Assembly (NCBI RefSeq): GCF_021134715.1
Contig: NC_060021.1
Location: forward strand, 8,526,501 to 8,590,500
Direction: 5' to 3'
Origin: Daphnia pulex
Lineage: Eukaryota > Arthropoda > Branchiopoda > Diplostraca > Daphniidae
DNA: 64,000 bases
Every line of letters starts with the position of its first letter. The stretch's first letter is position 1. Made by a program: the position numbers and the translations under genes. Under the pieces are notes generated by a model, which was given only the letters and a program-made list of their open reading frames with translations, was not told the DNA's origin and searched no databases. Shown piece by piece: positions 1 through 64,000 of the stretch.

Positions 1-3000
1 CAATAATAATACCACCACAATAATAATAATAAGAAATTCATAATTTATTGATTTCTGATTTTCTTTTCTTTTTTCTCCACGAAAGAATTTACTTAATTAT
101 TTTCGGCAGCGGATAAATAGTTAGTCGGGTTAGTTATTTATCGGGTTCGATCATCCGATTCCAAACTGCAGAGACAAACGAGACAATGGAGTCAATTCAA
201 ACTGGGCGCCTCACGCCCGATATTATAAAGCGCACGCGAGTGAGCTGGCGCAGCGGCAGCACAATCAGACAATCAACCAGAAATGCACACACACACACAA
301 ACAGAGTTGAACAAAGATAAAAAAAAAAGAATCCAGATATATCAAAACCGCTACAATACCGTGAAATTTTCGGGTGGAAAAAAAGAAAGAAAAAATGGGG
401 TTGTCTGTTGATTTCTCATGACCCGCTCAGCTGCTGGGCCTGAAAGAAAAAAAAAGATTAGACGCGCGCTTATATAATGAAATCATCTGCTATAAGCAGA
501 GGCCTGAATTGTCTACAACAGCTAGAAGAGAAAAAGAGAGCGGCAACGAGGTCGTTATGTTCACACGTTGGGCCAAGAACAGCAGGAATGACGACACATT
601 CCCGTTTTTCTGAATCTTTTTTTAAAAGAAAAAAAAAGAAATTTTGAATTCAAGAGATATGAAGCGGATGTCTAATAAGAACTCCCCCCCTACAACTATG
701 CACACGACGGTAGTGTACACACATAGAGATAGAGGTTGTGTATTCTAAACGGGACACGGTCGAGAGTCGAGAGGTTAAGGAGATCGCATCCTATAGCTAT
801 TCCCGTTTTTTCTTCTTTTTCTTTTCTGTTTCTGAATGTCTGCAGCTCACAGCACAGCAGCCCCGTTTTGAGTTGACGACACACGACCCCGTTTCGGTGG
901 GGGGGTTCCTGAATGGGCTGACGCCGAAATGTATGATGAGATGAAAATGCACAAAAGGGCGTCTGCTGCTGCAACCAGCACCGAGTGCAAAGAGCCAAGC
1001 CATCTACGTACATACGTATACGCAAACATATCTTTGTACCAAAGGATATCTGTCAACTGCAGACGTTCATTTCGACTACAAAATGGAAGGGGGGGAGAAA
1101 CGTTTTCTTTTTTTTCCTTTTCAAAAGAGCCCAGCCAGAAGAAGAAGAAGAAACTGGGCAACACAGTGACGCAAGTTGTGAGGGACTTGCAGGAGCAGCG
1201 TGGCACTGTCTTTGACAGCAATAAGTATACACAGCTAGAACGACACATTTTCTCCGACTACAGAAGCTATTCAGCGACGGCTGCTGCTGCTGCTGGGCGT
1301 AAGGACTGGCGCTGTGAGAAGGAAGAAAAAGAGGATCGCGCAAGTATATTTTCTCTGTGTAGAAAAAAAGAATCGAGTTGTTACATGGCGACATGTTTGT
1401 CTCGGTGTTGGCGTTGAGGTATTAGCACGTCATCCATCACGTCGAGCGGGGCTCCTCTCAGCACGGACGTGGATTTATATACACACACAAGTTTGGCTGG
1501 GTGACTTTTATTTTTTTATTCCACGGTCGCCTTCATTATTCATCGCGTCGACTTATTTTCTCTTCTTCCGTCACGACGAAATTTTAAAAAGAACGTCTTA
1601 TGCGTTTGTTTTTTAATGGGACTGCAATAGTCCCATCCGTATTTAGAGATATAATACAGGTAGTGTGTAAATTGGCTCTGCCAGGCCTGGAAAATCTCGG
1701 CGGATCCATTTCAGATCCACCCACTCCATCTCCCCCCCATTATATGGCAGTAGTGAGAGAGAAAGATCCTTATTCTCTTCATCTTTCTCTCTCTATTCTA
1801 TATATAAAACAAGCAAAACAAAGAGCCCGTCGTTATTATACGGAGACCCTCCCCGTTGGATATCTAACGAAACGAATGGGGATGGATACTATTACTATTT
1901 ATTGATGTTTGTCTGCCGTATCATCTCCGATTTCTTCGCTTTTTTTTTCTTGATTCCTTTTCGATGTTTTACCTTTTTCTATTTTTTCGGGGCGGACAAC
2001 AAACAAACAACAACGACAACAACCGAAACTGAATTCAACGGCCTATTTATAGGAGAGGGTGGATGGGGCGGAGAAAAGATAAACGACGCCAATGAAAAAT
2101 TGGAAACAAAACAAATAAATAAATGGATAGAAGAATCTCGAGCCAATTTAGACTCAATGATGTGTACGATCTTTTATATTTTGATGATGATCCGAGTGCT
2201 GCTGCTCATCTCTTCCTTTGTAAAAATAAATAAAGGGGCGTTTGAAATGGGCACGCAGAAATCCAGTTTCTCCATTATTGTTTGACGGCTCACTTTCTCT
2301 CCCATAGCAAACAGGATCATCGTCGACAATCTTTTTTGTGTTGACGGATGGATCGATAGTTCTCGGGACTCTCTTTTTATTTATTCTTTCTTATTTTGGC
2401 CAGTCGTGAATCAAGGGGGTTGGCAGCAGCCGCCGAGCGGGTCCCCCCCCCCCACAGCGATAGGTCAAACGTTCCATGTAATAGCGAAGGAGGTGCGGGG
2501 GCGGGCGCTGAGAGACTGATGGCCCCGCCAGCAACTTTCCCTCCGACGCAAAAGAAATTGATGATTTTCTTTTTTTCCTTTTTTTTTCCGATCTACTCGA
2601 CTAAGGAAATTGACAAATGTCAGGTACATGGTATACATCACTGAAGAATGGATGATGGAAACTTGTCTGAGGGGGTTCAACCCAGGGGGATCATTGGCCA
2701 TCATCATCTCTCATATGACGTTCGCTGGAACTTGATAATAATGTAATCATACTCGACGGCCCATTGATTGATGGTATAGAGACGCGGTTTGATGATGTTT
2801 TCGACGGCATCACCTTGACGACGTAAACAATCACTTTCCACTAAGAGAGTACCCATCCCTATATGAAAAGGTGTGTGTAGAGTGGAAGAACTGTAATAGG
2901 GAAATCCACTTGCCGCTCTGGATTTCCATTATCGGAACTCTCTCCTTTTTTTGACCCTCTCTTCGCTTCATTGTTGGATTGTCAAATTGAATCAGAAATA

Positions 3001-4040
3001 TAGTACAACCTCCTCGTCTTTCTCTCCCCCCACCGGTTTCCTGATGGAATCCTGATGAATTGGCTGCCCAGCACAAAGTCTGACAAATAGTTCAGAGGTT
3101 TTCTTTCGTAGGCCTTTTTATTCTCCATTCCAGGATGTTCTTATCCAACATTCACAAATACACCATACACGTGTAGCTGAATACAATAATCGATTACTCA
3201 CTGGCTGCCTTTTCAACAAGTTCTCTGACCTTTTAGATTCCTCCTCCCTCCCTCGATTCCATTTTCCCTTGTAAATAAAAAAAAACTTGTTGTCCGGCCG
3301 GAAGAAAAGAAAAATCGTTCAGTGTTAACATCAGGAGATTGGATTTATGTAGACCGTGGAGATTGTGTCCCTCTCTTATGTACATAGTACAATAAGGATA
3401 GCCAGTCGCATTTCCTATAGTTGCTGAGGATTTTTTTTTTTTTCATTTTCGTCTAATGCCTTTAGGCTTCTAGACCGAAAAAACATGACATAACATTTGA
3501 TTTTCAAATTTAGTTGAAAGCTTCTTCTCTCTTTCTATTTTCAATGACTCATGTAACTGGACAGAGGCCTTTCAAGTAAATCGTCCGAGGTCTACCGAAC
3601 TTTTCCCTTTTTTTTAATAGAATAAAATTGAGCAAAGAAATGAAAGTTAAGAGAGACGGGCCAATCTGCGGAATTGAAACCTTTTTCCATTTCTTTCCTA
3701 GAAAAAGAAAACCCCTTTTTGCCGTTTCTCCTCCTCGTCCACCCTCTTTATGGTGAACCGTGCCGAGCCATCATCCGCCGTGATGATGATGGATAGCGAG
3801 TCAAGCGCTTTGATATGATCAAAGCGCAATCCCTAATTATTTGTGTGTTTTGGGCGTGTTTTTTTCTTCTTGCCGGGGATGGAGGGGACGGACAGACGGA
3901 CGGACCAAGAGATTCTTTTTCCGACTGTCTATATACCAACATGTTGTGTCTCTATCTCTGCCTGTCTGTCTGGGTTATGTGTGCATAGGTCCGGGCACGT
4001 TCTAATTACAAGTATATGTCTTATAACACACACACAACAG
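1..4040. other. Non-coding 5' region (probable intron or upstream flank of the phosphatase gene)
   Basis: No open frame here has convincing coding character. The sequence is rich in poly-A/T and purine tracts, with a short CA run at about 285-299. The first recognisable exon of the receptor phosphatase begins at 4041 in phase 1, so at least one earlier coding exon (signal peptide) must lie upstream. I could not find it here, so most of this stretch is probably intron. Several ORFs of 60-160 codons exist on both strands, but they are low-complexity and lack domain signatures. Confidence 0.6.
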
Positions 4041-7000
4041 ATGTTCCTGATCCACCGGGCAGGCCGCTAATTATGGGCTTCACGTCCCGATCGGTCAACC
4101 TCTCCTGGGCGCCCAGTCTCAGTTCACACGGCAGTCCCATCAGCCATTACATCATCCATACCAGGTAATAAATGTTATGTTCCACCTTTCAGATATTTAT
4201 GTGTGTTTAGATTTGTGTGTGTGTGTGTGTGTGTGTGCCCTCACAAACGGCATTCCATTACACGTTTCAACTGGCACCTATACGCCGTCTATAGGAGGAA
4301 ATGCTACAAGATATACACACCCCCAGGGGGGCTGTATCCATCTCTGCGCATAATATGTCCCGGGAATTTATTTATTTTTATTGGCGCTGAACACAAAACC
4401 TTCCGCTTATATTTACAATATGTGGTCGCCATGTTTTTTCGAAAAATTATTTTTATCCTTTTTATTATTTTTTAAAAAATGATCAATAACAAGGTAACAA
4501 AAAAATCTACCGAATAGCAGCGCTCATCTTGTCAATCGACAATTTATGGCCGTTTTCCCTCCCCTCCTGTATTTTTTATTTTCATTTTTCTCAAGTTTTT
4601 AAAAAGATCTTCAATGTGTGTATCGAGTGATTGAAACGTTTCCAACATCAAGTCAGGTGAAAAAAGGAGACAAAAAGAGGGAGGGAATTTCTCTGTAAAA
4701 TACATGAATTTCGTTTTTCCCGTATAGGTACGAACGACGTCTAGCCAGCTAGACGAGCGGTCCGGGAAAATATTTGTTAAGTTACGGTTGTCAGTTTTGA
4801 TTATAATCGTTATAGGTTCCGCTCGATCCATCTCCATTCAGCCCGTTTCTCTCCAGTCTTTACACAGTCTGCGCTGGGCAATCCCAGCGCACATATTCCG
4901 ACTATTATAGACATGTACACATTGGAAGAGAAAGAAGAGGCAAGAAGATGTATAACTGGCGACTAGATCAAAAGAATGTAACGGCTTCATTTGTTCACTT
5001 GAACGGTTCCCTCCGATTTTTCTTCGACCCCCTTTGATATTTTTTCTTCTTGAAAAAAATTCCCCCACCACCTGAATGGCCGCCCATGCGTTGAAAAACA
5101 TGTCAATCCCAGGGAAATTCAATAATTCTATCCGACCGTGTCTGGCGGATGTGCTAATCGATTGGAAAGGAAAAGAAAAAAAAAATGTTCCGTTTTTAGA
5201 AAAATATTTTATAGGAATTTTTTTCAAATGTTTTTGATTCAAATTTTTACAGAGTTGGCGAAGAAGGCGAATGGGATGTGCAGAACGCCCTGGTGACATT
5301 GACCAATGCGACTAGTTCGCAGGTTATCGGGCTGCTGCCTTACACTGTCTACAGCTTCCGCGTTGTGGCCATCAATTCGCTTGGGCCGAGCACGCCCAGC
5401 CGGGAATCCTATTACATGGTGACACTCCGAGAAGGTATTTCTATATATATATATATATACTATATCATTTCTAATCGGTATATAGTCTATTAAATACTAA
5501 GCCCCAAAACTATTGAGCCAAATGTTTGAAATTCCTGGGTGTTTGCTTTGTATAGTCTCGGTCTGGTTCAGAGTCGCTTGCTGCAAATATCCATCAGCGA
5601 TATTGAAATCCCTAATATGTTTTAGGCGTGGGTCTATATGTCAACATTTGCGGGGGTCCCGAAATCCAATTTCGTTAAACGAGAAAACAAAAAAAACACA
5701 AACAAAAAAGCTCAAGGAAAGAAACAATGGAGTTAATCGCTCTCAGAACACAACATAAATCAGTCGTTGATCCCAAACTTAAAGCTTTTTATTGCTTGTA
5801 AAACTAAACCTGGAACTGAATTTTACGACGGCGAATAAAAAGGAAAAAGAAAGAAAAATAAATCTGCGCTTTTCGAATTGTTTTCAATCGTCAACAACGT
5901 GGCACCAGAGAATGTTTTTAATACCAGCTCTGAGCTTTTTCGGGGACTTACTAAGTTACTAACGTTATACGTATGTATATGTGTAGACACGCAGTGATTT
6001 ATTATTCAATGGAACTCTCAATATTGTTGACGACGCGTAGAGGAATGTTTGCGCGCTCTGGCTACTGCGAAAGTGTACACATTTAATGATGCATACACAC
6101 ATATATGTGTATTCCCAGTTCTTTTTGGGCGTATATCCGGACAATTGTTTACGAGAGTGATCAATCAGTCGTGTGGATACGGTTGTTGTTGTTGTTGTTC
6201 TCGTCTTGATTTCTTCTTTTGTTTTGGCTTTGACAGTTCCCGACGGCAAGCCGCAAGTGACGTCGGCCCACAACTCGAGCTCGACGTCGATCTATCTCAA
6301 CTGGAAGCCGCCGCCGAAATCCAGCATTCACGGCGAATTTCTCGGATACCGACTGGCTTACAAGCCACGCGACGACACCAGTCCCGAATCGGTCCAGGAG
6401 ATTTTCCTCAGAGATCCCAGCATCGAAGTATGTGTATATATATTTCTATTTCCAACTGCCGTATTCTTTGAATTAACGTGAATTATTCTGTTGTTTTATC
6501 GTTTCAATCTCAGAGCCATGCTATTCAAGGCTTGCAGACGTTCACGCAGTACATGATTTCGCTCCAAGTGTTTAATCCGGAAGGATTGGGGCCAAGTTCC
6601 ACCGTAATCGTCATGACCGACGAAGGAGGTAACTTATTTTATTTTATTTTTTTTCTTCTTTTACTTTTCCAAGTCGTCCCACCTGGTTTTGAAATGTATT
6701 AGACCGTGCGCTGTCATCATCAATCAATCATCAACCGGTTCTGGTTGGTGTCAGCCCGCTAGATGGCTGCACGGAACGAAAGCATCAGAAAAGTTTGTCT
6801 GGCAGGGCAGGAAGTTGTGTCTTGTGTCTTTATTGTCTAGAATCAAAAGGGAATTTTCTGGGGTAAAACAGTTTTTAGAGTAAGCTTAGAAGATGAGTCA
6901 AAAGCGTTTTACGCTCTTGATCTCTCTCATCATCTGCCAAGTCGTTTTTCTCAACGTGTTTGTGTTTGGTGAATCAGAAACTAAAGTTGAGGGTAAGCTT

Positions 7001-10000
7001 GATGGAGAGAAGAACCCCAGTGATTTTGTTGTCTGTGTACCCTCTAGCATTACGGCCTTATCGGTCATGAACTCCCGTCAGTTTCGGGTGTCCTCATAAT
7101 CCCAATACGTTGGCTTAATGAAACTTCCTCTTCTCTCATTTGATGTTGCTTCTAGTTCCCGGAAAACCTCTGAATGTATCAATTGGCGATGTTAATGATT
7201 CCACAATTGCCCTCAGCTGGTCTGAGCCGGAAAATCCAAATGGTCTCATCAAAGGCTATCGAATCTATTTCATGAGAAAGAATTTCACTGATGTCCAGAC
7301 AGTCCGCAATGGAGAAAAATTTCAGAAGTTTATTCTGACTGACCTAGGTAAGTTGACTTGAATGCTGGTTCAACAAAGTGATAATGTTATAATCTGTGAC
7401 CCTCTTTATAGAATCCTATATGGAATACAAACTTTGGCTGAAAGCTTTTACTTGGAAACACGAGGGTGAACCATCTGAACCAATTATTGTTCAGACTGAT
7501 GTTCGTGGACCAAGTGCTCCTCGTATTGCCAACCTAACCTGTCACAATGCAGACACACTGTTCTTACAGTGGCACAGACCATCTATCTACAACAAATCTA
7601 TTGATTTGTATTACATTTACTACAGGTATGGTGTTTAACATTTTTCGTAACTGGGAAACAAAACCAAAATTCTTATTTCTTTATGGTTTGTAGGAGAGAA
7701 GATGCATGGGATTTTGAAGAATTGGCTGTGGCAACCACAACTGATCGCCTGGATCACATGGTAAACCAAACAATTCCGGGGAAATCTCTTCATGAAACTT
7801 AATGAATATTTGTTTTTCCCTCCTAGATGTTCCTTCCTAATCTAACGACGAATGTGATGTACGAAGTGAAGATTCGAGGAGCTACTCGAAGTCTCTTTTC
7901 GCCCTCTAAAATCTACCCTGGTCTTTTCTCGGAATCCCGCAAGATTTTCGTTGCTCTCGACTGCGATCGGCTTTCTCTGTCTCACGTTCAGAGCGGAAGC
8001 GAGATTTTCAGTCAGGATATCGAGTTCAGCGCGGGCGTGGTTGCTGCCATGGTTTGCGCGTCATTTGCGATACTTCTCTTAGTATTGGCATTTGTCCTTT
8101 GGCGGAAATATTTTCAGGTACGAATGATAGTTTGTTTATTGTACTCGTTCAGTTTTTCAACTTCTGCCATTTTATTATTTACAGGCTGCTTACTATTATC
8201 TTGATGATGGGCCTCCCACAACACCCCCGCTCAACCAGCCAGCGTGGGATGGTGGTGAACCTCCAACGCACAATAACATGACCGTAATCGTCGATGACGA
8301 TTCAGACTTTGCTGAAAGTAAAAATAAGGAATATGGCGTCAATGCCAAAGGTATGCGAAAGCTTTCAACGGCTGCATTAGTCTCTTGCATACTTTTGAAA
8401 GAATGCTAATCATTTCTTCATTCTCCCACATTCCAGGGCCCATTCCAGTGCCGCTTTTCCCCCAACATGTGGCGACGCTGCATGCTGACGGTGACATTGG
8501 GTTCTCAAAAGAATATGAATTTGTTCAAAACGCTTCTTTCCAAGGGGAACTCAATTCTGAGCATTCAATGAATGAGGATAACAAGAATAAGAACCGTTAC
8601 TTGAACATTGTTGCATGTAAGTTGTACTCTCCGCACATTGTGCTTCTTTTTCTGGTCTTTTGAATTTGTTCGTTTTTTAACAATCGGATTTTGCTGTTGT
8701 TCACAGACGATCACTCCCGGGTTCAATTGAGGCCTTTACCAGGCCAGAAAAAGTCAACGGATTACATAAACGCTAATTACATCGATGGCTTTCAGCAATG
8801 CAGAGGTTATATTGGAACGCAAGGGCCACTACCGTCCACTTTTGACGCTTTTTGGAGAATGATTTGGGAACAGAGGGTAGCTGTCATCGTTATGATTACC
8901 AACCTAGTGGAACGCGGACGAGTAAGTGTTTTAATCATACGAAAGCGCAAAGAAAAATAAAATCATTTATTTATATTTTCCCAAACAGAGAAAATGTGAT
9001 ATGTACTGGCCCAAAGAAGGGGTGGAAACTCACGGAGTTATTCAAGTCAAATTAGTCAACGAAGACGCCAGAGCCACCTACACAATCCGGACCTTTTCGA
9101 TTAAGCATCTGAAGGTATTTATAGTTTTGGTAAATTTTATGGCCTTGAGTGTCAACAACAACAAAAAAACGTATTCTAAATAACAGTTGAAGAAGAAGAA
9201 ATCTCAGAGTGCAGAGCGAGTCGTCCTCCAGTTCCACTACACTAACTGGCCCGATCACGGCACTCCGGAACATCCGCTGCCTATTTTGAGCTTTGTTCGT
9301 CAATCCGCAGCAGCTAATCCGATTGGAGCTGGGCCAATCATCGTCCACTGCAGCGCCGGAGTTGGACGTACTGGTATGTCAAACTGTCCTTAAAAAAAAT
9401 GAGTCAATTTTTAGATCCCGGAAATCAACGTCCCTTTTTTTTCTCATTTCCAGGAACGTACATAGTGTTGGATGCTATGCTAAAACAAATCGAATGTAAA
9501 AATGAAATAAACATTCGCGGCTTTTTGTGTCACATCCGCAATCAGCGCAACTTTCTCGTCCAAACCGAAGAGCAATACATATTCATCCACGATGCTCTGC
9601 TAGAAGCAATTCAAGCTGGAAATACGAATGTCCACAGCAGTCAATTGACTCGATATCTCCAGCTTCTCCAAGTAAGATTCATTTTGATAAAACTGGAAGC
9701 GAAACAAGTTCTTAATTCCATTTTATTTGTCCTGTTTTTCAGAGCGGTTTGCCGGCTTCGCTCTTGTCAGACAAGATTATAGGAAGTAATTCGACTGCGA
9801 GTACACTAGACACGACAACTACAACCATGACGATGAATTCCATTGGCAGCCAAGAAGATTTGTGGCTGTTGCTCGATCATCAGTTCCACCTGGTGACCAA
9901 TTTTCTGGTCCAAGATTTCCACCTTTCATCTGCCGTGAAAAATTGCAACGTCCATAAAAACCGCAACGCTGCACTTGTATCCGTGGAAAGTGCCAGAGTT

Positions 10001-11056
10001 TATCTTACACCAAAGCCGGGAGTTGAAGGGAGCGATTACATCAATGCGACATGGTTACAAGGTATATTTGTTCACTTTACAAACTGTTTCTCGATAAATG
10101 TGCTCATACTATAAATTTGTTTTGCAGGGTATCAAAAATTAAAAGAGTTCATCGTTACTCAGCATCCGCTAGAGGCAACGGTGAGCGACTTTTGGCAGAT
10201 GGTCTGGGATCATAATTCGCAAACGGTCGTTGTCCTCTCAGACACAGCAGACGACGATTATCAAGTGTTTTGGCCGCTAAAGCAGGCGGATGTGGAATTT
10301 GAAAACTTTCGCGTCCGGTTTATTGACGAACATAAAATTCAATTGCCAGCAGTTGGCAACCATCCGGCACATCCTGATGAGTACGTGACCCAGATTGAAG
10401 TTGCCGCTCAGTCTCTACAGGTAATAACATATTGGACAATCATTTTCCACAAAACACTTTCTAATGTACTTTTTGCTTCCGTTCACTTTTATTCACAGGA
10501 TGATTATGAACTGCGGGTGCGCATCTTTTACTGCCCCAGCTGGCCGTATCGTGGTGCCGCCAACCCAGACCTGGCTGCCCTGTTCCGTCTGCCTAAATTA
10601 GTGATTGATTCACACCAGCAGTATCAGAACGGGCCCGTAGTAGTCGTTGACCGTTTTGGTGGTACAGAAGCAGCCACGCTTTGTGCGTTGACGACGTTGG
10701 TGCAGCAGCTTTCTCGTGACCAGCACGTCGATGTCTACATGTACGCCAAGTTGTACCACAGTAAGCGACCCAACGTGTGGCCTTCGCGGGACGACTACAT
10801 GTTTCTGTACCGCTGCGTCGAGGCCCTGCACCATCACTTGCCCGTGCCACCCTCCACTCCGCCAACGCTCCATACTTCCTTCAGCTTGCCACTGCAACTC
10901 AATGGCTATGCTGGTGGCGGTATTGGTGACACGGTGAGTTTGACGTCACTTCCACCATTGTGCACCACTCCGAGCACGACCAGCCCCAATGGGGACGTCG
11001 TTTGTTTCAGAATACCACCGGATGGTATGGAACAAGAAATGGTGGACGTCGTGTGA
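4041..11056 (+). CDS. Ptp99A: Receptor-type protein tyrosine phosphatase, Ptp99A-like (5' incomplete)
   Basis: Transmembrane phosphatase that would remove phosphate from tyrosines of membrane-proximal substrates; in flies Ptp99A acts in axon guidance. Exons I can place: 4041-4164, 5253-5434, 6237-6427, 6514-6628, 7156-7347, 7412-7625, 7694-7760, 7827-8117, 8185-8350, 8437-8616, 8707-8921, 8989-9114, 9187-9373, 9454-9671, 9743-10061, 10128-10420 and 10499-11056, all with GT..AG introns. The first exons encode FN3 repeats. A hydrophobic TM helix lies at about 8035-8100. D1 has the WPDHG loop (about 9250) and the intact [10 protein letters not shown] signature (9349-9373). D2 has WPY in place of WPD, and the P-loop is replaced by [10 protein letters not shown] (about 10650), so it lacks the catalytic Cys and Arg. 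That D2 signature is what points to Ptp99A rather than Lar or Ptp69D. The frame enters in phase 1, so the signal peptide exon lies upstream. Confidence 0.88.
4214..4237. repeat. (GT)n microsatellite in intron
   Basis: An uninterrupted GT dinucleotide run of about 24 bp lies just downstream of the first visible phosphatase exon. Confidence 0.9.
5442..5460. repeat. (TA)n microsatellite in intron
   Basis: A TA run immediately follows the second visible phosphatase exon (donor at 5435). Confidence 0.85.
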
Positions 11057-12164
11057 AACTTTGCCAATGCCAAGGAGAGGTTCTTTCTTCTTCGGCGGTT
11101 TCGTCTCTCGTTCGCCACGTTGACGAGTGCCAAAAAATGGGTGCAACACCAGTGAGTGCAAGACTGCTGCTAAAGTATTCGTCTCCTGCTCCCTTTATAT
11201 ACTCCCTCTTTGTGTCCCTTTTTTTTTTCGTTCCCTTCTGTGTATTTTTTTTTGTTCTTTTCGTTCGTCTCTAGTCAAACATCTGCACAATTTTCTTTTA
11301 AGAAGGAAATCACATCGGTTTTACAATCATATTCTTTTCTTTTCCCTTTCTGCGCAATTCCATTTATTCTTCGGATTGGGAAGAATCCAATTGACAGGTT
11401 AAGATTGTTATGACAATTTTCAACAGTGTATGAATGGGATGGGATCAAGGGTAATTCATTACCGAAGACTATTGTAGGTTGAGTTGAATATTATCAAATG
11501 TATCTCAGGCTCAAATGAATTCGCACTTTGTAACGATCTCCGATTGACAAAATTAGACAAATTCTTCTTCCTCTTTATTTTGCTTTTCTTTGTGTGTCTC
11601 ACTGTACTGTCCCTCGAAACCTTCGTCGCGCATTTCATTGCATTATATATTTATATAAATAATACGCATCCATGTACAATGATGTGTCCGTGCATTTTTC
11701 TGCAGCTCGTTCACCTTTGTTTCCTCTGTATGGTGGCAAAATATTTCGAACTCGTCTTTAATTAGACACCAAATATATGGCTAAGTGCAGCTTTATTTCT
11801 GCATTTTCTACATCATTGAGTTCTAATAATTAAGCTGGATCGCCAGTTTATAATTACTCAGTAGTTTCTAACTCGTTTTTTCCTTGAATATCCGATACCG
11901 ATACATAGATAGACATACATAGACCAAGTGTGATGCTGTTAAAACACACACACACTAGGTAGTTTTTTTTTAAAGTAAACCAAATATTCTGTATGTTTCG
12001 CAATACTGTACTAAAGCTGTAATATAATTTTGTTAGTTTTAACTATAATTCTATTAAAGCCTTCGATCATTTTCAGCTGTCAAATTAGTCAGTTTCAGCT
12101 ACTTTGCACATCCCTGTAAAAATGTATCGGCAGTTGTTGTGTGGTAACTTTTTGGTGATGACTG
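11057..12164 (+). other. Phosphatase 3' UTR and intergenic sequence
   Basis: T-rich sequence follows the stop codon of the phosphatase. There is no coding signal. It contains a short CA run near 11945 and AT-rich stretches compatible with poly(A) signals. It ends at the left edge of the large inverted duplication. Positions 12095-12200, which cross that edge, resemble 17765-17870 in the spacer. Confidence 0.6.
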
Positions 12165-12723
12165 ACGATAACTATTCCACCAACAAAGCTCACTTTTTAA
12201 TTTTTCGATAATTTTCCTTTTTTATCTACTCTACTAAATCTATTTCACGAAGATGACGAAGAATATTTAGTTTATTTTTCATTTTTTCGACTCGTCCGTG
12301 GATGCTAAGGGCTGTCACTAGATGGCTGAATATTTCAGCGTGTTTAGGGATTTAACTATTCAGCCCTAGTGTGTAGGGTGTGTCGAGATCAGCAGACCAG
12401 TGCTGCCACTATGTCGGATTTGTCAGTTTTTGTAGGATTTTCGAAGTGCTTGCATGACATTTGCAGGACGTAAGATTTTGCAGGATTTTCGAATTTTTTG
12501 TCGGATTTCTGGTAATTTTTGGGGATTTTTTGAATATCTGGTGATAATTGTATTAATCAATTGAAATTTGCAGTAGTCAACAACTGAGACCACTGTGGCG
12601 CTGTTGTCTGGTGCTCTGAGCCTAAGCCGCTCTGAGCCTGACTCTGAGTTTCTGATCTATGGACGTCTAGTCCTCTCGTTTGACTGTTTGAATTTGAGAG
12701 TTTTATTGAAAAAAAGTTCTGAC

Positions 12724-12794
12724 TTTGTTGAGGATTGAACCATCAACCGCTGGAGTTCCAATCCAGCTTGCTAACCATTTAGCTATAGGGACCT
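12724..12794 (-). pseudogene. tRNA-like sequence inside the hAT element
   Basis: The minus strand reads as a tRNA-like molecule: a D-arm-like A-box segment (TAGCTAAATGGTTAGCA), a 5 bp anticodon stem CTGGA/TCCAG around a 7 nt loop with GGA in the anticodon position, and a B-box-like GGTTCAATCC. The T stem has an unpaired base, and I see no clean 7 bp acceptor stem. It is therefore more likely a tRNA-derived relic or SINE head than a working tRNA-Ser(GGA) gene. Confidence 0.45.
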
Positions 12795-12905
12795 TATCAA
12801 TAGTTACAAGTTGTATGTATCAGATACATTAATGGTTAATGAAATGGACTCTGTCATTTTTTCGTTGCAGCAGAGAAAACATTGGGTAGTACGTTTATAA
12901 ATAAA

Positions 12906-13050
12906 GTAAATACGTTAAGTTTATGATAATTGTGTTGCTTAAAGGACTTGTTCTTTTTTATTTAACATACTTTTTAAAACTTTAAGTACGTTAAATCTAT
13001 GATAAGTGTGTTGCTAAAAGTACTTGTTCTGTAAACATACTTCATTTCAT
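12906..13050. repeat. Two-copy degenerate tandem repeat inside the hAT element
   Basis: Two adjacent units of about 70-75 bp share TACGTTAA, TATGATAA and GTGTTGCT followed by ACTTGTTCT. They occur only in the transposon and not in the right arm. Confidence 0.65.
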
Positions 13051-13494
13051 TTTATAAACATACTTTTTTTTTGTAAGCATGTTACACTTCGAAGAAGCAT
13101 GAAATTTTGCTTTTCAGTTTGTTTATAAGTCTTACCAAAAAGCGTAACGTGTTAAGTAATCCTAAAGTGCTGAAATAGGGCTAAAATAAGCATCCTACCG
13201 AGCTGCTGTGTAGTTTTTAACTGTCGGTCAACAGTATCAAAATAATGTTTTACCTGTCTGACAAGAAAAGACTTCAAATATACTAGGATAACTAGGAAAT
13301 TATGTTGGATCGTGTCGGATTTATGCGGGTTTTTTTTTTTGCAAGATTTTTGCGGGATTTTGAAGAAAATCGTGCAAGATAAAGTGCAGGATTTTTCAAA
13401 AAAAAAAAAACGGACTTTCGGGACTTTTTAGGCAACCCTGCACGACTTTGCTATTTCAGAAGTGGCAGCACTGCAGCAGACGACATTACGTTCG

Positions 13495-15330
13495 ACATTT
13501 CTTTTTCCACGAGACGCTGTTCGAGAAGGTTACCTTTTTCATGGCTCATGGTGGGGCACTTTATTTCCTGACGTTTTTCGTCAATGGTAATTCCTGTTTT
13601 ATTCTATAAGGTTATTGAATTTAACTTTTGTTTGTGCCGTCTGATTAATTTACGGGTTACATGTTAAAGACTTTGTTTCTTTAATTGAATTTTTATTTTT
13701 TTATTAACAGCCTGGTGAAGTCTGAGCTTTTTCATTGCATTACGTGCACGTGATCGCTGCCTGGTCATGAAGAGGTCTCCACTATTTTGCAAGGCAATTG
13801 ATATGAAAAGAGGAAATTTGAAAAGGTAATTAAGTACTTGTAAGCTAAATTGAGAAGGCAATCAAGTAGCATTATTAGCACTTTGTTCTTGAAATGACAT
13901 CTTATTTTGGGCTTCCATGTAACATGCTTAAATTTAAGTCTACATATGTGTGCTACATATTCTTGTTCTTTGTTAAGAATTAACTCTGGTTGTACAAATG
14001 TACATTTAACTCTTTGAAAATGTGTTATCAAGTAGAACATTCCTTTTTTTTTTAAATTAGAGAATATCATTGGCTTATCAATTTCATCTTGTTTTGTAGG
14101 GTTTCTTGTTCGGTTTGAGATGTTAATGGTGTTGTGTGGTGTGCAGTGGTTTATCAGTCATTCAGTTGGGAGATGCCCCGAGATGGATGATCAACTGCTG
14201 GGACTTCCCTCACATCATCGTCTTTTTCTATGGAGACGCTGTCCGAGAAGGTTGAGCTTGGCCATTGCAGGCAACTTTCTATCTTGACATTATTAGTCTT
14301 AAAAATGGTAATAATTAGGCCTACTGCCTATATTCCTTAAGGTTATTAAATTTAAATATTTTCTGTGGTAAACTTATGGGGATCATGGCTTTTGACTTGT
14401 ACTGTATTGTTAATCTCAATGGTTAAATTTCTAAAAGTTATTTTTCTTCAATTTGATGGTTAAATTTCTACGGTCATGAGGTCTGCTGTACACTTTCCCC
14501 AAAGTGTCGTCTCTTGGTTCATGTCGCACGTTTGTTTGCTAAGTGTTTGAATTATTCATTTACATTTGTTGGCTGAATTTTAACTTGCGATTTGTTTCGC
14601 TTTGGAACTTTTTTCACTGCAGAAAATATCTGTTCATTGATGTTCTTTTTCTCTTTAGGTTTTCATCGTCAGTTGTTGCTCTTTGGTATGCAGTTCATGT
14701 TCAGGTAAGAGATTGCTTTCTCTTATCTATTGGAAGAATTTGAGAAAATGTCTAAGCTTCATTGCTGTCATGTAGGTGGTTTTGTTGCAGCCAGCTAGTG
14801 AAAGGGAGTCCAAGTCGAGTTGAGCTGTAGCTTTTGAAGCAGTCAACAATGCTCGCGTTATTCCGAAATGTAACATCAATGAAGACATCATGAAATGGTA
14901 ATTTGATTGTGATATTGCTTTGTAACAGGGGAAGTTTCATTAAAGTCTGATTAAAATATTAAAGTGGGTTTAGAATTTTACTGAGAAGATGCTTGCTCAA
15001 CTAGCTTTTGCTGAATTGTAATCTTTTTGATTTAACTAGAACATTATATTCCCTTTTCCAAAACTTCTCATGCTATTTTTTTTTGTGATTTTAAACATTT
15101 GTTGCTGCTCAGACTTGATTTTTTATTCAAACTTGACACGACTTTTGTTTCTTTTCTTTCATTACATGTTTCTTCAGTTGGTTCAGGTGTAAATGTAAAT
15201 ATTAGATTTCTCTCGTTCTCAACAGGTCTTGGTGACGATGCGATCATTAATCTTCTGCATGCAGTTTGTTATCAAGAAGTGGAGAAGCAAGACTTGAAGC
15301 AAAGCTGCAAGAAAAAGAAATGGTAATTTG
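13495..15330. other. Series of related exon-like cassettes in the left arm (mirrored in the right arm)
   Basis: The segment 13501-13640 resembles 14220-14360 (shared GAGACGCTGT, CGAGAAGGTT, ATGGTAAT, AAGGTTATT), so the arm contains an older internal duplication. The octamer ATGGTAAT recurs at 13584, 14305, 14895 and 15320, each at the end of a related block. On the plus strand this looks like an exon end followed by a GTAAT donor. On the other strand good 3' splice sites also occur, such as TTTCTTTTTCTTGCAG in the right-arm orientation. The strand of any transcript is therefore unclear. Predicted peptides are short and unrecognisable. A spliced non-coding RNA is possible but unproven. Confidence 0.4.
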
Positions 15331-16505
15331 CCTGAGATATTATTTGTGACTTGGGAAGTGTTTAGTTTTTTATTGAAATGTAGTGTTCTATCAAAAGATA
15401 ACTTCAAACTGACTCAGAAAATTAATGATAATTGCTTTATAAGCAGACCCTTGTCTATTTTACTAAGAAAACGTTAAAAGAGAAATTCATGGTTTTCCTG
15501 TCTATCTAATATAATATCCCTGTTTTTTTCTCATAGGTATTGACGTTAATGTGCAGTGGTTGTCCGACTCCTTTTCAAGCTGTTGCTTTCCTGAATTTTG
15601 CCGGAGTCTTTGAAGTAGCTGATCCTGTCATCCTGAAGTTATGATGCCGGGGTTATCCTGGAGTATCTGTTGTTGGTGTCTTAAGTTACTGTGGCAGTTT
15701 GATTCGGGTTGATAAAAATATTAATATCCATGTAGTATGTGATGTAGTAACCTTAATAAGCTATTATGTTTTCCATTGTGGCATGTTGTGAACTGATCTT
15801 GGTCTAAAAAGCATTTGTGCTTCCTGATATTTCCCTCACCCATATATATCTAATAATTCTTAAAAATGGGATGTTAAAGTGAACATCAAATTTTTCATTT
15901 TGCGTAGAAAATTAATAGTTCATTTATTTTTCACTTTGTGAAATGACGAAATAAAAAATGATACAACCAATTTTATAAAACTAAATAATTTAATAAATTA
16001 ATCAAATAAAAATATATATTTTAAAATTAAAAATAATAAACTATATTTAATTTAATCAATTAAATAACATTTGATTTAAATAAATTAAGTTAATGTAATT
16101 AAACTTTATTAAATCAAGTTAATTCATTTAACTACTACAATTTTAGGCCAAAATGTATGAAATTTAATAAACAAAGCGTCCGGTACAAGACAAATGTTGT
16201 TCTGTGCAAATTTTAAAGCTATTTATACCCAAATAAAACAAACCTAACAAACTCCTTTTTGTCTCATTTGGGCGATAAACAGCTTTTGAAACTCGCACAT
16301 ACAGTCAATCAAGACAGGGGGAGATACTGCCTTAATTGACTGCAGCCAGAGACAACGGTTAAGACATGGCCAATGGTTAAGAGAAACCAGAAAAAGAGCG
16401 AAGAGTTGAGGAACAGTTATTACGAGAGCGATTAACCATAGTAGGCTTCCGGCTTAGACATCAAACAACTATCAGTCTTGAATTACAGCTTTCTCTTATC
16501 AGTTT

Positions 16506-17462
16506 TCACCAATGAATGAAGTCCACGATAAGTAGCGAAGGAGTTACCCTGTTGGCAGAATGAACATTTATTAGGATGACAATCATTTTAAATTACATTT
16601 TAGAGACAGAAAGCAATACCTCAAATCAAGAGGGCCTGTATCAGGAAGTAAAAAGGGATATTCAAGGGTAGCAGCCAATGGGTTACCAAACAAAGGACCT
16701 TGTTGACTGTATAGGCATTGTCCTTTTTCTTCAAAGGACATGACTTGACCTGTAAAATAAAAAATATAAAATTAAGTCACAGTCTTGTTTATGATTTGTG
16801 TCATCAATGTGCTATTAGATAGACGTCAGTACAGAACAAAACTCTAAATACATATTAGACTGCAACAAAGAAAGTTTGGTGACATTACAAGTAAACTTAC
16901 ACACTAAACTACCAATCAGTTATCCAAGGTTCTCTAGAAGATGGAATGAGAGATTGGTCCATGCTGGGGTTGGTGATCTAGCAAGTCTAATAGACAAACT
17001 GTCACATTCCAATGCTGCTCTCCAATTATCAATGGCTATCGAAAACCTAAAGAAAAAAAAAAAGATTTATCACAGGTAAGGCAAAGTGCAGAATTACAAG
17101 AATAAAGCTAAAGGGGTGATACAGGTGAACATTAATTTAATTATATGCCAAGTCCCTAAAGTGAGGATCGAATGAGCCAGGAACATGCTGTTGCTGTGAG
17201 ACAGGGTAGTGTGGAACGGATTTTTCATCTTCACCATCATTTGTGATTGACTTAATGTTTGCTCTTGCCTTGTAGTACGTAGCCTAGTAGTGTCCACAAT
17301 GAATGGAAATACATTCTGAATAACGTGCAGGTTTACCTTACCAACTGGGTGTTTTTCCTTTCAGCAATCCACTGTCCAGCACTGTTGCCCAGGTGCTGAA
17401 ACGTCTGGAATCACTTGCAGACAACATGAACGGATATCTGTCTTTAGTGCCTTCTCCTCAGT
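16506..17462 (-). pseudogene. Unrecognised multi-exon coding fragment, left copy (nonsense codon)
   Basis: On the minus strand, four exon-like blocks join in matching phases: about 17462-17342, 17046-16913, 16749-16620, and 16548 to a stop at 16506. The peptide is ordinary in composition, with pieces such as WATVLDSGLLKG, FSIAIDNWRAALECD, AWTNLSFHLLENLG and GPLFGNPLAATLEYPF. I do not recognise the family. In the second block the codon after LLENLG is TAA, while the right-arm copy has TTA. The left copy is thus probably broken. The inner edge of the inverted duplication (16993) falls inside the second block, so only the left copy keeps the upstream exon in the spacer. Confidence 0.55.
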
Positions 17463-18732
17463 GTTGTAGAAGTGTTGTAAAAGTTGGACTGGCGTCCATT
17501 AACACCTTGGGGATTTCGTCTGAACTTGTGATGTGTCATGTGTGATGCTGCGTGGTGGCTTCTTGGTGAAATTTGGCAGGGATAATATTACGTGAGTATG
17601 AAAGTTATTTGTTACCTTTGTTTGTAAATTTCTTAATTGAGTGTCAACGAGCTAGAGCGGACATTGTTTTCATGTTGCATTTAAACGTTTATTCTTTCTG
17701 ACGCTAGACGGCAATCCGGCATAGCCTATGATCATTTTTTACCCGTTAGAATCAGTTTAAATACGCTTACTTTGCACATCTCTGTAGAATTTTCTCAATG
17801 CTACTTTAAAAAAATTTTAGGTGTTAACTGTCAGTTTCTGTTTCAGCAACAAAGCTCACTTGTTAGATTTTTAATAATGTGTTTTTTTTTCTACTTCCGG
17901 TTTTCTACTTTTCAGTCAGTAGTTCAGTAAATATTCATTCGACGTCCAAAATAACCACATATTCGTGATCCTCGTCTAATTTGTGGTAAAGTTCATGTTT
18001 TTTTTTTTACGTTTTCGTACTTCCGGTTTTGAAAATTTTCCTGAACTATAGTTCAGGAAAATTCTCGATTTTGGCCAAAATATGGATTTCGTTTAAATCA
18101 CATCTAATCGATCCCAAATTTCATGGAGATCACGAATATCTGGTTTATTTTGTCGGCAGCCCGATGGTTGAAGCGCTATCGTCTACTTCCGGTATACTTC
18201 CAGAAAATTTGCATAAAACTAGCAAGTGAGCTTTATTCTTTGTACAATTCTTAAGACTCCATGCCACGTTAAGTAAACAGAAATGGTCTTTTTGATTACT
18301 TTTGTGGCGTTTTTTTACTATCTAAGGCCGGTCCTTTAGATAGTTGGTTTTGGACGTGTCAAATAGATGGCGTGAAAGAATATTGTGTTGATATGTGCTT
18401 ATGGCGGCTCGTTGTCAACAGTTCAGCTACAGCTATTTTCTTCAAAAATTACCAATGAATTCGTTGGTAAATTGGATATATTTTGTGTGTAATTTGTTGG
18501 GCATGTGTTCTTTTCCATAGATGTGTTTAATAACCTTAATATTTCTCATTCATTTCCAGGAGAAAATGTGAAAGGTGTCCTACTGTCAACTATTGTATTG
18601 TAAATCCTGGGATCCTACTGAATGTGTCATACAAATGACAGAGGTAACAACCAACACTAGCTTAATCAAGTATTGCTGAAATATATATTGTTCTCATTTT
18701 TTATTAGGATTCATCATAATTATCGATTGATT
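16994..18732. other. Spacer between the arms of the inverted duplication
   Basis: About 1.74 kb of single-copy sequence. It holds the upstream exons of the left coding fragment (to about 17462), a diverged copy of the sequence at the left outer boundary (17765-17870 against 12095-12200), and a 30 bp perfect palindrome at 18034-18063. I see nothing recognisable between about 18070 and 18730. Confidence 0.75.
18034..18063. repeat. 30 bp perfect palindrome
   Basis: The sequence is its own reverse complement for 15 bp on each side of the TA step at 18048/18049, with core CTGAACTATAGTTCAG. It lies near the centre of the larger inverted duplication. Confidence 0.85.
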
Positions 18733-21700
18733 CTATTAGACTGACACCAACCCCAGCATGGACAAATCTCTCATTCCATCTTCTAGAGAACCTTGGATTA
18801 CTGATTGGTAGTTTAGTGTGTAAGTTTACTTGTAATGTCACCAAACTTTCTTTGTTGCAGTCTAATATGTATTTAGAGTTTTGTTCTGTACTGACGTCTA
18901 TCTAATAGCACATTGATGACACAAATTATAAACAAGACTGTGACTTAATTTTATATTTTTTATTTTACAGGTCAAGTCATGTCCTTTGAAGAAAAAGGAC
19001 AATGCCTATACAGTCAACAAGGTCCTTTGTTTGGTAACCCATTGGCTGCTACCCTTGAATATCCCTTTTTACTTCCTGATACAGGCCCTCTTGATTTGAG
19101 GTATTGCTTTCTGTCTCTAAAATGTAATTTAAAATGATTGTCATCCTAATAAATGTTCATTCTGCCAACAGGGTAACTCCTTCGCTACTTATCGTGGACT
19201 TCATTCATTGGTGAAAACTGATAAGAGAAAGCTGTAATTCAAGACTGATAGTTGTTTGATGTCTAAGCCGGAAGCCTACTATGGTTAATCGCTCTCGTAA
19301 TAACTGTTCCTCAACTCTTCGCTCTTTTTCTGGTTTCTCTTAACCATTGGCCATGTCTTAACCGTTGTCTCTGGCTGCAGTCAATTAAGGCAGTATCTCC
19401 CCCTGTCTTGATTGACTGTATGTGCGAGTTTCAAAAGCTGTTTATCGCCCAAATGAGACAAAAAGGAGTTTGTTAGGTTTGTTTTATTTGGGTATAAATA
19501 GCTTTAAAATTTGCACAGAACAACATTTGTCTTGTACCGGACGCTTTGTTTATTAAATTTCATGCATTTTGGCCTAAAATTGTAGTAGTTAAATGAATTA
19601 ACTTGATTTAATAAAGTTTAATTACATTAACTTAATTTATTTAAATCAAATGTTATTTAATTGATTAAATTAAATATAGTTTATTATTTTTAATTTTAAA
19701 ATATATATTTTTATTTGATTAATTTATTAAATTATTTAGTTTTATAAAATTGGTTGTATCATTTTTTATTTCGTCATTTCACAAAGTGAAAAATAAATGA
19801 ACTATTAATTTTCTACGCAAAATGAAAAATTTGATGTTCACTTTAACATCCCATTTTTAAGAATTATTAGATATATATGGGTGAGGGAAATATCAGGAAG
19901 CACAAATGCTTTTTAGACCAAGATCAGTTCACAACATGCCACAATGGAAAACATAATAGCTTATTAAGGTTACTACATCACATACTACATGGATATTAAT
20001 ATTTTTATCAACCCGAATCAAACTGCCACAGTAACTTAAGACACCAACAACAGGTACTCCAGGATAACCCCGGCATCATAACTTCAGGATGACAGGATCA
20101 GCTATTTCAAAGACTCCGGCAAAATTCAGGAAAGCAACAGCTAGAAGAGTCGGACAACCACTGCACATTAACGTCAATACCTATGAGAAAAAAACAGGGA
20201 TATTATATTAGATAGACAGGAAAACCATGAATTTCTCTTTTAACGTTTTCTTAGTAAAATAGACAAGGGTCTGCTTATAAAGCAATTGTCATTAATTTTC
20301 TGAGTCAGTTTGAAGTTATCTTTTGATAGAACACTACATTTCAATAAAAAACTAAACACTTCCCAAGTCACAAATAATATCTCAGGCAAATTACCATTTC
20401 TTTTTCTTGCAGCTTTGCTTCAAGTCTTGCTTCTCCACTTCTTGATAACAAACTGCATGCAGAAGATTAATGATCGCATCGTCACCAAGACCTGTTGAGA
20501 AATCAAATATTTACATTTACACCTGAACCAACTGAAGAAACATGTAATGAAAGAAAAGAAACAAAAGTCGTGTCAAGTTTGAATAAAAAATCAAGTCTGA
20601 GCAGCAACAAATGTTTAAAATCACAAAAAAAAATAGCATGAGAAGTTTTGGAAAAGGGAATATAATGTTCTAGTTAAATCAAAAAGATTACAATTCAGCA
20701 AAAGCTAGTTGAGCAAGCATCTTCTCAGTAAAATTCTAAACCCACTTTAATATTTTAATCAGACTTTAATGAAACTTCCCCTGTTACAAAGCAATATCAC
20801 AATCAAATTACCATTTCATGATGTCTTCATTGATGTTACATTTCGGAATAACGCGAGCATTGTTGACTGCTTCAAAAGCTACAGCTCAACTCGACTTGGA
20901 CTCCCTTTCACTAGCTGGCTGCAACAAAACCACCTACATGACAGCAATGAAGCTTAGACATTTTCTCAAATTCTTCCAATAGATAAGAGAAAGCAATCTC
21001 TTACCTGAACATGAACTGCATACCAAAGAGCAACAACTGACGATGAAAACCTAAAGAGAAAAAGAACATCAATGAACAGATATTTTCTGCAGTGAAAAAA
21101 GTTCCAAAGCGAAACAAATCGCAAGTTAAAATTCAGCCAACAAATGTAAATGAATAATTCAAACACTTAGCAAACAAACGTGCGACATGAACCAAGAGAC
21201 GACACTTTGGGGAAAGTGTACAGCAGACCTCATGACCGTAGAAATTTAACCATCAAATTGAAGAAAAATAACTTTTAGAAATTTAACCATTGAGATTAAC
21301 AATACAGTACAAGTCAAAAGCCATGATCCCCATAAGTTTACCACAGAAAATATTTAAATTTAATAACCTTAAGGAATATAGGCAGTAGGCCTAATTATTA
21401 CCATTTTTAAGACTAATAATGTCAAGATAGAAAGTTGCCTGCAATGGCCAAGCTCAACCTTCTCGGACAGCGTCTCCATAGAAAAAGACGATGATGTGAG
21501 GGAAGTCCCAGCAGTTGATCATCCATCTCGGGGCATCTCCCAACTGAATGACTGATAAACCACTGCACACCACACAACACATTAACATCTCAAACTGAAC
21601 AAGAAACCCTACAAAACAAGATGAAATTGATAAGCCAATGATATTCTCTAATTTAAAAAAAAGGAATGTTCTACTTGATAACACATTTTCAAAGAGTTAA

Positions 21701-22457
21701 ATGTACATTTGTACAACCAGAGTTAATTCTTAACAAAGAACAAGAATATGTAGCACACATATGTAGACTTAAATTTAAGCATGTTACATGGAAGCCCAAA
21801 ATAAGATGTCATTTCAAGAACAAAGTGCTAATAATGCTACTTGATTGCCTTCTCAATTTAGCTTACAAGTACTTAATTACCTTTTCAAATTTCCTCTTTT
21901 CATATCAATTGCCTTGCAAAATAGTGGAGACCTCTTCATGACCAGGCAGCGATCACGTGCACGTAATACAATGAAAAAGCTCAGACTTCACCAGGCTGTT
22001 AATAAAAAAATAAAAATTCAATTAAAGAAACAAAGTCTTTAACATGTAACCCGTAAATTAACCAGACGGCACAAACAAAAGTTAAATTCAATAACCTTAT
22101 AGAATAAAACAGGAATTACCATTGACGAAAAACGTCAGGAAATAAAGTGCCCCACCATGAGCCATGAAAAAGGTAACCTTCTCGAACAGCGTCTCGTGGA
22201 AAAAGAAATGTCGAACGTAATGTCGTCTGCTGATCTCGACACACCCTACACACTAGGGCTGAATAGTTAAATCCCTAAACACGCTGAAATATTCAGCCAT
22301 CTAGTGACAGCCCTTAGCATCCACGGACGAGTCGAAAAAATGAAAAATAAACTAAATATTCTTCGTCATCTTCGTGAAATAGATTTAGTAGAGTAGATAA
22401 AAAAGGAAAATTATCGAAAAATTAAAAAGTGAGCTTTGTTGGTGGAATAATTATCGT
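18733..22457 (-). repeat. Right arm of a large inverted duplication
   Basis: Reverse complement of the left arm (12165-16993) without the hAT insertion. The outer edge is near 22457, where TATCGT matches ACGATA at 12165 and similarity then stops. I see no target-site duplication at the outer edges, so this does not look like one simple transposon insertion. Confidence 0.93.
18740..19214 (+). pseudogene. Unrecognised coding fragment, right copy (5' truncated)
   Basis: Mirror of the left fragment. Blocks at 18740-18807, 18971-19100 and 19172-19214 splice in phase with GT..AG sites and end at TGA (19212-19214). The codon that is TAA in the left copy is TTA here, so this frame stays open. Upstream sequence is lost because the arm begins within the exon (18733). 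A TTCTATTAG at the break happens to provide an AG, so a transcript starting in the spacer could still use it. It is either a remnant or a rebuilt gene. The protein family is unrecognised. Confidence 0.5.
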
Positions 22458-23266
22458 TAGTATGGCCATAGTTGAGAAGAGGTGGCGAATTGAGTAGCAG
22501 ACTAGCAGTGATGAGTTTAGTTCCGATATTAAAGAAGTTGAGTTTCGAGAATGGATATGTAGGCCTACCACTATCTTTTTTTATGTTCGTTACTGTTCAT
22601 TTCTGATGTGGAAACATCTTCATCCGGATGTCCGACGTACCGGCCCTACTGTTTATGTATACACACACACTACAAAAATTCTATCCAACCTATGTTGAAA
22701 TCACTCCCATAATTTCGATCAAAAAAGCAGTGATGAAACGTTAATAGCTACCAGTTGTAGGTAGGGTAATGTTACCAAGTTCATCTAATCATCTTATGAA
22801 TAATGATGTAACTTCTATTGACGTTTATAATATTTATAGGTTTGTGGGAAGTAGAGATACTAGAGAACACCGTATGTTAGTTTCCGCAGCCTTCGCCATT
22901 ACATCGCGTATTAAACGCCTTTTAACATGAGGAAGCTTTCTAAGCGTAATACATAAATACTTGAGTTTTCTTTAGAATTAAGAACGCAGTAAGTATTCTA
23001 AGTTATGTCGGTAATTTGAATATTGTTGATGAAAGTCTGTATTCATTATAAATTCTCGTTCAAAGCTTCAAATATTCAAGTAATTGGTCGAAACATCGTC
23101 CACACTATAGTTGTCTAGTATGGATGATACGAGTGTTAGATACGAACTTCAATAATGAATTCTTAAATGCTTAAAATTAAAAAAAAAAAAAAAAATCTTC
23201 ATTGAATGGAGTGATATACCACGAACTAAAAATAAAGTAATTGTGACCAGTGAATGAATACCACTG
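22458..23266. other. Intergenic region between the inverted duplication and DUSP11
   Basis: AT-rich, without coding signal. An A-run lies at about 23179-23196. The right end should contain the 3' UTR of the minus-strand phosphatase gene. Confidence 0.6.
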
Positions 23267-25107
23267 TTAGAACGCCGGAGAGTGGTTTCTGGGATCTTCA
23301 TTGCTGACTCGGCGCGGATAATCATCACGTTGGAGTCGGTTATCTGTATTCAATGCTCCATTCTCGCGTTCTCTATAATTTCGACTCTCTGCACTATTTC
23401 TCTCCCTTGCAGGCTGGTGGCGATAACGGCTGTCGGGGCGGTGATTCCGTATCTATATAAAGGCGTTACTATAAGGAAAATCGAATAGATGAAACGAGTT
23501 ATTTTTATCACATCATTTGATGGCAGTTCGTCTGAAATAGGACGTTCTTGGCGATCTCTCCTGTCGGCATAAGGTCGGTCACGGTAGTGGTTGCCACGAT
23601 AGTTATTCTGCATCAAATTTAATCAACAACAATGTAAAAACTCGAATTGAATTGATTTTGAAGCCTAGTATCAACTAACCTCGTACCAAGGTCTTCCACC
23701 GTAATAGTTACGGCTTTGTTGGTTATATACTGGTCGATATGTTGAATCTGTTGATTCACACTGATGGTTGACTTCGACTTTATCATCTCTGAGAATGAGT
23801 ATTAAATATTAAATCAATTGACCTAGACTATAAACATCTTATCCTGAAAGAAAAAAAAAAAATTATACCTTTCCTGAAACAGTGGGACTGGATTAGGACA
23901 AACTTCTTGAATCATTTGATTTAGATTCTCAATATAGTTTTCCCTTTCCATAGGGTAACCCCGAGCTTTGTTAAAAGCTACGATGACAATGAAAAAAAAA
24001 CGAAAAGGTAAAAATGTGAAGGGTTAAAACTGGAAGACTAAATAAGCCAATAAATTAGACCTGATATCGCATCCGCTGGTTGATAACCTCTTCGCACAAC
24101 TAGGTACCTTACCACCAAATACCCAGTTCTGTTAAGGCCGTGAGTGCAATGCACAACTACTACTTTCCCACGTGACATAGGGTCATGAAGAAAATTATCC
24201 ATTACTGAAAAAAATCTGCATTGAATACAAAAATTCTTTAAAAAACTATAACATTTTATAAATATCTAACCAATCTTTTTCTACCTTTGGATCGTAATTT
24301 CATCTGGAATTTCATGCCCTATGCAATAAATCTTTGCATGTTGGACTTGGGAATCAGTGAACACTTTTGGATTGTAATACCTTGTTGTTGCAGTAAGATC
24401 AATAATACAACCAACGGTTGGTACCTTTTCCATTAAATTTTTGGGGGTGAACCATTGCTCAAGATCAACATTGTTAAAATGAAGCAAGTGCTGTGAAATG
24501 AAAAGGGAAATTTTATTTAAATAGAATAAAAAGTATAAATGTCATCAAACCTCGTTTAAAGGAACTCTACAAGCCAAGATGGGTAATCCTTCTATCGGTT
24601 CTCCAATACTGGGATAATTTTCCCACCTACATACAAGAGCAAATATTAAATATTAATGAAATTTAAAAGTTAAAAGATATGCAAACCTGTTGGGGATTGG
24701 ACCAGGATTTCCAAAAGGTGGATTGTGAAAGTCATTTGGGTGATTACTGTAGTTGTTTACTCCTCGTCCTCTTCCTGTAAATGTAAACATGAAACCAAAA
24801 AATTATAGCTACATGCTCATACGCTAATAACTTTATGGAACTTGGAACTATACCTCTATAAGTAGGCCTACTGTCAGTAGAAAAATGGTGTTGTACACAA
24901 CTTGTACTTGCTGATGTTGAACTGTCACTTTCTAAATCAGTAGAAACAACCCCCATTTTCGAAGATGTGTTCACACCTGAAACAAACAGTAGAATCAAAA
25001 CTGCTGTTTATTAAAAAATAGCATGATTTAAAACCAAATTTACCTTGTTTCTCTGCATCAGGATTTGACTGAATGCCTTTCACCGGATTTTCTGATCGTT
25101 CATTCAT
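23267..25107 (-). CDS. DUSP11: RNA 5'-phosphatase, DUSP11/PIR1-like
   Basis: Cysteine-based phosphatase of the RNA triphosphatase type, which removes 5' gamma/beta phosphates from RNA in the nucleus. The start at 25107 is the first ATG of a coherent frame. Exon 1 is 25044-25107 and exon 2 ends at 24976. The next exons encode a short RGRG stretch, an IPNRWENYPSIGEPI-like entry, IIDLTATTRYYNP (about 24390) and the catalytic HCTHGLNRTGY (about 24150), which matches DUSP11 and the capping-enzyme triphosphatase rather than protein phosphatases. The C-terminal part is Arg/Tyr-rich (about 23600-23720). I place a last intron with donor near 23529 and acceptor near 23450. It leads in phase 0 to a long Arg-rich tail ending PRNHSPAF with stop at 23267. 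Reading straight through instead gives a hydrophobic frame that ends at 23350. Confidence 0.87.
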
Positions 25108-26094
25108 ACTGTTCGTCCTTTTTGTTATTTGACAATAAAACAAATACAACTTATTCCAAACACTGACCAAAATTTAAGCATCAAAAGAAATAAAACTCGC
25201 TTCAAATTCTGCAAGAAACTCGCAACGTTATCGTTATCGGCGTTTTTAACTTTTTGTTTTCAAAATAATGGCTTCATCGCCTTCATGCTGTCATTACACA
25301 ACAATCGTCTGCTGACGCGTCTAATACAGGTCTGGCCAGAGTTGTCAAAGTTTACTTGTTCGGAAATTGGTTTTCGACTTTTCATTTACATTTATACATT
25401 ATCATGTATATACTTTATATGCTTCTGTTCTTACTTTCTTAATTTTTAGTTCTACTGTATGTCTGCCTCTTTACATATGGTGGGAAAAAAATTAAAAAAA
25501 ACCTTGATTGTTTTGCATTGTTAATTTCGCATCTCATGCTTCGCGCGCGGAGATTGTAATTGTCATCAAATTTCATGTAGCAAATGTAAGCATAGTCATG
25601 TATGTATTCAGCAGTAGGCATGTAGTGAAATAAATTAGCGTTGAATATTTTTCAGTTCACGACGTAAATTATTTTGAAATGCTTTGGTTTTCATTAGCGA
25701 CACAATTTATCTCAAAAATCGATGGTTTCTTATTAGTGCTGACGCTATTCCGCGAAGTCAACGTCTCAATCAACTCACAAGAATTGATAAACAAAAAATA
25801 GAAAACGTTTTGTTCGCGTCATTTGTTTTCAGGAAAAATACTTAGTATCAACGTATACATTTCTTTCGAAGCCAAGCTCTTTAAAAGTCCATGGTTCACA
25901 GTTATTGTCGTCAGTCTTCCTTTGCTCGTCAGCTGAAATCGCTACTTTTTCGCTCTGAAAATATTGTAATTATACAATCATTTATTTCCCATTATACTGC
26001 AAAATAATTGTACGAGTCAGACGAGTCATCAATGTCACCTGTTTCATTTTTCCTATTGCAGATAAGGGAAGTGTTGAAAAGATTTTTTAAAGTA
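25108..26094. other. Divergent intergenic region
   Basis: Upstream of both DUSP11 (-) and the LEA-like gene (+). AT-rich. Short ORFs on both strands have no coding signature. A 5' UTR intron of the LEA-like gene may end near 26060 (TTTTTCCTATTGCAG). Confidence 0.55.
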
Positions 26095-26444
26095 ATGGAC
26101 ACCGCACGCGATAAATTGTCTTCTGCCGGCCAGAAAGTCCAGAAAAGTACGGTTAATTTTTCGCAAGGTTAATGCTGTTTTCCAATTCACTTTCTAATTC
26201 CTGTCATTTTGTTTTAGGTGCTGGTGATGTTGCTCAGGCCGGTCGTGAAGGGGGACAATCGGCTAAAGAACACGCACAACATTTTGCTGACAGCACCAAG
26301 CAAGCGGCTGGCGATGCATCTGCACAAGGCAAAGGAATGCTGGGAAAAATCAAAGATACGATCTCAGACACTACAGGAACGATCCAAGAAAAGGGCAAAG
26401 GCATGGTGGAGAACATCAAAGAAACATTCAGTAGAGGAAATTGA
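26095..26444 (+). CDS. Small LEA-like hydrophilic protein
   Basis: Exons 26095-26146 and 26218-26444 join in phase (A|GT) to give 92 residues. The sequence is hydrophilic and Ala/Gly/Lys-rich, with 11-mer-like amphipathic repeats (AKEHAQHFADSTKQAAG; GKIKDTISDTTGTIQEKGKG) typical of group 3 LEA (LEA_4-type) proteins. These are disordered in water and protect proteins and membranes during desiccation or cold. There is no signal peptide or TM segment. A read-through of the putative first intron is also possible, but the GTACGG donor with the TTGTTTTAG acceptor fits better. Such a protein would suit an animal with resting eggs, though that role is inferred. Confidence 0.7.
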
Positions 26445-27440
26445 TTTTATTTCGTTGTGGTGTTAATAAGCTTCCTGCGATAGTGAAGTCCCCGATTATT
26501 GATTGAGAAAATACAATTTTATTACAATAGAAGAACACCTTTTTCTGCATCATTTGAAATTATTAATGATAATAAGAGTTTATGAATAAAAATATCAACT
26601 GAAACATTGAGAAAAAACAATAAAAATAGACGAATAGTTGACTCAATTATTTATCAACCTTCCGTAAAAGTATGAAGCTGAGTTTGAAATTATTTTTCGG
26701 AGAATGCTTTCTGTACCAATAATAACTTTTTCCGCAAAACTATTATTTGTCGTTTTTTCCCCCAACGAATCTACAGTATAAATAAATGGTTTTGTTCAAG
26801 CGCAATGTTATTCTTTTAAGAATTTCTAAATCGATTATTAGGGTGCGTGAGGGCGAATAAATAAAAAATTGTGCTCACGCTAATACTCATTGAGTGGCGA
26901 AAAAGTATTTCATTGTGTCGTCAATGCCAGGGTAACCTTGACATTTAAATTCTTGGTGGACCTAATAAAAGAAAAATCCCAACTATTTCTTAGAAAATGT
27001 GCACTATAGCAGATAGCGGCCAACGAAAGTTCGGCGTTCCATTTTCTTTTTCTCGGAATTCTAATCTTCTCTTTGGTTTCTGCATGTAATAAATTTTACG
27101 TCCGTAATTCGTCTTGTAAAATTAAACAAAGCATAATTTAAGATTACCATTTTGAATCCCGAGTTTTCACTACATTGATACTTCTTAAATTTATGTTCTA
27201 AAAAAAAAATGTGAAAATATAAGCGATAGATAAACCACCAGAGACAATAAACTAGACGTAGGTCATTAAAAAAAAGAATCCTTGCGTTTCTAAGTAAGTT
27301 AGTTCGTTCAACGTTGACTACCCCCGTCTGTATAAAAACAAATTGTAAAGCGCCACAGAGCACAGTCCATTACTTGGTGGTCTATGAGCATCTTGCAGTC
27401 TGAGTAAAAACTTTTGAAAGTGAAAAACATTGAAGTTAAA
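26445..27440. other. 3' UTR and intergenic region
   Basis: Contains the AT-rich 3' end of the LEA-like gene (several AATAAA-like motifs at 26585-26640) and the upstream region of the first VAT1-like gene. No coding signal. Confidence 0.55.
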
Positions 27441-30172
27441 ATGGAGAGTGAAAAAACCCCTAGTCTTTATCCCAGTCTTAATCCAGATACTTTGGTCGAA
27501 ACTGCAGGCGAGAAACCAACGGTCATCCAAAATCCAACCGAGGATCGTCCAGGGAAAAAGCCTTACAATGAATCGGCAGAAATTCAAAGTAATTGTTCAT
27601 TCCCTTTGTTTCTTTTTTTAAAATTTGTCTTATGTGATTTGAATCGCCATTTTTAGGGGAAATGCGAAAACTGCGTGAGCGAGACGAGGAAGAATTTCAC
27701 AAGAAGCAACAAGAGATTAGGAGGAGGATCGATAATCACTTGAACCAGCACGGAGGAGACTTGGCGCATCTGTTTAGTCAACATGTTCCCAATGAAGTGA
27801 ATTGCGTTCAGCTGACCAGTTTTGGAGTCTCGAAGAACGTCCACACCACGAAGATTCCACTACCGCTACCCTTGAACCACGAAATTCTCATCCGCGCTTA
27901 CTCTTGGTAATTATTCGAACGCATTTAAATTTATAGCCTTATTCTTTCAAGCTTAAGCGTACTTTTATTTTAAACAGCGGTGTCAATTTCAATGACATCA
28001 TGACTCGCAACGGAATGTTGGACACTTGGGTTCACACTCTAAAAACGCCTTTCATCATGGGAAGTGAAGTTGCTGGCGAAATTGTCGGACTGGGGAGAAA
28101 CGTTACAAATTTTAAGGTAAATCCTATTCCCCACTCGTATTTGAATCTCGCTCTAGAAACTATAACATCGTCTTCAAATAGTTTGGAGATCGTGTTATGG
28201 CTCTACCGGAACGCAAAGCCTGGAGTGAATATGTTGTCTGTCGGGAGGAATACTGCTTCAAAATTCCTGATCAGATGAGCTATCACGAAGCTGTAGCTTT
28301 GACCGTCGATGGAATCGTAGCCCATTCCTTGCTATTCCAAATGGGGAATCTAAGCCCTGGCAAAGCTGTTCTCCTACACTCGACTCCTGGGGGATTGGTA
28401 ATATTATTTAAACTCGGGTTTTTTCTTAACTCCAGTTGAATTTGAATATTTGTTTTCCATAATAGGGTACGATGGTGACTCAAATGGTACGCACCGTGCC
28501 CAATACTCGCATCTTCAAAATTGCCATGAACAAAGAAGAGGTACAAGGCGAGTCTGCCGACCGGATCGTCAATTACATTGATCATGATGCTGATTACGTT
28601 ACCGAAATCCGTCATAGTTCACCTCATGGAGTTGATTTGGTACTTGACTGTCAATACGAGGACAATTTCCAGCGCGATTTCAATCTGTTGAGACCAATGG
28701 GCAAGTATATCCTGTTCGGAACTCAGGCAGCTATCAACCGCGGATTTCTCGACAGCGCTAGATCTGTAAGTAGAAACAAGAATTCATGTCAGGTGTTTTC
28801 AGAATATAACTTGTAACTCTTTTTACAATTACTTTACAGTGGTGGGGCCAAGAAAAAGTGTCGCCATTGAAACTCTACGAGGAGAACAAGAGCATCTGTG
28901 GCTTCAACCTGCGTAATCTGTTGTACTTCCAGAAGGATCGCCGCTACATCCGCGAATTGTTCGACCGAATCTGCACAATGTGGGAAGACGGCGAGATCCA
29001 GGCTGTTTATGACTGCGTCCTTCAGTTCGATGATGTAATCAAAATAATTAGCAATAACAGTAGTAACTTTACTAATATAAAATGTTGATACAGTTCCCTG
29101 AAGCTCTGCAGCGCATGCAGGAGCACGGACAGAACGGCAAAATCATTCTTGATCCAAGAATGACGAAACAAGAATCGCTTCACGAGCGTGACTACTACGT
29201 GTTGGCCGAGAGGAACGTGAAACAGCGTCACTGGCAAGAGAAACCTTTGCTGAACAAACTAGGATTCCCAGAGCCGGGCGAATTGGTCGAAGATGAGGAA
29301 TTGGCTGCAGAGAACAAGGAGCGTGCCAGGCAGCAACAGCAAGAGGAAATGCAGAAGAAAATCCTGGAACAACAACAACAACATACCACTGGATTAATGC
29401 CGAATTTGTTTCCGGTAGGAAGCTCTCGCGGTCACGAACGTTCCACTTTGGACACCATCAAAGAAAAGCTAACTCCAAGTTTTCTCTCTAGAGAATCTGC
29501 AGGTAAACGATAGAAAGCTTTATTTTTATCTCCTGCTGATTTTTAAACGTCATTTTTCAATTTTCTGTAGAAGGTACGATGCCGCAAGCGAACATTGAGA
29601 CGGTAGGAATTGCCCCCGTTGGCATGATAATTGGGGAGCCTACATTAGGTGTGTAATTTTTTAAACAAGTTCTTTTTTTCTTAATAATGTACTATTTGCG
29701 CTACTATTACGACTATAGTTACTACTCAAGACACCTTCCCGCAGTTGCCGAACCCACCACCATTATCTCCTTATTCGGTTGAGAATGGTAAGCGATCTCT
29801 CTTCCAATTTTCGGTTAGTTGAATTTAAACTATGGTTATGCGTATTTCAAGTACTATCCCACATATCGAGTTCTAACGAACCATTGATGTCTCCTACGTC
29901 GACGATCTCACCCCAGGGCTTTCCATCAATGGAAACGCAGCAACCCATTCTATCGAAAGAAAAAGGTACGTTGTTTTTCTTATCTTTAAAATAAAAATAA
30001 TGAGTGCACACTAATCAGTAAATAAATAATCTGTAAAGTTGAGTTGACGCTTCCGATGACCACTAAAGAAATGAAAGATTTCAAGGAGGAAATTCCCGGA
30101 GCTCTTCAGGAAGAGAGAAAACAGCACACGGGCTTCATGGAAAAACTTCGTGAGTTCTTCCCTTCTCGTTAG
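27441..30172 (+). CDS. VAT1-like medium-chain dehydrogenase/reductase, copy A
   Basis: Eleven exons join in phase to 683 residues: 27441-27588, 27657-27906, 27978-28116, 28182-28397, 28466-28765, 28840-29034, 29094-29502, 29571-29648, 29719-29787, 29852-29965 and 30039-30172. An N-terminal charged coiled-coil-like stretch (REMRKLRERDEEEFHKK) precedes the GroES-like fold (GVNFNDIMTRNG, FIMGSEVAGEIVGLG) and a nucleotide-binding core with HSTPGGLGTMVTQ in place of the classical GxGxxG. Zinc ligands of alcohol dehydrogenases are absent, as in quinone-oxidoreductase-like MDRs. The match is to vesicle amine transport protein 1 (VAT1) homologues, which bind NADPH and associate with vesicle or mitochondrial membranes. 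A Gln/Glu-rich C-terminal extension of about 200 residues ends with HTGFMEKLREFFPSR. It is tandem with copy B. Confidence 0.85.
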
Positions 30173-31174
30173 TAAACCTAACTAAATTGTCGCGGGTTGT
30201 GGCAATGCATTCTAGCGTCTTGCATATCAAATTAATTGTGTTATTTTTGTTTTCCCCGCACTTTATAGGTAGTGAATAAATATCCATGAGAAAACGTTTC
30301 ATCAGGTGGCCTCAAGAAAACGTTTCGGCCTCTAGCGACTAAGAAAATTTCTTCCTTAAATCAGATTCTTATTTCAGAAAATATTGTTTTACAGTAGAAT
30401 AGTTTGATTCGCTTGGAAATACAAAAATACCGCATTAATTGACTGATTTTACTTTTCTTTTTCGAGTTTATCATGACATCAAACGTTCATAATAAATTGG
30501 AAATTTCTTTTTAAGCAAAAGCAAGAAACTTGGCAAAACGATCAGCTAAATGTAGACGCAGGAATGTGACATGAATTCTTATTACAATTTACAAATACCG
30601 GAACATCTAACGTCTGGCATGCATCGTATATATGGCCCAGATGTGGCCGTGATCGGCGCTTTACGACTAAATATCATTTAATAAGCTGTTGCGAGAAGAG
30701 ATTAAAAAGACGTTAAAAAATTAATAAAAGTCGTACGCTCGACGAAGAAATTATTTTTTGAATACATGCAAACAAAAATAATACTAATAGTTTTGAGAGT
30801 GTAGCCCTATACGTTTGACGTGCGTCAATATGGCTGGTTTCGATCGGTGCTTTCATTAACTTGAAAAGATGCAAAATATGAGTAAACTGTTGCGATAATT
30901 GTCAGCAAGGGAAAACAGAAAAACAATTCACGGAAAATTGCTTTTCTAAGTATTGCCAACGTTGTCCTGACGGTTTAAAACTGTACACTCAGCACAAAGC
31001 AACACAGCCAACGCAGTCGTTCGTTGATGGTCTATGAATATAGTACTTATTGAAGAAGTCAAAACCTATCTTGTGATAGCAATTTTCATTGCATAAATTA
31101 ACGCACATTCTAGTGACAAAACATCGTAAAGACTATCATTTAGATTATCGAAAGATACAACTTGCCCGATCAAT
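30173..31174. other. Intergenic region between tandem VAT1-like genes
   Basis: AT-rich with no coding signal. The 11-mer GAAAACGTTTC occurs twice within 30 bp (about 30291 and 30317). Confidence 0.55.
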
Positions 31175-33497
31175 ATGTTGTGTGAAGAACAGCATGAAAC
31201 CCCATCGAATCTGTACAGCAGTCGAGATGTCCTCGATGTGAATGAAAAATCAGGTGAAAATCCATTACCAACATGTATGGAAAATACAGCATCCGAAGGT
31301 CGTCAGGAAGAAGGTTCCTTCTGTCAATCAGAGGAAATTCAGAGTAAAATTTTTAACATTAACGTACGTTTTCCTTGTCTTAATTCATTCAACGTAATTA
31401 AAATTAATGTAGAAGAAATTGAAGAACTCCGTCGGCGAGATGAAGAAGAGTGTCGCCTTAAGCAACAATTTGTTAGGAGTAGAATCGACCAACACCTGAT
31501 CCAGAATGGAGGAGACCTTTCTCTTTTGCTTAGTCAACATACTGTGCCTAATGAAGTGAAGTGCGTCCAGCTAACTCACTTCGGTCAAACGAAAAATATA
31601 CAATCGGACAAAGTACCGCTACCCTTACCGATGAAAGGCGATGTCCTCATTCGTTCTCATTCCTGGTAATTATGTTGTTTAATTCACGTAAAATTCAAAT
31701 TATTTACTTGATCCTGCTTAGTGGAGTTAATTTCCACGACACTATGACGCGCAACGGAATTCTGGACAATTGGGTTCGATCCACGAAGCCTCCTTTCATC
31801 ATGGGAAGTGAAGTCGCTGGTGAAATCGTTGGATTGGGAAAAAATGTTACTGATTTGAAGGTACACATTTATCCGTAAAAAATATGACACTTAAAACCTG
31901 ACCGAATAACTTGTGTCCTTGCAGTTAGGAGATCGTGTTATGGCTCTTCCGGAACGCAAAGCCTGGAGTGAATATGTTGTCTGTCGGGAGGAATACTGCT
32001 TCAAAATTCCTGATCAGATGAGCTATCACGAAGCTGTAGCTTTGACCGTCGATGGAATCGTATCCCATTCTTTGCTTTTCCAAATGGGTAATCTAAGTCC
32101 CGGCAAAGCTGTTCTCCTACACTCGACTCCTGGGGGATTGGTAATGTTCAACTGAATTTATAACTAATCTTTAATTCGGTAATTTTAAGTTTTGTTTTCT
32201 TTCAGGGGACTTTGGTGACTCAAATGGCGCGCATCGTGCCCAATACTCGCATCTTTAAAATTACCACGGAAAGGATGGATGGCAAACATGTCGAGTCTTC
32301 AGATCATGCAGTTCACTACATTGAGCGTGACACAGACTATGTTTCTGAGATCCGTAACAGCTACCCACACGGAGTTGATTTAGTCTTAGATGGTCTACAC
32401 GAGTCTAATTTCCATCGGGATTTTAATCTGCTGAGTCCCATGGGCAAATATGTTCTCTTCGGAAATCGAACAACTAACGGCGGACTCTTCGACACCGCAA
32501 AATCTGTAAGTATGATCAAGTGTAATTATTTCTGTTATCTGGCTTACCGATGTCTGAAAATTAAAATCTTCTATTTTCAATTTTATTTGCAGTGGTTGGG
32601 GCAGGAAAAAGTAACGCCATTGAAACTCTACGAGGAGAACAAGAGTGTCTGTGGCTTCAACCTGCGTAATCTGTTGTACTTCCAGAAGGATCGCCGCTAC
32701 ATCCGCGAAACATTCGACAAAGTCTGTCAAATGTGGCAAGACGGGGAAATTCAAGCCGTTTTCGATTGCATCCTTCAATTTGATGACGTAATAATCCAAA
32801 AGCATACATCCCGTTTACATTTTTGTGCTTTATAAATTAATCTGAAATGGTAATTTACATATGATTAGTTTAATGAAGCACTGCAGCACGTACAAGAGCA
32901 TGGACAAGTTGGCAAAGTAATTCTTGATCCAAGAATTTCGAAAGAAGATTCGCTTAACGAGCGTGACTACTACTTGTTGGCAAAGAAGAACGTAAAACAC
33001 CGACGGAGACAGGAAAAATCTTTGGTGAAGAAATTAGAGGATGAGATGGCGAAACGAGAAAAAACATCATGGGAGGATGAAGAAGACGAAGAAGATGAAG
33101 AAGACGAAGAAGACGATGAAGACGACGATGAAGAAGAAGAAGCGGAAGAGGAGAAGGAACCATCGGCAACGCTGCGATATGGTGATGAGAATTCTGGAGT
33201 GTTCCCTTACTATTTTCCTATACCTATGCCATATTTCTCTACAGTTGGCCCATATTGCGACTAAGTTTTACATGTGAATTTCATTGAATGAATGATTAAT
33301 GTTCATTTGCATGCTTTATAATATCTCATTTTGATCTTTACACAGATGATCCTGAAAATATTACCTTGCCAACTAGCAAGAAAGAAGAGGAGAATTTAGA
33401 GCGCAAGATTTCGCCTGATTTGCATGAAGGAAATGAACACAAGCACGTGCACGGATTTTTGGGAAAACTGCGCGAGGTGTTCTCTCCCAATGTTTAG
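31175..33497 (+). CDS. VAT1-like medium-chain dehydrogenase/reductase, copy B
   Basis: Paralogue of copy A with the same intron positions. Exons 31175-31343, 31413-31665, 31722-31860, 31925-32140, 32206-32505, 32593-32787, 32869-33181 and 33346-33497 join in phase to 578 residues. It carries GVNFHDTMTRNG, FIMGSEVAGEIVGLG and HSTPGGLGTLVTQ. The tail differs from copy A: a Glu/Asp run encoded by GAA/GAC/GAT repeats (about 33064-33160), then, after a GTGATG donor at 33182, a last exon ending HGFLGKLREVFSPNV, which resembles the end of copy A. Without that splice the frame ends at 33264 after a short hydrophobic tail. Both forms could exist. The first intron is open in frame, so retention is possible. 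Exons 4 and 6 are nearly identical to copy A in DNA. Confidence 0.82.
33051..33160 (+). repeat. Acidic (GAA/GAC/GAT)n repeat in coding sequence
   Basis: An imperfect trinucleotide run encodes nearly uninterrupted Glu/Asp in the C-terminal extension of VAT1-like copy B. It is absent from copy A, which has CAG/CAA-rich codons at the matching place. Confidence 0.85.
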
Positions 33498-33797
33498 AAC
33501 GTTAGTTTCTTAAAATAGTAATCGATTTGATTGTTGAAAACGAATTCAAAGAAGGATTATTGGCGCTATTTTTCTACTAGAGTTAGTTAGCACTCCTTTC
33601 ATACAAAATTTTAGATAATTTTTAATGAAAGGAATTTAAACAAACTTTTATTATGATTTTCTATTTCTAATAAATTTGCACTGACGCAAATAGATCAACA
33701 ATTTTTTCTTTCAATTTTTTTTAATGCGAACTTTCGATGAGGGGTTACACTTAAATTCAATAGCTAATATAATCTTGGGAAAGATAACAAAAATACC
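33498..33797. other. Convergent 3' flanks
   Basis: About 300 bp of AT-rich sequence between two stop codons. An AATAAA lies at 33669. No gene seen. Confidence 0.6.
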
Positions 33798-35581
33798 TTA
33801 CAGTTTTGCGTTGTGGAAACCGATACAGTATTTGGCAATACGATCGGCTTCTCTCCATCCGGTTTCTACAGCTCCATGCACCGTACTATAGAATTGATCG
33901 TGTGTAGCTTCACCAGCGAAGAACAAGCGAGGAAAACCATTGGAATCGTATACCGGTAGAGCAAGGTCTGCTGCCCAAACGTTCATCTCTTTGGATTCCA
34001 TCGACCGGTAACTGTACGAGCCAACCGTAAAAGGATTGCTAAACCATTTGGAGAGAATCAATCCGACGGGTTCTGTGAAAGGGAAATCCGCCCCTATGTA
34101 TTTCCTTAAAAGGTCCGAGCAGACCTTAAGAATTTCATTCTCTGGTAATGACTCTACTTGGCGAGCAGCTTTTCCTGTAATCCAGGCTATGAGCATATTC
34201 GGATGAAGACGCACCGTGTAAAAACCCAATAAATGATCTGACCAATGACTACCAGCTTCTTGTGAACGCCGGCGTAAAAGAGAGATCCCTCCCCAGTCTG
34301 TTGTCCACCAGGGTTTCTCAAACTTGATGATTATTTTGTCAACAGTCCCAAAGCCCAGACCCTAAAGTGAAAAAAATTACATATTTTGGAAATATGGAAT
34401 AAGTTTGATGACAGTTTGAATTTACCTGAATGGCTCTCTTTTTATAAGGTGGCAAAGAGGGAATAAATAGGCTATACATATTAGATTTTAGAAATCCAAG
34501 GGAAGCAGTTACTAGAACAAAATCGGCTGGGTAGAGAGATCCATCTTCACAGGTAACTTGAATTTTTTTTTCTGATGTAGCCTCACTATCCCAATCGATA
34601 CTTGTCACAGCCTTGTTGAGAAATATACGATCAGAAAGAGGTAGCTGCTGGTCACTGTGCGATTTCGATAGATTTTTCTGAAGTAAAACCAACAGAAATA
34701 AAGTTTGAGACCTCTAAAACATCAATGTCACAAAATTACCATTAAAATTTTGAAAAGAGTACTGTATCCTCGCTTCCATGTAACTAAGGGATCTCCAGAA
34801 CATTCTTTGTAATGTAAATGGCCGGAACCGCATGTTTCTTTCCAGTTATCTGCTCCATCAATCACATTTTCCATTATATGGTACCAATCGAGAAAGGCTA
34901 ATGCAGTAGATCGATCAAACTCAGAGTGAGAACATTTAGAAAGAATAAGTTCGTTGAACCTAGAAAGAAATTTGAGTGAATTACGTATCGTTAAATAAGT
35001 GTTAAGACTAAAAAAGCAACAACGCGGGAGGATTTACTTTTCTTCGAAATATTCTCCTAAAGACTTGTTCCATCCAGACAACTCACTTTTAGAAATCTCT
35101 TCAAGTGAATGTACTGTTTGCATAAATTGTTGAACTTGTTCTTTATTCAATTTGTAGTCTTCAAATCCAAACACCACATTTTCGGCAAATCCACTAGATT
35201 CTAAAGTTTGGATGTCGGTATTAAGCTCATGAGCTGATTCAGCAATTTCAAACACAACATTTCCTTTTTGACCATGTACCCATTGTGCCCTTATTGATAA
35301 AACAGCTATAAGAACAGCAACACATGGATAAAGAGGTTCATTCAAAATTACCCGATTTCCAATGGATTTCCTATAAAAAAGAAAATTCAACATTTTAAAT
35401 TAATGTTCTGAGATTAAAATGAAATTGTATTACCGTCATTTGTAACTGTATGCACTCTTCCTCCAATGTGATTTTGAGCTTCTAAGATTGTGATATTTGT
35501 GGTACTCAAACCATTCTCAACAAGCCTTGAGGCTGCAGCCAACCCAGATGCTCCTGCACCAACAATTATTACATGCTTCAT
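33798..35581 (-). CDS. Spermine/polyamine oxidase-like flavin amine oxidase
   Basis: FAD-dependent amine oxidase of the SMOX/PAOX type, which oxidises spermine or acetylated polyamines to give H2O2 and an aldehyde. Exon 1 (35434-35581) encodes MKHVIIVGAGASGLAAA, the Rossmann FAD motif, and GGRVHTV. It ends in phase 1 and joins the next exon at 35305, giving a GAQWVHG-like RAQWVHGQKGNVVFE segment. Later exons give the FAD-proximal GTVDKIIIKFE Lys, LIAWITGKAA and WFSNPFTVGSYSY, and end with LFFAGEATHDQFYSTVHGA and ETGWREADRIA, the C-terminal FAD-binding motif. It is close to full family length. There is no signal peptide, so it is likely cytosolic or nuclear. It is divergent from RPAP3. Exon 1 and its upstream region are duplicated (see 36042-36716). 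Confidence 0.87.
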
Positions 35582-36037
35582 TTTTAAAGCAACTTGAGAT
35601 ACTTTTTTAAATGAGTAGAAATGCCGAAATTTTCTTCGTTGCTTTATTATCACGGCAATAACGAATTTGGGAAAATTCAACGTCAATAGTGAAAATCCAA
35701 TCCAATATCGGTTGAATTATGACGCACCTTCGCCTTATCGTTGACCATCACAGTTTTCATATGAGAACAACTCATATGTATCTCACTATCTCAAGGCACT
35801 CAGCAAAAAACAATCATAGCCCGCCTAAACCAAATAAAAGTATACAAACGATAAATCATTTGTCGAAATCGTCTGCTAGCCTAGATCAAGTTTTTATTTT
35901 TTACATAGCTAGTTATTTTCTACGATATTTTCTAAAATTGATGGCAACGATAAATTTAACGATGAAAATTAAAATTGAAATTTCTTCATTTTAGAGAATG
36001 ATAAATTATTTTAAAATTATTTATTAAGTAAATTGTA
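35363..36037. repeat. Tandem duplication, copy 1 (contains active oxidase exon 1)
   Basis: A 675 bp unit that recurs at 36042-36716 with an offset of 679 bp and a 4 bp junction (TTGT). The copies look identical base for base where I compared them. The unit holds the end of oxidase intron 1, exon 1 and the divergent upstream region. Confidence 0.93.
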
Positions 36038-36041
36038 TTGT

Positions 36042-36716
36042 TGGATTTCCTATAAAAAAGAAAATTCAACATTTTAAATTAATGTTCTGAGATTAAAATG
36101 AAATTGTATTACCGTCATTTGTAACTGTATGCACTCTTCCTCCAATGTGATTTTGAGCTTCTAAGATTGTGATATTTGTGGTACTCAAACCATTCTCAAC
36201 AAGCCTTGAGGCTGCAGCCAACCCAGATGCTCCTGCACCAACAATTATTACATGCTTCATTTTTAAAGCAACTTGAGATACTTTTTTAAATGAGTAGAAA
36301 TGCCGAAATTTTCTTCGTTGCTTTATTATCACGGCAATAACGAATTTGGGAAAATTCAACGTCAATAGTGAAAATCCAATCCAATATCGGTTGAATTATG
36401 ACGCACCTTCGCCTTATCGTTGACCATCACAGTTTTCATATGAGAACAACTCATATGTATCTCACTATCTCAAGGCACTCAGCAAAAAACAATCATAGCC
36501 CGCCTAAACCAAATAAAAGTATACAAACGATAAATCATTTGTCGAAATCGTCTGCTAGCCTAGATCAAGTTTTTATTTTTTACATAGCTAGTTATTTTCT
36601 ACGATATTTTCTAAAATTGATGGCAACGATAAATTTAACGATGAAAATTAAAATTGAAATTTCTTCATTTTAGAGAATGATAAATTATTTTAAAATTATT
36701 TATTAAGTAAATTGTA
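36042..36716. repeat. Tandem duplication, copy 2 (RPAP3-proximal)
   Basis: Second copy of the 675 bp unit. It places another complete oxidase exon 1 with its start codon and upstream region next to RPAP3. Confidence 0.93.
36113..36260 (-). other. Duplicated first exon of the amine oxidase (possible alternative first exon)
   Basis: Exact copy of exon 1 (ATG at 36260, donor at its 3' end). It could splice directly to the exon at 35305 and yield the same protein from a second promoter. It could equally be spliced over or never be used. The reading frame and the donor are intact. Confidence 0.6.
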
Positions 36717-36857
36717 AAAGTTTTGTTTTGCCCCCATCGTGGCAGCACCGACGTTTTGTTATGATGATAACCATAGCAACCTTTCTCTGTCTGCTAAACA
36801 ACGTTCAAAATTTGTTTTTGCAGTTTTGCATAGGTAACAAATACTTCACAATTGAAC

Positions 36858-38639
36858 ATGTCCGCAAAAGCAGCAGAAATGCAACGTGAGGTGAGAGAAA
36901 ATGCTGAAGACTATCAGAATTATCTGAAAGATTTGTATCAATGGGAAAATGAAATAAAAGTAAAAGATGAACTGCTTAAAAATGCACCAAAATCCCCTAG
37001 CATTGCTGGAGAGCAGGTACGCTTTAGCTACTTATCTTTTCTCTGAAGCCAAGTCGGCAACGTTAACTATACTGAGCTGTTTCCCATTTGTTTGATATGT
37101 TTATGATGTAATAAAACATCCAAGAGTATATTTCCACTAAACTAAATTTCGTGAATTTACTTTTTCCAGGAATTCCCCATACGTAACAGGAAAACAATAT
37201 TTGAATCAAATGAAAACCCTACCTCTAACTGTCCAAGTGTTCAAAATTCAGGAGGCCTAACAGATCATCAAAACAGGCAAAAGGCAGTGCTTGAAAAAAA
37301 TAAAGTAGCCTATGAAAAAGTTTATTTTGTTTTGCTTTAGGGTTTGCTAATTGAACAATTTTTATAGGGGAATGAATGTTTCAAAGAAGAGAAATATGAG
37401 AAAGCAATAGAATGCTATTCTAAAGCCATGGAACTTGATCCTTCTGATGCCATACTACCTGCAAATCGGGCGATTGCTTTGATTAAAGTAAAAAGGTGAG
37501 TGAATGTTTTTTTACCTGTCAAAGATTTTGTATTTTTATCTACCAAATGTATTTTATTTTTAAGATTTGTAGAGGCTGAAGAAGATTGTAACACATCTTT
37601 AAAACTTGATCCAACCTTTGTGAAAGCATATCATCGTCGCGGCACAGCCCGATTTCACACAGGAAAGATGGAACAAGCACTTGATGACTTTAAGAAAGTA
37701 TTAAGTATAGAACCGCATAACAAAGCTGCGCTGCAAGAATTTGAACGCCTCTCAAAACTCAGTAAGGATTCCTCAAAATCTACTGCGCTTGAAAAAAGCA
37801 AAGAAATTAACAGCAAAAAGAGAGTAAGCTTCGACCAGTCAGTGACCAATCAAACAAAGAAAGCTGTTGAAATTGAACCATTAAAAGGGGCTTCAGAGAT
37901 AATCGATCTTTCGTTAAAGCATCCATCTCTGACAGTCGTAAATGAGTTTGTTCCTGTTCCAAACAACGGCAAGACGGAACCTGACGTTCAAATTTCAATT
38001 GCAGTCGTGAACGACAGCAAACAGGAGAGTCTTGGAATTGATAAACTTATTAACCAACTCTCTGGTCAAAAGAATATTGAGTTGAAAACTATTGAAATCC
38101 AAACGGCGAAAATCGTTGAAATTATCCCACCTTCACCCAAAAACTGCATCCAATTTTATCAAGATTGGACCAGGCTCGATCAAAATTCTGATTTGCAGTA
38201 CCAATATCTAAAGGTAAATTTAATTTTTATTTAGCATTTGATGCACTTATTTTATTTTTCAATATTTTTTCCCAATGTTAAAATCATTATTCTATTCTAG
38301 CAAATTAACCCTACCAAGCTCCCCGATCTATTTCGTGAGTCTCTTGAAACTGACATTCTCGGCGGGATTATTAAAATTTTGAAAATGGAGTTTGTTCCAC
38401 GAAAAGATGCTATTCTTCCATGGTTGACTGGCTTATCTCGAGTCAAGCGAATCGGTGCAGTTACGCTATTTTTATCGTCGGATCAAAAATCGGGTAATAT
38501 TTTCTTTATCTGTCTCTGTTATCGCGTTATTAACATTATTTTCCCATATGCAGATTTAGATTTTCTTCAAACGTGTATCAATAGTAATAATGAGGGAACT
38601 GAAGAAGAACGAAACTCAGTGTTCCAAAAACTAAAGTGA
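36858..38639 (+). CDS. RPAP3: RPAP3/spaghetti-like TPR co-chaperone
   Basis: HSP90 co-chaperone of the R2TP complex, which assembles RNA polymerases, snoRNPs and PIKKs. The N-terminus (YQNYLKDLYQWENEIK, about residues 18-33) is the conserved RPAP3 start. One TPR block follows (GNECFKEEKYEKAIECYSKA, then AYHRRGTARFHTGKMEQALD), across exons starting near 37370 and 37566. After a linker comes the RPAP3_C domain (FYQDWTRL, LPDLFRESLETDILGGI, LSRVKRIG), which binds RUVBL1/2. Human RPAP3 has two TPR blocks. One block matches Drosophila spaghetti. The ATG at 36858 is used because it precedes the conserved start, and the stop is at 38637. It is divergent from the amine oxidase. Confidence 0.88.
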
Positions 38640-39223
38640 GTTTTTTTCAGCAGCTTGCATCGTTGTATCGAAAGTTTAACACGCACTTGAACATTTGAAT
38701 AAACTGTTTAATGTGAATTTGTGTAGAACTAAAAATTTGTATTCAATTACTGTTAATTTACCTCGTACGAAAGAGAAAAATAAGAGAATGAGTAATTTTT
38801 TGTGATATGTATTTTAGCGCTGGGTTATTTTAAAACTGGCTTGGAAAAAAAAACAACCTAAAAGTTTTTGTAGAGAATACGTACTAAAAAGAAGGATGCA
38901 CCGATGCAAGCACGAAAATAAATTTGAAAAGAATAGCCTTACATTAGCAGTTCGAAAATCACAATAAATCAGAGAGCAGAGGCTAATTAGATCCTTCTCG
39001 TGCTCGTGTGCTCGTACCATAGGTAAAGTTCCAGATTCCGCAATCAGCGTTTTGCATTTTAACCAAATCCACTTATTACACAATAGAACTAAGCGGTTAA
39101 GCGCAGTCGACAGCTCGAACTCGATTCGACAAGGTTGAGGTTGTTTACGTGCTACTTTTTGCTTTTTGCTGACCATTGTGTCAATTTTTATTGACTTTTT
39201 AAATAACAAGAACATACACAAAA
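38640..39223. other. Intergenic and 5' UTR region
   Basis: 3' flank of RPAP3 and 5' region of YJU2B. A minus-strand ORF (38814-39221) has no recognisable domain and ends against the YJU2B start, so I do not call it a gene. Confidence 0.5.
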
Positions 39224-40854
39224 ATGGTAACTATTTAAAATCATTATTTTAAAATTTAGAGTGGTAAAATAATGTATTATAGACTACCCTGAGCCTATCT
39301 CACATTTTCACTCTTTGTTTACTAACCATTAATGAGTAGGCCTATTATTGTCTCAGTGTACCTTTGCAAACATGGGCAAATCTTTAACTTATTTTTCTCG
39401 CATGATTTTTAGGGTGAACGAAAAGGTGTCAACAAATATTACCCCCCTGATTGGAGGCCAGAAATGGGTTCCATTAACAAGTAAGTTGTGAAAAATAGTC
39501 TTGTAAAGATAATAAATAGCCCCACTCTTATAATTATTTAAAATTACAGATATCATGGTACTCATGCATTACGTGAAAGAGCCAACAAACTCCACCTCGG
39601 CATCCTTATCATTAGGTTTGAAATGCCATATAACATTTGGTGTGAAGGTTGTCCAGATAAATCTATCCCTATTGGAATGGGTGTAAGGTTAGTGCAAACA
39701 CCAACTTAAAATCATTAGTGCTAGAAAATAATTCTGTGTTGATCTTGAAGGTACAATGCTGAAAAGACTAAGGTGGGAATGTATTATTCCACTCCTATTT
39801 ACCAATTTCGTTTCAAGTGCCATCTTTGCCCCAACTACATTGTAATGAAAACTGATCCAGGGGTAAGCTATTTATACACATTTCTTCTTAAAATGTAAAT
39901 AATTGTAGCATTTTTTTTAGAACTTGGACTATGTTATTGTAAGTGGAGCAAAAAGACAAGAAAGAAGGTGGGACCCTTTAGATAATGAACAGGTGAGACA
40001 AAATTACAAACAGATCAATTGTTGAATAACTAAAATAGGTATGCATATGAATTTCATTCAGGTTGTCCCTGAGGAAAAAAGTACTAGCCAAAAACTGGCT
40101 ACAGATGCAATGTTTAAACTTGAACATGGAGAGAAGGATGCCTTAAAATCAAAGAACGCAGCACCGATAATTGATCGTTTACAAGATCATAGAGAACGAT
40201 GGCGAGATGATTACACGACTAATCGGATTCTGAGAGATCAATTTAGAGTAAGTAGTAATATATATTTGAATTTTTATGGATTTCCTTCAAGAAAAATTCA
40301 TCAAATTACCTCTGTTCGAATGATTCTAAATTATCCCCGCTTATTTTATTTTTATTTTCAGACAGCAAAGAAAGAGTTGAAAGCGAGAGCTGCGGTTGAT
40401 GCCGCACTCTTGGCAAAATCTTCATTAGACATCAAACTTTTACCACAGTCTGAGGATGACCAAAAAATTGCTTCCTTGCTAAGATTAAATCCAACACAAA
40501 GTAAGTTTGTGTAATTCAAAATTTGTTTAAATATAATGTTTTCCTAATGATAAATTATCTGCAGCTCCAGAGGAAAGACAACAAGACGTTCGACAGACAA
40601 TTGATTCTAGACCCCTTTTCAATTCATCGAACGATGGCACCCCAAAAAGAATTGGAATTCCAAACCCATTTGTGACAAATTCACGGACAAAATGCAGTAC
40701 TTTAACCCGCCATAATCTTGGTGTAAGTTTAAAATCTAAAGCTACGCGCGACTCAGAAGACATGCCAAGCACATCGTCTGCAGCTAATGCCAGTCCATCA
40801 AAACTGGTCAGCCTCTGCAATTATACGAGTAGCAGTAGCGAAGATTCTCAATAA
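39224..40854 (+). CDS. YJU2B: YJU2 splicing factor homologue B (CCDC130-like)
   Basis: Spliceosome-associated protein of the YJU2/CWC16 family. The first exon contributes only the ATG (39224-39226), followed at once by a GTAACT donor. The next exon, at 39413, begins GERKGVNKYYPPDW, which is the exact conserved start of CCDC130. The conserved core follows: LIIRFEMPYNIWCEGC, GMGVRYNAEK, FRFKCHLCPNYIVMKTDP and DYVIVSGAKRQERRWD. The two CxxC pairs that bind zinc are present. After it come a helical segment (RWRDDYTTNRILRDQFR) and a Ser-rich tail. The stop is at 40852. It converges with SHOC2. Confidence 0.9.
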
Positions 40855-41894
40855 ATTTGAAGAGAAAGCAATTTGATAGGTCGCAAGTCGTATTTTTACA
40901 AAGGAGAAATAACAATTATGCTGTCACAACTTGGATAACACATAACGAGCAGGATGAATATGGAGCACAGAGAATCATGAACATGTGTATATACCAGTTT
41001 GGAATAATAGTAGATACAAACACGTAACTACATTTTTTTTTAATTTGAATTGTTTTAATGTCTCAACATCAGAGGGATATAAACGAGTAGCATCTGGCAA
41101 ACAGCAAACGTTGATACACAGTTGAAGAATTTGAACACTAAAGAGGAAAGGATCTTGTGTACAATTATTTAATTGTGTCAGTGTGTGGTCGAGGAGGGAC
41201 AGAAGGTCAGACCTGGGCACTTTTAAAACACGCACACGGCAAACGGCGATTCGGAATACGAATCATGTTTCTTCTTTTTTTCTATTAGTCAGTTAGACTC
41301 AACGTCTCGCTTCAACTATGTATAGTGTGCTTTAACCCGCAAAAGCTGGGTGTCTAATGCTGAGGAAATCGGCAAACACGATATGCAATTCCAAGCTCTG
41401 CTGGCGCACGAAAGGATGTCTGCTTTTTGCATTTTGTTAAATGTGCTACTTTTTCTTGAGCAAAACACTCGCCCCATTTTCTAGTTTTTTCCCCATTTTT
41501 TTTTACACAACACATGCTTCCTAGCCAGTCAAAATAGTATATAGATGTGAGGACTGTGGTGAACAGATATTACCATAGATATCAAGTTCTGCGCACGTTT
41601 TCCCACTTCATTCGAAGTTAGAATAATAGAAATGTTAAAAAAAAAAACATATCAAGCTACATCACGAAATGGTTAGAATCAATCTCAAAGGAAATAAAGA
41701 GACATAATTGGCACACAACACACATAATATACTTATGTAGTCGCCCTTAAAATGACGAGGAGGAAGGATGGATCTTTCTCGGGAACAAGAGCGAAAGGTT
41801 TGAAATCGAGAGAGCGATATATAGCGACAGCCCTTTTTTTTTCATTTTGCAAAATCTAACGGATGCGATCAAAGTGAATTAGATCTGCCCATTT
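40855..41894. other. Convergent 3' UTRs of YJU2B and SHOC2
   Basis: About 1 kb with T- and A-runs and no coding signal. Short ORFs on the minus strand look like UTR noise. Confidence 0.6.
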
Positions 41895-44556
41895 TTACAT
41901 AGAACGATAAGGGCCTTGCATCTTGAGGAACTGAATAACTAGAGATGGACCTCCCCCCACGATCTCAGCCGGAATCTGCGACAATGGACAGTTCTCGATA
42001 CTCATAATCTGCAGACTGGAACACAAGGCCAATTCAAATGGTAAGTTGTGCAAATTTAGATTGTCGTTCAGATAAAGCGATTCTAATGTCTCGAGCGTCC
42101 CAATTTCCTCCGGGATGTAGGATAGATTATTTTCACCTACACTCAGGTAGGTCAAATTAGAAAGATGGCCTACCGCCCGTGGCAATGAAGTGAGTTGATT
42201 CGATTGGACGATCAGTTTCTTTAAGTCACGCAAAAATCCAATCTCGTTGGGCAGGGTTTCAAGTTTGTTCTCCTCCAAGTCTAGCACTCTCAACTTTCGC
42301 AAATTCCCAATGCTGTTCGGCACTCGCTTAAGGTTGTTATTGGACAGGATCAATACCTTTAAATAGAAATAAAAACGGGTTAATGCATTTCATTTTTTAA
42401 ATGCGAAGAGAGAACGTACCTCGAGAGATTGAAGAAGGGCAATGTCATCGGGGACTTTGTTAAGCTGATTGGTACCGAGATTAAGTTCGACCATGTTGAC
42501 CCACGTCCCAATATCCAATGGCAACGACGTTAATAAATTCTCTTTCATGTTCAGTTTGGCCAAATGTTTGGCTCGGGAAAATATACCGTAAGGAATTTTG
42601 TCCACCTGGTTGTGCTCCAGGTTGATGCTATGTACGTTTATAAACTGGGACGGTCCACCAGAAGGATAAGCGGTAAAAGAATTGCGTGAAAAGGTGATGG
42701 ACGTCAACTGACTGAGTGAAGACAAAAGGCCATCAGGGAGATGGGAAATCGCATTGCCCTCGACGTTGAACTCGTCCATATGCACACAATTACTCAGGGA
42801 TCTGGGTACACTAGTCAGACGATTATATCGCAAGCCCAGTCGATTGAGATTACGAAGTTGACCAATGCTTTCAGGAATATCTAGGAGCTCATTGTGCTGC
42901 AAATCCAGTGACGATAGTTGGACACAGTTGCCAATCTCTTCGGGAAGATGCTCCAAGTGGTTGTGGGACACATCAAAGGTGATCAAATTGGTCAGCCGAC
43001 CAATTCCTGCTGGCAGTTCGCGGATTTTGTTTTCACGAAGGCTCAGCATGGTTAAATGAGTGAGTTGACGAATTTCGTCACCAACCACACGGATCCGGTT
43101 AAAGCGCAAAAATAGTGTAGTCAAAGAATGTAGTTTGTAAACTACGTCAGGGATATCATGCAATTTGTTGTGTCGCAGATCGAGAACGCGTAGACAGCGC
43201 AAGTTTGCTAAACTATCTGGCAGGCCTGTCAGGGAATTTTCACTGAGTGCCAATGTCGAAAGGTTTACTAGACACCCAATTTCGGGAGGCAGACATGCTA
43301 ACTTGTTTCCGTAGAGGTAGAATTCGGTCAGATGAGTGAGTTCCCGGACAGAAGGAGGTAGCAAAGTCACACTTGATTTAGACAAGTCCAGTCGTGATTT
43401 TCCTGAATTTTCATTAGCAAAACATAAAAATGTTGTACAAGAATATGATTTTTAAAAAGCGTGAAATACCTTCTTCTTTACAACGAGTAAATTCTTTGGC
43501 AACATCCAGGTCGGCTTGAATTGGCTTGTTCTTTTTAACTGTGGGTTTGGGTTTGTTCGATTCTGGATGCTTAACAGTGACCACCTTCGGGCGCGCTCCA
43601 TCACAGCCTCCAGAACTTAAAGAGCCCGAAGAGAGCTTCTTTTCCTACACGAGAAGGCACAATACCGATTATTAGCATTAGTACAAAACAAAACGTTCCC
43701 CTAAGGCATGAAGAAACTGGCGCAGTAGAAGCTATAGGAAGAAGCTGTAATAATTTAAGAAATATTAAATTCATGCTTCTCAAGTAAACCTGAACTGCTC
43801 TGGCGCGTGTGATAAGGTATACTGAGAGTGGATGGTAAGTATCAGAAAAGCAAACCATTCTAGATAGTCGGTTGGTGCCAAGCTACCAGGTATCAAAAGT
43901 CCTATTACTGGGTCATGCTCATGCTATTGCATCAGTTATAGCTGCAGCTGAATAGGGAATAGTAACAAAGCGATGGGCGGAATCCGGTAAAAATGTATAT
44001 GGAAAACGGAGTAATATCAGTGGAGGTGGGTCACTAGACTGCGAAAACAGGGTGAATTCATCTGAACCACTTACAATGACTCTTGGTTGGCAATGAGCTT
44101 GAGCTTGTGGAGACTTAGCAAAACCAGTCTGTAAATGGAAATGGAATCAAACACATAAAATACTAAAATGACTTTTTTTTCCGCCGCTTACTCCTTGGCT
44201 TGGTTCATTTGTTAACAATCAAAACATCAATTTTGTTCTTTTTTCTCTTGAAATTCAAAATCACTTGCCTTGTTGTCTTTGGAACTGGAACTAGACGACG
44301 GGACAGGATTTCCTTCGTTCACTTCGGGCATTTCGCTTAGTGGTAGGATGGGATGAATGTCCAATTCAGGAGAAGTAAGATTTGCCACACCTTAGAGGAT
44401 CAAAATAGCCTCAAATAAATTAATAGGAAATAATTGGCAACTTAATGTTGTTATCTTACCAAGTGGATTCCCCTCACCCTTGTAATCAGCTAATCTCTCA
44501 GCAGCAGCAGCTGAAGGCGGAAATTCGGTGTTTCGATTCTTGGGAGTTTTTCTCAT
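41895..44556 (-). CDS. SHOC2: SHOC2/SUR-8 leucine-rich repeat scaffold
   Basis: Scaffold that binds MRAS-GTP and PP1C and dephosphorylates RAF, activating the RAS-ERK pathway. About 20 LRRs of 23 residues run from [17 protein letters not shown] through [65 protein letters not shown] and [18 protein letters not shown] to the conserved end [11 protein letters not shown]. Two large exons (41895-42358 and about 42419-43405) hold most of it. The N-terminal exons (near 43470-43640, 44075-44130, 44270-44390 and 44460-44556) encode a Ser/Lys-rich disordered leader with no resemblance to the human N-terminus. I chose the ATG at 44556 because the upstream exon joins the next in phase (G|GT). An internal ATG at 44331 is an alternative start. 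Confidence 0.92.
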
Positions 44557-45124
44557 TATTTTTATGTAAACTCCATACAGATAACTGGCCACTAGACAAT
44601 TATAAACAAGAAAATAAACATAATTTGCATTACACGTCTCCATAAAGACAGGTTTGATCTTCAGTCACATTCACTTTTAGAATATATGTGATAAATAAGA
44701 TGATTGAAGTTGATGATGGAATAAATTACCTCAATATTGACAACTTAAGATACCATATATGGGGCTACTCTAGGGAGCAAAGTAATAGGTAATAGGCTGA
44801 GACAATTTAAGGTGTGTGTGCGTCTATATACTATGTCAAATGTTTAAAACAAAAGTGATCATTGAAAACATTTTTAGTTGAGATAATATAAACTTAGAAA
44901 ATACCTTAAAAAGCAATGTCTCTTTTTAGTTACTGAAAAAAAAATCAAAAGTTTTAGATGTTCACATTCTCATAGTGAATAGGCACTTAAAGGTAGAAGA
45001 ACATGGAACTAAACACTCACCACTTCAACCACATGTAATAATGATTTGATAAGTAGCACAGGATGAAAATTTATCAGGATCAGATCGACACGACCAAAAT
45101 AAAACACGACAGAACGAAATGCAG
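44557..45124. other. 5' flank of SHOC2 / intergenic
   Basis: AT-rich, no coding signal. Confidence 0.5.
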
Positions 45125-45551
45125 TCAAAGGTTCTTGTGTCCACTGGTGTTTACACCGGAGATGATGATAGCACTGGGTTCTACTTTACCAATCAAAATC
45201 GTTTCACTTTGATTGAATTTCAAGTTTCCAATGAAACTAATAAAGCCACCTTTACCAACTGAAAATGGTTGACAAGTTAAAAAATGGAAATATTCAGTGT
45301 ATAACAATCCGACCAAGCCCCAAAAAACTTCTTTTTTCTTGCCAAATGCCAGCATCAATTTCTTCTTCTGATGTGCAGTGGCGCTAGTTGTTGTTATAAG
45401 CTCAGGGGTCTCGCATATTGACAAAATGACAAGTGCCTGCTCTCTCCAACCTTTCCTCCTGATTCCGCTATAGAAATAAAAGAATCCGAGACAAGATCTT
45501 GTGTAAATATAAATAATTTTCGTTATCACTTATCCAGCCTGCTACTTGCAT
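45125..45551 (-). CDS. Hypothetical small protein
   Basis: An ATG at 45551 (MQVAGWIS) joins across a short intron (donor GTGATAAC near 45529, acceptor TTTCTATAG near 45468) to a frame running to TGA at 45125. Pieces include RRKGWREQALVILSICETP and LIGKVEPSAIIISGVNTSG. A second potential acceptor (CCATTTTCAG near 45264) suggests that part of the middle may be intron. The Gly/Ile-rich C-terminal segment looks like a globular domain. No signal peptide or known motif is seen, and I do not recognise the family. Confidence 0.45.
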
Positions 45552-46311
45552 CTATAAAATATAAATGCATATCTTTTCAAAATAAGCGCGCTGTATGAAG
45601 TCCAATTCAAATATGGTTGATGTTTATGCCCTGCGAAATATAAATTCTTACGTCGTTTCAATCACTAGGATTGCACTGTGAATATATGGCCATGGTTTAT
45701 TGCAGATGATTGTAATAATATCTCACGTGCAATAAATTACATTTCCAAATTTAGATCTACGCCAGTAATGTTTTATGGTTTTATCAAGCATCCTCTTTCA
45801 AAATGACTGTTTTTAAACGCATTTCCCTACGTATATCTATAATTCGGTGCGCTTCAACGTTTTCAATTGCTTCAACTCTTTACAATTTTCTCTTCAATTT
45901 TGAATTTTCCATATAATCTGTTTAATCCGTAGTTGATGTAAAGCCAACTTACAGCTTTAAAAACCATTTATATATATGCATATTACATTCTAACAATTTA
46001 TTTCATCATTTTTCCCTCAAAGCTTTACGCAATGAGATGGTAAATATATCCGATTGATTAATATAGGCAAACAAAAATTTAAAGTCATTTGTTTTCCCAC
46101 CATTTTATTCGCGCGACAAAACACAAAACTAACGTCGTCGTCGGCGTATAAAACGAGAAACTCTCAGACCACGTTAACTTTTCTCAAAGTCTGCTGCTTG
46201 TTATTTTCACACAGCTCTCGGTAATTAAAGTCAATTATCTATTACCATGTTTTATTGACGCACTATGTATTCGTATGCTCGTATAATCTAAATGGTCTCT
46301 TTCAGTTTAAG
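45552..46311. other. Intergenic region with probable promoter of the Cys-rich gene
   Basis: AT-rich, no coding signal until the TATA-like element at 46147. A pyrimidine-rich 3' splice site just before 46305 suggests a 5' UTR intron in the downstream gene. Confidence 0.5.
46147..46154 (+). promoter_or_regulatory. TATA-like box
   Basis: TATAAAAC, about 165 bp upstream of the ATG of the Cys-rich protein gene. The gap is compatible with a 5' UTR intron. Confidence 0.4.
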
Positions 46312-46662
46312 ATGTCCTCACTACAGTCCATAATGGACCCCGATTTCGAATCGGATAAATGTGTTTGCCAAAGGCCTTTAGTCTCCGTTATGTGTCGTAA
46401 CTGTGGATATAGGCTCAGTAATTGCCGGAAGAGAATTAAATGTTCAGAACATCCTAACGTATGAAACTTTTAACACTATGAAAGTAATTCCAATTATAAT
46501 ATCATATTTACTTGATTCTTCCATCAGGTTAGCTACATTCAAGATTTGACTGAATGCCCACAGTGCCACAATTCAAATGATTATCTGCATGAGTATGATT
46601 CCTCCAAGAGTTTTCACGCCAGGCTCCATACTAAGCAACAGACTAAAACCAGGAGTTATTGA
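46312..46662 (+). CDS. Small Cys-rich, probably zinc-binding protein
   Basis: Exons 46312-46458 and 46528-46662 join in phase 0 to 93 residues. Six Cys occur in exon 1 (CVC, CRNC, and two further Cys), followed by CSEHPN and, in exon 2, CPQCH. This spacing suggests one or two zinc-binding modules of ribbon or treble-clef type. The C-terminus is basic (HARLHTKQQTKTRSY). There is no signal peptide, so it is likely intracellular. It looks like a complete small gene of a conserved but poorly characterised kind. I do not assign a name. Confidence 0.65.
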
Positions 46663-46943
46663 CTTTATTCAATGTTATTTTTCAAGCAACAGACCATCCC
46701 CACACTTGTTCAGGCCCCCAATTCCTTATTTGTCATCTCTTGCTACTGTTTAATCTAGATGAAATTTAAAATTACTTTTCATTGCTTGTTAATCAGGTAG
46801 ACAACCAGTCTTTCATTTGAAAGGTATGGTGTTCTATTTAATCCACAAAATTGGTTATATGTTCAATAAAGCATTCAGTCAATATCTACTTATTTTATTA
46901 TGTCACACTCTTTATTACAAGTTCTTCATTAATTCACAATGCA

Positions 46944-47799
46944 TTAATCCAATGGCTCAAAAGTGTAGTGGGTCTTTCCTTCTTTAATATATTGTGGTGG
47001 AGTCTAAAATAATACAAAGCATTTGTGACTGAACAAATAGAACAATTTTACTTCTAGCTTTTACTCTTACCCATGGATGTTTCAGATACCAGTCATTGTA
47101 TTCAAACAATAGATGAACTGCAAGAAATGCACCCATTATTCCTAGAAAACGGGACAACATATACATTGGAGTATACTGTATTCTTGCATTGCTTAGCCTC
47201 TCCTCAACATAGGCATCATACTGGGTATGGATCTGCAAGAACAAATATTTATGTTAAGTTGTCCTATGTTTCCTGATTGTCAAGTGATTCAATAGTTAAA
47301 CATATAAACAATTAATATTTACAGGCTCGCCATAATTTCTTTTCAGATCAGGCATATCCCAGTTGTACAATGGATCTTTCATATCATTGGAAATCAATGG
47401 GAGCTTTGGGTAATCACCATAACCAAGTCCATCATCAGGATATGGTTCATAGTCTTGAGGAAGCATACCATACTTCTTTGCTGCGGCAATTCTTTCAGCA
47501 TCTGTCTTGGGATATGGACCAGGCTTCCAATCTTTGTTCCAATCTATAAGATTTAGAATGCAATTTTAGATTTAGTATATCAATCTTTCTACTAACCACA
47601 TAAATTACTATACAGAGAGATGATTAAAAAGGTTGAAATTGTTAAAATGATTAAAAACCATGGTTTGAATCATGAAAACATCACAAAAAAAGTTATGTAG
47701 TAATTACTCACATCCAGCTAATCTGACAAACTGTAATCTTGCGACTCCATTATTACGAAGCACAGGATGAAGCAAAGATTTCTTTAAAAGCGCAGCCAT
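46944..47799 (-). CDS. NDUFB8: NADH dehydrogenase 1 beta subcomplex subunit 8
   Basis: Accessory subunit of mitochondrial complex I (ASHI). The N-terminus ([16 protein letters not shown]) is a basic amphipathic mitochondrial presequence. The centre carries the family signature [31 protein letters not shown] and [10 protein letters not shown], then [19 protein letters not shown] single TM helix ([17 protein letters not shown]) follows, with a short tail ending HYTFEPLD. Exons lie near 47797-47716, 47543-47326, 47234-47072 and 47003-46944. It sits head-to-head with the Lys-rich gene at 48212, so the 412 bp between them is probably a shared promoter. Confidence 0.9.
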
Positions 47800-48211
47800 A
47801 TTAGTCGTCGCCAGCAGTTCGCCACAACTCAGAAAATACAATGTAGTCGAGGACGACTACTAAATATTCAGGCCTGTCAAACAGCTGGAGCTGGTGTGAG
47901 CTGCTGGGAAGCGCCACTGCGGCAATACCAGTTATGAATACAGAATACTCATCCTACGCGCGGGACTATTATCCAATTTTGTATTGTTCTTTTTATAACT
48001 ATGTTCTTAAGTAGTAGTTGCTCAAAAATTATTGAAAAATGTTATTAAAAACCAGTAGATGAATAATTTCTGAACTAATCAGCATTTCTCGATAAAAGAT
48101 AAATAAAAATTTGAAGAAATGTGAACACGGGAGTAGTTGCGGGCGCTTGCAGGACAAAAAGGGTTCATTGAAGGGGTATAAGTAGAAAACATTTATAACA
48201 ATACAGATCAT
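47800..48211. other. Divergent promoter region
   Basis: Lies between NDUFB8 (-) and the Lys-rich gene (+). No TATA box is obvious, as is usual for housekeeping bidirectional promoters. Confidence 0.5.
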
Positions 48212-48592
48212 ATGAGAGTCATAGAGTTTGATATTAAGCTTAGCGAAACATCACTGAACGAATACGTTATCCCAATACTTCACGCAAATACGGAGATGGA
48301 AGAGAAAATCGAAGCCGTTCTCACGGTTTTATCTGGCGGTATCGAAAATACTGTAATATCGCCAACAGAAGATGACATCAGGGCAGCAAAGAAGAAGGCC
48401 AAAAAGGCGAAAAAGAACTTTGATTTGGCTGCTAGGAGAAGGGAAAAGAGGCGAGTAGAGAAACTTAAAAAATCTTTACCGTCTGAACAGCCAACCGCCA
48501 GCCCGAGCGAGATCGATGTCAATGGATTGCAGCTGCATCATGGTGATTTCGTTTTACCAAGCGAGCTAGCCTCAGACGTTGAGCCAAGTTAA
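48212..48592 (+). CDS. Hypothetical Lys-rich small protein
   Basis: Single-exon frame of 126 residues. The first 45 residues form a folded-looking acidic part (EFDIKLSETSLNEYVIPIL). Next comes a highly basic helix (AAKKKAKKAKKNFDLAARR and REKRRVEKLKK, about residues 59-88), then a Pro/Ser/acidic tail. The basic helix could be a nuclear or nucleolar targeting or RNA-binding segment; this is inference. No known domain is recognised. The ATG follows directly on the head-to-head promoter with NDUFB8, and AATAAA lies at 48677, which supports a real gene. Confidence 0.6.
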   Translation: MRVIEFDIKLSETSLNEYVIPILHANTEMEEKIEAVLTVLSGGIENTVISPTEDDIRAAKKKAKKAKKNFDLAARRREKRRVEKLKKSLPSEQPTASPSEIDVNGLQLHHGDFVLPSELASDVEPS

Positions 48593-49076
48593 TTACGTGC
48601 TGTAGGTGTCAGAGAGTTTGAGGTAAACTGGAAGAAGATGAATCAAAATTGTTTTCTTTATTATTTGATATTTCTAAATAAACGGGTTTGCCCGCTAAAC
48701 GCAACCAGTTTCTGTTCTTAAATGTTTAAATCTTTACTCGATAACAAACAAAAAAAAACATACTGAAACAAACAAACAGTTAAGAGAATCAAATCACCGT
48801 AATTACTGTTTAGTGCTCATTACTGATTTTAAAACTTTAGAGCTGTACGCATCAGACTTACTATGATGGTATAATCGGGTATACTTCTCGATATAATTTT
48901 TGCTACGAAATTTTAATCCCCTTTTAACATTTAACAATTTTAAGATTTTGAATACTGTTCCGTCTATTCAATTATTTGCAACATGCGACAGACGTACTTG
49001 AACCCTCCATTTGAGACTGTGTAAAGGAAACAATGGAAATCCAAAATGGGCATACTCCAAGCATAGATTGGCGAAA
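48593..49076. other. Convergent 3' UTRs
   Basis: AT-rich sequence between two stop codons on opposite strands. No gene seen. Confidence 0.55.
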
Positions 49077-51260
49077 TCAAATTTCAATAATGATATCACC
49101 ATCGGACAGAGTAACATACGACACTTCGGTTTCATGGTCGCCTTGGGTGTCATCCCCTGTACCGACAATGTGAAGGACTGCTGCATGACCTTCATCTTCT
49201 TGCTGGAACTCATCGACAGTCGAGGTCAGAATAGCCTCCTTTTCTGGCTCTGAATTTTTCTTCTTTCCGCCTCGACCTTTTCTAGCTACCGCAGGAGCAG
49301 CGCTAATAAGTTGATCTCCAGATTGTCCATTTTCTCCAACCACCGCTTGTTGTCTCAAATGAATAGCTCGATGTTTGGACAAATTCGAAGACTGGGTAAA
49401 TTTCTTGGAGCAAAATTCGCACTCAAAGTTCTTCTCTCCCAAGTGAATGGCACGATGTTTATTCAGATTACCACTGCTGGTGAATGTCCGGTCACAGAAA
49501 TCACACTGATAGGGACGCTCGCCAGTGTGAACTAGGTAATGCCGGCGAAGATGATGGGTTTTGCGGAAACTTGCTTGGCAAACGTTGCAAGTGTGTGGTT
49601 TGATTCCCGAATGAACGAGCTGGTGCGCCTTGAGAGAAGAAGCTTGACAGAACGTTTTCCCGCACGTTTCGCACTGGAAATCTTTGGAAGATGCATTAAG
49701 GTGTGTCCTGACGTGCTCTTGAAGGCTCGCGTCCATGGGAAAAGTTTTTCCACAGAGGTTGCACACGTGAGTTTCTTCGCCTTCAACGTTAGTCTTGATA
49801 GATTTTTCTTCGTCCGCGTAAACAGTTATGAACTCATTGTTAGCTTCTCCATCAGGATTTTCTTCTGCAACTGAAGATCCGGTGGCCTTGGGCTGCTGAA
49901 TCTCTTTCTTCTGCTCGTGTTCCTTGGCCACATGGCTTCGGACGTCGCTCTTCGATGCCAGCTCAACACCACAAAAAGGACAGGGATATAGCCGACCTTT
50001 GCTTTCTGATGTGTGCGTCAGCATATGTCTCTTCATATTTGCAACTTGCGTAAATGTCTTACCACACTGAGTGCACAAAAACGGTTTATCACCTGTAAAT
50101 GGAAGGATTCAATAGCCAAACAAAGTTACATTTTAGATTTTCAATGATAGTATTAACCTGTATGAATTCGCCGATGTCGTCTCATAGACGTGTGATCACG
50201 GAAACGCTTAGGGCAATATTCACAAGCAAAAGGACGTTCTCCCGTGTGTAACCGCTGGTGGGCAACTAATCCAGTCTTCAGCGAGAAAGTTTTACCTTAA
50301 TTAAATTATATTTCAATTAAACATCTTGATAAAGCTATGAAGAAAAATATTCTGAGGTTACACACCACATGTATCACACTGAAATGCCTTTTCTTTTGTG
50401 TGAATGGTCAAATGTTTTCTCATGTCGGACAGTTGAGAGCATCTGTGCGGACAGTACGGACACATGGCCGGTTTTTCACCCGTATGGGTTCTCATATGTT
50501 GACGTAAGTTGGATCGGTCGTAAAAACGTCTTTCGCACAAGTCACACTTGAGGGGCTTCACTCCCTGATGTTTGATGACGTGAAGTCGCAAATAATCACT
50601 GCGTAAAAATGTTTTCCCACATGTATCACAGGTGTAGGGCTTGGTCCCATTGTGGATGTTCATATGTCGTACCAAATCATTCTTGTGATGAAAAGACTTT
50701 GAGCAGTCTTTACATCCATATTTTCCTTGACGTGTTGTTTCACTGAGTTCAGGATATTCCTGTAAAGAAAATTCGGATTTAGCATTAGTAATTAAGACAT
50801 TTTATTAAAATTCTAACCTTGTTGAATGCTTCCCAGTCAACATCATCATCTCCATTTTCATCTCCATTGGAGCTCCCTTCAGGTATATCTTCTGCTGCAA
50901 CAACAGAATTTTCTTCTGCTTCTTCCTCACTTTCCCTTTTAATGTCCCCAGAAATTTCTCTCACCTCAAAAATTACAGGCTCATCGTCACTTTTTACAGC
51001 TTCTGTTTTATCATCTCCAATGAAATTGGGATCACTTTTTTTCTTGCCTATTTAAAATACCCATCATAATTAAGGTCTACTACAAGATAGTATGTGCCAA
51101 GTTTTATATAAACTAGTGATTTGTCCATTAATAAAGAAAATAAAAATCTAAAAGATTTTATACTTTTCCTCTGTGATCGTCGAACTTGAATGAAAATGGT
51201 AGTATTTTCACCATCGTTATTAGATACAGTAATCTCCTCTTCTCTATTCTGTTCATCCAT
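49077..51260 (-). CDS. C2H2 zinc-finger protein with 13 fingers
   Basis: Probable DNA-binding transcription factor. Exon 1 (ATG at 51260) begins MDEQNREEEITV. The second exon (about 51050-50816) is acidic. I count 13 C2H2 fingers from about 50715 to 49360. Most have canonical TGEKP-like linkers: for example YTCDTCGKTFLRSDYLRLH, LKCDLCERRFYDRSNLRQH and YQCDFCDRTFTSSGNLNKH. Finger 4 has CS in place of the usual aromatic. Finger 8 (YPCPFCGVELASKSDVRSH) is atypical, and an acidic linker of about 60 residues follows it and splits the array 8+5. The C-terminus is acidic and ends DGDIIIEI. No ZAD or BTB domain is seen. Orthology cannot be settled from fingers alone. Confidence 0.85.
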
Positions 51261-52471
51261 TTTATGTTAAGATTTTTTCACAGATTTATGTTACACTAAT
51301 TTATGGGATTCTAGATCTGTTTCAGAAAAGTTATAGTCTATGATCAGCTTCATGTGACAACTTTTAGTCACATTCTGGATTCCAGATCTGAAAGAGTGAA
51401 ATCACAATAACATTCAATAAAAATCAGTTCCATCAATTAAAAAGAAAAAGAACTAACCATGTTATACTGAAGAGAGAACTATATTGTTTAATTGTCGTCT
51501 ACTCATACAGAGATGCTAAACTTAATAAACCTATGATGGCTAGAGTCTATAAACTTCTTCAATTTCGACATTAACGGTTAACAAGTAACAAAAATACTTT
51601 GTGTTTACGAAGGCCAAACAACACGGCTGTTTTTTTATTATTGGAACTTGAGGTTGTCTTACAGCGCCACCTGTACGGATTCCCACACACCAAAGGACTT
51701 GCCCGTTGAGTATGGCAAACGCAAGCCGTTCGTGCCACATTTCACGGAAAACCTAAAGGTAAAAGACCGTAAGAGTAAAGTAGTATTAGTAGATTGCTAA
51801 TGCCAACGCCTAATAACAGCTATGTAATGGTTAAAGTTGTGCTAATGGCAAAGTAAAGCGCACAAGGCACAATACAGAGTTAGTTTGTAATACCAAATAT
51901 ATAATGACATAAACAACAGTGAAAAAAATACATCATAAATTTGTTATCTACAATAGATTACAATGCAGGGTTTAATCATTATTTAGACATAGTAATGCCA
52001 TTTTTGTTTCAATCTGATTCCGACCCCTCGCTACGCTCGCGAGTTTCCCTCTAGGTCCGACTCCGACCTTGTTTGAATTTTTTTAAATTATTTTTCAAAT
52101 GTTAATAAATAAAATAATTTTATATTCTTACTTATGGCCTTATGGATTATTATGTTTTATTTCCCACGAGTAAAAAAAATAACAAAGATGAATTCAAAGC
52201 TTTTTAGAGCAGTTTTTAAAAAAGATTGAAAAAAAACATCATTCGCAATTTAATGTGGTGCCATTAAAGAAGTTTTATTAAGCATTACATTCACGACAAT
52301 AACATAAATTTTATTTATTAAGTGATGCTATGATATAGAGCAAAATGACTTGATTTTTAGGAATAATAATATAAATAGGTTATATTCTTTTAGCTGTTAT
52401 TTTAAATTTTAAATTTAATTGCTTTATCATTCTTCTGTTGTTGATGTGCGACTGAGACAATCTTTAATGAT
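51261..52471. other. Intergenic region
   Basis: AT-rich and low complexity. One unusual GC-rich islet lies at 52021-52068. A minus-strand 66-codon ORF (51540-51740) has no support. Confidence 0.55.
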
Positions 52472-54386
52472 TTACTGGACTCTCCTTTTGTTGTAAAAAA
52501 AACGGAAATTTTCAATGAGAAAAACGAAAAAAGAAATACTCATGCCAGCCATCAAGAGAAGAAAAACACTTAAAAGGTTTGCTAAATTTAATCTTGGCTT
52601 TGCTATCCCTTTGTCGAAATTTCCTTCGCATTTTGGTTTTTTTAAAAAACGTTTTTCCCAATAGTTTTGGAGTCCTAGTGCAGCCATAGTAAGAAATCTT
52701 AAAAAATAAAATGTAAAGTATATATGTTTAATTTAATGTTAAAGTTTAATTTTGCTGTAGGTACCCTTGATCGATTTGGGCGAGATATGGGCTACGTTTT
52801 TGGACAGCCATTGAGTCCAACGAGGTAACGATTTCTTGTTTCATCAAAGTCACTTCACAATTCCCATACGTCTTAAAGGCCAAATTCAAAACGTATTCAA
52901 GGAACGATTTTTGCTATGAATATTATAGAAATGGCAATAATTGAAAAAAGTCCTTAAGTACCAATGTGAAATAGAATTTACATCGACCATAGCGAAACGT
53001 CCGGTTAATGCTTTATTAAGAAAAGTTTCAGGTTCCAAATAATCCTTAGATAGGCGATTTTTAGGATTCTCCCGCAAAGAATCCCCTAAAATTTTAAAAC
53101 CACCCGATGTTGCTTCCTAATAAAAATTGAATTTTTTGAAATAAATCCACTTTTAAGTTTTAACACAATATAAAACAAAAAAATTCGTTTCTTACCAAAA
53201 TCATTGTTTCAAAGACGGTATCTTTTAAAATGGTTAATTTCAAATCAGCACTGACTGCTAGGTCGTCCAACGATTCAATGAGCGGGTGCAGTTTCGGAAT
53301 GGTAATAAACGAAGTTAGACATCCACTGTAGAGATAAATAAACACAACGGAAGGCAAACACCAAGCTGCCGCTATTATTCGTACCGCATGACCCAATGGA
53401 CCAACACTTGGCATTGATCGTCCAGCTAAACGGAAGTAAAGTTGTCCAGTATCATTAATACCTAACCAAAGTCTTCAAATTGCTGCAATTTTTACCTTGC
53501 GAACTGATTATTCCAAAGTAGTACATAAAGTTTTCCCAAAACTGAAGATTGGAAATTCCTCCATTATAGTGTTCCGGCATGAACTTGTCAATTAACTTCA
53601 TAAAAATCCATGTGACAGTTGTTCCCGAGAACATCGAAAAAATAATTAAAGCCCAAACCTGTTTGAAAAACAAAGTATTATAAGAACGAAATTAATTTAT
53701 AGAATCTTTCAAATAAAAAATTTTTACTCCAGGTTGAAATGGTTTTACTATGGCGGACATAAAATTGTCTTCTTTGGGGGCGGGAATAACGGCACTCATT
53801 GGATCTTTGCTGAATGACGTAGTAAAATCAATCACTTTTGAACGAGCATACGTTGTTGTTAGCTGAGTGGCAATGAGATCAACCTCCTATATACCATTAA
53901 GAACTTGTGTACAATTATTTTTTTTTTTCCGTAACAAAAAGAGCAAAACGTACCTTCCTGATAGTCATCGCTACCATACCGTTCCAGCTTCCATTTTCAA
54001 AAGCCCCGAAATAACCATCGGGAGGTTCCACGTAGTTGAATCTAGAATAATTTGAAACAATAAATTAATCAAATTTCTATGGAGTAAATTGAAAGTGTAA
54101 TTTACGTGAAGTTATATTTCAGAGTTAACCACAACATCATCTCATGGACGATGCCGTCCGCATGGTCGATAGTACCATTAATATCGTGATAAATGTACAT
54201 GTATGGATTAAGCTAAATAAAATTAGTGAATAAAAAGTTTTATTAATGGAAAGAAACAAAAGAAATGTTTCATACGTCAGCCGTTGCAACGATCAAATGC
54301 TTCCCATTTAAATAATCAATTTTTTCGAAGGAAAACTCTGCTGTGATGATCACTGCAGTTAAAAGGAGAGTCCAAGCCACAAACAT
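52472..54386 (-). CDS. Ionotropic receptor (IR-family ligand-gated channel)
   Basis: Variant ionotropic glutamate receptor of the arthropod chemosensory type. The ATG at 54386 starts a signal peptide (MFVAWTLLLTAVIITAEF). S1 follows (DGIVHEMMLWL, GYFGAFENGSWNGMVAM, EVDLIATQLTTTYARSKVIDF), then TM1 (VWALIIFSMFSGTTVTWIF), a pore segment (FWENFMYYFGIISSQG) and TM2 (AAAWCLPSVVFIYLYSGCL). The S2 lobe contains an exon joining FAMVD to KSFLEYVLNLAF: donor at GAT|GTAAAT, acceptor at TTCATAG. It ends with TM3 (LLSVFLLLMAGMSISFFVF). There is no large amino-terminal domain, as in divergent tuning IRs. The canonical SYTANLAAF pore-exit motif is replaced by SGCLTSFITIP. The ligand is unknown. Confidence 0.87.
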
Positions 54387-55486
54387 TTTTTTAGATCCTA
54401 CAGTTCTCTCTGTTGCGGACAGACGTATGAGGTGAGATGGTCCTTATATATAGTAGAAGTACACACGCCAGCGAATAGGGTGAGGTATTACCTACGCCCT
54501 ACGGTACCTTTCCGGGTTAATTGGATTATTTTGACCTGGTCGCCTTTGGGTGTGGCTGATGGTATGACGACAATGCCGAGAGAATCTTTAATAATAAATT
54601 ATGTCGCATGTTAGAAAATGCCCATACTAAGGTTACTGCAAGGTTGATCCACTATTTAAAAATTCATATAAAACAATCGCTAGCAACGGCGAGGTTCGCT
54701 TTTCGTATTAAAGGTTGACGCTTTAACCTGTGGGCTTAATTTATATTTACTGCTTATTACTTGACATTAATTCTAAACAAATTCTGCTTATATTAATGGA
54801 GACTAATAACTTGTAAGTTATTTACATCGCGTGTCATCTTACAATAATGTACGAATTGGCATCGAAACGAACAACGAAATAAACTACCTTATTCTTTTTA
54901 GCAAAATTCCATGTAATGTTATTACCTTTAAATCACGACGTATGCCCAAGATGCTTGTGGATAGGCACGAAAAGTTTCTACATCACCATTCGTTTACGGG
55001 AGAATTTTAAAAAAGCAAAAAACAAAAAAACAAAAACAAATGAAGTAAATTTGTCTGTACATTACAATCACCTAATTGTATAAACTGCAGGTGTATGCGC
55101 GTTCTTTGCTGGTTCGGCCCGGGTTCGGCTTAATTTTAGAGCTGTATTTTTCTTATCCCCTATTCGGCAGGAAACAAATCGTCTCTGATAATAATTTGAT
55201 TTGAAATTTACTGGACTGGTCACTACTTTCTTTTTTTGTCTAAAGCTGTTAAGAAAAATGGGATAACATACTAATGTTACTTCATTCTTTGAGAAAGCTT
55301 TTGGGATGGCAAGAATAGGACCTTTGAGGCTGGAATAGGGGCTGAGCTGATTAATTGCCGGAAGAGCATTTTACCGTTTGACTTCTCAACAGGTCTACAC
55401 TCTACCTACAGTATAAAAGCTCAAGTCAACGGATATTTCATACCACTGCTGTTGCGGCAACCTAAACGAGAAGAACTGTCTTTAAA
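54387..55486. other. Divergent intergenic region
   Basis: Between the ionotropic receptor (-) and the first secreted Gly-rich gene (+). No coding signal. Contains the TATA box at 55412. Confidence 0.55.
55412..55419 (+). promoter_or_regulatory. TATA box of the Gly-rich gene
   Basis: TATAAAAG lies 68 bp before the splice donor side of the ATG exon. The expected start site falls around 55440, and the 5' UTR is similar to that of the gene at 60385. Confidence 0.7.
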
Positions 55487-57052
55487 ATGGAGATTAAATG
55501 GGTAACTTTCTTTAAAAATCGAAGAATTATCTGAAAATTTTAATATAGTATGTATATATATTTTTTATTTAGATCATTTTCATTGCATTTATTGCATTGA
55601 TTTCACCCCAATCAGAAGCTATGGCGCTGCTACCCACTATCTCTGGCGAAACTGGTGAACCCAAAACGGCATCGAAAGGTGTTTATAACGAACGCGAGGG
55701 TTATACCAATAATGGCGCATTTGTAAACAACGGAGGTGTTTCAAACAATGGACAAGGAGTACCAGCAGTAGGGTATTACTGCATGCCCTTTTATGCTAAC
55801 GGTAGGATGCCTATCGAATTTTTTTTTAATATTAACAAATTAAAATTAATTACTTGTTGTTGAAGGAGTTAATGTTGGCGGAGGTTTCGTTAATATCGGA
55901 GGTTCATCTGGAAGCGGGGCTGGTACTTATGCTGGAGCAGGCCAAGCCGAAATCAACGTAGGTTACCTTGGAGGCAATCAGCCGGAGACCAACGCAAACG
56001 GAGTCAACGTTGGCGCAATTTCTTCTGGATTCGGTACAGGTTACGGAGGAGGCGGTTTTTCTGGACCAGGAACTAGTTACTTTGGAGTGAGCTCGTCAGG
56101 TGGAAATAACGCTGCTGCAATTGCATCTGGAATTGGCGCAGGTTACGGCACAGGAAGTTTGCCAGGAATCGGTTCAACTGTCAATATAGGCGGAAGTTCT
56201 CTAGGAACTGGAACTGGATACCTTGGAAGTAACCAAGGTTACGGAGGAGCATCTTCTGGAGCTGGTACAGTTAATGTTGGCGGATCGTCAAGTGGATCGT
56301 CAGGATCATTCGGAGTAGGGTTGCCTAACTTTGGCGGAAGTTCTTTTGGAGCGGGGTTCGGTGGAAGCAATTTGGGCTACGGTGGAAGTACTAACTCAGG
56401 TTACGGAGGACCATCTTCGGGAGCTGGTACAGTTAATGTTGGCGGATCGTCAGGTGGCTCCGCTGCACATTCAAGTGGATCGCCAGGAGAAGGATCAGTT
56501 AATATAGGCGGAAGTTCTTCTGGAACTGGTCACGCTGGGAATAACTTGGGTTACGGAGGGGCATTGTCCGGTGTTGGTACAGTTAATGTCGGCGCATCAT
56601 CAAACGGTGGTTCCGCTCCATTGGCAAGTGGATTGCCCGTAGGAGTAGGAGCAGTTAACATTGGCGGAGGCTCTTTTGGGGCTGGTTATGGTGGAAGCAA
56701 TTTGGGCTACGGTGGAAGTACTAACTCAGGTTACGGAGGACCGTCGTTCGGTGTTGGTGCAGTTAATGTTGGTGGATCATCAAATGGTGGATCTGCTGCA
56801 TTGTCAAGTGGAGCTTCAGGATCCCCAGGTTTCGGGTCGTCATCGGCGTCATCGGCGTCATCGGCAGCATCATCAGCAGCATCATCAGCAGCATCATCAG
56901 CAGCATCATCAGCAGCATCATCATCATCATCAGGAAATTTTCCAGGCAACGTTGCTGCCAGTTCATCGAGTGCAAGCGCAGTTAACGTTGGAGGTATTAC
57001 GCCAGGGACCAATTTCGCACCTGGAGAAAACGGCCATATCGGCGGCCACTAA
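55487..57052 (+). CDS. Secreted Gly/Ser/Ala-rich structural protein
   Basis: Exons 55487-55501, 55573-55801 and 55866-57052 join in phase to 476 residues. Exon 1 encodes only MEIKW. With exon 2 (IIFIAFIALISPQSEA) it makes a clean signal peptide. After a short Asn/Gly segment (TNNGAFVNNGGVSNNGQG) the chain becomes long repeats built on VNVGGSSSG, GYGGSN, LGYGGS and SSGAGTVNVGGSS, with a unit of roughly 35-60 residues. It then has a block of ASSAASS repeats and a GGH end. The composition resembles silk, byssal or flexible cuticle proteins and argues for an extracellular structural or adhesive role. No catalytic domain is present. The promoter and exon 1 resemble the gene at 60385. Confidence 0.85.
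56840..56932 (+). repeat. (TCATCAGCAGCA)n coding repeat
   Basis: A trinucleotide-based array encodes SSAASSAASS in the C-terminal part of the Gly-rich protein. Its purity suggests unstable length. Confidence 0.85.
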
Positions 57053-57724
57053 CAACCAACTCAAGCCCGGATCTCACACTCGGAAGCATCTGAATTAGAA
57101 ATATCAAATACAATGACATAATCGAAACCATTAGTTGGAGAATTTCGTAATCTTTTACTACAATTTGAAGGATTATTTCCACTAAATTTTGTTTCGTCTT
57201 GTTCATCGTATAACTTTGTGTCAATACAATCTAATTCATTGGGACTTTGCTATCTTGGATAAAAGTTCATTATTTTTTTATAACTTAAACGCTATTGAAG
57301 AAAGGAATAATTTTTCCCATGAAAGTGACCCCCTTAAAAAAAGAATACTCCCCTAGTATAAAGTTCAGCATTAGTTTGAAAACTTATCATCCCTGACCTT
57401 CTTAACTTTAATCATTATAAGAAAGCAACAAATCAGCATTCTACCATCCCACCGCATTTTCCTTGTCGGCCTCTTCTTTAATATTAGCTAGCGTTGCTAT
57501 CTGTTTACTTTAAAGAAAATAGATAACCTTCTGGTTTACTTAAAACGAAAGCTGAAGAAGTGGCAGTTAGTTAACGTACAATGCATTAGTCGTTGACAAG
57601 TTCTTCGTTCATAGTTTCACTCTTGTTAGTTGCTCTTCTTCTGTGTCTATAGGTAAAGCATCATCTTTAAAAGAAAACGTTATCATTTAACACTTAAATG
57701 TACCTACTTGATCACAGGACGGCG
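57053..57724. other. Intergenic region
   Basis: 3' UTR of the Gly-rich gene and upstream region of the two-domain PAN protein. No coding signal. Confidence 0.55.
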
Positions 57725-58612
57725 ATGGCGAAAACAAGCGTGTCTCTTTTATTCGCTGTTTTCTACGTGGCAACTAGAATTTGTCAAATAAGATCAGACG
57801 AGAGCGGGGACGGTGATCTGATTGCAAATGCTACAACCTCGTTGACAAGTAATTTGACGAGCGAATCAAACAACGATTCTTCTCCAATTGACGAGGATTT
57901 CCCTGGTATTTTTATCATCAGCAACAGCGGAGGCTTCAGTCAGATAGGCGGTACTTCCCTTGCTTCCGGTGTTGCGAACGGACCGGGAAACGGCATTAGT
58001 GGTGGTGGGACTGTGCAAGTAACGAACACCAACAACTTGGGCGAACATTTCAATAACGGCGAAGGCGGTGTCAAATGGAATCTCAATTGCGACTTTCCAG
58101 GGAATAATATTGGTCAAATAGAAAGTAGTGGAGAAGAATGCGGAGGAATCTGCGTTGCCAATTTAGAGTGCACTCACTTTAGTCGCCCTGACAATGGCGC
58201 CTGTTATATGAAAAAGGCGACATTAACAACATCTCCAACAAACATCAACGGAGGGATGTGCGGTTTCGTCCCATGGAGAACGGAATATTTCGACGGTATC
58301 GTAACAACTGTTGATTTCACAAGTCTACTTGTTTTCTATTAACATTTCTTTGCTGTACAAGGGAGGAAAAATTGGAATGACGGCGAGGGTGGTGTGAAAT
58401 GGCTCCGGAACTGTGATTTTCCAGGTCACGATATTGGACGCCAAGCAGTTTCGGGAGAAGAATGTGGAAGCGCCTGTAAGGCCAATCCAGAATGTACCCA
58501 CTTTCACCATCCCGATGACGACGGCTACTGTTACTTGAAAAAGGCATCTTTAACGACTCGACGAAAACCCATCAAAGGTGGGATGTGTGGCATCGTACCC
58601 TGGCGATTGTAA
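57725..58612 (+). CDS. Secreted protein with two PAN/Apple-like domains
   Basis: Exons 57725-58295 and 58362-58612 join in phase (G|GG) to 273 residues. A signal peptide (AKTSVSLLFAVFYVATRI) is followed by a Thr/Asn/Asp linker with NxS/T sites. Next comes the motif GGFSQIGGTS...GGGTV shared with neighbours. Then come two Cys-patterned domains, each built as NCDFPG, EECG, C, CTHF, C(Y)xKKA and GGMCG, the short PAN_4 pattern. PAN domains bind proteins or carbohydrates. I used the ATG at 57725 because the upstream in-frame ATG (57698) adds charged residues before the hydrophobic core. The second domain is clearly a duplicate of the first. Confidence 0.8.
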
Positions 58613-59187
58613 ATTCAATTTCGCTTTAACAAACTAAACATGACTATCTCCGCACGCTATGCTTTGCAAAAAAATTATTAAATCGCTTCATTACACATTC
58701 TTCCTAGCGGGATGACAAATTATCGCTGTTTTGTTTTTCCCCGTCAGTTTTAGAAACTTTAGCAAAGACCCAACCTTTCGCTAAACTATACAAGAAGAAA
58801 TATAAAATCCAAATTTTAAAAACCAAAAGCGTTCAATCACAAAATGCTCCAATGACCTCACAAGTAACTGACCTTTTGGCCATTGATCTCTGTCTGTGTT
58901 ATCAACAGATAAACGACGCCCTCTTAAGCACTACACCCTTTCTTATCATATCTTGTGTTAGATTTACCTTTTTAATTTAGAAGAGACAATATCACTTGCG
59001 CAGTTTCTCAGTGGATGTTAGTCGTAGTCTTCTCGGTGAGTTGATCAGAAGGTTGCGTGAATCACTTCAAATTTTCAGCCTCAGTTTTTACCACAAGTAC
59101 TACAGATAAATAAATAAATAAGTTTAGTAAATTAATCATAACTTATTTTATGTAAAAGATTACCATAGAAAAACTGCAATTCTGAAG
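58613..59187. other. Intergenic region
   Basis: No coding signal. A TATA-like element for the next gene is not clear. Confidence 0.5.
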
Positions 59188-59682
59188 ATGATATTTATAT
59201 TCATCATCAATGTTATATTTGTTGTGCCAGCGCTGATTTCTGGTTGTGCTGCCGGAAAGATGAATTACAGGAAAGAAGACCTGGTGACAATGGCAGAATC
59301 AAATGGAAACTTATCCCCTGCTTTAGATGTAATAATCAATAACGGAGGATTTAGTCAGATTGGTGGTACATCTTACGGTGGGGGAGTATCAAACGGGCAA
59401 GGAAATAGTAACAGCGGCGGAGGGACTGTCGATTTTGGCCCAGAAACTGCAGCTTACTATGAAAGTACTGTCAAAGTCTTTCCAAACTGTGATTTTCCTG
59501 CGAATGACATCAGCAACCAAACAAGTTTTGAAAAGGATTGCAGCAGCATCTGTTTCGCTAATTTCCAATGCAACGCGTTCAGTTGGCGCGATGGAAACTG
59601 TCACTTGAAAATTATCCCATCACCAAATCTTCGTCAACCGGCGAATGGCGGCATTTGCGGATTCCTCCCCTGGAAATTTTAA
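59188..59682 (+). CDS. Secreted protein with one PAN/Apple-like domain
   Basis: Single-exon frame of 164 residues. The signal peptide is very hydrophobic (MIFIFIINVIFVVPALISG). The next segment shares NNGGFSQIGGTSYGGG and NGQGNSNSGGGTV with the two-domain neighbour. One PAN_4-like domain follows (NCDFPANDI, KDCSSIC, CNAF, CHLK, GGICGF) with the same PW ending (GFLPWKF against FVPWR and IVPWRL). It is a paralogue of 57725-58612 with one domain instead of two. Being intronless, it could be a retrocopy, or it may be the ancestral one-domain form. Confidence 0.8.
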   Translation: MIFIFIINVIFVVPALISGCAAGKMNYRKEDLVTMAESNGNLSPALDVIINNGGFSQIGGTSYGGGVSNGQGNSNSGGGTVDFGPETAAYYESTVKVFPNCDFPANDISNQTSFEKDCSSICFANFQCNAFSWRDGNCHLKIIPSPNLRQPANGGICGFLPWKF

Positions 59683-60384
59683 TTTTGAAACATTTAAATG
59701 TTAGTGGCATAAGATATTGTTGTACTCCATTTAGCACTGGTATGCGACCTAATGTACTTTTTGTGGTTCATCGAATACTTTGCGATGGACCTCGAGTGGC
59801 TTTCCCCTTGTATGATTGCACCCTCAACCTAATGGAATAAAATCCTAATAAATTACAACAACCTCATTTTACTTATTTTGAAACGCCAACGGATTCAGCC
59901 GACAAGGAAGAAAATAAAAGGCAATTTGACAGAGGCCGCTCCGCAAAATGAAATGGTTTTTTGACCCCGAGTTCGTTGACTGAGAAGATGTAACAAAAGA
60001 AAGCTAAAAACAGATAACGAATAACATGTTACGGAAGGTCGGAAAAGCTGGTCAATGACCCAAAAGACTATTCGCAGCTTGACCATCTGTTGCAGCCCTG
60101 TAAAAAGTTACCTGACATCCCCCTCCTTTTCGCAGGTAAAAAGATAAATAACCACTGACCCCCTCAACATATTTTTCTTTGAGGAACACTGAGAGCTCTT
60201 CTAATAATTCAAACTGTCAACCAAGATTTTAGGTCACGCCTCTATGTATAAGTAATAACATTGAACTGCGAATGAAAATAGTGTTTCCTTGTTTTAACTA
60301 AAAAAAGAAAAAAGGCCCCAAGTTCGAGTGTTTTTGTTACCACTGCTACGGCGACATCCCAAAGGAGAAGAAGTGTTTTGCAAA
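59683..60384. other. Intergenic region
   Basis: AT-rich. The last 60 bp before 60385 match the 5' UTR of the gene at 55487 (ACCACTGCT..GCGAC, AGAAGAA..TGT). Confidence 0.55.
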
Positions 60385-61086
60385 ATGGAAATGAAATGGG
60401 TATTGATTATTGATTTTCAAAGAATGATTACGGACCATTTAAAAGTATAATCGTTTTTTGTTTTGTTTTGAATAGATCTTTGCAATTGCACTGACTACAC
60501 TGTTTGCATCCCAGTTAGATGCCAAGGCTCTGCCTAAGAGTTCTCCTTACGTAACTCATTACGTCGTATCCGTTCCTACTTCATCAAAGTTGATTAGTTA
60601 CGCAGGCGCCGTTAATCCTACGAGCTACAGTTCAAATTCCGGTTTTGCTGGCTACAGTAATGCCGCTGTTGTGGGCGGAGGATTTGGAGGAGACTATTTC
60701 GGTAATGCTGGGTTGAATAGTGGCGGAAAATTCGTTAACGAAGAATTCAACAATGGCGGAGGAAAGCATATTGTGGATGGTTGGGTTAGTAATTCTGGCT
60801 ACAACAGTCATAGTACAACCAGTTTTCAAAACCAAGGATTCTACAACGGTAGAGCGTTAATTATCATTTAGAAGATTGAAAATGTTAAAAATTACGTTAT
60901 TTTGTTCTAGGTGGCCTGATGAGTAGCACTTACGGCAGTCGAATCTATGCCGGTCGAGTCTACGGTGGTGATTACGGTGTTCCAGGATATGGTGATCGAG
61001 GTTATGGCGAATTTCCAAGGGACAGCTGGATCGAAATTCCAGTTGGTCCTAAATGGTCGCACTTACAGACGTTCAGCCATTACTGA
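60385..61086 (+). CDS. Secreted Gly/Ser/Tyr-rich protein
   Basis: Exons 60385-60399, 60476-60848 and 60911-61086 join in phase to 187 residues. Exon 1 encodes only MEMKW. With IFAIALTTLFASQLDAKA it forms a signal peptide that parallels MEIKW at 55487. The mature chain has VTHYVVSVP, then Gly/Asn/Ser-rich sequence (GGGFGGDYFGNAG, GGKFVNEEFNNGGG) and a Tyr/Gly part (RVYGGDYGVPGYGDRGYG). It ends with a non-repetitive tail (IPVGPKWSHLQTFSHY). Likely an extracellular matrix or cuticle component. Paralogous to 55487 in promoter and exon 1, but with a different mature domain. Confidence 0.8.
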
Positions 61087-61723
61087 AAAAAAAAATCAGA
61101 AAAAAAAAATTGTTTTCTTCCACTTTATTTTCTGTTCTATTATGTCTGATACTATTGGACTTATCTTATATCTGTAATCGATTGGGATAATAAACTTAGT
61201 TCTCATTGAAAATGAATTGAAGCCAACATGATTCTACCACTTCTATTATATCTCATAAAAATGATATTCCATACCTAGATAAGGGACTTCATATTAAGGG
61301 GATTGTGAAAATATCCTCTTGTTACATTAAAAGTCGCTAGACTTGAGCAAGATAAAACAACATTTAAAGATTTTAGGACAGGCCATTTTTCTGCCATCCA
61401 GGAAGAGGGGATTCGTTTTTAACATTGAAATAACCTTGGCAATAAATGGAAATACGAATACAAAAACTACAGAAGAAAAATAAATTTGTGTTCCAAATTC
61501 GTTGGGAGGAATGAACTTTCTTCATAACATTTGTGTTGCCGTAGGTCAGTTACAAAAGAAAATCCCTCCCTACCTGCGCAAAAACAGCCAATAGCAGTTG
61601 GGTCTTAACCCCCGTAATCTTTAACCGTAACCAAAGTGCCAATAGGTGTGAGTATATAAACTCCAACTGCTCGTCCGATTCAGCATAAACTTGGCTACCT
61701 TCTTCAGTCAACAATCATTCAAC
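61087..61723. other. Intergenic region and promoter
   Basis: 3' UTR of the previous gene and promoter of the next. Blocks around 61503-61560 and 61568-61600 recur at 63115-63205 before the paralogue at 63343. Confidence 0.6.
61653..61660 (+). promoter_or_regulatory. TATA box
   Basis: TATATAAA, 71 bp before the ATG at 61724. The same element and spacing occur before 63343. Confidence 0.8.
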
Positions 61724-62195
61724 ATGAACAAGTTCGCTTTGGTAAGTTGAAACTTAGTTTTGAAATGAATACGCAAGTCCTGAAATGATTTTAATGCTCT
61801 TAAAAATTGCGCTGGCTTAGATCACTTGCCTTTTTGTTATCCTGGGCGCTGTCCTGGCAAGCCCTGCCGTTCGTGAAAGTCGCCATGCGGTTCCTGTAGG
61901 GATCGTTGACGGTCTTGTCTTGGTGGACGACGATGCGGTCAGCCAAAGGGTCCTGTCTAGCGATGGCGCAGTCCCAACCATCATAGCCGCACGCAGCACC
62001 GGAGCCGTCCCGTTCGATCAAGAAACAGAGCAACAGCGTCTATCCATTAGTTTAGGAGGTCCAGGATATGGCGGCTTTTACGGCGGTCGTCCTGGATACG
62101 GAAGACCTTGGGGTCCTGGATACGGAAGACCATGGGGACCTTATGGCAGGCCTTGGGGTCCATACAGACCTTATCGTCCATGGGGTCCTTACTAA
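61724..62195 (+). CDS. Small secreted Gly/Tyr/Arg/Pro-rich protein
   Basis: Exons 61724-61741 (MNKFAL) and 61821-62195 join to 130 residues. The signal peptide is completed by ITCLFVILGAVLA. A propeptide-like acidic middle (DGLVLVDDDAVSQ, PTIIAARSTGAV) precedes a C-terminal repeat domain of GYGRPWGP units ending YRPYRPWGPY. The Gly-Tyr-Arg-Pro-Trp composition resembles cuticle, antimicrobial-type or cross-linked matrix peptides. SRH and ARS pairs could be cleavage sites, but this is speculative. Paralogue of 63343: shared signal peptide, VVPV/AVPV, DDG/VDD and PT(I/V)(I/L)A(A/T)R. Confidence 0.8.
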
Positions 62196-62593
62196 ACTTC
62201 GCACTTCCGGTAGCATCAGCAAAAACATCGCTGGTTTGCAACGCAAAATCGCAATTTCACATAACAGGACACTGCAGCCATTTCAACGATATTCTTCACT
62301 CATGCTTTTGAAATCGAACCTGTTTTATGCAAAAACACTGGAGCGAAAAACAATAAATCATTAAAACCCAAATCCAAACGCGTTCTTTTGGAAATTCATT
62401 AAATAAAAAATTAACAGTACATGGCCGCTTCTCCAATTGTTGAACATAATTTTCTTATTGCTAGTAGACTATTAAGGCGAAATCACAGAACTATTACTAC
62501 CCATCTAAATATACAAAATCGTGGCAAATCAAAGCAGGCTACTTCGGAACTCCATGAAACACAATTCTGATACATAATAAGTGTTGATTTTTT

Positions 62594-62810
62594 ACTAAAA
62601 TAAAAAAAGAATGACGAAAAAATTCAAATAATGATGAAATAAATTATTGAAACAAGTCCAAAAGTAAAGCTATTGGACGGAAAATGCTGATATGTTTACT
62701 ACAATTTAATGTTAATCGTTAAAATAAAATAAAAAAGAATGATAAATCATTTAAATAATGATACAGTAAATTATTGAAACGGACTAGTTCCTAACGTAAA
62801 GCTAGCCAAC
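62594..62810. repeat. Degenerate two-copy tandem repeat
   Basis: 62594-62680 and 62716-62810 share AAAAAAGAATGA, AATAATGAT, AAATTATTGAAAC and GTAAAGCTA in the same order at a period of about 122 bp. Confidence 0.65.
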
Positions 62811-63281
62811 CAAGCCCGCCATAACCTTAAATTAAGTAAACGAATATAAAAGAAAAAATATCAGGAGAGAAATAAATTTTAACCTGCATTCGTTCTCATT
62901 TAAATCTTTCTGTATGAGGCATCACCAGGAAAGTAGGCTAGCAACCCTCATTTTCTGTTAAAATCGGAAGATTTTTCAGCTACAGCTGATCAGAAAGATA
63001 GAATATGATGGCGATGACCGCATCACTTTTACATAACCTTGGCCAAAATATAGCGTAACTCTACCTGAAATATACGGAAGAGAAAGCGTAACTTTTAGAA
63101 AGTTACCTGTAAACGGGGGGAATGAACTTTTCTGCGCCTATGTTGATGTAGGTCTCGACCCTGAAAACCTCGAACCTACCTGCAAAAAGAGAACAACCAA
63201 TAGAACTTCAGTAGAACGGCTTTAAATCTCTTCCCTATTTGTGCAATCGATTAGTAACAGAGCTGCCGTCAGGCGCTTGGG

Positions 63282-63289
63282 TATATAAA
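63282..63289 (+). promoter_or_regulatory. TATA box
   Basis: TATATAAA, 61 bp before the ATG at 63343. It is homologous to the promoter at 61653. Confidence 0.8.
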
Positions 63290-63342
63290 CTTCGACACAT
63301 GGCCAGAATTAGCATCGTCAAGACAACTTTCAACGGATCATC

Positions 63343-64000
63343 ATGAAAACACACGTTCTGGTAACATACAATCTCTTTACTGCATTTAACTTTTTAAAAT
63401 TACCCTATTCTTTATCTTAACAATTTGTGATTTAGCTTACTTGCCTTTTCGTGATACTCGGTACTTCATGGGCGGAAAATGACGAAGAGGCGAGCCGGAA
63501 GAGTCGCCATGTAGTTCCTGTGGTGATGATGGACGACGGCGAAGTATTAATGGATGAAAACATTGATACTCGCACTGCGATGATGAGCGATGACATTGCT
63601 ATTCCAACAGTTTTAGCCACACGCAATACTGAAATCCTTCTTGATGCACCGACTGATCAGAAACCTGAAGAACAACGCTTCCAGTACGGCGGAGGGTCTT
63701 ACGGACGACCACTCGGAGGCGGATACTACGGAAGACCGTACGGCGGAGGATACTATGGCGGTCGTCCCGGAGGTTCTTATTATAATTTATCCTAAAATGA
63801 TAATCAATAATTAATATATATTTATATTAACTATTATATTATATATACTATATTCAAATTCAGGAGGCTATTACGGTCGTCCGTTTAGTGGCGGATTCGG
63901 TCGTCAGTATACTCCGAACTATGGAGGCTACAGCCAATTCGGTGGTTGGTCAAATGCTGGAGGAGTTTCAAACGGACAAGGCAATGGAAATAGCGGAGGA
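63343..64000 (+). CDS. Secreted Gly/Tyr/Arg-rich protein (3' end beyond the window)
   Basis: Exons 63343-63360 (MKTHVL), 63436-63772 and 63864 onward join in phase. The signal peptide is completed by LTCLFVILGTSWA. An acidic middle (VVPVVMMDDGEVLMDE, DIAIPTVLATRNT) matches the gene at 61724. It is followed by YGRPLGGGYYGRPYGGGYYGG repeats and then GGWSNAGGVSNGQGNGNSGG. That last stretch is the same Asn/Gly/Ser motif found in the PAN proteins upstream, so this gene bridges both parts of the cluster. The reading frame is still open at 64000. Confidence 0.82.

Follow-up and report, generated by a model that had tools for sequence, protein, structure and literature searches.

A large Daphnia pulex palindrome from a palindrome-forming repeat family, with arms probably made alike by gene conversion

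Gene conversion between the two arms of a palindrome is best documented on sex chromosomes. In mammals, palindromes of the X and Y have arms that are more than 99% identical through arm-to-arm gene conversion (PMC8981503, PMC6790999), and the palindromic repeats of the willow sex chromosomes provide a case of gene conversion outside mammals (PMC7023750), while for the parthenogenetic animals Adineta vaga and Folsomia candida it has been proposed that palindromes and inverted duplicated blocks permit gene conversion (PMC7953838). D. pulex lies outside the 23 genomes screened in that survey, being one of three species left out for want of an annotation (PMC7953838).

The palindrome under study (here called W, its left and right arms WL and WR) resembles those of the mammalian sex chromosomes in having large inverted arms that are more than 99% identical and appear to evolve in concert, but it differs from them in that its arms contain no recognised gene and that its unit comes from a repeat family present on several chromosomes. 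Inverted duplicated blocks are common to W and the parthenogenetic animals, although in the latter they are defined by gene collinearity, while the willow palindromes are, like W, non-mammalian, and have gene conversion of the sort proposed here for W, although they are sex-linked. Although W belongs to a known class of palindromes, it stands out as only one of many built from a single repeat family. A literature search, incomplete in its journal coverage, gave among the matches listed no paper on Daphnia palindromes, on hairpin-RNA loci there or on the family to which W belongs. The reading preferred here, to which a probability of roughly 0.77 may be given, is that W consists of inverted family copies placed around one spacer, that its arms have been overwritten by gene conversion, and that its junction is common by descent with that of a second palindrome (P2) on the same contig.

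The window, that is the whole stretch of DNA analysed, is 64 kb long (C5:8526501-8590500), and the genome searches spanned 133,188,837 bases in 13 contigs. The main parts of the palindrome, with the arms delimited by BLAST and by a more sensitive alignment, are as follows:

12161-16994, forward strand: left arm (WL), split by an insertion at 12398-13473
16995-18731, forward strand: spacer of 1737 bp, a conserved part of the family, single in W
18732-22461, reverse strand: right arm (WR)

The large near-perfect inverted duplication reported in a preliminary description of this DNA is thus confirmed. By BLAST, the inner blocks (13474-16975 and 18745-22232) are 99.26% identical with gaps counted and the outer blocks (12161-12397 and 22225-22461) 99.16%, and with the insertion left out 15 substitutions separate the arms over 3725 aligned bases (13/3488 in the inner and 2/237 in the outer blocks), along with 4 gaps; the 8 bases at 22225-22232 are tallied in both blocks because they match either copy of the insertion's target duplication (CAGCAGAC). 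The more sensitive alignment, in which the arms extend as far as 16994 and 18732, gives 99.09% identity. A match of such length cannot be due to chance. The spacer length of 1.74 kb given earlier agrees with that measured, while the outer limits had been placed 4 bases off.

The same description had noted a private insertion and point changes between the arms, and both are found, the former being the following:

12398-13473, no strand assigned: hAT-like non-autonomous element of 1076 bp, in the left arm only, with terminal inverted repeats and a target duplication

Its ends read CAGTGCTGCCACT and AGTGGCAGCACTG and form 13-bp terminal inverted repeats, while the 8-bp target duplication CAGCAGAC lies at 12390-12397 and 13474-13481; its last 474 bases, the portion used as query, have copies of 95-98% identity dispersed over the genome. 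We take it to be hAT-like by class, from its short terminal inverted repeats and 8-bp target duplication. Together with the dispersed copies these are the properties of hAT-type non-autonomous elements, and by its sequence the insertion appears to be an ordinary member of that class. Given that it is confined to one arm, it probably arrived after the arms had been homogenised there.

W is not unique. When the spacer and the right arm served as queries, with the best 40 of 744 and the best 40 of 978 candidates respectively being scored, family members were located on C5 (from 7 to 11.8 Mb), C12, C7, C8, C3 and C11, these being lower bounds, and single copies have the layout of about 0.6 kb, then the spacer, then the arm, with a total length of roughly 6-7.5 kb. 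Across the family the stretch corresponding to 17016-19580 of W is about 87-98% conserved in most 60-column windows, with a dip to 76-84% near 18907-19037, while on either side of it the unit is mostly 60-87% conserved. Within the conserved block lies a short core:

17811-18251, forward strand: family core of about 440 bp, with ends resembling terminal inverted repeats (AACAAAGCTCACTTG and CAAGTGAGCTTTATT)

Core identity is about 95-98% in close copies. It falls to 85-86% at two loci, C8:13.88 Mb and C7:11.03 Mb, which otherwise match W only in a piece of the outer end (12062-12230). With up to 3 mismatches allowed, a 32-base segment from the core is present at 485 places genome-wide (231 forward, 254 reverse), as against 0 for the reversed control. 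On this evidence W belongs to a dispersed family with frequent inverted pairs. Rather more speculatively, the core of about 440 bp could be a chromosomal element under selection (a boundary, replication or recombination site) and not a passive repeat, with its inverted pairing important, hundreds of sites genome-wide, and pairs kept alike by gene conversion; this is unlikely. The core places among the matches listed leave gaps of 6.2-7.5 Mb mid-chromosome on C2, C3, C5 and C7, and an outer-end match at 8.50 Mb falls just within the gap on C3.

As to coding content, six open reading frames of the palindrome unit gave no Pfam match above the cut-off, and no transposase-like domain was found among the ten window frames compared (these six and two from each flank). 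When nine aligned copies of the spacer and inner arm were scored in codon windows, 0 of 654 were free of stops; the proportion of silent changes peaked at 0.55-0.57 within the core (18035-18215), with 2 stops. One candidate coding stretch (17366-17545) is open in W, yet was rejected on account of stops or frame-breaking indels in other copies, and similar frame-breaking indels occur in the other exon-like pieces of the unit. Splice-like signals are conserved across family copies, but reading frames are not. The family is accordingly without recognised coding capacity, though small exons or a non-coding gene may be present.

Conserved splice signals without conserved frames would suit a non-coding transcript, and the geometry of W would allow one to run across both arms, so as to form a 3.7-kb duplex that could be diced into siRNAs. 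A hairpin-RNA gene of this kind, an idea raised in the preliminary description, is nevertheless very improbable: the conserved block is also present in three non-palindromic copies (S3, S7 and S6), so that a hairpin is not conserved family-wide, and Rfam gave 0 matches at gathering scores in the part of the window between 10000 and 25000.

Twelve core-bearing loci were read with long flanks, and seven of these, W included, are palindromic; several had been picked for paired-looking search rows, so that the sample is non-random and 7/12 is no rate. The other six palindromes are:

C5:8367140-8379609: P2, 171 kb from W; arms 98.8% identical by BLAST, with 23 mismatches in 5355 and 10 gaps
C12:8972567-8996378: inner arms 99.94% identical over 5.2 kb, outer arms 95.2% over 9.8 kb
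C8:11084158-11096885: arms 99.0% identical over 5.8 kb
C8:13872001-13881919: second palindrome on C8, 99.56% over at least 3.86 kb
C7:11030740-11040000: arms 95.3% identical
C7:1616080-1625800: second palindrome on C7, 99.9% over the outer 1.4 kb and 92.7% over 2.9 kb further in

The five loci without a long palindrome are S3 (C5:7.71 Mb), S7, S6, C2:0.52 Mb (read no further than about 4.5 kb to either side) and C7:9.39 Mb, which has short arm-like matches of 72-80% on its left side and could be a decayed palindrome. Outside these twelve, C8:13.845 Mb (3.1 kb read) has inverted ends that are 99.5% identical over 442 bases. By way of a side observation, degenerate tandem arrays encoding YYTEAPKYYTT-like peptides lie in the arms of the palindrome at C7:11.03 Mb (L045 13-1723 and 7860-9152), and a similar array lies upstream of the single copy S3 (L024 1263-3707); a literature search for this peptide repeat gave no paper.

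A wider view of orientation comes from a list of 150 core places, made up of 100 listed of 485 (all with zero mismatches) and 50 more C6-C7 places from 100 listed of 215. Among these there are 31 neighbour pairs no more than 15 kb apart, 24 of them divergent, 4 convergent and 3 direct, so that 28 of 31 close pairs are inverted (p = 5e-6 against one half). For a motif at the inner arm edge, the 100 listed of its 208 places include 15 inverted pairs as against 3 direct ones (p = 0.008). The two sets have some of their places in common, and for both the control on orientation is the 50:50 expectation alone.

The outer ends of W are not equivalent to one another. On the left, family sequence extends beyond the arm to about 11992, as judged from the copy on C11, while on the right 22462-23797 matches nowhere else in the genome:

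11992-12160, forward strand: the family unit's outer end, running on beyond the arm at the left but not at the right (C11 copy)

Further to the right, 23798-24474 has matches of 67-68% on C10 (two places) and C1, and is possibly a dispersed gene or repeat. Given that the usual join of arm and spacer lies on the right of W and the usual outer end on its left, either recombination between the arms has inverted the spacer or the right-hand end has been trimmed. No target duplication was seen at the outer ends of the arms, and the earlier judgement that W is not an obvious transposon holds on this point as well as on the result for transposase-like domains in the window frames. A foldback-type DNA transposon, having very long terminal inverted repeats and moving as a palindrome, would fit the many dispersed copies, the frequent inverted pairs and the core with its TIR-like ends, but it is quite unlikely in view of these non-equivalent ends, of the lack of a transposase-like domain in the frames tested within the window, and of the five loci among the 12 read that lack a long palindrome.

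Evidence as to origin comes from the point at which the left arm meets the spacer:

16980-17010, forward strand: 31-base probe across the junction of left arm and spacer, in which the arm reads ...CAAGTCTAATAGA and is followed by CAAACTG... of the spacer, with an AGA overlap

At up to 3 mismatches this probe has 2 matches in the genome, both of them perfect, one in W and the other at C5:8372511 in P2, while the single copies S3, S7 and S6 run leftwards past the junction point with family sequence that is missing from W and P2. Within each of the two palindromes the arms are 99.63% and 99.60% identical, as compared with 91.4-91.5% between W and P2, and the P2 arms are nearer to the single copy S3 (95.0%). 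In about 2.4 kb of the inner arm 136 sites group the arms by palindrome, 0 by same side and 0 across sides, and in the arm tree WL with WR, P2L with P2R, and P2 with S3 each have a bootstrap of 100. Near-identical inverted arms are a known type of assembly artefact, and this is the one point in favour of such an explanation for W; with 15 substitutions, gaps and an insertion with its target duplication separating the arms, and with the junction recurring at a diverged locus, it is scarcely credible. The previous opinion that an assembly error is less likely is strengthened by this identical junction 171 kb away, at a locus with arms about 9% diverged.

Sites shared by two of W, P2 and S3 form a mosaic. 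Over 16992-19491 there are 8 shared by W and P2, 7 by W and S3 and 1 by P2 and S3; the bin at 19492 has 1 for W and P2 and 1 for P2 and S3; and from 19992 on the counts are 1, 6 and 40 respectively. As P2 is sister to S3, which is not a palindrome, shared descent of the palindrome also requires that loci have exchanged sequence or that its origin was more complex. Differences between the P2 arms are clustered, 14 of the 23 lying inside 150 bp (reached in 0 of 20000 random placements), a patchiness to be expected of conversion tracts, though the alignment has 10 gaps and may be partly misaligned there. Differences between the W arms are unclustered (p = 0.127).

Some of these results are also what would be seen after a young, single-step fold-back inverted duplication, in which a template switch at AGA led to the right arm being copied outward and the arms are alike because the event was recent. 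The 3-bp AGA overlap at the junction, the 99.6% identity of the W arms with their unclustered differences, and the grouping of P2 with the non-palindromic S3, as expected of an independent recent event, all suit it. It is nonetheless unlikely, for two reasons: an identical junction exists at a second locus whose arms are about 9% diverged, and the left arm has at its inner edge six bases that neither the right arm nor five sister copies possess, which means that the present right arm was not its source:

16976-16981, forward strand: ATCTAG, a sequence shared with the wider family, at the left arm's inner edge; lacking in the right arm and in the five sister copies

Here WL and the left arm of P2 read GGT(G/A)ATCTAGCAAGTC, matching the copies at C7:9.39 Mb and on C12, while one deletion, leaving GGTGCAAGTC, is common to P2's right arm and to four copies, at C5:8.12, 8.67 and 8.81 Mb and at C8:9.81 Mb. 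WR has a variant of this common deletion, GGTGTCAGTC, which is two letters apart and may be an independent change, and in S3 ATCTAG is gone in another form (GGTGCAAGCTGCAAGTC). Allowing up to 3 mismatches, the inner-edge motif of the wider family is present at 208 places genome-wide. Since the left arms have ATCTAG and the right arms do not, the present right arm was not the template for the left edge. To judge from these sequences, WL and WR were probably not copies of each other at the start but came from different family copies, and the close match along the remaining 3.5-5.4 kb of the arms was most likely imposed later. From the inner-edge states within one genome, we infer that the arms of W are older than their divergence suggests.

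Under the preferred reading of inverted family copies with converted arms, then, two copies of the dispersed family would have been joined in inverted orientation with one common spacer between them, the arms being derived from different copies, as suggested by the family state at the left edge that is missing from the right arm. The junction would have arisen once and be common by descent to W and P2, where it is identical and is otherwise absent. Gene conversion between the arms, with a broken arm being repaired on the template of its inverted counterpart on the same chromosome, would subsequently have overwritten nearly the whole length of the arms, leaving the inner edge unconverted, as the pattern of differences suggests, and the hAT-like element would have entered the left arm afterwards. 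The arms of W would on this account look alike mainly through homogenisation and not through youth alone, and no function is proposed for W itself beyond that of a recombination substrate. Daphnia alternates between clonal and sexual reproduction. A family that forms palindromes, a junction present at two loci and a marker of ancestry at the level of single bases together provide a natural test of the speed and reach of conversion between inverted repeats.

A few other features of the window may be mentioned. Exons with a protein-tyrosine-phosphatase domain (Pfam PF00102) lie at 9716-11056, about 1 kb to the left of the palindrome, and were the sole open reading frame above the cut-off of the ten compared. 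A direct duplicate of about 1.3 kb (27976-29262 and 31720-33037) has 76% identity, and imperfect direct repeats of 320-340 bp occupy 56180-56812. Finally, 35363-36037 and 36042-36716 are perfect tandem copies of 675 bp separated by 4 bp, either a very recent duplication or an assembly duplicate.
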